Part shown: in pieces, positions 1 to 64,000 of the stretch
How positions within the stretch are numbered: the first letter of the stretch is position 1
How the letters are laid out: each line of letters starts with the position of its first letter
The notes under the pieces: generated by a model
What the model was told of the DNA's origin: nothing
The model's input: only the letters and a program-made list of their open reading frames with translations
Databases searched by the model: none
Translations under genes and position numbers: made by a program
NCBI GenBank assembly: GCA_038030265.1
Contig: CM075941.1
Location: forward strand, 930,001 to 994,000
Direction of reading: 5' to 3'
From: Corythucha ciliata
Lineage: Eukaryota > Arthropoda > Insecta > Hemiptera > Tingidae
DNA length: 64,000 nt

Positions 1-345
1 GACCGGCCTGGCCGGTTTTGGAAGTCCGAGGCCGGATGCCGGCCGGACCCTCGACCGGCCTTAAGTAAAGCCGGTTTTCGGATTTGCTCATTTTGTAATA
101 ATTTTTTTTAAATTTTTTAATTTTTCCTCATTAAACTATTCGTAAGGGAACTTAGCGACAAGATTTTATTTCTTTAAAACGTCGGGGATGATTTCGTGAC
201 TTTCGTGTGACTTGTGCAGGCCGGCACCGCGCTAACTCTCAGCCTAAGTAGTGCCTATTGTATTATCAGTTCCAGCGGTTCAGTCACTGTATTGTTGTGT
301 TGTCGTGGGGGAAAGAGATGGCCCGGAGTTGAATAGTTCCCTGTC
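1..345. other. CCGG-rich start, no gene recognised
   Basis: The first 80 bases repeat the palindromic core GGCCGG/CCGGCC many times (for example near 3-16, 31-46 and 55-60), followed by an AT-rich stretch. No coding similarity is visible. The GGCCGG clustering may be the end of a repeat continuing to the left of the window. Confidence 0.4.
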
Positions 346-417
346 GCCGCGGTGTCTTGGTGGTCTAAGAGCCGTACCGGAGATACGGTGTCCGGGTTCG
401 ATTCCCGCGCCGTGGCA
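346..417 (+). tRNA. tRNA-like sequence or SINE head (loop GGA, atypical)
   Basis: A cloverleaf can be drawn: acceptor GCCGCGG pairs over seven positions with CCGTGGC, D stem TCTT/AAGA, anticodon stem CCGTA/TACGG with loop CCGGAGA, and a T loop TTCGATT inside a canonical B box (GGTTCGATTCC). A T5 run follows at about 422. Oddities are C instead of U at position 33, an apparent GGA (Ser) anticodon without a long variable arm, one T-stem mismatch and an extra base before the 3' acceptor strand. These favour a tRNA-derived SINE or pseudogene over a working tRNA-Ser. Confidence 0.45.
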
Positions 418-810
418 GTTTCTTTTTCTCACGACACATAAAGCACCATGTCACTGTTGTTTATAAAACTACAAGTCCGAAATAACTTTAATTTCGATAC
501 AAAAAAGCTTTAAAACTGTATTGTATGGTTGACAGCGTGCGGTAACCTTTAATCGGAGTAGTCCATTTGCGTAAAATTCTGCTCTGGGCAGTTCATTTCC
601 AACCTTCTTCTACATTATCATATTTAATTAAGAGAAAACGTATGGAAATTTACTGCCGCCAGGCAGATTTTTTGGGGAATCGAAAACGCTATTAGGCCCT
701 CCTCAAATTGAACCTGTGAACATACACATACTGGTTCACACATTCACAGTCAATTATTTTTTGTCCGCGCGTGGGAGTGGCCTGGATTCAATTTACAGTG
801 GGTCACCCGG
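418..810. other. Unassigned AT-rich stretch
   Basis: Nothing beyond short chance reading frames is visible here. The stretch could be the tail of a SINE headed by the tRNA-like sequence at 346-417, but I see no second copy in the window to test that. Confidence 0.3.
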
Positions 811-830
811 TATATATATATATATATATA
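811..830. repeat. (TA)10 tract, possible left insertion site
   Basis: Ten TA dinucleotides. A matching (TA)9.5 tract lies at 15637-15655, and both tracts adjoin clusters of the same 13-bp motif in opposite orientation. They could be a microsatellite target split by one large insertion. Confidence 0.7.
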
Positions 831-1090
831 GGAATATTAGACCCCATTAGGACCTCATTTTTACCCGTTAGAGCCTCCGCCGGAGTCTCCAATGAGGAGG
901 TCCTAATGACGGTAATACTTACCCGTTACGAACTCCGGTTCGTATCTTTCAACCCCATTAGAGCCTCCGACTGGAGCTCTCCCCCCTATAGAGCCTCCGG
1001 AGTTCCTACGCCCATCTTTGCTTCGGCAAATCCGTCCTGCACGTTGGTAGCACTGGTCGAACAATATACTTCACCCCATTAAAGCTTCCG
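831..1090. repeat. Cluster of ATTAGAGCCTCCG-type motifs (left)
   Basis: At least five copies or variants of ATTAGAGCCTCCG occur: 845-856 (variant), 867-879, 956-969, 987-1000 and 1077-1090, plus an inverted copy at 896-909. They resemble the subterminal repeats of DNA transposons that bind transposase. The same motif in opposite orientation clusters at 15502-15627. No transposase lies near. Confidence 0.6.
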
Positions 1091-2019
1091 TTTATTATTT
1101 TTCAAGTCACACTCAACTAACGTTTAGAATTTGGGATTGATTTATTTATTTCTTCTTTTCCATCTTCTTCTTCTTTTCCACAGGAAAAAGGGAAGAATAA
1201 AGAAAAGGCCACGCTTGTAAAATGTTACCTAATATTGGAAAAAGCCTTGTAATGTTCAGTTGGTTGATCTTTGGGCAGTGCTTGAAATTAATTAATACTG
1301 GAAGATTAAGGCCTGTATTCATAAACATTTCTTAAACTTTTATTTCCCTAATTGGGCGTCCAAACAGACGATTTTTCTGAAAAAAATAAAATAAAATAAA
1401 TAACTGATTTGATTTTTACTTAGGAGAATTTCAACTTGAGTAGCGACTACGAGTACGGGCTTGTGCTCCAATATTTTATATGTGGCCAAGTCTTGTTCCA
1501 AAAACCCCAAGGCCCGCTTTGAAGATCGTTGAATAAAGAGCTGAATAAAACAGTCATCTGTTTCATGATCAAATATTTCGTTGTGGTTCGCAGATGATTT
1601 TGCTCAACCAGTCCTTTAAACTTTATAATCTACAAATTTATAAAGTGGGCCTAAAAGTAAATAATTAATCTACTGTTGTCGTCTGTGAATCGGAAATTCG
1701 CCGAAAGGGAGAGTTTTCCATATTTCTTCGTCCCCCTACAATGCTTAATTGGCATTGTATAAATTATCACTGAATTTCTGCACCAATTCTGGATTCAAGA
1801 TCTCATTTGAATCTCCAGAAAATTCTGCTCGTGCGTAAGTCGTCAAAAGTGCTTGAATCTTCAAGGTAAAAGTTTAAGTACGTTTTGCAGTTATTTCAGA
1901 CGTAAAATTTGAAAGAAGGGGATGTGCACGTGCGGGCAGAATTTCTGGGAGACTTAAATGAGGCTTTAGAATCCTGGGTTAGTGCTGGAATTTTCTTGAT
2001 CATTTAAGCAATGCCGAGT
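1091..2019. other. No gene seen
   Basis: AT-rich sequence with only short, low-complexity reading frames such as a CTT-rich patch at 1150-1180. No domain, RNA or repeat boundary was recognised. Confidence 0.4.
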
Positions 2020-2400
2020 AGCGCTTATTTGTCGACCAATTGAGAAAAGTGATGATGAAATTAAAAAAAGGCTAATTCAACGATACATGTTAGCTAAAAC
2101 TCGCTTGTTAACGACTAAAATTGATTGAGATGTAGAGCTGTAGAGCTGCAATTAATTGTAAAATGCAATTCATTGAAATAATGTACATGCTCATCAGCAG
2201 CTAAAACTTAGGGAAAACAATTATTCGTGGATTAAATGGGGTAAATCCGCGACTAAATTTGACGAAATATGGTAACTATTTCGCGTCAAGAATGAAGAAA
2301 ATGAAGGAAAACGCTAACTCGACGCTAAAGTGGTGAAAAAGTGCTCCTAAAATTGAGACAAACGCTAAATATCGGATACATTTGATCGAAATAAGGGGTC
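2020..2400 (+). repeat. Degenerate ~30-bp CGCTAATTCGCGGCTAAAATTGAG repeat, short block
   Basis: Phrases such as AAAACGCTAACTCGACGCTAAA and AAATTGAGACAAACGCTAA recur with drift. The same family fills 17870-19990, 35380-35960, 55530-56240 and 62270-63010, so this is a small dispersed block of it. Confidence 0.45.
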
Positions 2401-2641
2401 TGCCGGGATGCATGCTCAATCAAATGCTAGGACGCTGTTTCATAAAGAGAAAGGGTAGATGATATTCATGGTGAAATTCCTCCCAATGTAATATCATGGA
2501 TCCTCCACTGATAACTCACCTATGTTTTAAGTCAGTAAAAAATTTTTAAAACCCACCACCAAACATTTCTTGTTTAGATTAGATTTTTGGAATATTCGTG
2601 AGTGACTATGTATATCGACCAGAGAAATGCAATGGATTACC

Positions 2642-3748
2642 AGTTATCTGGTTGTGGTCAGACAGAGAAAAAAAGAAGTAGACTACGGCCAAGCATTCAA
2701 TTTATTTAAAATCATCCTCAAGACCTAGTCCTAACGTTATAGACGATATGAATTCATATTGTCTTTCATGGGTTATCCACTGAGGAGTGTCTAATTTACT
2801 GACCCAGAGTTTTCTCAACTGACCGGGTGCTTAAAATGCTTGGATCGAGCTGAAATTTGACACACAATTTACGCGTAGGCCAATACGCGTTGTCTACAAA
2901 TTTTATCCCGATCGGTTCAGGGAAACTCGGGAAATTCAGGAAAATCGTACTTGCCAGGGGGTTTTCTCTACTGACCGGAAGGTTTTCTCTACTGACCGGG
3001 TACTTAAAATGCTCGGATCGAGCTGAAATTTGGCACACAATTTACGCGTAGGCCACTACGCCTTGTCTTCAAATTTTAGACAAGGCGTAGTAGCCTACGC
3101 GTAAATCGTGTGGCAAATTTCAGCTCATTACGAGCATTTTAAGTACCCGGTCAGTAGAGGAAACCCTCCGAGAAAACCCCCTGGTCAGTAGGATTTTCCT
3201 GAATTTCCCGAGTTTCCCTGAACCGATCGGGATAAAATTTGTAGACAACGCGTATTGGTTTACGCTTAAAATTGTGTGCTAAATTTCAGCACGATCGGAG
3301 CATTTTATGTACCCGGTCAGTAGAGAAAACCCTCCGTTCAGTATAGAAAACCCCCTGGTCAGTAGGATTTTCCTAAATTTCCCGAGTTTCCCTGAACCGA
3401 TCGAGATAAAATTTGTAGACAACGCGTAAATTGTGTGCCAAATTTCAGCTTGATCCGAGCATTTTAAGTACCCGGTCAGTAGAGAAAACCCTCCGTTCAG
3501 TAGAGAAAACCCCCTGGTCAGTAGGATTTTCCTGAATTTCCAGAGTTTTCCTTAACCGATCGGGATAAAATTTGTAGGCAAGGCGTAGTGGTCTACGCGT
3601 AAATCGTGAGCTAAATTTCAACTCGATACGATCATTTTAAGTACCCGGTCAGTAGAGAAAACTCTGGGTCAGTAAATTAGACACTCCCATCCACTGGGTC
3701 TACTTCTTTTTTTTCTATCTCTCTCTGTCTGACCACAACCCGATTACT
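2642..3748. mobile_element. 1.1-kb foldback (long inverted repeat) element
   Basis: The ends are inverted copies sharing GGTTGTGGTCAGACAGAG (2650 onward, and reverse complement ending at 3740) followed by AAGAAGTAGAC. Inside, a second inverted section begins with GTGTCTAATTTACTGACCC (about 2788) and its reverse complement ends near 3690. The arms consist of subrepeats around CTACTGACCGGGTACTTAAAATG, forward in the left arm and reversed in the right arm; the turn is near 3075, where CAAATTTTA meets GACAAGGCGTAG. There is no transposase. About 100 bp in the left arm (2686-2785) have no partner on the right. I did not find a convincing target duplication. Confidence 0.75.
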
Positions 3749-4172
3749 TCCGTTAAGAATGTTTGTCCGTAGTACACTGCACGCCGTCCGTCGTTCATGA
3801 CAAAATATGTGCTGTGATTCGCAAAATTTTGACCATAAGAATAGTCGCCATTTTTTAAAGCAACCGCTTTCGTATGGCAGACGTTAATTTAATTACTGAG
3901 CCATAAGTTACCATCTTCGAAACCTACGAGAAAATACGTGTATACTCTTATGGGGCTGGTTCAAGGGCTAAAATGAAAACGCAATTTTCATTTTGTGGGC
4001 TAACTTCTGGCCACCCCCCCCCCCTATTTGAAATTTCCACATATTGACTAAGCCGATCGACGTCTCCCGATGTGCGCCAATAGGCACCACCACAATTATC
4101 AGGTGGATCATCTTGAAACAGGTGAAAAACTGAGGAGGGGTAGCCTCAAAGCAGAGATTAGCCCTGTGGCTG

Positions 4173-4280
4173 AAGTGCGAAGGGGTGTTATATGAAATAA
4201 CACGGGTGGTATCCACGTGACAACCATTTTAATTGTGATAGGATAACGCCGTGTTAAAATTATAACACCCCTTCGTACTT
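4173..4280. mobile_element. 108-bp MITE with GAAGGGGTGTTAT ends
   Basis: The left end AAGTGCGAAGGGGTGTTATA and the reverse complement of the right end AAGTACGAAGGGGTGTTATA match over roughly 30 bp with few mismatches, and both run on to an AACACGG core. It is a compact hairpin with no coding capacity. No exact target duplication was seen. Confidence 0.65.
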
Positions 4281-4864
4281 GCCCCCCTGAAACAAGAGAA
4301 TTTCAAGAAGTGGCGCTAAATTTGGTGAAGAATTTGGAATATTTGCCCCCAAAATTTTATTTTTTCACATGTGGGCATAAATAACGGTATTTTTGGAGGG
4401 GGGGGGATCTGAACTGCTCAGATGCTTGCTCCCCCAATGCCGGCTGACTTCCGCCGCCACTGAAAACGAACGTGTCAAAAAAAGAAAACTATTTAGAGAC
4501 CAAGATCTTAAGGAGGGGTTACACCTAACTTGTATTAACCCTACCACCGATTCCAAAGTGATCGAAGGTGACTATTGCACGAACTCTTTGGTGAGAAGGG
4601 GGGGGGGGGGTAAAAGCGGCAAATTAAGAGCTTGCCCCCCCTCAGAAAATCCCTAGTTTCGGCCCTGGTTATCGGTCAAATCCCCCTCCTTAACAAGTTA
4701 ATGTCGGTCATTTTTTAAAATTCTGCTGTTGACAAAAAATTGGTGAGGGGCAACCTTTCTGAGCCTATCTCGTACAAATACATCCGGTCAAATTTTTTCA
4801 TGGCAATCTGACTACATAGTCACATCAAGTATACAACCAACCACTAAAAATCTCTAAACTTCGG
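4281..4864. other. No gene seen; homopolymer-rich
   Basis: The stretch has G runs (about 4397 and 4600) and pyrimidine-rich patches. Two overlapping short frames near 4365-4656 read through the G runs and have no recognisable domain. The sequence changes to satellite near 4865. Confidence 0.4.
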
Positions 4865-7800
4865 GATATGACTGGTCCTGACCAAACCGGATCGAATCAA
4901 TACTGATTAATCATCAAACGGTCGTTCAACCGCTGACCGAACTCCCGATGGACGATTTGGTTATGAATTTCATGAGCTGGGGCAACTATTTACCCGATTT
5001 TTCAGGTTTGGTTGCAATTTTGGAAAAACTCGCGCTGATTCTGGATCGAGAGCAGGCTAGAGCTCCCGGAACTTCGGTCGAAATTTTTCTGAACTGTGGT
5101 TTAGTGTGGTTTAGGAGTGGGGAAGCGAAAAAATGCAAATTTTGGCTCGAAAAAATTACACAATGCAGATTTCTCTATGTTAGACTCATTAAGCTATCCC
5201 CTCGCCTATATTATATCAACAGCGGAATTTTTAAAAATGGCGGATCATAGGCATGCGAATTGGTGAAACGCCCGATAACCTCCACTTTTTTCGACGTCAA
5301 AAAATTCACAAAAATCGTACGAGTCCGAAATGGTGCCACACTTTCATGTTCAGTCATTTCCGACCAGTCCGGTCAGGTCAGCTTCGGTCAAGTCCGGTCA
5401 CGAAACCATCATTTGCACTATTTCTCAAGTCTCGTGAACCCTTGAGGTCAATTTACCACGTTTCGAGTCTGTTCCATTCAAAGTGACCGCTTCGGTCAAC
5501 CCCGGTCATGGCTGATCAATTGGCGGTAATTCTTGAGTGGAATCTGACTGGTGGGCCCCTTCAATACAGACAGAAAGAAGAACGGCTCAAATCGGACCAG
5601 CGACTGTTGAGTAACATGAATTTGTTCGAGCTTGACCACTCCGATCTTCAAACGGTCGTTTGACCGCTGACCGAAGTCGTGATGGACGATTTGGTTATGA
5701 ATTTCATGAGCTGGGACAACTATTTACCCGATTTTTCAGGTTTGGTTGCAATTTTTGAAAAACTCGCGCTGATTCTGGATCGAGAGCAGGCTAGAGCTCC
5801 CGGAACTTCGGTCGAAATTTTTCTGAACTGTTGTTTAGTGTGGTTTAGGAGTGGGGAAGCGAAAAAATGCAGATTTTGGCTCGAAAAAATTACACAATGC
5901 AGATTTCTCTATGTTAGACTCATTAAGCTATCCCCTCGCCTATATTATATCAACAGCGGAATTTTTAAAAATGGCGGATCATAGGCATGCGAATTGGTGA
6001 AACGCCCGATAACCTCCACTTTTTTCGACGTCAAAAAATTCACAAAAATCGTACGAGTCCGAAATGGTGCCACACTTTCATGTTCAGTCATTTCCGACCA
6101 GTCCGGTCAGGTCAGCTTCGGTCAAGTCCGGTCACGAAACCATCATTTGCACTATTTCTCAAGTCTCGTGAACCCTTGAGGTCAATTTACCACGTTTCGA
6201 GTCTGTTCCATTCAAAGTGACCGCTTCGGTCAACCCCGGTCATGGCTGATCAATTGGCGGTAATTCTTGAGTGGAATCTGACTGGTGGGCCCCTTCAATA
6301 CAGACAGAAAGAAGAACGGCTCAAATCGGACCAGCGACTGTTGAGTAACATGAATTTGTTCGAGCTTGACCACTCCGATCTTCAAACGGTCGTTTGACCG
6401 CTGACCGAAGTCGTGATGGACGATTTGGTTATGAATTCCATGAGCTGGGGCAACTATTTACCCGATTTTTCAGGTTTGGTTGCAATTTTTGAAAAACTCG
6501 CGCTGATTCTGGATCGAGAGCAGGCTAGAGCTCCCGGAACTTCGGTCGAAATTTTTCTGAACTGTTGTTTAGTGTGGTTTAGGAGTGGGGAAGCGAAAAA
6601 ATGCAGATTTTGGCTCGAAAAAATTACACAATGCAGATTTCTCTATGTTAGACTCATTAAGCTATCCCCTCGCCTATATTATATCAACAGCGGAATTTTT
6701 AAAAATGGCGGATCATAGGCATGCGAATTGGTGAAACGCCCGATAACCTCCACTTTTTTCGACGTCAAAAAATTCACAAAAATCGTACGAGTCCGAAATG
6801 GTGCCACACTTTCATGTTCAGTCATTTCCGACCAGTCCGGTCAGGTCAGCTTCGGTCAAGTCCGGTCACGAAACCATCATTTGCACTATTTCTCAAGTCT
6901 CGTGAACCCTTGAGGTCAATTTACCACGTTTCGAGTCTGTTCCATTCAAAGTGACCGCTTCGGTCAACCCCGGTCATGGCTGATCAATTGGCGGTAATTC
7001 TTGAGTGGAATCTGACTGGTGGGCCCCTTCAATACAGACAGAAAGAAGAACGGCTCAAATCGGACCAGCGACTGTTGAGTAACATGAATTTGTTCGAGCT
7101 TGACCACTCCGATCTTCAAACGGTCGTTTGACCGCTGACCGAAGTCGTGATGGACGATTTGGTTATGAATTTCATGAGCTGGGGCAACTATTTACCCGAT
7201 TTTTCAGGTTTGGTTGCAATTTTTGAAAAACTCGCGCTGATTCTGGATCGAGAGCAGGCTAGAGCTCCCGGAACTTCGGTCGAAATTTTTCTGAACTGTT
7301 GTTTAGTGTGGTTTAGGAGTGGGGAAGCGAAAAAATGCAGATTTTGGCTCGAAAAAATTACACAATGCAGATTTCTCTATGTTAGACTCATTAAGCTATC
7401 CCCTCGCCTATATTATATCAACAGCGGAATTTTTAAAAATGGCGGATCATAGGCATGCGAATTGGTGAAACGCCCGATAACCTCCACTTTTTTCGACGTC
7501 AAAAAATTCACAAAAATCGTACGAGTCCGAAATGGTGCCACACTTTCATGTTCAGTCATTTCCGACCAGTCCGGTCAGGTCAGCTTCGGTCAAGTCCGGT
7601 CACGAAACCATCATTTGCACTATTTCTCAAGTCTCGTGAACCCTTGAGGTCAATTTACCACGTTTCGAGTCTGTTCCATTCAAAGTGACCGCTTCGGTCA
7701 ACCCCGGTCATGGCTGATCAATTGGCGGTAATTCTTGAGTGGAATCTGACTGGTGGGCCCCTTCAATACAGACAGAAAGAAGAACAGCTCAAATCGGACC

Positions 7801-10800
7801 AGCGACTGTTGAGTAACATGAATTTGTTCGAGCTTGACCACTCCGATCTTCAAACGGTCGTTTGACCGCTGACCGAAGTCGTGATGGACGATTTGGTTAT
7901 GAATTTCATGAGCTGGGACAACTATTTACCCGATTTTTCAGGTTTGGTTGCAATTTTTGAAAAACTCGCGCTGATTCTGGATCGAGAGCAGGCTAGAGCT
8001 CCCGGAACTTCGGTCGAAATTTTTCTGAACTGTTGTTTAGTGTGGTTTAGGAGTGGGGAAGCGAAAAAATGCAGATTTTGGCTCGAAAAAATTACACAAT
8101 GCAGATTTCTCTATGTTAGACTCATTAAGCTATCCCCTCGCCTATATTATATCAACAGCGGAATTTTTAAAAATGGCGGATCATAGGCATGCGAATTGGT
8201 GAAACGCCCGATAACCTCCACTTTTTTCGACGTCAAAAAATTCACAAAAATCGTACGAGTCCGAAATGGTGCCACACTTTCATGTTCAGTCATTTCCGAC
8301 CAGTCCGGTCAGGTCAGCTTCGGTCAAGTCCGGTCACGAAACCATCATTTGCACTATTTCTCAAGTCTCGTGAACCCTTGAGGTCAATTTACCACGTTTC
8401 GAGTCTGTTCCATTCAAAGTGACCGCTTCGGTCAACCCCGGTCATGGCTGATCAATTGGCGGTAATTCTTGAGTGGAATCTGACTGGTGGGCCCCTTCAA
8501 TACAGACAGAAAGAAGAACGGCTCAAATCGGACCAGCGACTGTTGAGTAACATGAATTTGTTCGAGCTTGACCACTCCGATCTTCAAACGGTCGTTTGAC
8601 CGCTGACCGAAGTCGTGATGGACGATTTGGTTATGAATTTCATGAGCTGGGGCAACTATTTACCCGATTTTTCAGGTTTGGTTGCAATTTTTGAAAAACT
8701 CGCGCTGATTCTGGATCGAGAGCAGGCTAGAGCTCCCGGAACTTCGGTCGAAATTTTTCTGAACTGTTGTTTAGTGTGGTTTAGGAGTGGGGAAGCGAAA
8801 AAATGCAGATTTTGGCTCGAAAAAATTACACAATGCAGATTTCTCTATGTTAGACTCATTAAGCTATCCCCTCGCCTATATTATATCAACAGCGGAATTT
8901 TTAAAAATGGCGGATCATAGGCATGCGAATTGGTGAAACGCCCGATAACCTCCACTTTTTTCGACGTCAAAAAATTCACAAAAATCGTACGAGTCCGAAA
9001 TGGTGCCACACTTTCATGTTCAGTCATTTCCGACCAGTCCGGTCAGGTCAGCTTCGGTCAAGTCCGGTCACGAAACCATCATTTGCACTATTTCTCAAGT
9101 CTCGTGAACCCTTGAGGTCAATTTACCACGTTTCGAGTCTGTTCCATTCAAAGTGACCGCTTCGGTCAACCCCGGTCATGGCTGATCAATTGGCGGTAAT
9201 TCTTGAGTGGAATCTGACTGGTGGGCCCCTTCAATACAGACAGAAAGAAGAACAGCTCAAATCGGACCAGCGACTGTTGAGTAACATGAATTTGTTCGAG
9301 CTTGACCACTCCGATCTTCAAACGGTCGTTTGACCGCTGACCGAAGTCGTGATGGACGATTTGGTTATGAATTCCATGAGCTGGGGCAACTATTTACCCG
9401 ATTTTTCAGGTTTGGTTGCAATTTTTGAAAAACTCGCGCTGATTCTGGATCGAGAGCAGGCTAGAGCTCCCGGAACTTCGGTCGAAATTTTTCTGAACTG
9501 TTGTTTAGTGTGGTTTAGGAGTGGGGAAGCGAAAAAATGCAGATTTTGGCTCGAAAAAATTACACAATGCAGATTTCTCTATGTTAGACTCATTAAGCTA
9601 TCCCCTCGCCTATATTATATCAACAGCGGAATTTTTAAAAATGGCGGATCATAGGCATGCGAATTGGTGAAACGCCCGATAACCTCCACTTTTTTCGACG
9701 TCAAAAAATTCACAAAAATCGTACGAGTCCGAAATGGTGCCACACTTTCATGTTCAGTCATTTCCGACCAGTCCGGTCAGGTCAGCTTCGGTCAAGTCCG
9801 GTCACGAAACCATCATTTGCACTATTTCTCAAGTCTCGTGAACCCTTGAGGTCAATTTACCACGTTTCGAGTCTGTTCCATTCAAAGTGACCGCTTCGGT
9901 CAACCCCGGTCATGGCTGATCAATTGGCGGTAATTCTTGAGTGGAATCTGACTGGTGGGCCCCTTCAATACAGACAGAAAGAAGAACAGCTCAAATCGGA
10001 CCAGCGACTGTTGAGTAACATGAATTTGTTCGAGCTTGACCACTCCGATCTTCAAACGGTCGTTTGACCGCTGACCGAAGTCGTGATGGACGATTTGGTT
10101 ATGAATTTCATGAGCTGGGACAACTATTTACCCGATTTTTCAGGTTTGGTTGCAATTTTTGAAAAACTCGCGCTGATTCTGGATCGAGAGCAGGCTAGAG
10201 CTCCCGGAACTTCGGTCGAAATTTTTCTGAACTGTTGTTTAGTGTGGTTTAGGAGTGGGGAAGCGAAAAAATGCAGATTTTGGCACGAAAAAATTACACA
10301 ATGCACATTTCTCTATGTTAGACTCATTAAGCTATCCCCTCGCCTTTATTATATCAACAGCGGAATTTTTAAAAATGGCGGATCATAGGCATGCGAATTG
10401 GTGAAACGCCCGATAACCTCCACTTTTTTCGACGTCAAAAAATTCACAAAAATCGTACGAGTCCGAAATGGTGCCACACTTTCATGTTCAGTCATTTCCG
10501 ACCAGTCCGGTCAGGTCAGCTTTGGTCAAGTCCGGTCACGAAACCATCATTTGCACTATTTCTCAAGTCTCGTGAACCCTTGAGGTCAATTTACCACGTT
10601 TCGAGTCTGTTCCATTCAAAGTGACCGCTTCGGTCAACCCCGGTCACGGCTGATCAATTGGCGGTAATTCTTGAGTGGAATCTGACTGGTGGGCCCCTTC
10701 AATACAGACAGAAAGAAGAACGGCTCAAATCGGACCAGCGACTGTTGAGTAACATGAATTTGTTCGAGCTTGACCACTCCGATCTTCAAACGGTCGTTTG

Positions 10801-13615
10801 ACCGCTGACCGAAGTCGTGATGGACGATTTGGTTATGAATTCCATGAGCTGGGGCAACTATTTACCCGATTTTTCAGGTTTGGTTGCAATTTTTGAAAAA
10901 CTCGCGCTGATTCTGGATCGAGAGCAGGCTAGAGCTCCCGGAACTTCGGTCGAAATTTTTCTGAACTGTTGTTTAGTGTGGTTTAGGAGTGGGGAAGCGA
11001 AAAAATGCAGATTTTGGCACGAAAAAATTACACAATGCACATTTCTCTATGTTAGACTCATTAAGCTATCCCCTCGCCTATATTATATCAACAGCGGAAT
11101 TTTTAAAAATGGCGGATCATAGGCATGCGAATTGGTGAAACGCCCGATAACCTCCACTTTTTTCGACGTCAAAAAATTCACAAAAATCGTACGAGTCCGA
11201 AATGGTGCCACACTTTCATGTTCAGTCATTTCCGACCAGTCCGGTCAGGTCAGCTTTGGTCAAGTCTGGTCACGAAACCATCATTTGCACTATTTCTCAA
11301 GTCTCGTGAACCCTTGAGGTCAATTTACCACGTTTCGAGTCTGTTCCATTCAAAGTGACCGCTTCGGTCAACCCCGGTCACGGCTGATCAATTGGCGGTA
11401 ATTCTTGAGTGGAATCTGACTGGTGGGCCCCTTCAATACATACATCAAGAAGAACGGCTCGAATCGGACCAGCGACTGTTGAGCAACATTAATTTGTTTG
11501 AGCTTGACCACTCCGATCTTCAAACGGTCGTTGACCGCTGACCGAACTCTTGATGGACGATTTGGTTATGAATTTCATGAGCTGGGGCAACTATTTACCA
11601 GATTTTCCAGGTTTGGTTGCAATTTTGGAAAAACTCGCACTGATTCTGGATCAGAAGCAGGCTAGAGCTCCCGGAACTTCGGTCGATTTTTTTCTGAACA
11701 GTGGTTTAGGAGTGGGGGACCGAAAAACTGCAGATTTTGGCTCGAAAAAATTACACAATGCAGACCTCTATACGTTAGACTCATTAAGTTACCTCCTCGC
11801 CTACATTTTATCAACGGCCGAATTTTTAAAAATGGCGGATCATAGGGAAATGTGGGGTATAAACGCCTGATAACCTTCATTTTTTTTGACGTCAAAAAAT
11901 TCACAAAAATCGTACGTGTCCGAAATGGTGCCACACTTTTATGTTCAGTCATTTCCGACCGGTCAGGTCAGGTCAGGATCGGTCAAGTCTGGTCACAAAA
12001 CCTTAATTTTCACTAATTATCGAGTCTTGTGATCGCCGGAGATCGGATTGCAAGCTTTCGTGACCGTACCGTCCGAAGTGAACGCTTCGGTCAACCCCGG
12101 TCACGGCTGGTCAATTGGCCGTAATTTTTGAGTGGAATCTGCCTGGTGGGCCCCTTCAATACAGACATCAAGAAGAACGGCTCGAATCAGACCAGCGACT
12201 GTTGAGCAACATTAATTTGTTTGAGCTTGACCACTCCGATCTTCAAACGGTCGTTTGACCGCTGACCGAACTCTTGATGGACGATTTGGTTATGAATTTC
12301 ATGAGCTGGGGCAACTATTTACCAGATTTTCCAGGTTTGGTTGCAATTTTGGAAAAACTCGCACTGATTCTGGATCAAGAGCAGGCTAGAGCTCCCGGAA
12401 CTTCGGTCGATTTTTTTCTGAACTGTGGTTTAGGAGTGGGGGACCGAAAAACTGCAGATTTTGGCTCGAAAAAATTACACAATGCAGACCTCTATACGTT
12501 AGACTCATTAAGTTACCTCCTCGCCGACATTTTATCAACGGCCGAATTTTTAAAAATGGCGGATCATAGGCAAATGAGGGGTATAAACGCCTGATAACCT
12601 TCATTTTTTTTGACGTCAAAAAATTCACAAAAATCGTACGTGTCCGAAATGGTGCCACACTTTTATGTTCAGTCATTTCCGACCGGTCAGGTCAGGTCAG
12701 GATCGGTCAAGTCTGGTCACAAAACCTTAATTTTCACTAATTATCGAGTCTTGTGATCGCCGGAGATCGGATTGCAAGCTTTCGTGACCGTACCGTCCGA
12801 AGTGAACGCTTCGGTCAACCCCGGTCACGGCTGGTCAATTGGCCGTAATTCTTGAGTGGAATCTGCCTGGTGGGCCCCCTCAATACAGACATCAAGAAGA
12901 ACGGCTCGAATCGGACCAGCGACTGTTGAGCAACATTAATTTGTTTGAGCTTGACCACTCCGATCTTCAAACGGTCGTTTGACCGCTGACCGAACTCTTG
13001 ATGGACGATTTGGTTATGAATTTCATGAGCTGGGGCGACTATTTACCAGATTTTCCAGGTTTGGTTGCAATTTTGGAAAAACTCGCACTGATTCTGGATC
13101 AAGAGCAGGCTAGAGCTCCCGGAACTTCGGTTGAATTTTTTCTGAACTGTGGTTTAAGAGTGGGGGACCGAAAAAATGCAGCTTTTGGCTCGAAAAAATT
13201 ACACAATGCAGATCTCTATACGTTAGACTCATTAAGTTACCTCCTCGCCTACATTTTATCAACGGCCGAATTTTAAAAAATGGCGGATCATAGGCATGTG
13301 AGGGGTTAACGCGCCCGATGACCTTCTTTTTTTTTTAACGTCATAAAATCTATAAAAATCGTAAGTGTTCAAAATGGTGTCGCACTTCATGATTTATCAG
13401 CATTGGTTCAGTCTGGTCTGGTCAGGACCGGTTGTATTCCAGATTTTAGTGATTCCTAGAAGTTGGCTGTACACCTCTTGTGACTGTGCAATTCGAGGTA
13501 GGTGTTTGAGTCCATTTCGGTCACGTCCGGTCAAAATGGATGTGGTTTGTAACTGTTTGGTCATTTGACCGGTGACCGAGCCCTCGATGCTCCTCCAGTT
13601 GAGAATTCCATGAAA
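4865..13615 (+). repeat. Satellite array, twelve ~734-bp units
   Basis: Counting from the shared ATGGACGATTTGG, units begin at 4948, 5682, 6416, 7150, 7884, 8618, 9352, 10086, 10820, 11553, 12277 and 13001. Spacing is exactly 734 bp for eight steps, then 733, 724 and 724. Middle units are nearly identical; the first unit and units 10-12 are more diverged, and unit 12 decays after about 13280. This matches homogenisation of the core by unequal exchange. Each unit holds a cluster of GGTCA/CCGGTCA motifs and chance open frames of 101, 77 and 61 codons. Variants between units are mostly amino-acid changing, which argues against selection on those frames. Confidence 0.95.
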
Positions 13616-15480
13616 ATTTGAAATTTGGGATGTACATAATGCTTATCTTTCGGAAATGTATTCATTATATAGTACACGATAGCACATTATGTATCGAGGA
13701 TGTATTGGAGAGTTTATTTTCCAAGAGACAAGTTTAGCAGCTCGAATTTAGGAGCTCCAATAAGCAGATATTTCTGGAAAACATTTGGTAACCGTGCTTC
13801 ATTTGCCTAGGGAATAACGAATCTTACTCCCTGGGGAGTGATTTACAATGATTACAGCATGATTTGAAGGGGGTGAGGACCAGTTTACTTACAGGTTGTA
13901 CATAAAAAGTATTTCCGACCATGATAAGACGTGGTGGTCTCACAATTTAGTTTGCAATATTGATAATATCCAAGAATGAACATCCAAGAACATGGAAATG
14001 GATTGGGCCAGCAGAAATTTTCCAACCTCACAATTTTGACGTCTTTTTTTGCCATGCCGTATTCGAACGCAGTGGTGTAGAAATGTTTTCAGTGCGCTGG
14101 GAAATTTAAATTCAGGCATTCGTACTAGTTTGTCCGGTGAATCTAAGGTCAGTGGGGTTTTTATGCGTGAAGCTGGGGATGAGCAGATCAAAAATGAGCT
14201 CAGTTGATATTTTAAATGGCAATAAGCTGTCTTGTCAATATTTTCATTCGAGTGGGAGGAGCTATGGAAAAGAAGAAAAATCGGTCCCTTCGGTTTCTTT
14301 GTTTTCATAATTTTTCAATTTTTTGTATTTTTTATAATTAAAAAGTCCGTTGGAGCAACAAATTGTGCAACCTTCTTTCCTTTCCAAAAAAATTGAGAGG
14401 TACTTGTCAATGAAACAGGGGGAAAAGTGAGGGAAATTACAGCTTACGCAGGAGGGAAATAAGGGAAATTTAGGATTCGGCAGAGGGAAATTTAACATTG
14501 CGGAATAGTAGCACTAGATACTTTTTATATTAATGTCTGTGAATCAGTGCCGATAAGTGAAGAATTAAAGAAGAAAGAAGAAAAGAGCAATTTAGGTCAT
14601 GAGCCGACAGCCCTCGGAAATATTTATTAATTATTAAAAGTCAATAACTGATCTAATCGCAGTGTGGCATTCACCAATTTAATCTTTCAAGCAAGAGCAA
14701 CATAATTATACAAATTATCTAATGAGATGAAAATAATGAAATGCACTAAAAATCAAAGCAAGTTGAATGCTGGGTGTACGTGTAGTCAGATTGTAACGAT
14801 GGTGCGGTTCGGGGGGTTTATAAGAAACAAATAGGCGCGAAAGAGGAAGAAAAATACCGCCAGAATATTATAAGATGGAATTATTAGTAAGGCGCGAAAG
14901 GGAACAAAAAAAAAAGACCGCCAGAATACCGCCAGAATAGCAAGGTCATTCCACCGACTTGTCATGTCATCCCACCCTTCTTTATCAATCTGCAATATTA
15001 TTAACGGAATACTCTAATTTATTTGAATGGGATTACCCAATAACTCTCGATTCTTTATACTTTTCATCGAGCATGTTGGAAATTTCGAATCATGAATAAT
15101 CTGAAGTGATATAGATCGCAGCTCCCTCCACTACACAATTAAAATGTTATTGACTCTTATTTGAATAAATTCGGAGGGTTTTGGAAGTTGAAATCAATTT
15201 CAAATCAATCAATGAAATCAAAAAGACGTTGGAAATCAATTCAACGAAACGTCGCGAGAAACACCCCTCTGGACAGAAAAAGACGGTCGTTAAAAAATAT
15301 AAAATAAAATTCCCCTGGATCCCCAAAATTCGATTTTCGAGAGCTCACAAATATAAAGAAATGAAACACTTAATTAAACTTCACAAGCACCACGGAACAA
15401 TATTTAATGTTTTCACTAATTATATAATCCCGCGGACAATCAAATTAAAAGGATAATTTGAAAATTAAGAGATAAAGAGA
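13616..15480. other. No gene seen between satellite and motif cluster
   Basis: AT-rich sequence with several open frames (for example 13940-14308 minus, 122 codons, and 15181-15456 plus, 91 codons, lysine-rich) that show no recognisable domain. If 831-15636 is one element, this is its right interior, and no transposase is visible in it. Confidence 0.35.
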
Positions 15481-15501
15481 AGATAAAGAGCTTTCGGAGG
15501 T

Positions 15502-15655
15502 CGGAGGTCCTAATGATGTGAGTCGTTCACTATTTCTTGGCTTCCTTTTCACCGTTCGATTGGTAAGCCTGCCGGAGGCTTTAATGCTAGAAGCATATCG
15601 GAAAAATATCGACGGAGGCTCTAATGATCTGAAAGGTATATATATATATATATAT
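15502..15655. repeat. Inverted motif cluster and (TA)n tract (right)
   Basis: CGGAGGTCCTAATGA (15502), CGGAGGCTTTAATG (15573) and CGGAGGCTCTAATGA (15613) are the reverse complement of the ATTAGAGCCTCCG motif at 845-1090. They are followed by a (TA)n tract at 15637-15655. The mirror-image order suggests two ends of one element or two inverted copies of a shorter one. Confidence 0.6.
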
Positions 15656-15865
15656 GCCGGTTTTCGAGCTTTTCAAATCTGGCAACCCTATCAGCAGGAA
15701 GCTACTATAGTAACTGCACTAGTAGCGCAATGTGAACTCTCAGTATCGGCTACTATTCAGTAGCAGCTACCGAGCTACTAAAAGGTAAGGCACTATAAAA
15801 CACGAGTACTGCAACACGCAAATCGGCGCCATCCTTGGTCCCTCATAAATGATTATAATTATCAC

Positions 15866-16013
15866 CTGGGGCCCTAGTTAGAGTTGTCGGGAAAAAACCA
15901 AGGGAAAAAACCCCGCAAGCGGTATCCAAGGACGCTACATCAGAAATAATACTATCTCGCTATAGCAACCATCTCACGTGAGTTTTTCCCGACAACTCTA
16001 ACTACGCCCCCTG
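15866..16013. mobile_element. ~148-bp MITE with TTAGAGTTGTCGGG inverted ends
   Basis: The left arm TAGTTAGAGTTGTCGGGAAA (15875-15894) is matched exactly by the reverse complement of 15985-16004, and the outer bases differ only slightly (GGGGCCC versus GGGGGCG). The interior is about 85 bp of unrelated sequence. The CAGGGGGC-like right terminus is hAT-like, but no clean 8-bp target duplication was found. Confidence 0.7.
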
Positions 16014-16059
16014 ATCTCATTGACAACTAGGATATTTATATTTATTTCGACCGCGTTCA

Positions 16060-16523
16060 TCAGCTGCGATTGAAATTTCCATTGTTACGAGCCAAAAGAA
16101 TATTTTTTAATTTTGAGAGGTGATTTGTCATGTCATCGTCCGAGTCGTATTTGTACGTGAAAAATTGCATACATAAATTGAACGTTTCGTCTTCAGTAAC
16201 TCCGTCATAAAGTCTATGGAGTTCATTCCATACATCACTCGAATTGTCGAAACGCATCACTTTAGTGAGTGTCTCTTCAGTCATATTAGTTGTTAAAACT
16301 AGAAGAGCTTTCGTATGGGCGTTTTGGTAGAGGTTTAACTTAATTTCGTAGTCTCTTACCTCATTTTCGCTAGAACTTGCGTTAGGCTTCGTGGGCTTCA
16401 AAAGTGTACCTTTGACCACATCTTCGCCTCCGGGAATGCTCTCAAAAGAATCAAAACCTTGTACTTCAAGGTAGCCCAATCGCTCTTGCCTTCCAGTAGT
16501 CCGATACTGACTTTAAGGTCCAT
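16060..16523 (-). pseudogene. Copia-type gag fragment (UBN2 family), frameshifted
   Basis: The frame from 16479 contains the pattern of the copia gag polypeptide: LLVLTTNMTEETLTKVM, SSDVWNELHRLYD and MTNHLSKLKNIL. The likely start is the ATG at 16523, in another frame, reading MDLKVSIGLLEGKSDWAT; the two frames must join near 16450, so there is a frameshift. Translation stops at 16060 after about 150 codons, well short of the zinc knuckle, so the protein is truncated. No protease, integrase or RT follows. It is not obviously part of the copia fragment at 28.5-30.8 kb, which lies on the other strand. Confidence 0.75.
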
Positions 16524-16567
16524 CTCGAAAGTCTCCGACAATGTTCCAATTTTCACGCGGGAAACGC

Positions 16568-16584
16568 TGAACCCATAACCTATT
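16568..16584 (-). other. Possible copia-type primer binding site
   Basis: On the minus strand TAGGTTATGGGTTCAG lies about 45 bp upstream of the gag ATG. It resembles the GGTTATGGGCCCAG-type site, complementary to an internal segment of initiator tRNA-Met, used by copia elements. If so, the 5' LTR would lie just above 16590. I see no second LTR copy to confirm its limits. Confidence 0.35.
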
Positions 16585-16589
16585 AAGTT

Positions 16590-17321
16590 TTAGAGTGAAA
16601 AATAAAGTATTAAAGTATTAAATGTCTTTAAGTCTGATTATTAAGTTGTCTGGCTGAATTTGGTCTGTGCGATTATATAGTATACTAATTTCTAGTGAAT
16701 TATCCTTCGTAATTATCAAATATCACGCGCATTATAGCATATCGTTCAAGTATTATAAATTTTTATGAGTTTCGTGAATGTTATTAATATTAAGTAATTA
16801 AAGATTATTTGAGTACAAACATTCAAGTTTTATTAATGGCCGACTAGTTTCGGAGTAGACTGCACTCCATTTTCGAGGCCGAAACAAATCTCTTTGACAA
16901 ACGTCTCACGCAAAATTCCCAAAAATCCCGGCGACGGATGTACAAGGAAACTTGTTTCTGTACGTTCAAGTATTGTTCAGTTCTGATTTTTTCCTATTTT
17001 GTTTAGTTTTTTGTTGTTGTGTTGAGTGTGAGACTCAGCCTAATACCACAAGTTCGTTTAAACTTATTTTAGGCCAGCTTGAAATCCTTTTTGGTGTACC
17101 TAATGTTCAATTTTCGAAGCTAAAATAAGTAAATATAATGTTAATCGAGATAATCGAATTCTAGATTGATCTCAGCTTAGAAAAAGGCCTATATAAAACG
17201 CGATTTGAAATACTCAAGAACTGCGTGAGCTGCCCAATACAACCACCCCCATCCCCACAAATGCAAATGCGCGACTAAAAAATCGTCCGATTTTTTCACG
17301 TATGGTACTCGGTGTACTTTG
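16590..17321. other. AT-rich stretch, possible remnant LTR; no gene
   Basis: No coding features are seen. Its lower part would contain the 5' LTR if the primer site at 16568-16584 is real, but without a matching 3' LTR this is unproven. Confidence 0.3.
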
Positions 17322-17329
17322 TACACACC

Positions 17330-20300
17330 CAGGGGTGGGCAAGATACTTGAGTATTTAAAATACTTTGTATTTTAAATACAAAATACGTATTTTGTAATT
17401 GTATTTAAATACTTTTGGAAAAGTATTTGTATTTCTGTATTTAAAATACATTTTTGAAAGTATTTTGGGCTTTGTATTTGAAATAAATTTTCAAAAGTAT
17501 TTTGTATTTCACACTCAACGAAAATACAAATACAAATACAAATACTTTTAATTTCAACGTTCTTTAGTTTCCACTTCTTCGCCACCATTCACCAGTATAA
17601 CCTAACTTAGTGACACCATATTTGGCACAAAAATCCGGTGTAATAACAGCCTTCGATTGACGTTTTCATTTTTCGAAAAAGTGAAGAGGGAAGGGTAGTC
17701 ATGGTGGGAGGTGGAAGTTCCGAATTTCTTGTTAGCACAACTGCCACAAAAATGATGCTAGCGGATGGAAACTTGGCACAAGAATGGATCATACAGAGCC
17801 CTATCCTACAAGTACACAAAGCTGTACAAGTAAACAAAACTCGTGGCAATTATTGCGAAAACCAACGCTAATTCGAGTTTAAACTGGACCAAAATGGCAA
17901 ATTTACAACTCAAATTGCGAAAAATCGCCTATTAGTAAAAAAAAGAGAATAGATAATGTGCTAATTCACTGCAAAATTATCAGAAAACGCTATTTCACAG
18001 CTGAAATGAAAAAAAATCAATAATTCGCGGCTGAAATTGAGAAAACGAAAATCTGTTTAGCTTCTGAAAGAATCGAGGCTCAAACTGAGAAACAGCGCTA
18101 ATCTGTAGAAAAAATTGCTCACGCGGGCTGAAACCTAAAAAAACTACGCGGCTAGAATTGACAAAAAAAATAATTAGCGGGACAACTTTAAGAAAAACAC
18201 TAATTTTCAACTCAAACTGAGAAAAAAGTGCTAATTGGCTGCTAAAAAATGGCTAAACTGAAGCTGAAAATGAGGAAAACGCCAAATCGTGGCTAAAATG
18301 GAGGAAAATCGCCAAACAAACGAAAGAATCCCTACTGCACTGCTAAAATTGATTAAAAGCGCTAACCCGTGGCCAAAATTGGTTAAAATTGTAGCGTGCC
18401 AACAGCTAACAAACCTCAATTTTTATTTTTAAAAATAACAAATATTATGTTAAAAAAACAACATAAGTCAGTTTGATCGCGAGTTCGTACTTTCCCAATT
18501 TTTCATTGTCATTATAAAAAAGATCTCTAAATTTTTCGTTGGCCGTTATTTTGTATACCGAAGATAGCGCGACCCACAAAGTCACTAAACCTTGAAAAAT
18601 TGACAAAACGCAAATGCGTAGCTTCTGTTCGAGGCTAAAACTAAACAATAAACGCTAATCCATAGCAAAAATTGAAGGAAAAACGCCAACGTGGGACTGA
18701 AGTGTAAAAAAAACAACAAAAAAACAGCTAATATTGAAAAATTCACTATAATTAGCCTGTCATAAATAAATAAAAACTCTCGTTTTCAGCTCAAATTGGG
18801 AAAAAGTGTTATTCCCGGCTAAAATTTGAGGAAATCACGAATTCTTGGCTGAAAAATTAAGGTCATTCGCGAATTCACAGATTATAGAAAAGTTCAAAGC
18901 AGCTATAGTTGAAAAAAATGCGAATTTACGGCTAAACTTGAGGAAAATAATCGCGGATAAAGTGTGTTGGAATTTCTAATTCCCCCTTCTGACAACAACT
19001 TTGTGGCTAAAATTGAGGTAAACGGCAAATTCGTGGTTATAAGTAAAAGAAAAAACACTGATTTACGGCTAGAACTGAGATGTAGCCCTACTCTACACAT
19101 AATTAAAATTGAAAAAAATTACTAATGCGGTGCCAAAATGTAAAAGAACCCGCCAATTTGCGGCTAATACAGAGAAAATCAGTAATTATTCTGGCTAGAA
19201 TAAAGTGAAAAGTTAATTTTCAGCCTAAATTGAAACAAAAAGTGCTGATTCATTGTCAAAAATGGAAGAATTGCCGATTTGCAGTAAAAATGTGGGAAAA
19301 CGCCAATTCGTGGCTAAAATAAACAAAATTCGCTAATACACGGGCTAGAAATAGCTACTGCACTGCTAAAATAACGAAAAAGCGCTAATTTACGGCTAAA
19401 ATTGAGACAAATTTAAATTTGCGTCCAAAATTGGAAATACGTTAATTCCCGGCTTCCTCGGGAGACTTTGAGGCAAAAATTGAGAAAAAGCGCTAATTTC
19501 GCTAAATCGCTATTCCGCAGTGTATGGTTACGGTGAAAAAAAAACGCTAATTTGTGGTAAACATTTCGAGAATTTTACGGCTAATATTGAGTTATTTTCA
19601 GCTCATACTGAGTAAACCGCTAGAAAAAATCGCTAATTTGCAGCTAAAATTGTGGAAAACGCCAACTCGAGGAAAGTTAAAGAAACATGGCTGATTCACA
19701 GGATACCAAATCTACTTTGCTGCTAAAGTTGGGGAAAAGCGCATATTTATGTCTTTATGCCTTTATGTCTTGGGGGGGGGGGGGATTACCCCGCTAATCA
19801 GTTGCTAACTTGCGGCGAAAAGCGCTAATTTGCTATTAAAGTTGACAAATAGCACTCATTCGTTGCTAAAATGGAGAAATTCGCAGTTTAAACTTGGCAT
19901 AAGCGCTGTTTAGCGGATAGACTGTGGAAATAGCGGTAATTTGCCTACAATATATGGAAAAGGCCATGGCTAAAATTAGGAAAAGGCCTTAGAGGTTACC
20001 AATAGAGGTTTTATGCATAGTTGGAGACTTTTAGGGCCCTCTTGAAGATTTCCGCCCCGGGCCCCGATATCGGTCCACCAGTGACCTCACCTCCTTTTCA
20101 GCTCACGATCCACCAGTGCTCGCCGGTTCGGTACTAAATACTTCGAAGTTACTTCGCGCTGCTACATTTTGTCAACTTGTCTATTGAAGGACCTGATATT
20201 TTTGAATTATTTATTTTTCGTGTTTTTTGCACTATCTGCCATCGAAATCGAATTTTTGAAAAGTGTTTTAAATTGTATTTGTATTTTATTCAAAATACAA

Positions 20301-20401
20301 TTCAAAAAGTATTTGTATTTCAGTATTTAAAATACATTTTTGAAAGTATTTTGGGCTTTTTATATTTAAAATACATTTTCAAAGTATTTTGCCCACCCCT
20401 G
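17330..20401. mobile_element. 3.07-kb non-autonomous hAT-type element with 8-bp TSD
   Basis: The left end CAGGGGTGGGCAA (17330) and right end TTGCCCACCCCTG (20401) are perfect inverted repeats of hAT type. The 8-bp TACACACC at 17322-17329 and 20402-20409 is a perfect target duplication, as expected for hAT. There is no transposase inside. About 85 bp near the left end (17421-17505, containing GTATTTAAAATACATTTTTG) recur in direct orientation near the right end (20306-20391). The element therefore looks like two copies of a short MITE flanking 2.8 kb of foreign repeat, moved together. The centre is the ~30-bp degenerate repeat. Confidence 0.9.
17870..19990 (+). repeat. Main block of the ~30-bp CGCTAATTCGCGGCTAAAATTGAG repeat
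   Basis: About 2.1 kb of drifting copies of a unit close to AACGCTAATTCGCGGCTAAA plus ATTGAGGAA, spaced roughly 30-40 bp, all in the same orientation. There is a G-run at about 19771. It forms the cargo of the hAT-type element at 17330-20401. The open frames within it are short and compositionally biased. Confidence 0.8.
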
Positions 20402-20409
20402 TACACACC

Positions 20410-21313
20410 CATAGACATAATGCACTAAAAATTCGAAATAAGAGTACCTAGTTGGTTTTCGATAGTTGAAGACATAAATGAGAGATGCGTGACTCATAAG
20501 GAAGGATATTTTCGTTCAGAAGAACCGCAGTTTTTCAAGAGGGTGCTGCCAGAGATGCTTAAACCCCTTTTTGACTGTTTTCAGAGCGCCCTCTGCATCC
20601 ACTACATGAGACGAGCAAATCCACAAAAACACAACAGGAGGGTCCAATTTCGTCACTTTTGTGATGTGGAATTGACGTTGGGTGTAATCCTTTTACGATA
20701 AATCAATGTTGAGGAGACACGAGACAAGACAGTATTTTATGACAAATAGACGACTACTTTCAGCGTGTACAATGAGCGTCACGTACCGCAGCTTAAGCTG
20801 GGGCTTAAAGACGCTGGCGATTATGTAAAAAAAAAAAAAAGAGAGCGCACGGACAAAAACGGGGTAGTATAGTGAAGAAGGGACCCAAGTTGCTCTTTTC
20901 TTGCAAAAAGCCTCTTGAGGTTCAATAGGGGTGTCTTTTAAAACGTCGAAGAAAAGCAAAGCTGAAAACTACTTGAGTTTAGTTTGACTGTATCGAATGG
21001 GGAAGAAAACTCTCTCTGCCACCCCCCCCCCCACCATTATCCCCTACAAAACATCCTATCGGATATTCGAGAGAGCTTCCCCCTTAGGGCCTTCTCGTTG
21101 TTAGGAATGGTGATGTTGGTAAAGGGTGGGAGGGGGGTCGTTGTATCGAGAGGGTTCGTTTACCTGTATACCTGATTGCACACAAACACTGCGTCTTTTC
21201 GCATTTATCACTCCCCCTCACCACCTCCCATCCATCCAACCGTGTCATAGTTCTATGCGCAACAATAGGTCGATTCTTCACGACAAGAGCTTCCACTATT
21301 ACAAGAAAGGATG

Positions 21314-21350
<37 letters not shown>

Positions 21351-23320
21351 AAGAGTAAGAACTGACAAATTAACGCCGGCGTTTAGAGGGCTACGACTAC
21401 AATGGTTTGAAAAACAGAACGCAATTCTTATTCAACTTCCAATTTTATGCCCCAAAGGCTTTAAATTGCAATGAATTATGGGTTCACAAATTATTTATTT
21501 CTCTTTGAACAACCCTTTCTCACCCCCGGCCATAGCTCTCGACATACATAAAGTTATCCCGGGGAAGAGAAATCGTTATAAAGTTTCAGAAGCAGCCCGT
21601 TGAGGAATCTTACTACCGCACAAATTAGGTCTTCGTGTCACCTTTCTCGCCAGCTCTGAATAATATAATATGCTCAGAATAATGAAATCCAGTTGAAGGT
21701 CATGAAAGGGTGGACGAGGGGGGGGGGGTGGAGAGGTGTGAGTCACCGCGATACGGGGAATATGCACGGGCAGGGAGGAAAATTGTTTGCTTTGTTATTA
21801 AATTCAATTCGAAGCCAGACATGTCGCTCAGAGCGACTTTATGATTCTCTAGGGGGAATTAGACAGTTGGTGATATGAAGATACTCGCTTGGTTTTGAAG
21901 AGAGAAAAAAACTTTCTTAGGCCCTTGAACCTATCCCTAGTGGTTGAAATCCAGTGAAATTTGGCGAGAACGCCTAAAACATTCCTGAAGGGATCCAAGC
22001 CGAAGTTGGGCTGTCTTGTCATGAGCATTACGAGGGACAATGAACTCCTGTTCGGAGAGTTATGGAATGAGTTTCAAACTTTTGATTTAATTTGCTTAAA
22101 ATCAACGACAAATTTATATAAAAGAATACAAAAAGATACTAATTGGAAACTCTAAAATTACTAGCATTCACCTTTTTCCCCTTTGTCACACGCACAGAGC
22201 AAATATCTCACTGTAACGGATGCAATGACTCGGCATTCTTGTCGAGTTAATAAAGTGATGGATAGAAAGGGTTAAGGGTTAACAAAAATGGCTAATCCGC
22301 GTACCCCTTAGTCACAGTGAAAGCACTCTTTTTAACTCGTGATTAATAGTTTTCGTATGACACACAAAACAAGTTCCCATAATAAGTCATTTACAGGCTC
22401 ATTGGAATAAAGAAACGTGGGGAATATTAAAAAAAAAAAAGTCGAAAAAGACGCTATTTATGAAAAAAAAAATCGCATGAAAAACTTGTTTGAAACACGT
22501 GGAAACGATAAAATGAGACACACGCAAGTCATTTCTCTTTATGAGCGGAAAATTCGGCCCAAAGCAACATCATCTACGAGCGTGTCACGTTCCTTCGATA
22601 AGACTTTTTCCTACTTCATTCGCCACTTTTCCACGATGAGATGAATTGGACAGGTTTATCGAGGAAAAAAAAAAAAAAAAGTTCCAACGGCACCCGGCGC
22701 GCGCGTATATCGAAATAAGGAAAGAAATTACCTCGGCATTAGCCACGGAGGTATCTTTGTCCGTGATACATCGGCAAACTAAAGAAACAGCTTCGGTCTC
22801 CCATGGGAGAGTGCGGCAGGGAGAGGGAGGGGTGTTTTGTTTGTATGCGGTTGAACCACAATTTGTCAAAAGTGTCCTCTTGAAACCCTTGAATTGAAAA
22901 GATATATAAATGGGCTTAAACTGGTGCGACATACCACCTGGATATAAGGGTGAATAAATGGATAGACGAGAGAAAAAGCGATGGTGAGGGAGGAGGGAGA
23001 GGTGACCTCGTGGGCTGTGGACTTTTCCCCCCATTTTTCTAGTGAAAGGAAAGTGAAAATCATGAAATGTAAAAATGGAAACAATATAAAAATTGTCAGA
23101 CGTCCATCGCCATTGCGCTCACTACGCCTCTGTATATCAGGTCACCTCTTATAATCTAGTACATGAGCACGCTGAGCCCTTGTTCTAGAATTGTCACATT
23201 ACTCACTATAATTATGGTTCCACCTGCCAACAAAGAGGCGATGCCCCCCTGCCCCCTCATCACCACCACCATTGAAATCAGTGAGGGCGAAAATTTAGCT
23301 TTTCGCTGGTTTCAGCCGAT
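20410..23320. other. 2.9 kb without recognised gene
   Basis: Frames of 60-150 codons occur on both strands, but none shows a domain I recognise. Low-complexity landmarks are an A14 run at about 20828, C runs near 21020, a 32-A run at 21314-21345, a G run near 21718 and an A16 run near 22665. The long A run could be the tail of an unrecognised retroposon on the plus strand. The stretch changes to LINE-derived sequence near 23325. Confidence 0.4.
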
Positions 23321-23324
23321 TTCA

Positions 23325-24400
23325 TCACCGGTCAGAATGGGTCCTAAATGGCCCCAATGTGGCCAGAAAGGCCAGCCTCTGCGCCTTATTGAGCCCCTTC
23401 TGAGCCCGTATTTGGCCTGCGGCCTCCCACCAGACCAAGGCCTCATATAGGATTCTCGGTTTAATAACTATCCCTGTAAAAAGCCACCGCACTTTTGCCG
23501 GGCTCAGCTCCCGGCTTTCACCCTCCGCCATTCACCGCTCTTATGCAAAAGTCACCAACATGCGTCCTCCAGGACAACTTGGAGCTCATTGTTACACCCA
23601 GATACTTAAAGCTCCGTCACCCTTTCCACCTCTTTTCCATCTATTTTAGTACGTCTCCATCCAGTGATGTTCCTTTTCCTCGTAAAAAGAATAACCTTGG
23701 CCTTCTCTGGGTTTATAGCCAATCCCCACAACACACTACTCCTCCAGTACACGTGCTGCCTGGTTCATCAGTCCACACGAAGTTCCCAACTCCTTACCCC
23801 TATCAACTATCACTCCATTATCATCAAAAAACCGACAATACACACCTTCTTGTTCCAATGCTCTGATAAGACTAGACACCACAAAAGGGGCGATAGGCAC
23901 TAGCCTTGAGGAGTCCCCCTCTCAGCCTTCACTTCCACCCCATCACCACCCAATGTGGCATTCACCCACCTATTCCCAAGCATCACCTCAATCATGTCAA
24001 CCTCAATTTGATCGACTCCCAGCTCCAGCAACTTCCTCCTGAAACTCTCCCAATCTGCGTGCCCAGAGTTTCTGGTAGGGCTCCGTGCTCGGTGACTGCC
24101 TTCCTAACTTGAACCGAATCGGCATATGATCAGAAATTACATCCCCACACACCCTCCACCCAGTTATTAGGCCCACCGCGCTCGCCGAGCAGAAAGTGGC
24201 ATCAACTACCTCCCTCCTGCTACAAGTCATGAATGTGGGTTCAACCCCAGCGTTTACATCTGCTCCAATGACCAATGAGGCCGACTCACGAGGACGAGCG
24301 CAAAACTCCACCAGTTTCTACATATCCTCCGGAAAGGTCGACGGGCCCTCGAAGGATCTACACCAAGATGCATACATTGGGTGTTCTTACCACCCCCCTC
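23325..24400 (-). pseudogene. LINE B: deleted, decayed relative of LINE A
   Basis: Read 5' to 3' on the minus strand, this has an endonuclease remnant (24390-24003, with VIGADVNA and VISDHMPIRF) that lacks the block between ADVNA and GVEPTF. It jumps without the linker to an RT remnant at about 24000-23800 (RGTPQG followed by an in-frame stop, then FFDDNGVIVDRG in another frame) and an RT-thumb remnant at 23531-23325 (AQRLAFLATLGPFRT). LINE A has the corresponding phrases GADANAHH, ITSDHRPI, RGVPQGSS, FFADDGAIV and LAILGPFRT. It is clearly dead: it has stops, frameshifts and two large deletions. It lies directly beyond the poly(A) of LINE A. Confidence 0.75.
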
Positions 24401-24601
24401 CCTCTTATCCACACCGGAGAACTTCTTCATTTCGAAGCCTCCAACCTCGCCGACGCGACGAGAAACACGACTCCCGCGAGCAACCCCCTTCGCTTTTTTT
24501 TTTTTTTTTTTTGAGGGCTCGGACGGTCTCCCGACTCCGAAGGTGCCAAAAGCCTTTCGGCCCATACACCATACCCACTTGGGGCACGGACTCGGGAGAG
24601 C

Positions 24602-25451
24602 CTAGTACGGCTCCTCAAACCTATTTATCCTTTCCAGCAAACTCAGGAGACGGGTCCCATTCTCCTTTGAGAAGCTGGGGAAGGATATCCTATCGTCACC
24701 AAAAATGATGTATCTGACCGGCACGTAGCCGCCACACTCGAATACGACGTGCTCCGCGGTTTCCTCAGCCTCCCCACACCTTTCGCAGTCGGGCTCCCTT
24801 ACTGCCCCCATGATTGACAGATGCCTATTATTGGCGTAATGTCCTGTATACATCCCTACTATCCGCCTAAGCTTAACCCGTGTTAGTCCCAGCAACCATG
24901 CCGAAGCTTCCTGGTCTTCCTCATTTATTCCCAGTTTTGCTTGCCGGCACCCTGGTTCAGTCCGCCATCTCCTCAGGGCTTGGTCACTGGCCCAGGCCCT
25001 TATCTCCCTCAAGACCACCCTTCAGGCAATGCCCACCGATGGTTCAGGTCCTATCACCAGCTGGTCCGCGCCACGCTTGGCCAGCTCGTCTGCTTTTTTC
25101 ATTTCCCTGCCATCCTCTATGACCCGGGATCCATCCCAACGTTAGAGAGTTCCCTTCGCCCTGGAGGTCCCGTATCCCTACTCTGCAACTCGCCACGGCC
25201 GCTGAGTCCACCACGGGTTTGGTGATCGCCCCCAGCGCCGCCCTGCTATCAGAGTAGATGCCGATCGCCCTACCTGTCACTTTCCGCTTCAGTAGCTCCC
25301 GAATACAAGCATCGATCGCTACCACCTCGGCCTGGAAAACTGTGGTGTGTCCCCCTAGCGGGATACTTATTTCCACCCCCAGCTCCGGCACGAAAATTCC
25401 AGCTCCGGTCGGCCATTCCTGACCCTTCTTGGAGCCGTCCGTGTAACACAC
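24602..25451 (-). pseudogene. LINE A ORF2, RNase H and C-terminal Cys/His domain
   Basis: RNase H motifs are complete: CYTDGSKKG, AEVVAIDACI, IYSDSRAALGAI and WIPGHRGWQGNEKS, giving the D-E-D-(H)-D set. A frame change near 25030 leads to the C-terminal part, with CERCGEAEETAEHVVFEC, a C-x2-C-x7-H-x4-C zinc-binding pattern typical of this LINE group. The ORF ends at 24602 and the 3' UTR is only about 90 bp. Confidence 0.85.
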
Positions 25452-25486
25452 CAGCTCCCCTTGCCGGGATTCTCAACCTTATTCTC

Positions 25487-27529
25487 TCATAACGACTCTC
25501 TGTTTGATTTTGGTCGAGAAGTCATTCCTTTTAACCAGGTAATCCGGCCAAAGTGCCGAGACGGGGATACTCTATTTAGTTCCCCTTCCCAGTCCCATTG
25601 GCCCTGCCTGGCCCTCTTTAGGCCTCCCTGGCATCTCAACCTGTAGGCAACTTCAAGTGCCCGACCCCTGACTTCAATGTCCAAGGGCTTCAGGCCTAGT
25701 AATCTTTCCATGGCCCTCTTAGGGGTTGTCCGGAATGGCCCCAAAATCGCCAGGCAAGCAAGCCTTTGTATTTTTGCGAGCCTATCCGCCCCCCCCTCCC
25801 TTCTCTATCCCCCTCCACCATGCGACCGCCCCGTTCATGACCCGTGGTTTCAGGCCCCAGGTCTTCCCCACGATTTGTCTACATTGGTGAAAGGCCACTA
25901 CAGCTTTCTTATAGACGCTGTCTACGTGTTCCTTCCACCTTAACTTCTCATCCAATATGACTCCCAAATATTTAACCTGTTTAGAGAGAGCGATGGCCTC
26001 TCCCCGAAAGTGGATTGATTGCCATCCCTCCCTTTTTCTCTTGTGAGTGAACAACACCATATTCATCTTACTAGGGTTTATTGTGAGACCCCTAGGCCTA
26101 CACCATGCCTCGACTATCCCCACCGCCCCCCTCATGAGGGAACACAGTGTGGATAAGTCTTTCCCCCTAACCACTATGGCTCCGTCATCCGCAAAAAATT
26201 GCGCATAATAGTCCTTTTCCACTAATTCCCTTATAAGACTATCTACCACAAGTATCCAGAGAAGAGGCGAGAGACTTGAGCCCTGGGGCACCCCCCTACT
26301 GGCTCGCTTTTCCACCCTATCGCCGCCCACCTTAGCGACCACCCACCTATGACTCAGTGAGTAGTCTATCCATTGAATCAGCCTCGTCTCCACCCCAAAG
26401 TGCCCTAGAGTTGCCACAATACACTCCCTATGTACCCTATTAAATGCCCCTTCAATATTAAAAAAAAACGCCAACGCGTAATCTTTCTGGGCCACCGACC
26501 CCTCCACCCTCCCCAGTAAGTCGTGGAGGGCCGAGTCGGTCGACTTCCCCGCCGTGTACGCATGCTGGTTTTGGTGGATCACTCCCCCAGTAGCCAATGA
26601 TTCCCTCACACTAAGTAGTGTAAGTACACTGCTTACACTAATAGGCATAAATCCTCCACTTTGGCATGCTTCCCGCCACCTTTAGGAATAAAACCAACTC
26701 TCACCCGTTTCCAGTTTGTGGGTACTTTCCTGGCTGCCAGGCACCTGACGAAGAGTCGTCTTATTCTCTCCTGAAGCCTCCCCCCGGCATGCTGGATGGC
26801 ACACGGGTGTATTCCGTCCAATCCTGCTGCCTTGTAGGGTCCCATGGAGCTGAGTGCCCAGTTGAATCGCTCCTTCGAGATCACCACGTCGCATCTATTG
26901 CACTCCTCTTCGTCCTCTGTTCCACCCCTCAGTGGCACGACCTCCTCGCTCCTGCACCCTGGAAAATGAGTATTTAGCAAGTGTGTCGCGATACCTAATC
27001 CATCAACCACCGAACCACCGTCCGGAGGCGTTAGTGATCCTACATTACCATTCGGTTCTGACCGTACGATACGAACGAGTCTCGCCGCCTCTCCTGTTTC
27101 CTCAATTCCCTCGCAATAGGTCCTCCATGTATCTTTCTTGGCGCGGCAAATTCCAGTCTTGTAAGCTTTCCTAGCCGCATGGTAGGCCTCCCAGTCCTCG
27201 TCGTTCCCTGTTGCCTTCGCGGTTTCCGCGGCCGCTCTGGTCGCCCTTTTGAGCAAGCGGAGCCCTAAGCCCCACCAAGGGGATTTTTTGGGCTTCCTCC
27301 TTTGCTCTGGGCAGGCCACCTGAAACGCTTCTGTTAGTATTTCCCTTACCTCTCTTTCCTCTTCGTCAATGGATAACCCCCCGGTCACCACCATTCTTCC
27401 TACCTCCCGCTCGAATCTATCCCAGTCCGTATGTCTGGGGTTCCGTTCGGGTTCCACTTTGTCTCCTTCGGCTCCTACTGTGAACATAATAGGTCGGTGG
27501 TCCGACGTTATCACCCCCTCTTGCACCCT
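25487..27529 (-). pseudogene. LINE A ORF2, linker and reverse transcriptase
   Basis: The SDHRPI endonuclease end is followed by a linker (KRATRAAAETAK, CRAKKDTWRTYCEG) and by RT motifs: KAAGLDGIHP, RVGFIPKGGGK, HAYTAGKSTDSAL, RASRGVPQGSSLSPLLW and FFADDGAIV with both catalytic Asp residues. A one-base deletion near 26650 breaks the frame after KVEDLC (it resumes PISVSS). A second shift lies at the G8 tract near 25790, after which the thumb continues IQRLACLAILGPFRTTPKRA. RT length and motif order are normal, so decay is recent. Confidence 0.9.
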
Positions 27530-27532
27530 CTA

Positions 27533-27843
27533 GTTACTAATTAGCCTACCCGTACTCCCCAGGCTCAGGGTCACGTCAATGACCTCTTGCCTGTTCCTAA
27601 CTACAAAGGTGGGCTCATCCCCCCTATTCTCCACAAAAAGACCTATTCTTACCAAATCCTCCATTAGCTGCTCGCCGGGTCGGTTTACGTTCGACGACCC
27701 CCACGCTAGGTGGTGGGCATTCGCGTCGGCTCCGACCACTAGCAGCTTCCCTGTTGTCCGGCAGTGGGCGCAGAGATTTTCAAGCTCCGCTGGTACGCCA
27801 TCCTCCACCATCGCTCTGTACCACGACGATGGTGTACAACGAT
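27533..27843 (-). pseudogene. LINE A ORF2, endonuclease segment
   Basis: The C-terminal half of an apurinic-like endonuclease: LLVVGADANAHHLAWGSS carries the GxDxNxH catalytic loop, followed by EPTFVVRNRQEVIDVTLS. The N-terminal catalytic Glu is missing by truncation. An in-frame TAG just above 27530 interrupts ...RLISN and RVQEGVITSDHRPI. Relatives usually have Trp there, so TGG to TAG is the simplest reading. The frame is unchanged across the stop. Confidence 0.85.
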
Positions 27844-28009
27844 AATTTAATGCGAAAAAATTAAATTTTTCGTTAAAAAAACGGAAAATTCAAAGCGGTC
27901 CCACGAGAAAGGTGATAAGCTTTCAAGTGAAACCTGAAAGGAAAATATACCTAGTTATTATATCGAGACAAATTCTTCTATTTTCATGCTTCGGGACGAA
28001 TCGTCCCTT
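27844..28009. other. Short AT-rich spacer
   Basis: Sequence between the truncated 5' end of LINE A and the minisatellite; nothing recognised. Confidence 0.4.
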
Positions 28010-28330
28010 CGTTATCCAGCCATTCCCTCCAACCACAGTTACAATCCAACCACAGCCAAGCTCCAAGCCACGATAGAGTTCCAACCACAAAAAGGCACAA
28101 CCACAAAGATTGCCCAATAAAAACAACCACAGCAAATGCCCGACCACAGCCAAGGTCGAAATAGCAAGCTCCAATTACAAAAATCTATATAAGCATAGTA
28201 AGAACCTCCAATCACAAGTAACGTCCCAGCCACAACAAAGCTCCAAACCACAACAAAGTTCCAACCTCTGCGAAGGTCAAACCGCAGCAAAAGACCCAAC
28301 CACAGTCAAGGTCAAACAATATCAAAGGTC
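28010..28330 (+). repeat. Degenerate ~20-bp CCAACCACAGCAAAG minisatellite
   Basis: About 14 drifting copies of a unit close to CCAACCACAGCAAAGCTC fill 320 bp between LINE A and the copia fragment. Open frames across it on both strands are by-products of the repeat. Confidence 0.75.
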
Positions 28331-28474
28331 TTTATTCACGCAATTGATTGCTCTGTGATTGATTCCCTTGCAACGAAGTGTTACCAAATAATTTCTGTGA
28401 TAAATAAATATTTAATAAAATACACTTCCAACATAAGAATCCAATAAAAGTATACACTTGCGTTTAACAATAAC

Positions 28475-28903
28475 ATATACGTGGGTTTTGTTGGAGAGTT
28501 ACTTGTTTTGAAGAAAGTTAGCGGGAGCCATATGATCGTACTGCGTGACAGATCTTTGCCCTTCGCCAATGACAAAGAATTTTGTAAGGGATGTCCATAT
28601 GGTAAACAACACCGGAAGACCTACAAGCCGAGGACAGAGAGAGCAACATCCCCAGGTGAAATAGTCTTAGCCGACCTGTGTGGACCAATGGAAGAGGCAT
28701 CCGTCGGTGGTTCGAAGTATTGCCTTGTAGTCAAAGACGACTATTCGCGGTTCCGGCGAGTATTCTTCATGAAGCAGAAAACCGAAGTGCCTGAATGCAT
28801 TCGCATTTTTCTTGCCGAAGCAAGAAATCCAGGTATCACCGTGAAAACATTCATGAGCGACGGGGGTACGGAATTCGTCAATCGTACCGTAAAAAGAGAA
28901 TGA
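28475..28903 (+). pseudogene. Copia integrase fragment, internally deleted
   Basis: A GAG-pre-integrase zinc motif end (CKGCPYGKQHRKTYKP) leads into an integrase core with the first catalytic Asp in VLADLCGP and the second in FMSDGGTEFVN. Immediately after that (28895-28911) the sequence jumps to the linker before RT, so the third catalytic residue and the integrase C-terminus are deleted. The 5' side is truncated: no gag, protease or LTR is visible upstream. Confidence 0.85.
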
Positions 28904-28910
28904 AACGACT

Positions 28911-29895
28911 GTTTTTTTTAACAGAAAATGACGCTACACAAAAATGCTATTCGAAACCTTTGGAAAACTCGGAATACGCTCAGATACCTCTAGCATTCAA
29001 CAGGGACGACACCCTCAACGATTCGGAGGAAGAAATCGTTATTGGGACAGCGCCAGAAGAAACAGTGGAAAATGAGCCCACCGATGCGACCGAAATGGAA
29101 TCAGCTCACTCAGAAAACGCTTCGTGCTGCCTCGATGTTGAGCATAACTCAACTTTTGCATCCTATGGAATGGAATCTGAAAGCCCAAGCGAGAACAGAG
29201 TTGTGACTCGTTCTGGAAGGCAAATAAAGCCACCAGACTACCTAAAAGAATTTGTCTGTGTCGCTGAAGAATCAATGAGTGTCCAAGAAGCTCTGTCATC
29301 AGCCCCCTGGCGTGAAGCTATGGAAGAAGAAATGGAATCCCTAGTGAAAAACGAAGTCTTCGAGCTTGTAAAGCCGCCTGCGGGAGCCAAAATAATCGGA
29401 AGACGATGGGTCCTGCGTCAAAAATCAAACTCAGATGGGACAGTCCAGCGCCTTAAAGCTCGTCTCGTAGCAAGAGGATTTTCTCAGCAGAAGGGAATCG
29501 ACTATGATGAACAGTTCAGTCCTGTGGCGAGACTTGAAACTGTGAGGACAGTCATCAGTGTTGCTGCTAATGAAGACTTGCACATGCGCCAATTTGATGT
29601 GAAGACAGCATTTTTATATGGCTTTCTCAAGGAAAAGGTGTTCGTGAGTCAGCCGGAAGGATACGACGATGGCTGTGGGAGGGTGTGGAAGCTTAAAAGA
29701 AGCCTATATGGTCTTAAACAAAGTCCAAGGTGTTGGAACCACCGATTTCTGCAGTTTATGGAAAAACAGCAATTCGTCCAGTCGGAATCGGATCCTTGTC
29801 TGTTTTCCAATCACCTTAAAAATGGAAATAAGATCGTCATTGTCTGTTATGTTGGTGATGGCCTCATAGCCGGCAAGGACAGGACCGACGTATAA
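28911..29895 (+). pseudogene. Copia reverse transcriptase (RVT_2), active site altered
   Basis: An acidic linker is followed by RVT_2 motifs: RLKARLVARGFSQQKGIDY, ETFSPVAR-like DEQFSPVARLETV, MRQFDVKTAFLYG, WKLKRSLYGLKQSPRCW. The catalytic YVDD box reads YVGD (VCYVGDGLIAGK), so one essential Asp is Gly and the enzyme should be inactive. The frame ends at a TAA (29893-29895), after which the same frame continues with RFIECLKAEFEI. That makes the TAA an internal stop rather than the natural end. Confidence 0.9.
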
Positions 29896-30762
29896 CGATT
29901 TATTGAGTGTTTAAAAGCTGAATTTGAAATCAAAGTTTCGACACCTGATTGCTATCTCGGAATAGCCATCAAACGAAGTGATGACGGAAAAATCACTCTT
30001 GATCAAAAGGGCTACACAGAAAAATTGCTGGATAAGTTCGGTATGACCGACTGTAAACCTGTGAGGACACCAGCAGAAACAGGCGGGCAAACGGTTAAAA
30101 GAGAAGGAAAACCCTTAGACCGGACGACACCCTACCGAGAAGCTGTTGGCAGCCTCATTTTTCTCGTTTCTGGGACAAGACCCGACTTGGCTTATGCAAT
30201 GAGCACCGTAGCGCAAGACGTTGAGAACCCAACTGATATTTCTTGGGGGAAAGTAAAACGTATCTTCAGATATTTAAAAGGCACGTTGGACTTCTGTCTC
30301 ACATACGAACGTGGGAGGCCAAAACAGCTGATTGCGTACAGTGATGCTGACTACGCAGCTGACAAATCGAGAAGATCGCGCAGTGGCATGCTTTGCATAT
30401 ACGCCGGCTCATAACTGACATGGACTAGTCAAAAACAAAAGAGCATCTCAGTCTCAACGATGGAAGCTGAGTATATATCAGCTAGTGAAGCAGCCAAGCA
30501 AATCATTTGGTTATCACGTCTACTCAGGGAAATAACGACTGATATTCAATAGCCGCGCTTAAATGTGGACAATCTGAGTGCTGTTCGTTTAATCCAGAAT
30601 CCCGAGTTCCACTTTAAAAGCAAGCATATTGATGTGAGGTATCATTTTGTTCGAGAGAAAGTGGCTAATGGGGACTTCTTGGTGAATCTTGGTCAATCAA
30701 GTGGCAAACGCGACAACCCGTCAGCCACGTTACTCGAGCCTTTCAAATACATCAAATCATAA
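29896..30762 (+). pseudogene. Copia RT end and RNase H, stops inside
   Basis: It continues the RT with CYLGIAIKRSDDGKI and LLDKFGMTDCKPV, then RNase H with LIAYSDADYAADKSRRSRSG, MEAEYISASEAAKQIIWL and a third Asp in VDNLSAVRL. In-frame stops occur after CIYAGS (near 30412) and after TTDIQ (near 30550). The protein ends naturally with the basic tail HIDVRYHFVREKV..., close to the usual copia C-terminus. No 3' LTR follows; minus-strand gypsy sequence begins within about 20 bp. Confidence 0.9.
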
Positions 30763-30785
30763 TCAAACCCCGAAATGAAAAGAGC

Positions 30786-32390
30786 TCAGCGCTGGAGCCG
30801 ACCCGCAGCCATCTCTGGTACACCTTTATTTTCTCCGAAAAGAGCTAACAATGGTTTATGATCCGATAAAAGAGTGAATTTTCGACCGATCAAATATTGG
30901 TAAAAATGTTTAACACCCCAGTACAGAGCTAATGCTTCCTTGTGAATGACGGAATAGTTCCTTTCTGCTGCATTCATTACGCGAGACGCAAAACAAATAG
31001 GTCGATTTGATCCATCCTCCATTTCATGCAACAAAACCGCTCACTAATTCTGTTTTCGAAGCATCGCATATCAATTTCACTGGCTTTTTAGGATCAAAGT
31101 GAACCAAAACTTGATTGCTTAATACCTCCTCCTTTGCTTTTTGAAACGTCTGTTCACACTTGGCTGACCATTCGAACTTCACACCTTTTTGCAGAAGGCG
31201 ATAAAGTGGCTTTAAAATATCTGCCAAGTGCTTGATAAACCTTCCATAGAAATTAACGAAGCCTGTAAATGCCCTCACTTCACTTACATTTCTTGGTCTC
31301 GGCATTGACCGAACTGCCTCCGTCTTCTTATTGTCCTTCGAAATTCCCTCTTTAGTAATTTTGTGACCCAAGTATGTAATTTCATTTTGGAAAAGGCACA
31401 TTTTTTGAAATTCAAACGAAACCCAGCATCACTCAAACGCCGAAGAACCATACGCAAATTAGACAAATGCTCATCTATATTTCTCCCAGTAACTATAAGA
31501 TCATCAAGAAAATTTCTGACTCCCGGAATTCCTTGAATACATTTTTCAACAGCTCGCTGAAAAATCGCTACTGCCGGTTTCGTGCCAAACGGGAGACGGT
31601 TCACCTTGTAAACCCCTCGATGGGTCGACCAGGCCAAAAGCATTTTGCTATCCTCTTCGAGCTCCAAGTGATTATATGCTTGACATAAATCTAACTTGGT
31701 AAATTGTTGACCCCCTTGCAAATGACACCACAAGTCTTCCACGTGCGGTAATGGATGTTGCACATTATCGAGATATTTATTCACAGTCAATTTATAATTG
31801 GCACACAATCTGATCGATTTCCCGTCTGCCTTAAGAATGGGAACCAGTGGAGTACCCCAGGGACTGTAATCGACTTTTTCGATCATACCCTCTGATTCTA
31901 GACGATCAAGCTCTTTTTCCACCAGTTCCTTAAATGCGAAGGGAATTTGACGGGGCTTCAAAAATCTAGGCTTTGCTTCGTCGCTAATTTTTAAATGAAC
32001 TTTCTCCAACTTATACAAACCTACTCCTTCTTGAAACACCGAGGAAAAATCTTTTGACAGACTGTAAATCAACTGTTCATCTTCCCTTACGCCATTTCCT
32101 GACTCAGCCGCAGTTACGTCCAACACTTCATGACTAAACATTTTCAACCAGTCTCTACCAAGCAACAACTTGGAACTTTTTGAAACAACCTGCAATCGGC
32201 AACATCGAGTTTTACCTTTCCAATCAACCGAAACCGAAAGTTCACCGACCGGTTTGACAATTTCCCCCGAAAAGCTTCTCAATTAAACCGAAGAACGCAA
32301 CAAAGGGAGAAATGAAAGGTGTTCTTTGTAAACTTGCCGAGGCAAAATTGAAACTCCTGCTCCCGTGTCAATTTCCATGTCAAAAGGAAC
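30786..32390 (-). pseudogene. Gypsy pol: protease, RT, partial RNase H
   Basis: Read on the minus strand: an aspartic protease with MEIDTGAGVSIL (about 32360), a TAA replacing a codon between LRSSV and LRSFSGEIVKPVGEL (near 32283), then RT with TKLDLCQAYNHLEL, RLPFGTKPAVAIFQ and the catalytic box NFLDDLIVTG. A frameshift near 31395 separates NFKKCAF from QNEITYLGHKITKEGI. Another near 31030 precedes LLHEMEDGSNRPICFASR. RNase H retains Asp (CDASK), Glu (IHKEALALYWGV) and Asp (LLSDHKPL) but is cut at GRLQR, where a TGA replaces the usual Trp. No integrase remains. Confidence 0.9.
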
Positions 32391-32401
32391 GTCATTAATC
32401 A

Positions 32402-33376
32402 CTACCTGGCTCTTATAGGACTAACAAAATTCAGCCCTTCCATAGAACGCATATCAACGACAGCGACCTCATCTTCACCGATGTGACTTTCAGTCTCACT
32501 CACACAGCTCACGCTACTTTTTGACTTGCAAACAACTGCTAAGTGGCCAATTGTTTTACATTTTCTACATCGGTTTCGGTAAGACTTGAAACGACAATCG
32601 GTGAAACAATGATTACCTTTTCCACAGTGAATGCAATTTACGGCCCCTTTGCCACTTCTTTGGTCTGATTGTGAGCTTTCAATCGTCTTCGTGGCCTGGA
32701 CAATCTTCAAAACTTTAGTTTCTTTCACCAGACCGTTAGGCGAGCGTTTTCCGACTGACTCTTTCTTTACAGCCAAATCGTAAAATTCCATCAAATTCTT
32801 TTCCTTCGGGTCTTCTTCACACAGTCTATCTAAAATCGGTGACTGTATCATACCACAAACAAATTTGTCTTTTACCGCGAACTCCAATTGAGGACCAAAC
32901 TGGCACCCCGAGGCAATTTTTTTTACACGGGCGAACCACTGAGCTACGGATTCCCCAGACTCTTGCTTCATTTCATAAAATTGGATCCGGTTCCTGAAAA
33001 CAGAGACAGTTATGGAACATTGCCGTGACATAATCAAACATATTTCATCGAAAGGCTTTCGAGACGGAAGATCCGGATCACATAGATCTCGAAGGTACTC
33101 GTAAGCTTCGGCGCCCATCACCGTAACCAAAACCGACATCTTTCTTTCCTCTTCCACAGCATTTACTTTGAAAAACTCTCGTAGCCTCTCTTCATATATT
33201 GTCCAGTTATCGCGTCCGACGGAAAATTCAGGCAGAGCCCCTAGATTCAACGATCGGACTTCCGGCGATCGTTGAGCCACCGGAGAAGACGAAGAAAACC
33301 TGGAAAAACCAATACTGCGGTCCTCTTCGACCATTGGAATCCTCGTTTTCCTCTTTGGCTTCATCCTCGTCGTCAA
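32402..33376 (-). CDS. Gypsy gag-like protein with zinc knuckles
   Basis: An intact 324-codon frame with a retrotransposon gag core (FSVGRDNWTIYEERLREFF, SVAQWFARVKKIASGCQFG) and two zinc motifs near residues 246-285 (CIHCGKGNHCFTDC and CRKCKTIGHLAVVC). Pol continues in the -1 frame: gag ends SPIRAR, while the overlapping -1 frame reads SYKSQVVINDVPFDMEIDTGAG. This fits the programmed -1 gag-pol shift of many gypsy elements, though a simple mutation is possible. The start is the first ATG after an AT-rich leader. Upstream I see no LTR. Confidence 0.85.
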   Translation of the reverse strand: MTTRMKPKRKTRIPMVEEDRSIGFSRFSSSSPVAQRSPEVRSLNLGALPEFSVGRDNWTIYEERLREFFKVNAVEEERKMSVLVTVMGAEAYEYLRDLCDPDLPSRKPFDEICLIMSRQCSITVSVFRNRIQFYEMKQESGESVAQWFARVKKIASGCQFGPQLEFAVKDKFVCGMIQSPILDRLCEEDPKEKNLMEFYDLAVKKESVGKRSPNGLVKETKVLKIVQATKTIESSQSDQRSGKGAVNCIHCGKGNHCFTDCRFKSYRNRCRKCKTIGHLAVVCKSKSSVSCVSETESHIGEDEVAVVDMRSMEGLNFVSPIRAR

Positions 33377-33589
33377 AACTGTAATGTATTAATTACACAC
33401 AAAAAAAAGACTCACACGAACGATTCGAATGCAACAACAAAACTGTTTTTATTTTTATTTTTAAATAGAATCTTCCCCCTGATTATAAAAATGGTGCGAC
33501 TTCACAACTATGACGTTTTGAAAAACCAGCAAGCTGAGTTCTTGCATTAAATGAATGAATCAACAATTCTCCCATTGGTAAATTTAATT

Positions 33590-33858
33590 AGCAGGCTGCA
33601 ACGGATGAAGACACCGGTGTTTTGTACAGTTACGTGGACTATCCCTTTAATACGACCGTATCTCGAAGGGAATTTACCAGGGACAATGTTCTTGATTTTA
33701 TTAATAACGTTAATAAATCAATTTCGACTATTCAAACGTACTTGAACAGTCAACTGGAGATGGTGGAACCAAGTTTGGTTAATGTGACGAAGAAATCAAA
33801 CAAGGATGTCATTCTCTTCACTTTTTTTTGCTGTCCAAGGACTAATCGACCAGGTATG
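33590..33858 (+). pseudogene. Possible exon of the LDLa-bearing gene, unresolved
   Basis: The frame reads TDEDTGVLYSYVDYPF, FTRDNVLDFINN and STIQTYLNSQLEMVEP; it has protein-like composition but no domain I know. It ends at CGACCAG followed by GTATG, a plausible donor, but the joined frame to the next segment is off by one. The upstream frame (MVRLHNYDVLKNQQ at 33491) is closed by a stop. It may be a decayed gene, or the exon borders may differ from those I tried. Confidence 0.35.
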
Positions 33859-33925
33859 CTGCGAGGAAAAACTTTGAAATAAATTAACCTTTTTTTGTGT
33901 GTGTACTTTTACGAGTAGGCAAGGG

Positions 33926-34549
33926 AAGATATGGAGGCACTACTTGAAAAAATTTCGTTGACAGCGATTGAACGAAAAATCACACTCTCGGGCTCAAATC
34001 TGATGTTGACTTGAGACAATCGAACATTCGAGAATGGGTGGCTTGAGTATAAATCTCGGGAAATAGCCGAGTTTGCTTCGATTTTATACGTTAACCACAG
34101 AAAATTGACAAAATTCTACGAAATGCATTCGAAATTTTTACCAATGTTCACAAAAAGTCTGGCAGTCGCAGCGTTTCACAATCTAAACGAAGAGTGTAAA
34201 CCACCCGTTTGCCCAAAGTTCAACAGCTGGTTCACCTGTGAGTCTGGCGACCAAGTCCTGCCTTGTAATAAATACTGCAACGGCCATTTCGAGTGTAAGG
34301 ACAAATCTGACGAGCCACCTGGATGTAAGGAAGTTGCAGTGTGTGTGTGTGTGTGCGGAAAATGATGGAACGAATTTTATCGGTGTTCCAACAGGTTCGC
34401 ACCCTTTTTTAAAGACTTGTTCACCTGAAGAGTATCGCTGCGACGACGGCAAACAGTGCATTTCTTATCTGAGTTGTAAGTACTTGAATGCTTGTCAAGA
34501 TCGTAGTCACACAAATTATTGTGATACCAAACGGAAGTATTTTTTATAA
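33926..34549 (+). pseudogene. Gene fragment with two LDL-receptor class A modules
   Basis: The frame upstream reads MEALLEKISLTAIERK, has one TGA near 34014, then FASILYVNHRKLTKFYEM. Module 1 runs VCPKFNSWFTCESGDQVLPC, CNGHFECKDKSDEP: the six Cys and the Ca-binding D-x-S-D-E signature are present. Module 2 (CSPEEYRCDDGKQC, CQDRSHTNYC) is in another frame. The two are separated by a GT microsatellite (34339-34355) and a segment ending CCAACAG at 34394, readable as an intron of about 50-55 nt. LDLa modules bind ligands or Ca2+ in secreted or membrane proteins. No signal peptide or membrane segment can be assigned. This is the strongest non-transposon coding signal here, but it is broken or mis-split. 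Confidence 0.5.
34339..34355. repeat. (GT)n microsatellite within LDLa gene region
   Basis: GTGTGTGTGTGTGTGTG between the two LDLa modules. Read as coding it gives a VCVCV run and then a stop, so it is probably intronic. Confidence 0.8.
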
Positions 34550-34559
34550 GTTCGATTGA

Positions 34560-35110
34560 GTTGTAATGAAGTGATCCTATGACACATATTTGCCACTATC
34601 AGAGTGATTTTTTGCCATAAATGAAGTGCAATAAATTTGTTTTCCAAGCAATTCAAATTACGCCGTTGTTTACGTGTAATTAATCATGCAAGGTCAAATG
34701 ACAATGCAGGGTCAAGGTGCGAATGACGCGGCACATGAACGAGTAAAAGTAATTATTGGGGCCGCGTGATTTACCCACTTTCGGTACTATCGCGCTCCAG
34801 GAAATATCACCAGAGGTGGTTCCGTGCAGTTGACACTTGTCACTAATCCGACGGCAGATTACCGTCATCGCACGACTGTCAGCACCATTTTTCTCAATTT
34901 CATCCATGAATTATCACTTTTTCTTAATTTTAGCTTCGAATCAAGCCTTTTTAGCGCCTTTTCTCGATTGAACCACAAACGTACCATCAGAAGTAAAAAA
35001 TTGTCGTTTCCTTAGGTACTTCTTGTAGCCTCTAATTAGCACTTTTTCTGTACTTTATCCGCGGAAGCTTTAAAGCAACTTCAGCTGCGAAGTAGAGCTT
35101 TTTTCTCTCT
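34560..35110 (-). repeat. Unassigned DNA, then reverse-oriented ~30-bp repeat
   Basis: 34560-34865 has no recognised feature. From about 34870 to 35110 phrases such as CTTAATTTTAGCTTCGAA and TAGCGCCTTTTCTC are the reverse complement of the CGCTAATTCGCGGCTAAAATTGAG family. It faces the forward block at 35380-35960. Confidence 0.45.
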
Positions 35111-35379
35111 TCTGTCCGTGAATCTGTAGCGTACCGAGATAGGCGAGAGGGGACCGGATCACCCCGAGCCCCCTATATTTATGTCGGCCTGAAATTGTGG
35201 ATTTTAATGATCTATGTTCATGTTTGTAGGTACGTGAAAACGACTTTTTGGCACGCGTTCGGGCAGCGATATTGGCTCTTTTCGACGATTTTCATTCCAT
35301 CCGACCCAGGTGGGAATGCTTGCAGTGATCAGCAAAGTGTGTATACAGCTGAATATTCTATTTGGCCCTCAAAAGCGCT

Positions 35380-35960
35380 ATTCTGAAGAGAAAACGCGGC
35401 CTTCTGAGGGTAACTTCGCGGCTGAAATAGAGAAACTACGCTGCTCCCCTGTTTTGTTTTAGGCCCTTAAGCGGATAAAAATGAGAAGGCGTACTAATAT
35501 GCTACTCTTGCGGGTAATTACCAGCGCAGCAAAAAGTTGGGAAAAATCGTTAATATTCGTGGCTAAAACGGTTAAAAAGCGTTCATTCGCGGTATCTCGG
35601 ATAAAATCGCTGATTTGCGATGTAGATGCCACTTTTTATGGCTAAAATGAACAAAAAACGCTAATTTTTTTGCTTTTCTGCAAGCGCTAAAGCCAAAAAA
35701 AGGCAAGAAACCCCACTAAGGCTATACAATAAAAGAAACACGCAAATGCGCGGGGCTAAAATTGGGTAAAATGACAAAGTCGCATCTGAAATTGCAAAAA
35801 ATCGCCCATTCGTGGATAAAAAAAAAAAAAAAAAAAACCCCTAATTTGCAGCTAATTTTCTTTAAAAATGCTAATTCACGATTGAAATTTAGAAGAATGG
35901 CTAATTAGTTGCTCAAGTTGGGACAAACGCTAATCCACGGCAAAAATTGAGAAATAAATA
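35380..35960 (+). repeat. ~30-bp CGCTAATTCGCGGCTAAAATTGAG repeat, forward block
   Basis: Copies such as AAAACGCTAATTTTT, GCGGGGCTAAAATTGGG and GGGACAAACGCTAATCCACGG recur about every 30-40 bp, interrupted by an A19 run near 35820. The block is paired with the reverse-oriented block at 34870-35110. Confidence 0.65.
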
Positions 35961-36192
35961 GCTAATTCAGCTATAGCCCGGCCAAAGATTGAAGAACATC
36001 GAATCTCCACCTAAGTTCTCACTGAGAGCTTCCCCTTACCCCTTCCATTGTACAGCCGTTTACCTCCTAAAGTTTTGAAACTTCTTATCACTCGGGGATC
36101 GCGGTTCACTGATCTTTCTGACTACAACTGGTAGATGTTTTGATTTGTTAAATTTTGTCAAGAATCCTTATTTTTCGTGCTCAAATACTAAA

Positions 36193-36482
36193 ATGTTTCA
36201 CTTTTCCTTCGGTCTTTCGGCGGAAGGGTTGATATTTAAACGTACCGTGGAATTCATTGTTTATGCAATTCCTTCCGAAGCTATGAGGCTGAGTTGCCGA
36301 AGTGAGTAAGCCAACATGATAATTATTTTCCTATTTATTTTACAATCTACGCATCGTTATCCTTGGTATGATTCTTATTTTTGGTTTTAGGACCGGAAGA
36401 ACGTCCTTTGTCGAGACAAACCTTCTCAAAACGCGTCTTTAACCAGGAAAACTACAACCCGATTGCTCGACAAATCTGTTGA
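36193..36482 (+). CDS. Hypothetical two-exon 66-residue ORF, unproven
   Basis: An ATG at 36193 (MFHFSFGLSAEGLIF) stays open to a strong donor at 36302 (GTGAGTAAG). The matching acceptor TTGGTTTTAG ends at 36390, and joining 36193-36301 to 36391-36482 keeps the frame (AMRLSCR then RPEERPLSRQTFSKRVF) to a TGA. The 89-nt intron and consensus sites are the only evidence. There is no domain and no homologue that I recognise, so chance is quite possible. Confidence 0.2.
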
Positions 36483-36619
36483 AGCCTGCTTCGTTAAATT
36501 GAAACGTTCCTGGTCCGAGCGACGGAAAATAGCCACAAATCTCTACTTTTACATAGTTATCTGTTGTTTTTTTGGTGAAACTATCGGGATTTCACGGAAT
36601 TCTCAAGTAAAAGTCTTGT

Positions 36620-36754
36620 TAAGACCCCCACACACGGGTTGTCTTGTCTTTGACTCGAACTCGAAGCGTTTCAATGTCGAACACGAATGCAATTTACACA
36701 AGCCCCTTTCGAGTTAGCGTCGAAAACAAGACAAACTGTGTGTGGAGGGCCCTA
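36620..36754. mobile_element. ~135-bp MITE with CCACACAC..TTGTCTTG ends
   Basis: The left arm GACCCCCACACACGGGTTGT then CTTGTCTTTGACTCGAACTCG and the reverse complement of the right arm (GGGCCCTCCACACACAGTTTG, TCTTGTTTTCGACGCTAACTCG) match over about 45 bp with scattered mismatches around a ~40-bp loop. No coding capacity and no exact target duplication. Confidence 0.6.
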
Positions 36755-37446
36755 CATGTTTATTTGCCGTTCTAAAAAGTTATCTACTTGCCTGTGTGGT
36801 ATCCATGTCTGACTGTTTTCTTTCTGAATACATGTTTGCATTTTTTACTTGACTGGATGTTTTCGTTGAAACTGACCAGACGCGGGCCAACAGTTTTGCT
36901 CATGGGGAGGGGGGGGGAGCAAAATAAGTCCCTTTGCCACTTGGCAAACTCGTAGCCACAACCTAAAAACATTCATTTCGTCTTCAAGAAACAAGGGCCG
37001 GGTCTCCTACCTAACTCGATTTTTGCCAGGTAAGATAAGGTCGAGCGCCAAGAGCGGGGTTCATAATGCACAGTCTACTCGGAGAACAATACAGCGATTT
37101 CCCTTTTCACCCACTTAATCACTCCCACACACCGCCACCGATTATACTAAAAAGTAGGAAATTCACACCACCACAATCCAGATCGTTAGACCGACAAACC
37201 AAACAATTTGGCTCACGGTCTGATTCAAAACTAATCATAGGCATGTGGCACTTTCAAAAACAAAAATCGCTATTTTTGACTCTCACAAACGCCAGATTTG
37301 CGGATTTTTGCTCTTCCAAATCTTTTGGTGGATTTGTCTCGTTAAAATCGTAATTTCGTGAAATTTGCTTGTTCAAACTCCAAATTTCGTGGGTTTTGCT
37401 CTTTCAAAAACCTCTTTTACTGAATTTCACTCTTTCAGAACCTTTA
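36755..37446. other. No gene seen
   Basis: Short frames only. From 37240 to 37440 a loose ~50-bp phrase recurs three or four times (CTTTCAAAAAC...AATTTCG...TTTTGCTCTTCCAAA), a weak local repeat. A G run lies near 36905. Confidence 0.35.
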
Positions 37447-38570
37447 TTACATAAAATTTATTATAAATGTATTTATACGACAAAGACCAACGTCGAAAAG
37501 CCAGAGCAGTTCATCCACCAAGGTAGGGGGGGGGGCGGTTTCATCATTGCACAAATCAATTTCTTTCTCCCTAAGTGATGTACCAACACTATTTCGAGCA
37601 AGATCGTTCTTGATGGCTCCCCACACCAACTCAATCGGATTTAAGTCGGGGTGATAAGGAGGGAGACGCAGAGGTATGTGACCAAAAGACCGGATCAAGT
37701 CATCTACCACCAGTTCGAGAAGTTCTGCTTTCGTTGATGTTTCGCAGAATTCGATGCCATGCTGGGAAAACTATTCGACAATAACGCGCTTAAGGCTGCC
37801 GGAATTCGGCTTTTTGTTTCTTTCGAGGCAATGATAACTCGCGTTGTTCATGACTATGGCACTGCCTGCCGGCACGTTGGGTAGGAAGCACGTACTGAGC
37901 CATTTCGAGAAATTCTCAGCATTCATGAACGTGTGATAGTCCCCTGAAGTACTTGAGGATTTGAAAATCAGGAGACCGTCTCTAACGAAGCCTTGCTCCC
38001 CACCTCCACGAACAACAATAAGTCGATTGCCCTTGCCTGAAATATAAAATCACGAGAAACTATTTTCATGCTAAAGAAATGAAGAATCATCAGCTCACCT
38101 ATTTTATGAGTAGCCCCCAATTCGTCCTCCGACTGCCAACAGGATGTAACGTTGTGGGCCTCTTGTACGTACGTTTTTTCCAGGAAGACAATATTCTTGT
38201 TGGCCTCTCGATGTTTTTTTATCTCCCTCAGGTAGGAGACCCTACGGGCTGCAATTTCTGGCCGCTCAATTAGAATTTTACGATTGGATTCACACTTCTT
38301 CCACTTAAACCCCAGGTGATGTAGGCGCTGCCGAATGTACTCCTTACCGCAGTCTACAACGCCTTGCTCTAGTAACTCCTTATGGAGAAGCCTAATTGAC
38401 GGGCACTGCCTTTTAACAGCATAAAACTGCGAACTTTCAAACGAATGGCACTGTCAGTAAAAGAATCGAACTCGACTCGCTTCTTATGTGGAATGTTCTT
38501 CCTCGTAGGTGTGGTGAAAAGTGACCGACTCATACTCGAGACCTCTGAGGTCGATCGTTCGGCTTCGGCA
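37447..38570 (-). pseudogene. Tc1/mariner-like (DDE_3) transposase, inactive
   Basis: Read on the minus strand: basic N-terminus (KKRVEFDSFTDSAIR), winged-helix region (LLEQGVVDCGKEYIRQRLHH, FKWKKCESNRKILIERPEI), then the DDE core. The first catalytic box reads NIVFLEKTYV where relatives have LDETW, so the Asp is Glu. The second reads IVMNNASYHC where relatives have LDNASYH, so the Asp is Asn. The third, PPYHPDLNPIELVWGAIK, is intact. A 62-nt GT..AG intron interrupts the frame at 38037-38098 between ATHKIG and KGNRLIVV. A frameshift near 38430 and a TAG after VIVE (near 37770) add to the decay. LINE C starts at its 5' edge. Confidence 0.85.
38037..38098 (-). other. 62-nt intron in DDE_3 transposase
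   Basis: Donor GTGAGCTG (38098 downward) and acceptor ATATTTCAG (to 38037) bracket an AT-rich stretch. Removing it joins SEDELGATHKI to GKGNRLIVVRGG, the expected order in this family. Confidence 0.7.
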
Positions 38571-38572
38571 AA

Positions 38573-39096
38573 TTGAAATTGTTGTTAAGTCAAGTGTTGA
38601 TAAAAATAGGAGAATTTCTGATTTAAATGAGCGGGTTGTTTACTTGGAACAACAGGCCCTTAAACTGAATGTAGAAGTCAAGGGAATTCCGGAAACGCAA
38701 AACGAAGATTGTCGGAGTATTGCGGGGGATATATTTAAAACTTTAAAGATTGATGTGGGAATCAATGATGCGTTCAGCGTGGGTGTCGCTGGTCGTGGTA
38801 ATGATTCGTCACGCCGGCCCATTATTAAAACTTGTTCTGAACAAGATAAAGTTGTAATAATTAAGGAAGCTAAAAAGATTAAACCAAAGGTGAATAATCT
38901 TTTTGCCAAGTGGCCGGACACCCCGATTTACGTTAACGAGCATTTGACATTTCACACGAAAGCACTGTTGTTCAAAGCTAAGCAATTTGCCCGTGAGCAT
39001 GGGTATGCTTTCGCTTGGTGTGCGAATGCTCGAGTCTATCTAAGAAAGACTCCGGATTCAAGAAGAAATAGTTCGCGGGGAGGAGGATATAAATAA
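38573..39096 (+). pseudogene. LINE C ORF1, coiled coil and FP-like domain
   Basis: It reads VVKSSVDKNRRISDLNERVV, LEQQALKLNVEVKGIPE, DIFKTLKIDVGINDAFSVG and ends near the basic tail RRNSSRGGGYK. A heptad-like coiled coil followed by a VEVKGIPE box is typical of ORF1 proteins of CR1/L2-type insect LINEs, which bind RNA as oligomers. The N-terminus is truncated: the frame runs upstream into transposase DNA, so no authentic start is present. Confidence 0.75.
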
Positions 39097-39275
39097 ATTG
39101 GAGTGATCTTCTGTTTTGCTTTTTGTGGTTGTTATCCAATTAGTTTTAATTTTAAATTTATCATTATGGAAGAACTATCAACTTTGCTTGATGAATCGGA
39201 GACGTTTGATACTTTTGTGTGTGACACTTTGCAAGAGTTCGAGCCTTTTTTTGTAGTAGTTTTAAAGGCCTTAAG

Positions 39276-40236
39276 TTGGTCTCTGTAAATATTCGTAGTG
39301 TTAAGAAGCATTTCGTTGATTTAGAAGCATTTTTGGCGTCTACTAATGTTGCTTTTGATATTATTGTATTGTCTGAGACTTGGAATTACGATCACTTGAG
39401 TTTTGAAAATGGCGGATATTCAAATTTATTTTCTAAAAAACAAATTAATAGAACGGAAGGGATTTCTATTTATGTTAAGGATAGCCTGTCAGTTATATCA
39501 GTGGACTACGATGTCATGGCTAATTGTAATGCAATTCTTTTAAATATAGTATATAAAGGGGTGAAATTTGTCATTACGGCCTTGTATAGGTCGCCTGAGC
39601 TACCTCGTTGTTGAGTTGTTAGATTTATGTTCAGCACATAAAGTTCTTATATTTATTGGAGATATCAATATTAATAAGTTGAATTTGACAAAGAACTCCA
39701 TGAGGTATTGTAATATAATGGCGATGTACGGGTTTCAAAGTGTCATAAATGGAATTACTAGAGAGTTAAATGGTTCTCATGCTCGTGTATTAATCACTTA
39801 TTCGTTAAAGGTTGTTTAGGTAGTAAGAGTTTTGGTGTAATTTATAAAGAATCAATTGCTGATCATTACACGTGTTTAGGAGGGTTGACCTTTGACTGCA
39901 AGTGGGAAAATAAGTTGTCTGGTAATGTAGCTGTTCAGGATAAAGTTTTTAGAGATAGAATACCTAACAAAATTGTAGTTGATTATGCTAAACTTGATGA
40001 AAGACTTAAGCTGGAAACCTGGGAATGCGTCTATGAGGCTACTTGCGACGTTGATAGATTGTTAGAGTTATTTTTAGATAAATTTCAGGAACATGTAGAC
40101 AAAAGTAGTTCAGTTGTTGTGCAAGAAAGCAGTAAATTTACAAAATTAACTAAATGGATAACTAAAGGGATAATAATATCGATAAGGAATAGGGATAGAC
40201 TTAATAAGAAGTTGTTGAAGGAACCCTACAATGTTC
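39276..40236 (+). pseudogene. LINE C ORF2, endonuclease segment, frameshifted
   Basis: SVNIRSVKKHFVDLEAFL and FDIIVLSETWN (catalytic Glu) open the endonuclease. After a frameshift near 39600 the second catalytic loop LIFIGDININKLNL follows. Another frameshift near 39800 leads to SIADHYTCL and the linker (TKWITKGIIISIRNRDRLNK). The segment ends at the 12-bp target duplication in KEPYNV. With the downstream part it is a complete but twice-frameshifted endonuclease. Confidence 0.85.
40225..40236. repeat. Target-site duplication, left copy (CCTACAATGTTC)
   Basis: The 12-bp CCTACAATGTTC occurs here and at 48924-48935, and in both places it encodes the same LINE C residues (PYNV). It brackets the tRNA foldback array. 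Confidence 0.9.
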
Positions 40237-40319
40237 ATTAGTAAATTAATTAAACTGATATTATCCGGACGACGATGGAAGGGCATAGCCCAACACGATT
40301 CGAGTTTCAAGAAAAAATG

Positions 40320-40392
40320 GCTCCCCGGCGGGATTTGAACTCGCAACCTCTGGATTACCAGTCCAGCACGCTGCCATTTGCGCCACGGAGAC
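40320..40392 (-). tRNA. tRNA-Thr(GGT)-like, unit 1
   Basis: The 73-nt cloverleaf common to all 16 units has: acceptor GTCTCCG/CGGGGAG (first pair G-G mismatched, remainder paired with one G-T), D stem GCGC/GCGT, anticodon arm CTGGA-CTGGTAA-TCCAG with anticodon GGT (Thr), five-nt variable loop, and T arm GCGGG-TTCAAAT-CCCGC. A box (TGGCGCAAATGG) and B box (GGTTCAAATCC) fit Pol III consensus. CA then T6 follow, so CCA may be read across the 3' end. This first copy alone has a T-stem mismatch (GCGAG). Confidence 0.55.
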
Positions 40393-40641
40393 GCCTATGG
40401 GAGTCGTACTCCGAGGGATAAGCTAAGCCGAACCCCACCTAGGTCCATTGTTTCTCGAAACTCTAGGCGCTTCTCCTGATCGGTAAACCACGCCGAATTT
40501 AATCTTATCTAGATGTTGTTAGATTGATATAATGAATAAATCTGTCGCCGGCATTTTAATTAGTAAATTAATTAAACTGATATTATCCGGACGACGATGG
40601 AAGGGCATAGCCCAACACGATTCGAGTTTCGAGAAAAAATG

Positions 40642-40714
40642 GCTCCCCGGCGGGATTTGAACCCGCAACCTCTGGATTACCAGTCCAGCACGCTGCCATT
40701 TGCGCCACGGAGAC
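40642..40714 (-). tRNA. tRNA-Thr(GGT)-like, unit 2
   Basis: Consensus copy with A and B boxes and the T6 terminator intact. LINE D begins 16 bp beyond its 5' side (at 40731), and this copy lies in the left half of the 98-bp duplication. Confidence 0.6.
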
Positions 40715-40730
40715 GCCTATGGGAGTCGTA

Positions 40731-41643
40731 CGCGCCTTCTTATATTCTACAACGACTAGGCATTATTCGGGGAGTTTGCCACGAACTCACCGAGGAAGAC
40801 ATAGTTACTGACGTACATTCACCGAATTATGGTCTCATAAAGGTAATTAGGGCTAAACGCTTCTCTCGTAAAATAATTGAAAATGGTCAAACTAAATTTG
40901 TTCCAACCCAGACAGTCTTGTTAACGTTTCGTGGGCAGGAACTGCCGGAATACATCATATTGCATTGCGTCAAATGCCCCATTGAACCATACACACCAAG
41001 GATTAACCAGTGCTTCAATTGTCTTAGATACGGCCATAAAAAGGATTTTTGTAGAAGCGACACAAGATGCAGCAAATGCGGAGAGCAACACCCAAGTAGT
41101 GAATGCCCCCCCGACAAGCCCCCTTACTGTGTGCATTGTAAAGGAGAGCACTCTGCTCTCTCTAAGAGTAAATGCCCGGAATTCAGTAAGCAAAGGTCCA
41201 TCAGAACGTTAATGACTGACGAAAATCTTTCTTTCACCGAGGCTAGGGACAAAATGAGCATAAAATCATTCAAATCAGTTCTAACTAATCAGCCTCCCAA
41301 AATAAATAACACAACAGTTTTCCCCTCATTACAGTCAACAAACCGAGTTCCTCCTAAACGAACCCGCCCGAACACCCCTCCTGACAAAACCTTCGAAGAA
41401 CATCGTCAAATTCTAGAGAATCACCGACATGATATGGACAAATGCACACCTATCTCTAAAAATCCGTACTCACCAGCCGCCGAAGAGGACCGGGTCTCCC
41501 GAAATTCCTCTTACAACACCGATATCCTTTGCGAAGCTCTATTTGAAGTTTTTAATAGTCTAAAAGAAACACCTCTAAAAGAAAAAAGTGACATCATAAA
41601 AGAAATCAAGTCTAGAATTTCACATTTCTCTCTATTAAAATGA
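40731..41643 (+). CDS. LINE D ORF1 (gag-like), 5' truncated
   Basis: The LINE-derived part reads LQRLGIIRGVCHELTEEDIV, then three CCHC knuckles: CFNCLRYGHKKDFC, CSKCGEQHPSSEC and CVHCKGEHSALSKSKC (about residues 135-195 of the open frame), typical of I-like ORF1 nucleic-acid chaperones. The frame is open to TGA at 41641-41643 without internal stops. Upstream it stays open through the antisense of the tRNA (MAPRRDLNPQPLDYQSS), giving a possible chimeric 348-residue product from 40597. The native N-terminus is missing. Confidence 0.85.
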
Positions 41644-44336
41644 GTAATAACTCTTTAAAATTTTTACAATGGAACGCAAGGTCCGCCGTAAGCAACAAAG
41701 GCAGTTTAGAAGCTTGTTTATCACAAAATAATATTAATATCGCAATTCTTTCAGAGACATGGTTTCGACCTAATCAAGCAGTAAATTCCAGTGGTTTCAA
41801 TGTCATTAGAAAAGATCGAGATGATGGCAAAGCTGGAGTAGCCATTCTCGTCAAAAACAATATACCGTATACTGAAATGCCACGTATAAATTTTGAAAAT
41901 ATTATGTCAGTAGCCATATCTATCCCTTTTGAAACAAAAACCATTTCAATTGTGTCTATCTACAATAATCCTAGAAATAACGTCTCGTCTAGAAGTTGGG
42001 AGCAATTTTTCAATACATTTAAAAAACCTTGTATTATAGCTGGTGACTTCAACTCCCATCATCGCACGTTCGGGTGTTCTTTATCAGACCATAAAGGATC
42101 AGCCCTCGTTGAGGCCGCTGATAACTGCAATTTAATTCTCTTAAATGACGGCTCCCCAACCATGTTAAAATCCTCTAGACAAACTAACGATTCGGCAATA
42201 GACTTAACTTTTGTATCACCGGAGCTCTCTCCGAAGTTTGAGTGGTGCATACTGGATGACCCCATGGGATCCAATCATTTGCCGATCATTTTCGGTACAA
42301 CGGTTCCTTATGATAATAGCGTTAACTTACGATCGAACAAAAAATGGAAACTGAACGAAGCTGATTGGGACAAATATTCACACCTTATGGAAAAGTTATC
42401 GGCAGAACAATTGCCTTCCTACAACAGTTCTTATGATTACAAAACTTTCATTGATAATATCAATAGAGCTAGCGATCAAGCAATCCCGAAGTATAAAGAA
42501 GTGAAGAACCTCAAATTTTGTAAAAAATGGTGGAATGAAGAATGTAAAATAGCTATAGATAAAAGGAAAACAGCATACCTTGAATATAAAAATTCCCCTA
42601 CCTACAATAATTACATATCTTACCAAAGAGCGGATGCTCAAGCAAAAAAAATAGTTCGGCAGAGCAAAAACAAATCGTGGCAAACGTATTGTGAAGGAAT
42701 TAATAGAAAAAATAGTATAAAGGATATGTGGAAGGCATTTAAGCACCTCAAAAACAACAACTCCCAAAATAACTCTCCCATAACAGCAGGCGAACGGACT
42801 AATGATTTTTTTAACAAAATGTGCCCTCCTTTCGTCCCCGAGGACAACTACTTCGACTTGAATACACACAATGACCATTTTATACTTAAGCCTTTCACAG
42901 AAAAAGAGTTTAATAATGCCGTAAAAGAAAAAAGAAATACCGCTCCCGGATTGGACCATATACACTACCCCATGATTTCACATCTTCCAACTATATCTAA
43001 ACGAATACTTTTACACATTTTCAATCAAGCATGGGAAACAGGTGAATTCCCTGAAGATTGGAAAAATCACGTGGTGATCCCTCTTCTAAAACCTAATAAA
43101 CCCGGAGGCGACTGTAATTCCTACAGACCCATCTCTCTAACATCGTGCGTAGTGAAAACATTGGAACGAATGATAAAATGTAGGCTGGAGTGGTACATCG
43201 AATCTCAAGAAATTTTACCCTCAAGTCAATACGGATGTCGAAAAGGAAAATCTATACATGACTGCCATTCGCTCCTACTCACAGACATAGATATGAGTTT
43301 AACTGAAGATAAAACATTGCTTGCGGCATTTCTCGATGTTTCCGGGGCCTACGACAACGTAAACATACAACTGTTAGGACAAAAATTGTTTAATATAGGT
43401 CTACCTTTAAAATTTATCAATAATATCTTCAAATTAATAGATGGTAGAAATATATTTCTTAGAATTAACAGCGAATACGTCGGTCCAAGAATCTGTAGAG
43501 TAGGCTTACCACAAGGGGGCATACTAAGCGTCCCGTTATATGCAATCTATGCAGCCGACTTAGTTAGACATTGTCCCCCAAATATAAATATTGTTCAATA
43601 CGCAGATGACGTATGTATATACACTGCACACAAAAACATAACTACATGCGTGAATGACCTAGATCACGCGATGCAGAATATTTTTACATGGACCCACAAG
43701 AATGGCATGACTATTGCAACAGACAAATCATCAGTTTGTCTTTTCACTAGAAGACGACGAAATCCCCTGGGCGACTCAATTATTTTAGGAGGGGCGGCCC
43801 TCCAGGTCAAAACAAATATCCGATTTTTAGGATTACAGATCAATAATAAATTAAAATGGAAACATCACATTCAAGATATAGTATGTAAAGCTGAAAAATA
43901 TATTAATGTATTAAAAATGATCTGTTACAACAAGTGGGGTACAGACCCATCAACTTGTCTTCTTTTCTATAGGTCAACAATTAGAACTTTAATTGACTTT
44001 GGAAGCCTTTTCTACAGCAGAGCTAATACTGCAACGATTCAATTACTCGATAAGGTGCAATACAAATGCATAAGGCTATGTATGGGGTACTTGAGCAGCA
44101 CGCCAATCAATGTCATGTTGTCCGAGGCACACGAGCCACCACTTGAACTACGACGTAAAATGCTCGCCGATAGATACGTGCTGAAAACTCTTTCTCACTC
44201 ATCTTCCGTGATAAAAAAGATATGCCACTTGTCCACCATAGTCCTAACCCATACCTACTGGAACAAAAAACCCACTCCTTTAATAGTAAATAGCTTTCTT
44301 GACTGCTCAAAATTTCAACCTATTATTTCTTGTACT
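40731..44336 (+). mobile_element. LINE D: I-like LINE nested in the tRNA array
   Basis: A 3606-bp insertion truncated at both ends. ORF1 lacks its N-terminus and ORF2 lacks the RNase H and 3' UTR expected for this group. The 3' junction falls at GAAAAAATGG, the A-run beside the tRNA. The 98 bp from that A-run through the tRNA to GGGAGTCGTA are present on both sides (40633-40730 and 44337-44434). This is either an unusually long target duplication or insertion with deletion within a repeat array. No poly(A) is added beyond the A6 belonging to the unit. Confidence 0.85.
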
Positions 44337-44447
44337 GAAAAAATGGCTCCCCGGCGGGATTTGAACCCGCAACCTCTGGATTACCAGTCCAGCACGCTGC
44401 CATTTGCGCCACGGAGACGCCTATGGGAGTCGTACTCCGAGGGATAA
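41640..44447 (+). CDS. LINE D ORF2: endonuclease and reverse transcriptase
   Basis: The ATG overlaps the ORF1 stop as ATGA, suggesting termination-reinitiation. Endonuclease: LSETWF (about residue 38), IIAGDFNSHH (about 136), SNHLPIIFG (about 212). RT: HVVIPLLKPNKPGGDCNSYR, AAFLDVSGAYDNV, RVGLPQGGILSVPL and VQYADDV (about 653) with all catalytic Asp residues. The frame of 935 codons has no stop, remarkable among the decayed elements here. Element sequence ends at 44336 and the last ~37 codons come from the tRNA unit antisense. RNase H, normal for I-like ORF2, is absent by 3' truncation. Confidence 0.9.
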   Translation: MSNNSLKFLQWNARSAVSNKGSLEACLSQNNINIAILSETWFRPNQAVNSSGFNVIRKDRDDGKAGVAILVKNNIPYTEMPRINFENIMSVAISIPFETKTISIVSIYNNPRNNVSSRSWEQFFNTFKKPCIIAGDFNSHHRTFGCSLSDHKGSALVEAADNCNLILLNDGSPTMLKSSRQTNDSAIDLTFVSPELSPKFEWCILDDPMGSNHLPIIFGTTVPYDNSVNLRSNKKWKLNEADWDKYSHLMEKLSAEQLPSYNSSYDYKTFIDNINRASDQAIPKYKEVKNLKFCKKWWNEECKIAIDKRKTAYLEYKNSPTYNNYISYQRADAQAKKIVRQSKNKSWQTYCEGINRKNSIKDMWKAFKHLKNNNSQNNSPITAGERTNDFFNKMCPPFVPEDNYFDLNTHNDHFILKPFTEKEFNNAVKEKRNTAPGLDHIHYPMISHLPTISKRILLHIFNQAWETGEFPEDWKNHVVIPLLKPNKPGGDCNSYRPISLTSCVVKTLERMIKCRLEWYIESQEILPSSQYGCRKGKSIHDCHSLLLTDIDMSLTEDKTLLAAFLDVSGAYDNVNIQLLGQKLFNIGLPLKFINNIFKLIDGRNIFLRINSEYVGPRICRVGLPQGGILSVPLYAIYAADLVRHCPPNINIVQYADDVCIYTAHKNITTCVNDLDHAMQNIFTWTHKNGMTIATDKSSVCLFTRRRRNPLGDSIILGGAALQVKTNIRFLGLQINNKLKWKHHIQDIVCKAEKYINVLKMICYNKWGTDPSTCLLFYRSTIRTLIDFGSLFYSRANTATIQLLDKVQYKCIRLCMGYLSSTPINVMLSEAHEPPLELRRKMLADRYVLKTLSHSSSVIKKICHLSTIVLTHTYWNKKPTPLIVNSFLDCSKFQPIISCTEKMAPRRDLNPQPLDYQSSTLPFAPRRRLWESYSEG
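44346..44418 (-). tRNA. tRNA-Thr(GGT)-like, unit 3
   Basis: Consensus copy immediately 3' of LINE D, in the right half of the 98-bp duplication. The LINE D ORF2 frame reads through it in antisense. Confidence 0.6.
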
Positions 44448-44667
44448 GCTAAGCCGAACCCCACCTAGGTCCATTGTTTCTCGAAACTCTAGGCGCTTCT
44501 CCTGATCGGTAAACCACGCCGAATTTAATCTTATCTAGATGTTGTTAGATTGATATAATGAATAAATCTGTCGCCGGCATTTTAATTAGTAAATTAATTA
44601 AACTGATATTATCCGGACGACGATGGAAGGGCATAGCCCAACACGATTCGAGTTTCGAGAAAAAATG

Positions 44668-44740
44668 GCTCCCCGGCGGGATTTGAACCCGCAACCTCTG
44701 GATTACCAGTCCAGCACGCTGCCATTTGCGCCACGGAGAC
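44668..44740 (-). tRNA. tRNA-Thr(GGT)-like, unit 4
   Basis: Consensus copy, 322 bp from the previous one, with A box, B box and T6 terminator intact. Confidence 0.6.
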
Positions 44741-44989
44741 GCCTATGGGAGTCGTACTCCGAGGGATAAGCTAAGCCGAACCCCACCTAGGTCCATTGTT
44801 TCTCGAAACTCTAGGCGCTTCTCCTGATCGGTAAACCACGCCGAATTTAATCTTATCTAGATGTTGTTAGATTGATATAATGAATAAATCTGTCGCCGGC
44901 ATTTTAATTAGTAAATTAATTAAACTGATATTATCCGGACGACGATGGAAGGGCATAGCCCAACACGATTCGAGTTTCGAGAAAAAATG

Positions 44990-45062
44990 GCTCCCCGGCG
45001 GGATTTGAACCCGCAACCTCTGGATTACCAGTCCAGCACGCTGCCATTTGCGCCACGGAGAC
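44990..45062 (-). tRNA. tRNA-Thr(GGT)-like, unit 5
   Basis: Consensus copy, same spacing and Pol III signals. Confidence 0.6.
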
Positions 45063-45311
45063 GCCTATGGGAGTCGTACTCCGAGGGATAAGCTAAGCCG
45101 AACCCCACCTAGGTCCATTGTTTCTCGAAACTCTAGGCGCTTCTCCTGATCGGTAAACCACGCCGAATTTAATCTTATCTAGATGTTGTTAGATTGATAT
45201 AATGAATAAATCTGTCGCCGGCATTTTAATTAGTAAATTAATTAAACTGATATTATCCGGACGACGATGGAAGGGCGTAGCCCAACACGATTCGAGTTTC
45301 GAGAAAAAATG

Positions 45312-45384
45312 GCTCCCCGGCGGGATTTGAACCCGCAACCTCTGGATTACCAGTCCAGCACGCTGCCATTTGCGCCACGGGGAC
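45312..45384 (-). tRNA. tRNA-Thr(GGT)-like, unit 6 (acceptor variant)
   Basis: Differs from the consensus by T to C at acceptor position 4 (GTCCCCG), which replaces a T-G with a C-G pair and improves the stem. The neighbouring unit sequence also has a private change (GGGCGTAGCCC near 45280). Confidence 0.6.
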
Positions 45385-45633
45385 GCCTATGGGAGTCGTA
45401 CTCCGAGGGATAAGCTAAGCCGAACCCCACCTAGGTCCATTGTTTCTCGAAACTCTAGGCGCTTCTCCTGATCGGTAAACCACGCCGAATTTAATCTTAT
45501 CTAGATGTTGTTAGATTGATATAATGAATAAATCTGTCGCCGGCATTTTAATTAGTAAATTAATTAAACTGATATTATCCGGACGACGATGGAAGGGCAT
45601 AGCCCAACACGATTCGAGTTTCGAGAAAAAATG

Positions 45634-45706
45634 GCTCCCCGGCGGGATTTGAACCCGCAACCTCTGGATTACCAGTCCAGCACGCTGCCATTTGCGCCAC
45701 GGAGAC
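45634..45706 (-). tRNA. tRNA-Thr(GGT)-like, unit 7
   Basis: Consensus copy with intact Pol III signals. Confidence 0.6.
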
Positions 45707-45955
45707 GCCTATGGGAGTCGTACTCCGAGGGATAAGCTAAGCCGAACCCCACCTAGGTCCATTGTTTCTCGAAACTCTAGGCGCTTCTCCTGATCGGTAA
45801 ACCACGCCGAATTTAATCTTATCTAGATGTTGTTAGATTGATATAATGAATAAATCTGTCGCCGGCATTTTAATTAGTAAATTAATTAAACTGATATTAT
45901 CCGGACGACGATGGAAGGGCATAGCCCAACACGATTCGAGTTTCGAGAAAAAATG

Positions 45956-46028
45956 GCTCCCCGGCGGGATTTGAACCCGCAACCTCTGGATTACCAGTCC
46001 AGCACGCTGCCATTTGCGCCACGGAGAC
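45956..46028 (-). tRNA. tRNA-Thr(GGT)-like, unit 8
   Basis: Consensus copy with intact Pol III signals. Confidence 0.6.
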
Positions 46029-46277
46029 GCCTATGGGAGTCGTACTCCGAGGGATAAGCTAAGCCGAACCCCACCTAGGTCCATTGTTTCTCGAAACTCT
46101 AGGCGCTTCTCCTGATCGGTAAACCACGCCGAATTTAATCTTATCTAGATGTTGTTAGATTGATATAATGAATAAATCTGTCGCCGGCATTTTAATTAGT
46201 AAATTAATTAAACTGATATTATCCGGACGACGATGGAAGGGCATAGCCCAACACGATTCGAGTTTCGAGAAAAAATG

Positions 46278-46350
46278 GCTCCCCGGCGGGATTTGAACCC
46301 GCAACCTCTGGATTACCAGTCCAGCACGCTGCCATTTGCGCCACGGAGAC
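46278..46350 (-). tRNA. tRNA-Thr(GGT)-like, unit 9
   Basis: Consensus copy with intact Pol III signals. Confidence 0.6.
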
Positions 46351-46599
46351 GCCTATGGGAGTCGTACTCCGAGGGATAAGCTAAGCCGAACCCCACCTAG
46401 GTCCATTGTTTCTCGAAACTCTAGGCGCTTCTCCTGATCGGTAAACCACGCCGAATTTAATCTTATCTAGATGTTGTTAGATTGATATAATGAATAAATC
46501 TGTCGCCGGCATTTTAATTAGTAAATTAATTAAACTGATATTATCCGGACGACGATGGAAGGGCATAGCCCAACACGATTCGAGTTTCGAGAAAAAATG

Positions 46600-46672
46600 G
46601 CTCCCCGGCGGGATTTGAACCCGCAACCTCTGGATTACCAGTCCAGCACGCTGCCATTTGCGCCACGGGGAC
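46600..46672 (-). tRNA. tRNA-Thr(GGT)-like, unit 10 (acceptor variant)
   Basis: Carries the same GTCCCCG acceptor variant as unit 6, exactly four units (1288 bp) away, which hints at a block duplication within the array. Confidence 0.6.
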
Positions 46673-46921
46673 GCCTATGGGAGTCGTACTCCGAGGGATA
46701 AGCTAAGCCGAACCCCACCTAGGTCCATTGTTTCTCGAAACTCTAGGCGCTTCTCCTGATCGGTAAACCACGCCGAATTTAATCTTATCTAGATGTTGTT
46801 AGATTGATATAATGAATAAATCTGTCGCCGGCATTTTAATTAGTAAATTAATTAAACTGATATTATCCGGACGACGATGGAAGGGCATAGCCCAACACGA
46901 TTCGAGTTTCGAGAAAAAATG

Positions 46922-46994
46922 GCTCCCCGGCGGGATTTGAACCCGCAACCTCTGGATTACCAGTCCAGCACGCTGCCATTTGCGCCACGGAGAC
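46922..46994 (-). tRNA. tRNA-Thr(GGT)-like, unit 11
   Basis: Consensus copy with intact Pol III signals. Confidence 0.6.
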
Positions 46995-47243
46995 GCCTAT
47001 GGGAGTCGTACTCCGAGGGATAAGCTAAGCCGAACCCCACCTAGGTCCATTGTTTCTCGAAACTCTAGGCGCTTCTCCTGATCGGTAAACCACGCCGAAT
47101 TTAATCTTATCTAGATGTTGTTAGATTGATATAATGAATAAATCTGTCGCCGGCATTTTAATTAGTAAATTAATTAAACTGATATTATCCGGACGACGAT
47201 GGAAGGGCATAGCCCAACACGATTCGAGTTTCGAGAAAAAATG

Positions 47244-47316
47244 GCTCCCCGGCGGGATTTGAACCCGCAACCTCTGGATTACCAGTCCAGCACGCTGCCA
47301 TTTGCGCCACGGAGAC
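47244..47316 (-). tRNA. tRNA-Thr(GGT)-like, unit 12
   Basis: Consensus copy with intact Pol III signals. Confidence 0.6.
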
Positions 47317-47565
47317 GCCTATGGGAGTCGTACTCCGAGGGATAAGCTAAGCCGAACCCCACCTAGGTCCATTGTTTCTCGAAACTCTAGGCGCTTCTCC
47401 TGATCGGTAAACCACGCCGAATTTAATCTTATCTAGATGTTGTTAGATTGATATAATGAATAAATCTGTCGCCGGCATTTTAATTAGTAAATTAATTAAA
47501 CTGATATTATCCGGACGACGATGGAAGGGCATAGCCCAACACGATTCGAGTTTCGAGAAAAAATG

Positions 47566-47638
47566 GCTCCCCGGCGGGATTTGAACCCGCAACCTCTGGA
47601 TTACCAGTCCAGCACGCTGCCATTTGCGCCACGGAGAC
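47566..47638 (-). tRNA. tRNA-Thr(GGT)-like, unit 13
   Basis: Consensus copy with intact Pol III signals. Confidence 0.6.
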
Positions 47639-47887
47639 GCCTATGGGAGTCGTACTCCGAGGGATAAGCTAAGCCGAACCCCACCTAGGTCCATTGTTTC
47701 TCGAAACTCTAGGCGCTTCTCCTGATCGGTAAACCACGCCGAATTTAATCTTATCTAGATGTTGTTAGATTGATATAATGAATAAATCTGTCGCCGGCAT
47801 TTTAATTAGTAAATTAATTAAACTGATATTATCCGGACGACGATGGAAGGGCATAGCCCAACACGATTCGAGTTTCGAGAAAAAATG

Positions 47888-47960
47888 GCTCCCCGGCGGG
47901 ATTTGAACCCGCAACCTCTGGATTACCAGTCCAGCACGCTGCCATTTGCGCCACGGAGAC
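47888..47960 (-). tRNA. tRNA-Thr(GGT)-like, unit 14 (last minus copy)
   Basis: The last minus-strand copy before the array turns. About 200 bp further on the orientation flips; the first plus-strand unit keeps only the final bases of its tRNA (GGAGCCA then T6, near 48157). Confidence 0.6.
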
Positions 47961-48410
47961 GCCTATGGGAGTCGTACTCCGAGGGATAAGCTAAGCCGAA
48001 CCCCACCTAGGTCCATTGTTTCTCGAAACTCTAGGCGCTTCTCCTGATCGGTAAACCACGCCGAATTTAATCTTATCTAGATGTTGTTAGATTGATATAA
48101 TGAATAAATCTGTCGCCGGCATTTTAATTAGTAAATTAATTAAACTGATATTATCCGGAGCCATTTTTTCTCGAAACTCGAATCGTGTTGGGCTATGCCC
48201 TTCCATCGTCGTCCGGATAATATCAGTTTAATTAATTTACTAATTAAAATGCCGGCGACAGATTTATTCATTATATCAATCTAACAACATCTAGATAAGA
48301 TTAAATTCGGCGTGGTTTACCGATCAGGAGAAGCGCCTAGAGTTTCGAGAAACAATGGACCTAGGTGGGGTTCGGCTTAGCTTATCCCTCGGAGTACGAC
48401 TCCCATAGGC

Positions 48411-48483
48411 GTCTCCGTGGCGCAAATGGCAGCGTGCTGGACTGGTAATCCAGAGGTTGCGGGTTCAAATCCCGCCGGGGAGC
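48411..48483 (+). tRNA. tRNA-Thr(GGT)-like, unit 15 (plus arm)
   Basis: First complete copy in the inverted right arm, identical to the consensus and followed directly by CA and T6. Confidence 0.6.
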
Positions 48484-48732
48484 CATTTTTTCTCGAAACT
48501 CGAATCGTGTTGGGCTATGCCCTTCCATCGTCGTCCGGATAATATCAGTTTAATTAATTTACTAATTAAAATGCCGGCGACAGATTTATTCATTATATCA
48601 ATCTAACAACATCTAGATAAGATTAAATTCGGCGTGGTTTACCGATCAGGAGAAGCGCCTAGAGTTTCGAGAAACAATGGACCTAGGTGGGGTTCGGCTT
48701 AGCTTATCCCTCGGAGTACGACTCCCATAGGC

Positions 48733-48805
48733 GTCTCCGTGGCGCAAATGGCAGCGTGCTGGACTGGTAATCCAGAGGTTGCGGGTTCAAATCCCGCCGG
48801 GGAGC
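48733..48805 (+). tRNA. tRNA-Thr(GGT)-like, unit 16 (plus arm)
   Basis: Second complete plus-strand copy, 322 bp after the first. The array ends 118 bp downstream at the right target duplication. Confidence 0.6.
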
Positions 48806-48923
48806 CATTTTTTCTCGAAACTCGAATCGTGTTGGGCTATGCCCTTCCATCGTCGTCCGGATAATATCAGTTTAATTAATTTACTAATTAAAATGCCGGC
48901 GACAGATTTATTCATTATATCAA

Positions 48924-48935
48924 CCTACAATGTTC
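48924..48935. repeat. Target-site duplication, right copy
   Basis: CCTACAATGTTC, identical to 40225-40236. LINE C coding resumes here in frame as PYNVRLREKLHNYKK. Confidence 0.9.
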
Positions 48936-50130
48936 GTTTAAGAGAAAAATTGCATAATTATAAAAAGGTGCTCAAAGTATTAGTTAATAATGCTAAGAAG
49001 TCGTATTACAGTAATCTCGTTGTAAATTCAAAAGATGATCCAAAGAAAATGTGGCGATCAATAAATGAAATTATACTGAATAAACCAAATATAGTTAAAG
49101 AAGTAGATTGGTAGGTAGGTAGAAATTTTATTGTGCAGGTATTGTTGACAGATGAAATACATCAGAATACACAGAAACATTCAGTATTAACTATATAGCC
49201 CGCCGGAACATAGCCGCAATTTACTTAAAGCCATATTGAGACCCAAGTTTGTACCCAGTTCTGTATTTCTGTGGCCTGTGGAAGAAAGGGAAATTAGTAA
49301 CTTTATTGTAAAAATGAAGGATTCATCCAGCGTCAAAATTAATAATATCTCTAATTTGGTGTTAAAAAAAATGTCCACTTATATTAGTTCTCCGCTAGCT
49401 TTTATATTAAATCGGGTTTTTCAAGATGGTGTTTTTCCCCGTAAACTGAAGGAAACTTTTATCTTACCTCTGCATAAAGGAGGGGATGGAACGCAAGTCA
49501 ATAATTACAGACCGATTGCCTTGACCTATTCCTTGGCCAAATTTCTTGAAAAGTGCATTAAGGTCAGACTGATGAAGTTCCTTAATGATAATAATATTTT
49601 GTCGAAAAATCAGTATGGTTTTCGTCAGGGACTTAGTTCTGAGCAAGCCCTATATGGTATGCACAATGAAATTTTTGATGGCCTGGATGAAGGCTCCTGT
49701 GTTTTGGGCATTTTTCTTGATATTCAGAAGGCCTTCGATGTTGTGGACCATGACCTGCTAATATCGAAGCTAAACGCTTATGGGATCAGAGGTTGTGTCT
49801 GTGATTTGTTGGCTTCGTTCTTATGAAATCGTCCGTGTGTCACTAAAATGGGCTGTGTGGAGAGTGAGGTGGAATACTTCAGTTGTGGGGTGCCACAGGG
49901 TACTGTCTTGGGACCTGTTTTGTTCATATTATTTATTAATGATCTTTTAGATTTGGATTTAAATGGTAAAATTTATGGCTTCGCGGATGACACTTTATTA
50001 ATTTTCAGAGGTGATAATTTTGATGGTTTAGTTGAGTCTTGCACCCAATCCCTAGGCATTGTTAAAACATGGTTTGACAGAAATTTAATGTCCTTAAACA
50101 TACAAAAAACGGCAGTAATTAGATTATCCC
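48936..50130 (+). pseudogene. LINE C ORF2, linker and reverse transcriptase
   Basis: The linker continues (AKKSYYSNLVVNSKDDPKKM, WRSINEIILNKPN), is broken by a scrap at about 49113-49190, then resumes with RT: ETFILPLHKGGDGTQVNNYR, NQYGFRQGLSSEQAL, LGIFLDIQKAFDVVDH, FSCGVPQGTVLGPVLF and GFADDTLLIF, with all three catalytic Asp residues retained. A TGA after LLASFL (49824-49826) is in frame with NRPCVTK, where relatives have Ser, so it is a point nonsense change. The frame is lost near 50130 at the next insertion. Confidence 0.9.
49113..49190 (-). mobile_element. Scrap of a LINE 3' tail with (ACCT)n end
   Basis: On the minus strand it ends ACAATAAAATTTCTACCTACC, an AATAAA followed by a short ACCT-type microsatellite, the tail style of CR1-like insect LINEs. 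About 78 bp, opposite to LINE C, interrupting its linker after IVKEVDW. It looks like an extremely 5'-truncated insertion. Confidence 0.5.
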
Positions 50131-50610
50131 TAAAAAGTGTAAGAATAAAGCATTACTTCCCAGGGTTAGCTTACATGATTCCAATGAGGATTTTGCACAT
50201 TTTTTGTGTTAAAAAAGAGCAAAAAATTACAAATCGACTCGTACATATTTTTTTTATGAATAAACGTGAAATGAATTTTAGTCAATTTTTCTAAAATTGG
50301 GATTTTTACAGTCGGCTAAAACGCTCGGCGCCATCTTGTTTTACGAGCTGAGGTGTGTGACGTCAGATGCTGAGTTCTTGAAGAACCATTTTTTAGTATG
50401 TAAGTTAATACGCAGTTTCACGCTTATTAGGCATCGAAGTATTGCTCACAATTTTAATTTTTCTAGTTGGCATAGATTTTTTAAAAAAATGTCTGGTTAA
50501 TTCAGTTTTAATCTAGACTGGTTGACTGGTTACGACAATACCTTCATGCTGGTTATCTACTTATCTTGAATGTCTCGCAGTTGGTTATCTGTACTCTGGA
50601 AGAAAGTGTC

Positions 50611-51621
50611 TTACAGTTGACCAGTAAAATAATAAATTTCCCTAAAATGCTTCGGGCAGGATTTGAAAAAGCATCTTCCCAGAACATGCCGAGGTTGTCG
50701 GCATTTGCTGTTTTTTCTGTCCGCCATTACCTGGTCGTGGGGAGTAATATTACTTAGGAATCCACTCTCCAACAATATATTGTTGTCGGATATCCTTCCA
50801 CCGAAACCCAAGGATATAAAATTGATAAATCCATTAGGTGTACACGAAATAAGATATTTGAAGGTGTTGCACCCGTAATATTCGGACCATGTCAGAGACT
50901 GTTTATAGGCATCGCTTGGTTTTTCTATTTGTACCTCAAAACAATCAATCATTGAGACCACTTTAAAGAATTGTTTCCTAAATGGGATCGGCAATCTGAG
51001 GAAAATTTTATCTTTTGCAGGCCAAAAAATTAATTTTTGAAGTTCTGCTGCTATTGGAGGTAACGAGTTAAGAAAGATTCTAGAAATACTAGCCTCTGAT
51101 AATCCGAAATCATGACCAAGTGTGACGAATTGATCATTGGTCTTAAGTTTTTTTAGAGCAATCATAATATTCCTGTCTAAAATGTCAGTGGCCTCCGTTA
51201 AAAGTTTGATAATAAAAAAACAATGTCTCGGAAGTCCTAGATACAGTTTTGGGTGGAGCTCGATGAGAGCTCTGGTCACTGCGCAGCACCTTCCCTTAAA
51301 AATTCGGACTGCTTCTTCTTTCTCAGCAGTCGAATATGAATACGAGGACGTGGACGCAGATGACACCACAAATGATGAAGATGAGGTCGAGATGAGTGAG
51401 GTATCTTCTCTTATAGACAGCCGTTTGGGATCTTGTTCCTCGCTGCTATCATCACGCGACAAACGTCGTTTTGGCATTAGAGCAAACTCTGAGTGGCTCT
51501 CAATTTCAGTCGTGCTCCTCGGTCGTGTGGAAAAATAAAGAGGCGGTAAAATCGTTTGGCTCTGCTTGCTGCGAAAGTAGGGTCGTACTTGTACCGCTCT
51601 GTGAAAAATATCTGGCTTCAC
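50611..51621 (-). pseudogene. DDE_4-type transposase, main exon, truncated
   Basis: Serine-rich linker (STSSSSFVVSSASTSSYS), helix-turn-helix region (LGHDFGLSEASISRIFLNSL) and catalytic core: VVSMIDCFEVQIEKP (first Asp), SLGFGGRISDNNILLESGFL (second Asp) and VMADR (third). After MADR relatives continue GF... into a C-terminal helix with the last acidic residue. Here the frame changes to unrelated sequence and stops, so the C-terminus is lost. The 5' limit is an acceptor TCCCTCAG near 51635. Confidence 0.8.
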
Positions 51622-51893
51622 TTGAATACCTGAGGGAAAAAATAAGGTTCAAAGTCAAAACTGAGTCTCTCAATACACAGGTACGCGTAACTTCAGATAA
51701 AATGGCTCGTTCTTGAGCAGTTGTATCAGCCAGGACCAATAAAAAAATAGCTGCTAACGCTCAGTTTAAGCAGTATGTTGTGGTACTATATAATTTCAAT
51801 AATTCAACACAATTTCCAATATAAACACTTTTATAGAAGAAGTCTATTCCATCGGAAATCTTACAATACCTACGAAATGTTGAAATTACTCAC

Positions 51894-52057
51894 CTTTTTC
51901 GATCATTTTTGGAAGCCAATCTAGTAAAGCGCTGCATTGACGGAGTATTTCATCGTCTTCAGCCGAAGGTGTAGGGGATTTTTCAATTGTATGGGGCCGA
52001 TCTTTGACTAGATTAAGATCTACCTGAGGAGGATGCTCAACTTCTTCAACCATTGCA
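51894..52057 (-). pseudogene. THAP transposase, middle exon
   Basis: Bounded by an acceptor (ATAACTAAACAG) and a donor (AAAG then GTGAGT). It encodes an acidic stretch (VEEVEHPPQVDLNLVKDRPH, SAEDDEILRQCSALLDWLPK). A further exon just 3' (about 51760-51650, LADTTAQERAILSEV) may supply a coiled segment. Confidence 0.6.
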
Positions 52058-52282
52058 GCTTCTGTTTAGTTATCGATCAATATTACGATTGGCTTATGAA
52101 AAGAGGGCGACTAGTAACCTTCAAAACTATGACGTTCGACCAGTTCTTTTACAATTTTCCGACGGTTCAACTTTTCCAATGCACTGGAGAGTCGGAGGTT
52201 TTTCCCTGGACACACAAACAAATTTTAAAATTTTACTTTCCCCTTAGCTTATTTTTTTGAGCTAAACATGAACTCACTCACC

Positions 52283-52411
52283 AGTAACAAGCCGAGTTTC
52301 CTGGCAGTCAAACCGTGAAGGCAAGGCCCCGGGCTTAAGACGAACGTGAGTTCTACCCGTTGGCGATAACATTCTCACGTACATCAAATTATCCACATCA
52401 GTTTCCAGCTA
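52283..52411 (-). pseudogene. THAP transposase, second exon
   Basis: Acceptor ATATTTGTAG and donor GTGAGTGAG flank the frame LETDVDNLMYVRMLSPTGRT then HVRLKPGALPSRFDCQETRL. It lies between the THAP exon and the middle exon in the expected order. Confidence 0.55.
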
Positions 52412-52573
52412 CAAATATAAATAGACACAACTAATATAGATAAAACGCGTTTAAAATGAAGACGGGCATGCTGAGTCACGCAGAATAGAGCACGAAGGCG
52501 CCAAATGGTTCCTACCACTGGATAATAACTATGTTGTAACTTAATCTAGTGAGCCGACGTAAACACTATGTGT

Positions 52574-52813
52574 AATGGTAAAGGTCGTACGAAATTTAGA
52601 TATTTCAATATTGGTACTTTCGTTGAAGTGGTCTTCACAACAATACAACGCGAAGGTCGGTAGAGCGGGACCATAATCACGACGGCACACTTTAAACCAT
52701 TTTGCCCTGTCCGTCGCGTTTCCAGGTACAGAAATGAACAATTTCCCAGGATTTTTAACAGTTGTGCTTTTACACTGGGGCGCGAAACAATTTTTGTACG
52801 AAATTTTATCCAT
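52574..52813 (-). pseudogene. THAP DNA-binding exon of transposase
   Basis: From the ATG at 52813: MDKISYKNCFAPQCKSTTVK, FISVPGNATDRAKWFKVCRR and FALYCCEDHFNES give the C2CH zinc signature (C-x4-C, then C and H about 35-50 residues later) with the conserved W between. The AVPxxF-like box at the C-terminal end of THAP is not clear before the frame stops at 52541, so the donor site is uncertain. It is the N-terminal exon of the transposase further left. Confidence 0.8.
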
Positions 52814-53379
52814 TTCTTCTAGTCCCAACATCAACAGTACAACGGAAGGAAAGCGGCAGAAAATAAACTCATGTGATATGCGGCAAGAGATTAGAAGTAT
52901 TCCACCACCACTCCACACCAATCCACACATAGGACCAACAATTTAATTTTTTTTTTTTTTGAATCGATACCGGGGTTTTCCGGACAATCACAGACAATTA
53001 GCTGGTATTTTAGTTATCTTTTAATAAAATAATAATAAGTATGTAAGATAATAAAATAACAAAGCGGTATTACACCCCATTACAGTGAAAGATGAACTAA
53101 CCGCGAAGATAGACTCAGCAAGTGACGTCACACGAGAACAGCCAATCACAAGGCGTTTTGGAGGCCTTATAAAATTAATTATTTTCATTAATTATTTATT
53201 AATAATTGAGACACTTTATCACTAATATTTTAGTCTGAGAGTCATTTGTGAGCATTAATCCTGTTGTAAAAAACACTTTCGACAAAATTCCGACCAGTGC
53301 AAGTTCCTCATTGTGATCCTAGAGTTTGTAGTGGTAATACGTGTATTTCTTTTGAGTATGCAAATAGTCATAAATAAAG

Positions 53380-54290
53380 CCCGGATTTATATGCAGTAAA
53401 AATCCCTTAAATATGCCATATAATATGCACTAAAAACCCCCGAAATATGCACTAAAAAACCCAAAATATGCACTAAAACCCTTTAGCTTGAAATATCAAA
53501 GGAAACCCATTTGTGCGATATTATAAATGCCGTTAACATGTGAATTTTTCATCTAAGTCCATAAATGTGGCTTTAACTGTCCCTTAGTGCGTACTTTCTT
53601 CTTGAAAATAAATACAGGACACTGACTATTAGGGACAGTAACACCCTTCTGCCCTTCTTCTTTTGAAAATTCCGCAAGAGATGAGTTATTTTCGCCTGTT
53701 CACGAAATTCAAGACCTCAAAGGCCCGAATAGTTTGTCGAAGAGGGGAGGGGAACTCTCTTCAGAGCTGCAAAAAAACCTTTGAGGCAACATGGGGCCAA
53801 TTCAGTAAGAATTAGCGCCCGCGCTATCCCACCCGTCTTGTCTAAAAACATAATTCCAATTCGGAGAGGACGGGTGGATAGTGCAGGCGCTAAATTTTAC
53901 TGAATTGGTCGCCAGGACCTTTCGAGAAGAAGCCGTAACGTTCTTTTGCTATCGTTTGGTTGTGACACGTGGGTCCACCTTGCGAACGTAAACAAATTTT
54001 GTGTTCTTCTTCATCTTCGGATAGTATACCAGCTTATTTTAAAGATGGGGAAAAAATGAGCTGCTCCAAGAACGAGGCGAACCCCTTATTTACGGAGTAA
54101 GGCGATACATACAGTGTTTTTCCCTGCTAGAAAGAAAGGCTCATATCTACAAAATTAAATGAAAATGTAATGAAATTTTGCGTAATTCCTACAATAATCC
54201 TTGAAATATGCAAATTTATGCAATATTGCTCAAATATGCAGAAATATGCAGCATAAAATTTGAACCACAGCATCCCAAAGACAAGATTCG
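53380..54290. mobile_element. ATGC-repeat region, possible hAT-type insertion
   Basis: Both margins carry repeated AAATATGCACTAAAA or AATATGCA motifs (53395-53480 and 54205-54255) in partly opposed orientation, resembling subterminal repeats. It lies between the THAP element and the resumption of LINE C. No transposase and no defined termini are seen. It contains the MITE at 53795-53913. Confidence 0.4.
53795..53913. mobile_element. 119-bp MITE, TTAGCGCC..GGCGCTAA ends
   Basis: Left GGCCAATTCAGTAAGAATTA then GCGCC and right reverse complement GGCGACCAATTCAGTAAAAT then TTAGCGCC pair over about 50 bp. The hairpin continues inward through CTATCCCACCCGTC. The core ACATAATTCC...GAGAGGACGGGTGG is shared with the MITE at 62534. 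Confidence 0.7.
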
Positions 54291-54299
54291 GATAAGTAC

Positions 54300-55006
54300 C
54301 TTATCACCATGGACATATTTATTAGCAGAAAGAATATGCAATTGCATACGAATCCGGGCTCTAGTCATAAATATCTGGGTGTAATTGTGGATGAAAATTT
54401 AAAATTTGATGAGCACATTAGAAATTTAGTTGCGAGATTGCGAAAATTGTTTTTTAAATTCGAATTATTACGGCAAATTGTAGACAAGTCAATCTCTAAA
54501 ATGGTGTATTACGCATTAGTTTTTTCAATCATAAAATATGGTATAATTGTATGGGGTACACCTGTGCCTGCTCACTTGACCAGTATCAAAACAGCGCACA
54601 ACACGATTATTAAAATTATATTAAATAAACCAAAGCGGTTTCATACGGACTGTTTGATTAAGGAATTTGGTGTATTAAACATAAATCAGATTTTTTTTTG
54701 TGTGCTTGCATTCATGCCTCCAAAGAAAAATCCTTGTCTTTTAGTACAAGTTGTAGAATAACTCGAAATAAAAGTCAAACTAATGTTGAGTTGCCTAAAT
54801 GCAGAACAGAAACGCTCAAAAGATCTGCTTTTTATGTTGCTTCAAAATTTTTTTACACTAATAAGCTGAGTTTAAACGAATTTTCATCTTTGTCAAGATT
54901 TAAGAACCATGTATACATATACTCTTCTTCTTGTCCTAAGTTCCTAAAAAGAGAAAACTTTTTCATTAAAATCGTAATTGGCCACGTTGTCGTGGAGTTA
55001 TTCAGA
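54300..55006 (+). pseudogene. LINE C ORF2, thumb and C-terminal part
   Basis: It reads SSHKYLGVIVDENLKFDEHI, the conserved KYLGV box after the RT core, then ISKMVYYALVFSIIKYGIIV and WGTPVPAHL. After a frameshift near 54720 come LKRSAFYVASKFFYTNKLSL and RFKNHVYIYSS. It is exactly the region missing after 50130. Coding is cut by the hairpin at 55007. Confidence 0.85.
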
Positions 55007-55334
55007 CTTCAGGTGGTATAGTTGTTGTCTCTTCACATTAATTGTTTTTATTTCTTTTAGTTCTTCGTCTAATCGATTTTCGGCCTGTCTAGGCCATCAT
55101 CAGGACCATTATTAAAATAAGCTTTCGTGTGTCTTCTTTAGAGTAAAGGAAGTCAACGAGTGTGGAAGACACACGAAAGCTTATTTTAATAATGGTCCTG
55201 ATGATGGCCTAGACGAAAATCGATAGCCAATAGATGGCAATAGATGGCAATAGATGGCCGAAAATCGATTAGACGAAGAACTAAAAGAAATAAAAACAAT
55301 TAATGTGGAGAGACAACAACTATACCACCTGAAG
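55007..55334. mobile_element. 328-bp near-perfect hairpin inserted in LINE C
   Basis: Left end CTTCAGGTGGTATAGTTGTT and right end AACAACTATACCACCTGAAG are exact inverted repeats. The arms stay complementary through AAGCTTATTTTAATAATGG and meet near 55140. The right arm alone contains three tandem CAATAGATGG (55228-55257) and a duplicated CGAAAATCGAT. No transposase. A target duplication is not obvious. Confidence 0.85.
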
Positions 55335-55525
55335 AAAACTTTTTGTTGTTCGGTCCTTTTGTTTTGTTTTTTCTAGTCTGAGTTCATTTGGATGACAATT
55401 CCGTTCCTTCACACAAGCCTAGTATATAGGCTTTTAAGGAACGGGCCAGTTATTTTTTCTTTGTATATTTTTTTTGTAAATTTTTTTGATTAATAAAGGT
55501 CTATTAAAAAAAAAAAAAAAAAAAA
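55335..55525 (+). other. LINE C 3' UTR, AATAAA and poly(A)
   Basis: T-rich 3' region with AATAAA at 55492-55497 and 20 A's at 55506-55525. This is the 3' end of LINE C and shows that it inserted by target-primed reverse transcription of a polyadenylated RNA. Confidence 0.8.
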
Positions 55526-55529
55526 TCGG

Positions 55530-56240
55530 TAATGAAATTGACAAAAAGCGCTACATAGCGGCTAAAATTGGAACAATCCAATTTCGCGGACTCAACTGAA
55601 GAAAATTGCTACTTAATTCGCGGCTAAAATTGTAAAAGAAAAAAAAATGCGATAATTTGCGGATAAATTCTGTAGAAGAAACGTTCATTCACGGATACAA
55701 ATGAAAAAAATCGTCTTTTTCACGGCTAAATTAGAGAAAAACGCCAATTCACGACTAAAATTTAATAATAACGCTGACTTGGGACTAAAATTTTGCAAAA
55801 GACCAATCTGTAACTTTTGAAGGCAACTTCGGGCCTAAAACTACCCGAAAGAGCTAGCCATGAACTACCCGAAAGAAAGAGCTAGTCCATGGCTAAAAGT
55901 TGAGAAAAAAAAATTGTAAATGCGGGGCAAAAATAGTTCGAGCACCGTTAATTTGATGCCAATGAGAAAACTCACAAATTAGCGTGGCTGAAATTAACGA
56001 AAAACGCTATACTTCCAGCTCAAAGTGAGAGAAAGGGCTAATTCACTGCTGAAAAATGTAAAACATCGGTAATTTTATGCAAAAATCAAGGAAAACTTCA
56101 ATTCATGGCAAAAATTAGGAAAAATTGATAACAAGGGATAAAAACGCTACTTTACGGCTAAAATTGAGGAAAATCACCAATTCGCAGATATAGTGCATAG
56201 AGGAAAATTTACGGCTAAAATGGGAAAAAATCCAATAATT
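55530..56240 (+). repeat. ~30-bp CGCTAATTCGCGGCTAAAATTGAG repeat block
   Basis: Forward copies (AAAGCGCTACATAGCGGCTAA, AATTCGCGGCTAAAATTG) fill the 700 bp after LINE C and end in a GT/GGGT-rich stretch near 56250. LINE C may have inserted at the edge of this block. Confidence 0.65.
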
Positions 56241-58000
56241 TGAGTTTGGGTGTGTGTGTGGGTGGGAGGGGTAATTATTTTATTTCGAATCAATTATTAG
56301 AGTGAGTGGTGAGGAACTGCAAAAAACGGTCTATAATGTCTGGACCCTTCCCACTGTATTTTTCACAATTCACGGGGCGAGTTTTTTCTTGTTGCTCCAC
56401 AGTCCACACCTCTTCAAATCTAAATTCAAAATTAAACTTTTTTTTATTATTCGCTTGCTTTCGTATTAAGACAGAGTTTCTGTTCTCATAAGAATAATTT
56501 ATTGACAATAAGATCCTCTTGTTTCCTCTCCATTTTCACCTAAAAGTCTTTTATCTGTTTATTTAAGGTCTTGAGCATTCATTTATTCGTACGTTCCTTT
56601 TAAAGTTGTCTTCGTGTCTCCTTTTTCTTATTTACAACTCTCGAGAATCCAATTCAGATCGCGTTTAAACACGCACAAAATGGAGACTCTCTTTTGTTTT
56701 TCCGGTATCGTCTTGATCTTTTAGAGTGGCAAGGGACGAATGAAGAAGTTTTTCAAATGGAAAAAGGCTCGCAGTGTTTGAAACAAAACTTCATTAAGGA
56801 CTGTATAGGAATTTTCCATGAACCCCTCGCGTCTCCACTTGTAAGACACCATGGCGTGAAGTTTGCTATCATGAGGACGGTCTTTGGACAGGGTAAAAAC
56901 CCATTAGACAATCAATTTCATCGCTTTTAATGACGCCTGCCTTCTCACCCCTTTTCCACCACTCATTCACAATAACTTTTATGCTCTTCAGTGGCGCTTA
57001 TAAGTTGTCGTTAAAAAAGTATCCCATATGGCTCTCTTCGACGAAAATGAGACGTTCAAGGTCGGAGGGAAAGGATTCCTCGTCGAGTGTCCCTCCCTCC
57101 AGTCCTCCTTTCCACGTAACAATTGCCCAGTTAATTGACAATTATTAACCGAGGAATAATATGAGCATACAGAGTCGCATCTGCCGAAGGTGTAGTCTTA
57201 CGCCGCCAGATGCCCATATTACAAGTGAATTTTTTGACGCCCCGCGTTGCGCCATCAATTGTCAACGGAGTTCGAGCCCTGCGTTAAATAGCCTAATAAT
57301 GTGGTCATCGACGAATAAACATTTTCGTTATTCTGGCCTCATTATAACGTTTCAATATATTTTTACTCATTTCCTTAACCATTACCCGCAGGCCTTACCG
57401 ACAGAAACGAGAAATGTATTTATTTTGCAGGGATCAACCCCCTTCAACGGCTATTAAATGGAAAATCCTTCAACGATTTGAATGAAGTGTAGACTTTGAA
57501 AAATACATGATTTGATGAGAATAATGGGTGACGTCGGGGGGGGGGGGGGGTCATAGCACTTTCAAGTGAAATACCTTGATGAATTCATGAGGACAGCCTG
57601 CAATATTAATGGTTTCAATTATGAGAAGAATTGGCATCAGTACTTTTCCTTTCCTTCCTTTTATTTTACGGGAGAGATTAAAGAAATTTGTATTCCGTGA
57701 GCGAGTCTCCCAGTGAAAAAAGAAAAAAGACGAGAGAGAGAGAGAGTGTGTGAGAGGGAAAGTATGAAAAGTTTTTACCGGAAAAGTCGAGGATCTGATA
57801 ACTCGTCGAGCAGAGAACCCTCCCAGGAAACATATTGACCCTGTTTTTTTTTGGGGGGGGGGGATATAAAGTCCCACCTCCTCGTAATTATTGCAGAGAA
57901 GAAGATTTTGACTTTCTTTAGTTTCTTTCTATTTTATTACAATACCCTACTAATATTCAGGACGCACGAGACGTGACGTAAATCTTGTATTTATAATTAT
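56241..58000. other. No gene seen before the scaffold gap
   Basis: Frames of 60-110 codons occur on both strands with no recognisable domain. Low-complexity items are G runs (57537-57550 and 57854-57863) and GA/GT runs near 57735-57755. Confidence 0.4.
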
Positions 58001-58500
58001 NNNNNNNNNNNNNNNNNNNNNNNNNNNNNNNNNNNNNNNNNNNNNNNNNNNNNNNNNNNNNNNNNNNNNNNNNNNNNNNNNNNNNNNNNNNNNNNNNNNN
58101 NNNNNNNNNNNNNNNNNNNNNNNNNNNNNNNNNNNNNNNNNNNNNNNNNNNNNNNNNNNNNNNNNNNNNNNNNNNNNNNNNNNNNNNNNNNNNNNNNNNN
58201 NNNNNNNNNNNNNNNNNNNNNNNNNNNNNNNNNNNNNNNNNNNNNNNNNNNNNNNNNNNNNNNNNNNNNNNNNNNNNNNNNNNNNNNNNNNNNNNNNNNN
58301 NNNNNNNNNNNNNNNNNNNNNNNNNNNNNNNNNNNNNNNNNNNNNNNNNNNNNNNNNNNNNNNNNNNNNNNNNNNNNNNNNNNNNNNNNNNNNNNNNNNN
58401 NNNNNNNNNNNNNNNNNNNNNNNNNNNNNNNNNNNNNNNNNNNNNNNNNNNNNNNNNNNNNNNNNNNNNNNNNNNNNNNNNNNNNNNNNNNNNNNNNNNN
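58001..58500. other. 500-N scaffold gap
   Basis: Exactly 500 N, a conventional gap placeholder, so true distance and content are unknown. Open frames reported across it are artefacts. Confidence 1.
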
Positions 58501-58569
58501 CATGGTCTGAGCTTCAATTCTCTGACGCTAAACCTCCAAATAATAGCGCATCAAATGGATTTTTTGTTA

Positions 58570-59330
58570 CGTATAGGAGGAAATTGACAGTTTCCACTTT
58601 CGAGTAAAAGTACTCATTTGAAACGATACCTATTCGATACCGAGTATTTACTTGTTTGAATCAATACCCATTCGATACCGAGTAAAAGTACTCGAATGGG
58701 TATTGATTCAAGCGAGTAAATACTCGGTATCGAATGGGTATTGATTCGGTATCGTTTCAAATGAGTACTTTTACTCGGTATCGAATGGGTATTGATTCAA
58801 ACAAGTAATTACTCGGTATTGAATGGATATTGATTCAAATGAGTACTTTTACTCGGTATCGAATGGGTATTGATTCGGTATCGTTTCAAATGAGTACTTT
58901 TACTCGGTATCGAATGGGTATTGATCAAACAAGTAAATACTCGGTATCGAATGGGTATTGATTCAAGCGAGTAAATACTCGGTATCGAATGGGTATTGAT
59001 TCAGTATCGTACTAGTTTTAATCAATACCCATTCGATACCAATTAAAGTACTCATTTTAAACGGTACGTTTCCGATGCCGGGAGTTCACGTGTTTAAATT
59101 AATTTAAAAAATTTAAAATTAAAAAATACTCGGTATTGATTAAAAAGTATCGAATCGTACTCAGTATCGAATAAAAAGTATCGATTCCTGAAGTACTCAT
59201 TTTCCTGTATCGAATCAAAGTATCGAAATAGTACTTGGTATCGAAAAAAGTATCGATACCAAAACTACTGGGTATCGATTGAAAAGTATCGATACTTTAC
59301 TCTAATTACTGGTATCGATTCAACACTACT
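58570..59330. repeat. Palindromic GGTATCGAATGGGTATTGATTC array
   Basis: Units around GGTATCGAATGGGTATTGAT and GAGTAAATACTCG repeat at roughly 30-45 bp. To the left of about 58690 they run in the opposite orientation (ATCAATACCCATTCGATACC), making a hairpin around AGTAAAAGTACT. Spacing is irregular. The array abuts LINE E and removes the 3' two thirds of its RT. Confidence 0.8.
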
Positions 59331-60884
59331 TATAGGTCGATAGCTGGGTGGGTCGTTCGCTGATTTTTTGGGGTTTCGGATCATTATAATCTCAGCATTC
59401 TTCCAACGGGCGGGAAAATACGTGATGCGAAGGATTGCATTGTAGATTTGGGTCAGTTGGACCAATGCTTTTCTTGGAAGGTTTTTGCAGAGGGGTTGTG
59501 TGATGCGATCCGAACCAGGCGATTTCTTGGTAGGTGATCTGGCAATTGCATTCTTCACTTGGGCTGGCGTAAGGAAATCTCTGAAAGGTGTTATCTCTAA
59601 GGGCTCAGTGATAGCCTCTTCAACGTGGCGATGGAAGTCGGGTAGGTCGCTTGGATTGGGCGTGAACTGTTCGGATAACTGATTCGAAAACAAAAGGGCT
59701 TTTTCTTCGGGCGTGGAGTACCATCTCCTGTTGTACTTGAGTGCAGGCATATTGCAAGTCTGTTTCGTTAGTATTTTTGCTTTATGCCATAGCAAACCGT
59801 CTCTTTTGTCCAGCATAAGAAGTTCGTTCCTCTTTTTCTCAGTTTTCATTTCTGCTAGTGCCGTTTTCAGATCTAATGAAGCCCTATTGTAGGCACTCTT
59901 GTGGGTTCGGTATCACGTTTGTTCATATAAGTTTCTTGCATTATGTTTTATTGTTAAAAGCTGATTTATGTGAGGAGGCGTGTATGATGCGGTTCTGTGT
60001 GTGATATGATGGCAAGGTGTGCTTGCTTCGTTTGCAGCGTAATGTATGTTCTGCGTTAGTTGACTGACAGCTTTATCAATATCCGTTGGCGTTTTCAGTG
60101 GTATTGATAGATTCGTCCGATTAGCTAGCGTCTCGCTGTACAACTTCCAATCAAACGGGTGTTGAATCAATTTATTAGAATTGTTGCAGGGGATGATTGC
60201 GTTCAAGCTCATCATAACCGGATAGTGATCTGATGACAAGGAGTGTATTACACGAATTGAAGTCGTCATATTATTAATGCCTTTTGCTAGAAATATGTCT
60301 AGGATATCAGGAGCGTGGCTGGGATTTGCTGGATAGTGCGTCGGCTCCAGCGGATTGAATACTTCGATGCCTAGTTGGTTCACAGCGTCGTGTAACAATC
60401 TTCCTCTGGGATTTGTTGTAGCTGAGGACCAACGTGGGTGTTTTGCGTTATAATCCCCGCCCATGAGGAATTTGAGTCTCATCTCATGAATCACAGCCCA
60501 TATAGTGCTCATTAGGAGTCTGTGGTCCGCTCTATCGGGGGCAGAGTAAAAGGCGCCAATTATATACTCTGCACCATTGATTTTTATCCCTATTCGAGCA
60601 ACCTGTACTTCTTCCTCGCAGTTGGGTAGCATTTCAACGTGAGAAATATTTCGCTTTACGAATATTGCCGATCCACCTTGACGTGTACCCGACGGATGGT
60701 CAGCTCTATAGATCATGTATTTTGACATAAAGAAGTTTATGTGCGGCGCCAGTATGGTTTCCGTAAGTAGGGCAATATCGACATCGTATTGGTTTAAGAA
60801 AAGTTCCAGTTCATGGTATTTATTGTTCAGTCCTTGAGAATTCCATGTGACAATTATGAGATCATTGTTCATAGACGAAATCAT
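59331..60884 (-). pseudogene. LINE E ORF2: endonuclease and RT start
   Basis: The ATG at 60884 overlaps the ORF1 stop as ATGA. Endonuclease motifs: IIVTWNSQGLNNK, IALLTETIL (Glu), FLMGGDYNAKHPRW (Asp/Asn), PDILDIFLAKG and HSLSSDHYPVMMSL. An in-frame TGA at 59913-59915 (after NLYEQT, probably from CGA) interrupts the linker; the frame goes on YRTHKSAYNRASLD and then NAIARSPTKKSPGSDRITQP and WKNAEIIMIRNPKK, the first RT motifs. The catalytic RT boxes are missing. Confidence 0.9.
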
Positions 60885-62033
60885 TTAATAAGTTTTGGCA
60901 TTATTTGGGAGAGCAGATTGATCATAGGTTGTAGAATACCGATGAGCTGATCGATTTTAGAGAAGAGACTTGAGATTTCTGGGTTGCTACTATTTTCAGT
61001 TGTTGGGTTCGGTTGGGCGGTTGCATTTGAATACGAACGAGGCTGAGCCAAATGGTTTGTTATGTATGTTGATGACCGTGGCAATTGCAGGAAATTCGTT
61101 CTGGGATAGTCGAAACTGCAGTCTTTCACCGGACGATGGGTGTAAGTTTGATCGACGGGATTTTTGTAAGTTGACGTGTACTGGGCAACCCTTATAGTTG
61201 GCTGTGTGATTGCCTTTACAATTCGTACATATTGGTGGTGAACTAGTTTGTTTGGCGCATGATTCAGTACTGTGCTGGCCATCACATTTTACGCATTTAG
61301 GACTTCTGTGACAATAATTTTTTGAGTGTCCATAGGCCTGGCATTTGGTACATTGTATAACGGATCTTTTCCGCTTCGGTGGTTCTATTTTTATGACTGC
61401 ATTGCCTAGTCTGTTTATTTTGTAAATTTCGGCGTTTTTGGCATTAGGTTTAAGATCGACAAAGAACAGAGGCATAGGTATTTTGGTTATAGGGTGGAGT
61501 GCGGGTATGGCCTGAACTGGTTCAAAACCATGTTCTTTTAGATCGTTTATAATTGAGTTTGGTTCTGTGGTGTGGTGTAACCCTCTTATTACCACTCGGA
61601 AATTACGATTATCTTTCACTTGATATGTGTGATATTCAGCTTTATTTGTTTCAAGGTACTTAGTAATAGTTCTATACCCATCTATAGTTTCAGTATTTAG
61701 TCTCACGCCTCCGCCGGCAGTACGATAGCTGAATTTACCTGGATCGAGTGCTTTAACTTCAGCTACAAAACGATTTATATTGGCGATGTTATATACGTAG
61801 AGTGGAGGACACTTGTCTTTATTATGTATAACAGCATCACCATCGTCCATCGCTTCCGATGGGTCATCATTTGCACTTGATAGAGGTGAAAATGGGTTAC
61901 GTGTTATGAACGTAGTGCCGGATGGAGGCTCGATACGAGGGAGTTGTGTACGATTAAGATTACCTGGTGACTCCACGACACAATCTTTTTTCTGTCGGAA
62001 AGTATTTACAAACGTATCCGTTCGAATTTTCAA
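60881..62033 (-). pseudogene. LINE E ORF1 (gag-like, PRE_C2HC), one frameshift
   Basis: CPPLYVYNIANINRFVAEVK and FRVVIRGLHHTTEPNSI, DLKEHGFEPVQAI form the PRE_C2HC region of Jockey ORF1, followed by knuckles CTKCQAYGHSKNYC, CVKCDGQHSTESC and CTNCKGNHTANYKGC (about residues 220-275). A frameshift near 61150 sends the frame to an early end. The other frame holds the expected hydrophobic tail ISSLFSKIDQLIGILQPMIN and the stop at 60881. Confidence 0.85.
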
Positions 62034-62269
62034 AGAAAATAATTAAAATAAAATAAAATCTTCCAAGAGATTGAATTCACACAATGATAGAAAGAAGAGA
62101 AAAAAGACACTTTGACCGCTTCTTAACTGTTTGAGAGCTCAAACCAAACTGACTATTACTATTACATATGACTATTTCATCAGCCACGTTTATACGGGGG
62201 AGCTCCCTAAGCTCAACCAAAACCGCCAAGCCAAACGTACAGGACGCCATGGGCTTTACAAATTGAGAA

Positions 62270-63010
62270 AAATCAAAAAGTCAAAGCTAAAAGGGAGAAA
62301 CGCTAATTCAAGGATTCTCGGGGCAACATTGGGGCTAAAATTTAGAAGAAAAAAAAAACGCTAATTCACGGGTGAAATGGACAAAAACGCGGATTCGCGT
62401 CTAAATAAAAGTGGAGGAAATCTCAGCTAAGGTGTAGAAATGGAATTTTACGGATAAAGCCGAGAAAAATTGCTAAAAATCGCAGCTAAAATTAAGAAAA
62501 TGTGCTAATTTAGTGCTAAAATTGATAACGATTTCCATTCAACACACTACACAAGTGTAGTGTAGCGTCCTCTCCATAAACATAATGTTTCACTTCAGAG
62601 AGGACGGGTGGAAAAATGTACACCACACTAGAGTATTGCATTGAATGGAAAAAGCCATGAGAACAAGCGCTTATTCACAGCTGAAAATGAGAAAACGCCA
62701 GCTCGCCAATTCTTGGGAGCAACTTCGGGGCTGAAATTGAGAAAAAGCGCTAATTCACGCGGCTGAAACTGAGAAAAACGCTAATTCACGGATAGAAAAC
62801 AGAACAACGCGAATTCGAGTCTGAAAATAGAGAAACACGCTGACTTGATAAAGTGTTACAATTTGGCAGCTTTAAAAATTGGGAGAAAGCGCGAATTCAC
62901 AGAAAACGCCAACTCACGGATTCTTGGGGCTGGGACTGAAATTGAGAAAAAGCGCTGATTCACGGCGTGAAATAGTGAAAAACGCGAATTCGCGTGTAAA
63001 AGTGGGGGAA
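62270..63010 (+). repeat. ~30-bp CGCTAATTCGCGGCTAAAATTGAG repeat, forward
   Basis: Forward copies such as GAGAAAAAGCGCTAATTCACG and GCTGAAATTGAGAAAAAGCGC, interrupted by the MITE at 62534. The block faces the reversed one at 63340-64000. Confidence 0.65.
62534..62648. mobile_element. ~115-bp MITE related to that at 53795
   Basis: The ends CCATTCAA and TTGAATGG are inverted, and the arms continue through GTGTAGTGTA. The core AAACATAATG...GAGAGGACGGGTGG matches the core at 53845-53878, but the terminal sequences are unrelated to those of that copy. Confidence 0.6.
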
Positions 63011-63339
63011 AACTTTGACATACACGCAACCAGTGGTGGACTGGGGTAAACCAGGCACAGGGGGGGGGGTGCCTTGTTTAAGGGGGCACCGGTTGCGTGA
63101 GCTTCAGTTTGTGACTGATAACGCAGTGGCGTATAGAGTTTAGGGGGCAGGGCAGGCCATTGCCCACCCAAATGTAGTATAGGATGGACAAAAGTATATT
63201 TTCGGCCCTTTTCCACCGTATTTTCATTGCATTCTCGATAAATTTATCCACCAGAAGTTGTTCCAAGGAACGGTCAGTTTTCTTCTTTGGCTCGGGGCGG
63301 AAACCTCCAAGACGGACCCCCAAGTTGAGTTGTCTCCAC
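63011..63339. other. Spacer with hAT-like CAGTGG phrases, no gene
   Basis: CAGTGGTGGACTGGGG (about 63030) and CAGTGGCGTATAGAG (about 63124) resemble hAT termini, but both point the same way and no duplication is seen. A G run lies at 63060-63070. Confidence 0.3.
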
Positions 63340-64000
63340 TTTAGCGGCACATTAGCGATTTTTTCAACATTTCAGCGCTGTTCTCAGCAGTTTGGGCTGA
63401 AAATTAGCGTTTTCTTACGAAACCTATTTTCCTCAATAATAGCCGCGAAATATCAGGGTTTTCCGCATTTTGGCCACAAATCGACATTTTTTTGTTCACC
63501 ATGCGCTATGAATTAGCGATTTTTCAGTCACAAATCCGCAGTATTTTACCTACATAGCCACAAATTAGCGCTTTTTCTCAATTTTAGCCTCAAAGTTGCC
63601 TTCAGATGCGGCGAGTTGGCATATTTTCAATTTCTTTTTGATGCAAATTGAAATTTTTCACAATTTTTGCCACGAATTAGTGATTTTCCTGAATTTTACC
63701 CGCGAATAATAGTTTTTGTTTTTTTTTAATTTTAGCAGCGTAGTAGCGTTTCTAACACGTGAATTAGCGAATTTTCTCAATTTTAGCCACGAATTGGCGT
63801 TTTTTGCATTTTTAGCTGCAAATTGGCTATTTTTTCCATTTTTAGCCTCATATTATCTTTGTTACTTTCAGCTGTAGATCAGCGTTTCTTCTCAGTTCGA
63901 GCATCAGCGGTGTTTTTTAACTTAATAGCCCCCACGAATTTGCCGTTTTTCTCAATTTTAGCCACAAAGTTGCCTTCAGGAGGCATAAAAAGCGAGTATT
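63340..64000 (-). repeat. ~30-bp repeat, reverse orientation, to window end
   Basis: TTAGCGTTTTCT, CTCAATTTTAGCC and CACGAATTAGCG phrases are the reverse complement of the forward family at 62270-63010. The block continues past the window. Confidence 0.65.

Follow-up and report, generated by a model that had tools for sequence, protein, structure and literature searches.

Introduction

Satellite monomers could spread to new positions on chromosomes in several ways, with circular DNA, carriage by transposons and retrotransposition all being possible. Dispersed short satellite arrays are formed by 1.688 of Drosophila, and the foldback elements FB of Drosophila and TU of sea urchins have inverted ends consisting of subrepeats together with a variable middle. 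Helitrons insert without a target duplication such as the one described below. In bivalves, short tandem arrays are located next to transposable elements or are interrupted by them (PMC5139131; this and all further articles are cited from excerpts of their text). The macro-dyads of Tribolium are tandem arrays of kilobases to tens of kilobases in which the orientation reverses within one array, mostly resulting in two subarrays; they are likely (peri)centromeric, they tend towards symmetry, and their inversion sites are conserved (PMC13081366). Tetris of Drosophila virilis has defined TIR ends with internal repeats of about 220 bp and causes duplications of 8-10 bp (PMC4079207). A tRNA-like sequence within a mobile unit is known from Helenus, a group of LTR elements with this sequence in the LTR, which have two LTRs, a primer site, a polypurine tract and, in animals, 4-bp duplications (PMC10886601).

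The locus described here lies in a 64-kb stretch of DNA from Corythucha ciliata, all of which was analysed and which is called the window in the following. As in the dispersed satellite arrays of bivalves and in 1.688, short tandem arrays here adjoin transposable elements or are broken up by them, but each monomer contains a tRNA-like gene equipped with box A, box B and a T run, and the block is bounded by a clean 12-bp duplication. As in the macro-dyads, the orientation reverses inside one tandem array; in contrast to these, the two parts comprise about 13.4 and 2.4 units and reside within a LINE. With Helenus the locus has in common a tRNA-like sequence within a unit that is, in the present case, putatively mobile. 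A Helenus-type LTR element, i.e. a TRIM with a tRNA-like LTR, was rejected because the units are arranged head to tail and the duplication comprises 12 bp instead of 4 bp. In the titles and abstracts surveyed, mostly of papers outside subscription journals, no report was seen of a tRNA-repeat array whose insertion had duplicated the target. The insert is unusually legible: a single locus shows, at the resolution of one base, the empty site, the 12-bp duplication, the two ends and the point of inversion.

Insertion site and target duplication

The block at positions 40237-48923 is an insertion into an old, broken host LINE, termed LINE C (Table 1). Exact matches to the 12-bp sequence CCTACAATGTTC occur only twice in the whole window, and both flank the insert. 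Allowing one or two mismatches, five further matches were found, and the resulting total of seven is about at chance level (shuffle mean 5.09). The chance of a 12-base identity at two boundaries that are set independently by the array is about 6e-8.

Joining the flanks restores the LINE reading frame (...RDRLNKKLLKEPYNVRLREKLHNYKK...). The junction in these joined flanks is crossed by every one of the 120 LINE relatives that stood first in the list of 1056, with at least 15 residues on each side, the junction stretch being ungapped in 75 of them and containing one or more gaps in 45. For the left flank as occupied, 95 matches were obtained, of which two extend 15 residues beyond the junction. 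Both the exact duplication on the two sides of the block and the empty-site structure, which a preliminary description had deduced from the LINE C frame, are confirmed by these results. The right part of LINE C is interrupted by stops and frame changes in the translations. Among the matches listed, two relatives of LINE C bear names; both are lepidopteran and have identities of 30 and 31%.

Table 1. Features of the insertion and of its host LINE, with positions in the window
Feature	Position	Strand	Basis
LINE C, left part: Baculo_FP-type ORF1 and decayed endonuclease/linker part of ORF2	38521..40236	+	Pfam PF25298 on 38521-39096; frame, joined-flank translation
Left copy of 12-bp target site duplication CCTACAATGTTC	40225..40236		exact match search
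Left array piece, 1.5 units, 2 tRNA-like genes	40237..40731	-	unit comparison
LINE B fragment, 3605 bp (about 41% of block)	40732..44336	+	Pfam PF00078, PF14529, PF03372
Main tandem array, 11.9 units of 322 bp, 12 tRNA-like genes	44337..48159	-	TRF, unit comparison
Head-to-head orientation switch, 3-bp overlap GGA	48157..48159		unit phase 280 to reverse complement from phase 13
Inverted array piece, 2.4 units, 2 tRNA-like genes	48157..48923	+	TRF, unit comparison
Example tRNA-like gene, Thr GGT	48411..48483	+	ARAGORN; box A-like TGGCGCAAATGGC, box B GGTTCAAATCC
Right copy of 12-bp target site duplication CCTACAATGTTC	48924..48935		exact match search
LINE C, right part: linker, then RT	48936..49826	+	Pfam PF00078 on 49236-49826; translations

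Structure of the array

The tRNA-like genes of the block, 14 on the minus strand and 2 on the plus strand, are located in 322-bp units, and all 16 pass the Rfam tRNA model RF00005. These are the counts that had previously been given for the units meeting head to head. The difference of 33 bp that had been given for the termini has to be corrected to 35 bp, the outer ends of the block being at unit phases 247 (left) and 212 (right).

The units are nearly identical, with 5 differences over about 5.08 kb of array. Two of these are found in the 495 bp of the left piece and three in the 3823 bp of the main array, while the 767 bp of the inverted piece have none. TRF reported a period of 322 with 99% matches and 11.9 and 2.4 copies, i.e. 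one monomer repeated head to tail as in a satellite. The near identity of the units, with 0 differences in 767 bp and 3 in 3823 bp, suggests that amplification or homogenisation is recent. The variant A77G is common to the units at 45304 and 46592, which are four units apart; A295G is present in the unit before 45304 and absent from the unit before 46592. According to blastn, the 322-bp unit does not occur elsewhere in the window. Searches with DNA patterns of the unit, two in viral_contigs and one in genome_contigs, both of which are collections of sequences other than animal genomes, gave 0 matches, and no candidate was found for a 48-residue frame derived from the unit.

The tRNA-like gene

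Among eukaryotes, a threonine tRNA with the anticodon GGT is unusual, and for this reason it is doubtful that the unit gives rise to a working tRNA, despite the good Rfam scores. The first acceptor pair of the tRNA-like part is a G-G mismatch as judged by eye, and the minimum-energy fold of the RNA is no clean cloverleaf. This fold is slightly better than those of shuffled sequences (z -1.63), 14 of 200 shuffles being equally good.

In every unit, the tRNA-like part is followed by a T6 run, which begins at 48486 in the case of the example gene in Table 1, 3 bases past its end. If Pol III terminates at this run, its transcript would be little longer than the tRNA-like part. A multimer of a SINE, for which a Pol III transcript across the whole unit and a terminator at the unit end are expected, was rejected on the basis of this T6 run.

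A second LINE fragment within the array

The block is not a pure tRNA repeat, because a second LINE fragment, LINE B, lies between the left piece and the main array. LINE B consists of the end of ORF1, in which zinc-knuckle-like motifs are visible by eye, and of ORF2 with endonuclease and RT, which lacks its C-terminal part and the 3' end. In pairwise alignments, relatives of LINE B run a median of 333 residues beyond its 3' junction, and in a 16-row alignment 15 relatives have 112-336 residues more after the break. LINE B is probably cut at the 5' end too, as its start appears to be in mid-ORF1 when judged by eye against positions 60996-62033 of the window. Identities to its relatives are at most 43% (best 120 of 732), including a Callosobruchus protein at 42%. 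A Pfam scan of two LINE B frames, one of which has the endonuclease and RT, revealed no transposase domain in them.

Origin of the insertion

We favour, with a probability of roughly 0.47, the reading that, in a single event, a staggered break took up a folded-back piece of DNA from a tRNA-derived satellite array. A linear or circular array molecule would first have undergone fold-back, in which a 3' end in GGA would snap back onto TCC of the same strand and be copied, resulting in the head-to-head turn. A break with 12-nt overhangs would then have received this molecule, and fill-in of the overhangs would produce the 12-bp duplication. The reading is suggested by this duplication together with the closed host frame, by the near identity of the units, by the 3-bp overlap at the fold-back junction, and by the ends, which share no terminus and, being 35 bp out of register, point to broken rather than cut-out DNA. 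Moreover, the array meets the two host junctions in opposite orientations, which calls for an inversion irrespective of how its interior was assembled, unless these junctions represent different loci, and inverted subarrays within satellite arrays have been described in Tribolium (PMC13081366). On the other hand, the excerpted account of human templated insertions describes a target duplication for the LINE-mediated class 1 and its absence from the break-repair class 2 (PMC5110952), so that the 12-bp duplication also counts against capture at a break. It also weighs against capture that neither a donor array, within the 64-kb window, nor an extrachromosomal molecule was seen. The preliminary description had likewise preferred a staggered break that captured tRNA-repeat DNA, and the out-of-register ends and the 12-bp duplication are in agreement with this; the rolling-circle or extrachromosomal origin that was part of the same proposal is conjectural.

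The main alternative, though rather unlikely, is twin- or dual-primed retrotransposition, given the outward tRNA 3' flanks in AT-rich spacer at both ends and a weak priming homology. A LINE enzyme would make two cuts in the host at a distance of 12 bases, a length that fits the usual range of LINE target duplications. One cut end would then prime on a tRNA-sense array transcript, giving the right arm, and the other within the same or another transcript, giving the inverted left part; as a variant, the array would have been short at insertion and may have grown in place later. The architecture of a 12-bp duplication around two fragments with one inversion resembles that of twin-primed LINE insertions, in which duplications bound two inverted fragments with both 3' sides outward (PMC2837659). 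In line with this, the tRNA 3' flank points outward at both ends, as priming points require, although any single inversion would give this arrangement in half of the cases. The spacer in which the two ends are located has 74% AT, a level attained by 9.6% of phases. The host bases adjoining the insert match the native continuation of the array at 4 of 6 positions on the left (3.4% of phases are as good) and at 3 of 6 on the right (14.9%). The joint value of 7 of 12 bases, reached by 1.1% of phase pairs in a test chosen post hoc, suits priming better than plain capture, but the right end taken alone is unremarkable and the base adjoining the insert is mismatched at both ends. Furthermore, the inserted sequence is not a LINE, and neither end has a poly(A) or another evident tail, although an element-specific 3' tail of an unfamiliar kind may be present. 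The T6 run should stop Pol III, so that a multi-unit RNA would need Pol II, and the very long inverted part would imply a cDNA of 7.9 kb that contains LINE B in antisense, unless the array grew and LINE B arrived afterwards. This later growth can also be considered by itself: a small insert with one or two inverted units could have grown in place on its minus-strand side to about 13 units by unequal exchange, with LINE B being added afterwards. Such a course is unlikely. It is consistent with the near identity of the units, with the sharing of A77G by two units four apart, as block duplication could give, and with the left edge piece severed by LINE B being the most diverged, but growth before insertion would leave the same pattern, so that these data do not date it. 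In addition, the distribution of A295G would require a later change after a block duplication, and the numbers are too small for a test. A DNA transposon of the foldback type, with tRNA-bearing subrepeats making up its long inverted ends and with a transposase encoded elsewhere moving it, is very improbable. Its arms would be the left and the inverted array piece, which are indeed inverted copies of the 322-bp unit, and with the target duplication and a middle of unrelated DNA (LINE B) the layout is comparable to that of Tetris (PMC4079207). However, the termini at phases 247 and 212 do not match, and 12 bp exceed the 8-10 bp of Tetris, both of which argue against such a transposon and against the new foldback-type mobile element with a Pol III gene as subrepeat that had been proposed earlier. 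Only one copy was seen in the 64-kb window, and the two scanned LINE B frames showed no transposase domain. It is least probable that the assembler made the orientation switch or the copy number. Identical tandem units assemble poorly, and 500 N at 58001-58500 indicate that the window is probably scaffolded; against an artificial switch stand the opposite array orientations at two host junctions that share one 12-bp duplication and close the host frame, unless these are different loci, and the copy number may still be affected.

Implications for the spread of tandem repeats

Judged from this sequence, the locus suggests that repeat blocks resembling satellites may be mobile within a genome. 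If sister inserts are present in the genome, their ends and orientations would separate DNA capture, retrotransposition and a transposon from each other. A general mechanism, by which a Pol III tRNA-like satellite would spread as multi-unit blocks through target-primed priming at both cut ends, each insert arising in head-to-head form between duplications of LINE type, with its two tRNA 3' flanks facing outward, appears quite improbable; if true, tandem repeats and not just single transcripts would spread by retrotransposition. With a tRNA-like monomer, every relocation could bring a Pol III promoter to the new site, and interference of tRNA genes with replication forks has been reported (PMC2888827).

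Arrival of LINE B

LINE B may have arrived separately from the array, either by retrotransposition or by end joining. In the former case, the T6 run of a unit would have served for priming at an internal position of the LINE B RNA, with a 99-bp duplication of unit sequence; in the latter, 223 bp would have been lost. The sequence following the break was compared in pairwise alignments with the 36 relatives that align near the LINE B end, out of the best 120 of 732. The first residue after the break is D, E, K or N in 17 of the 36 (background 26%), and the second is K or N in 7 (background 17%). A native LINE B continuing with GAAAAA would match the T6 run of the unit.

Structure of the insertion

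A foreign block interrupts LINE C, an old and decayed host retrotransposon rich in stops and frame changes. The block consists of array pieces built from a 322-bp unit with a tRNA-like gene and of a second retrotransposon fragment, LINE B. The sequence CCTACAATGTTC adjoins it directly on either side, which bears out the 12-bp target duplication of the preliminary description. The flanks, joined by script, form an open frame across the junction, and a protein search with this frame found 1056 relatives. Although they are not a blind set, since the query already contained the joined flanks, all of the best 120 align unforced at the junction with at least 15 residues on each side, as expected for the empty site proposed earlier. 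The junction stretch is ungapped in 75 and gapped in 45 of these best 120 of 1056 relatives, and one of those listed, P0193, has KKEPYNVRLRARYTNYR at the place of LKEPYNVRLREKLHNYK in the joined frame. With the occupied left flank as query, 95 of the 120 listed relatives were recovered, only 2 of which extend 15 residues beyond the junction. As a structure, the insertion is confirmed.

Features in and around the insertion (window positions; differences counted against one reference unit; TRF, Tandem Repeats Finder)
Feature	Position	Strand	Details
Tandem array	3071-3662		159 bp, 3.6 copies, inner 21-bp repeats (TRF)
Further retrotransposon pieces	25782-33376 and 59265-62033		two RVT_1 frames, Copia-type RVT_2 frame, LINE with PRE_C2HC and endonuclease domains
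Target duplication	40225-40236 and 48924-48935		12 bp
Block	40237-48923		8687 bp
Left piece	40237-40731	minus	2 differences in 495 bp
LINE B fragment	40732-44336	plus	3605 bp; endonuclease and reverse transcriptase domains
Main array	44337-48159	minus	period 322 bp, 11.9 copies, 99% matches (TRF); 3 differences in 3823 bp
Overlap at the turn	48157-48159		GGA
Inverted arm	48157-48923	plus	0 differences in 767 bp; period 322 bp, 2.4 copies at 48157-48927 (TRF)
Second break in LINE C	49108-49235		right flank
DDE_Tnp_4 transposase fragment	50611-51621	minus
Tandem array	58692-59010		129/38 bp, near 500-N run (58001-58500) (TRF)

The repeat unit and its tRNA-like part

The array pieces are head-to-tail, homogeneous tandem repeats of one monomer, as in a satellite-like array (Tandem Repeats Finder). 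ARAGORN predicts 16 tRNA genes in the block, 14 of them minus-strand and 2 plus-strand, all Thr GGT, and the Rfam tRNA model matches every one with 53.1-60.8 bits. Together with Tandem Repeats Finder, these results agree with the 14 minus- and 2 plus-strand 322-bp units counted earlier, a copy number that applies to one locus as assembled. The view that the block is made of such units holds for the array pieces, but not for the LINE B fragment, about 41% of the block, which had gone unreported.

The tRNA-like part contains a box A-like TGGCGCAAATGGC and a box B GGTTCAAATCC, and a T6 run begins 3 bases after it, which makes a Pol III promoter and terminator in the unit plausible. A working tRNA is doubtful, because the acceptor stem opens with a G-G pair (by eye), the Thr anticodon GGT is unusual in eukaryotes, and the free fold reaches a z of only -1.63 versus shuffles. 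The variant A77G, present in two units, changes an acceptor T-G wobble into C-G (by eye), and these units score 60.8 versus 58.7 bits in Rfam; the left-edge unit, with a T-stem change, scores 53.1 bits.

In each unit, the tRNA-like part is surrounded by an inverted repeat with 18/19 matching bases, GAGTTTCGAGAAA[A/C]AATGG. Its arrangement in the main array resembles a small TIR element; no target duplication was seen around it by eye.

LINE B and the age of the block

ORF2 of LINE B enters the repeat unit without a stop. The 120 listed relatives of LINE B extend a median of 333 residues past this junction, and 111 of them by at least 150; LINE B is thus missing its 3' end and the C-terminal portion of ORF2. 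The fragment starts inside ORF1, as seen by eye in a comparison with another LINE at 60996-62033, and no Pfam domain was found in the ORF1 piece. Despite the lack of the 3' end and probably of the 5' end, both frames are open, and active full-length relatives may thus exist in the Corythucha ciliata genome. With phase (position within the unit) counted from AAAAAATGGCTCC, the array breaks off at phase 98 left of LINE B and restarts at phase 321 on its right. This corresponds either to a 99-bp duplication or to a 223-bp loss of unit sequence, which look alike in a tandem array. The units are almost identical and the LINE B frames open, in contrast to the decayed LINE C, which points to recent events.

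Ends, turning point and origin

The insert ends at phase 247 on the left and, read inward, at phase 212 on the right. The termini are out of register as described before, but by 35 bp instead of 33 bp. Each outer end consists of the 3' flank of the tRNA-like gene (in tRNA sense), pointing outward, and neither reaches the 18/19-base inverted repeat. At the turn, where orientation switches head to head, the minus-strand array extends to phase 280 and its plus-strand counterpart starts from phase 13, with GGA common to both. If the two host junctions belong to one locus, they require the inversion. The right LINE B junction lies inside one arm of the unit's inverted repeat, and the turn 4 bases beyond the inner edge of the same arm; this nearness may be due to chance.

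A foldback-type DNA transposon, one of the two readings offered in the preliminary description, should have identical terminal sequences, which the phases of the two ends contradict. Moreover, the available part of PMC4079207 gives duplications of 8-10 bp for the foldback element Tetris, in contrast to the 12 bp found here. The remaining routes are capture of DNA from the array and priming on its RNA. DNA capture is the most likely origin, with a probability somewhat below one half (about 0.47): array DNA, folded back at the 3-bp GGA overlap, would have been captured into LINE C. It is favoured by the unrelated ends, the overlap at the fold-back and the LINE fragment within the block, whereas the duplication counts against it, since human break-repair insertions have none in the available text of PMC5110952.

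Priming on array RNA ranks second and is unlikely. It would account for the LINE-like duplication and for the outward-pointing tRNA 3' flanks, but poly(A) is missing, every unit contains a T6 run, the base adjoining the insert is mismatched at both ends, and the inverted part is 7.9 kb long. Also in favour of priming, the ends are AT-rich at a level reached by 9.6% of phases, and 7/12 bases match at the ends, a level found in 1.1% of phase pairs (3.4% of phases for the left end by itself and 14.9% for the right); both tests were picked after seeing the sequence and give hints only.

No multi-unit tRNA-like array combining a single inversion with a clean 12-bp duplication was found in the literature searched. 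The components of this combination have parallels in the available excerpts of several papers. In Tribolium, inverted satellite arrays are described as macro-dyad symmetries (PMC13081366); bivalves have satellite arrays that adjoin transposable elements (PMC5139131); head-to-head pairs occur in the tRNA gene clusters of some eukaryotes (PMC2888827); and there are LTR elements whose LTRs are tRNA-like (PMC10886601).

Surrounding sequence

The DNA of the window is rich in retrotransposon pieces and looks animal-like. At the second break in LINE C, GGTAGGTAGGTAG is followed by out-of-frame sequence until the RT frame resumes, and this break is perhaps another small insertion.
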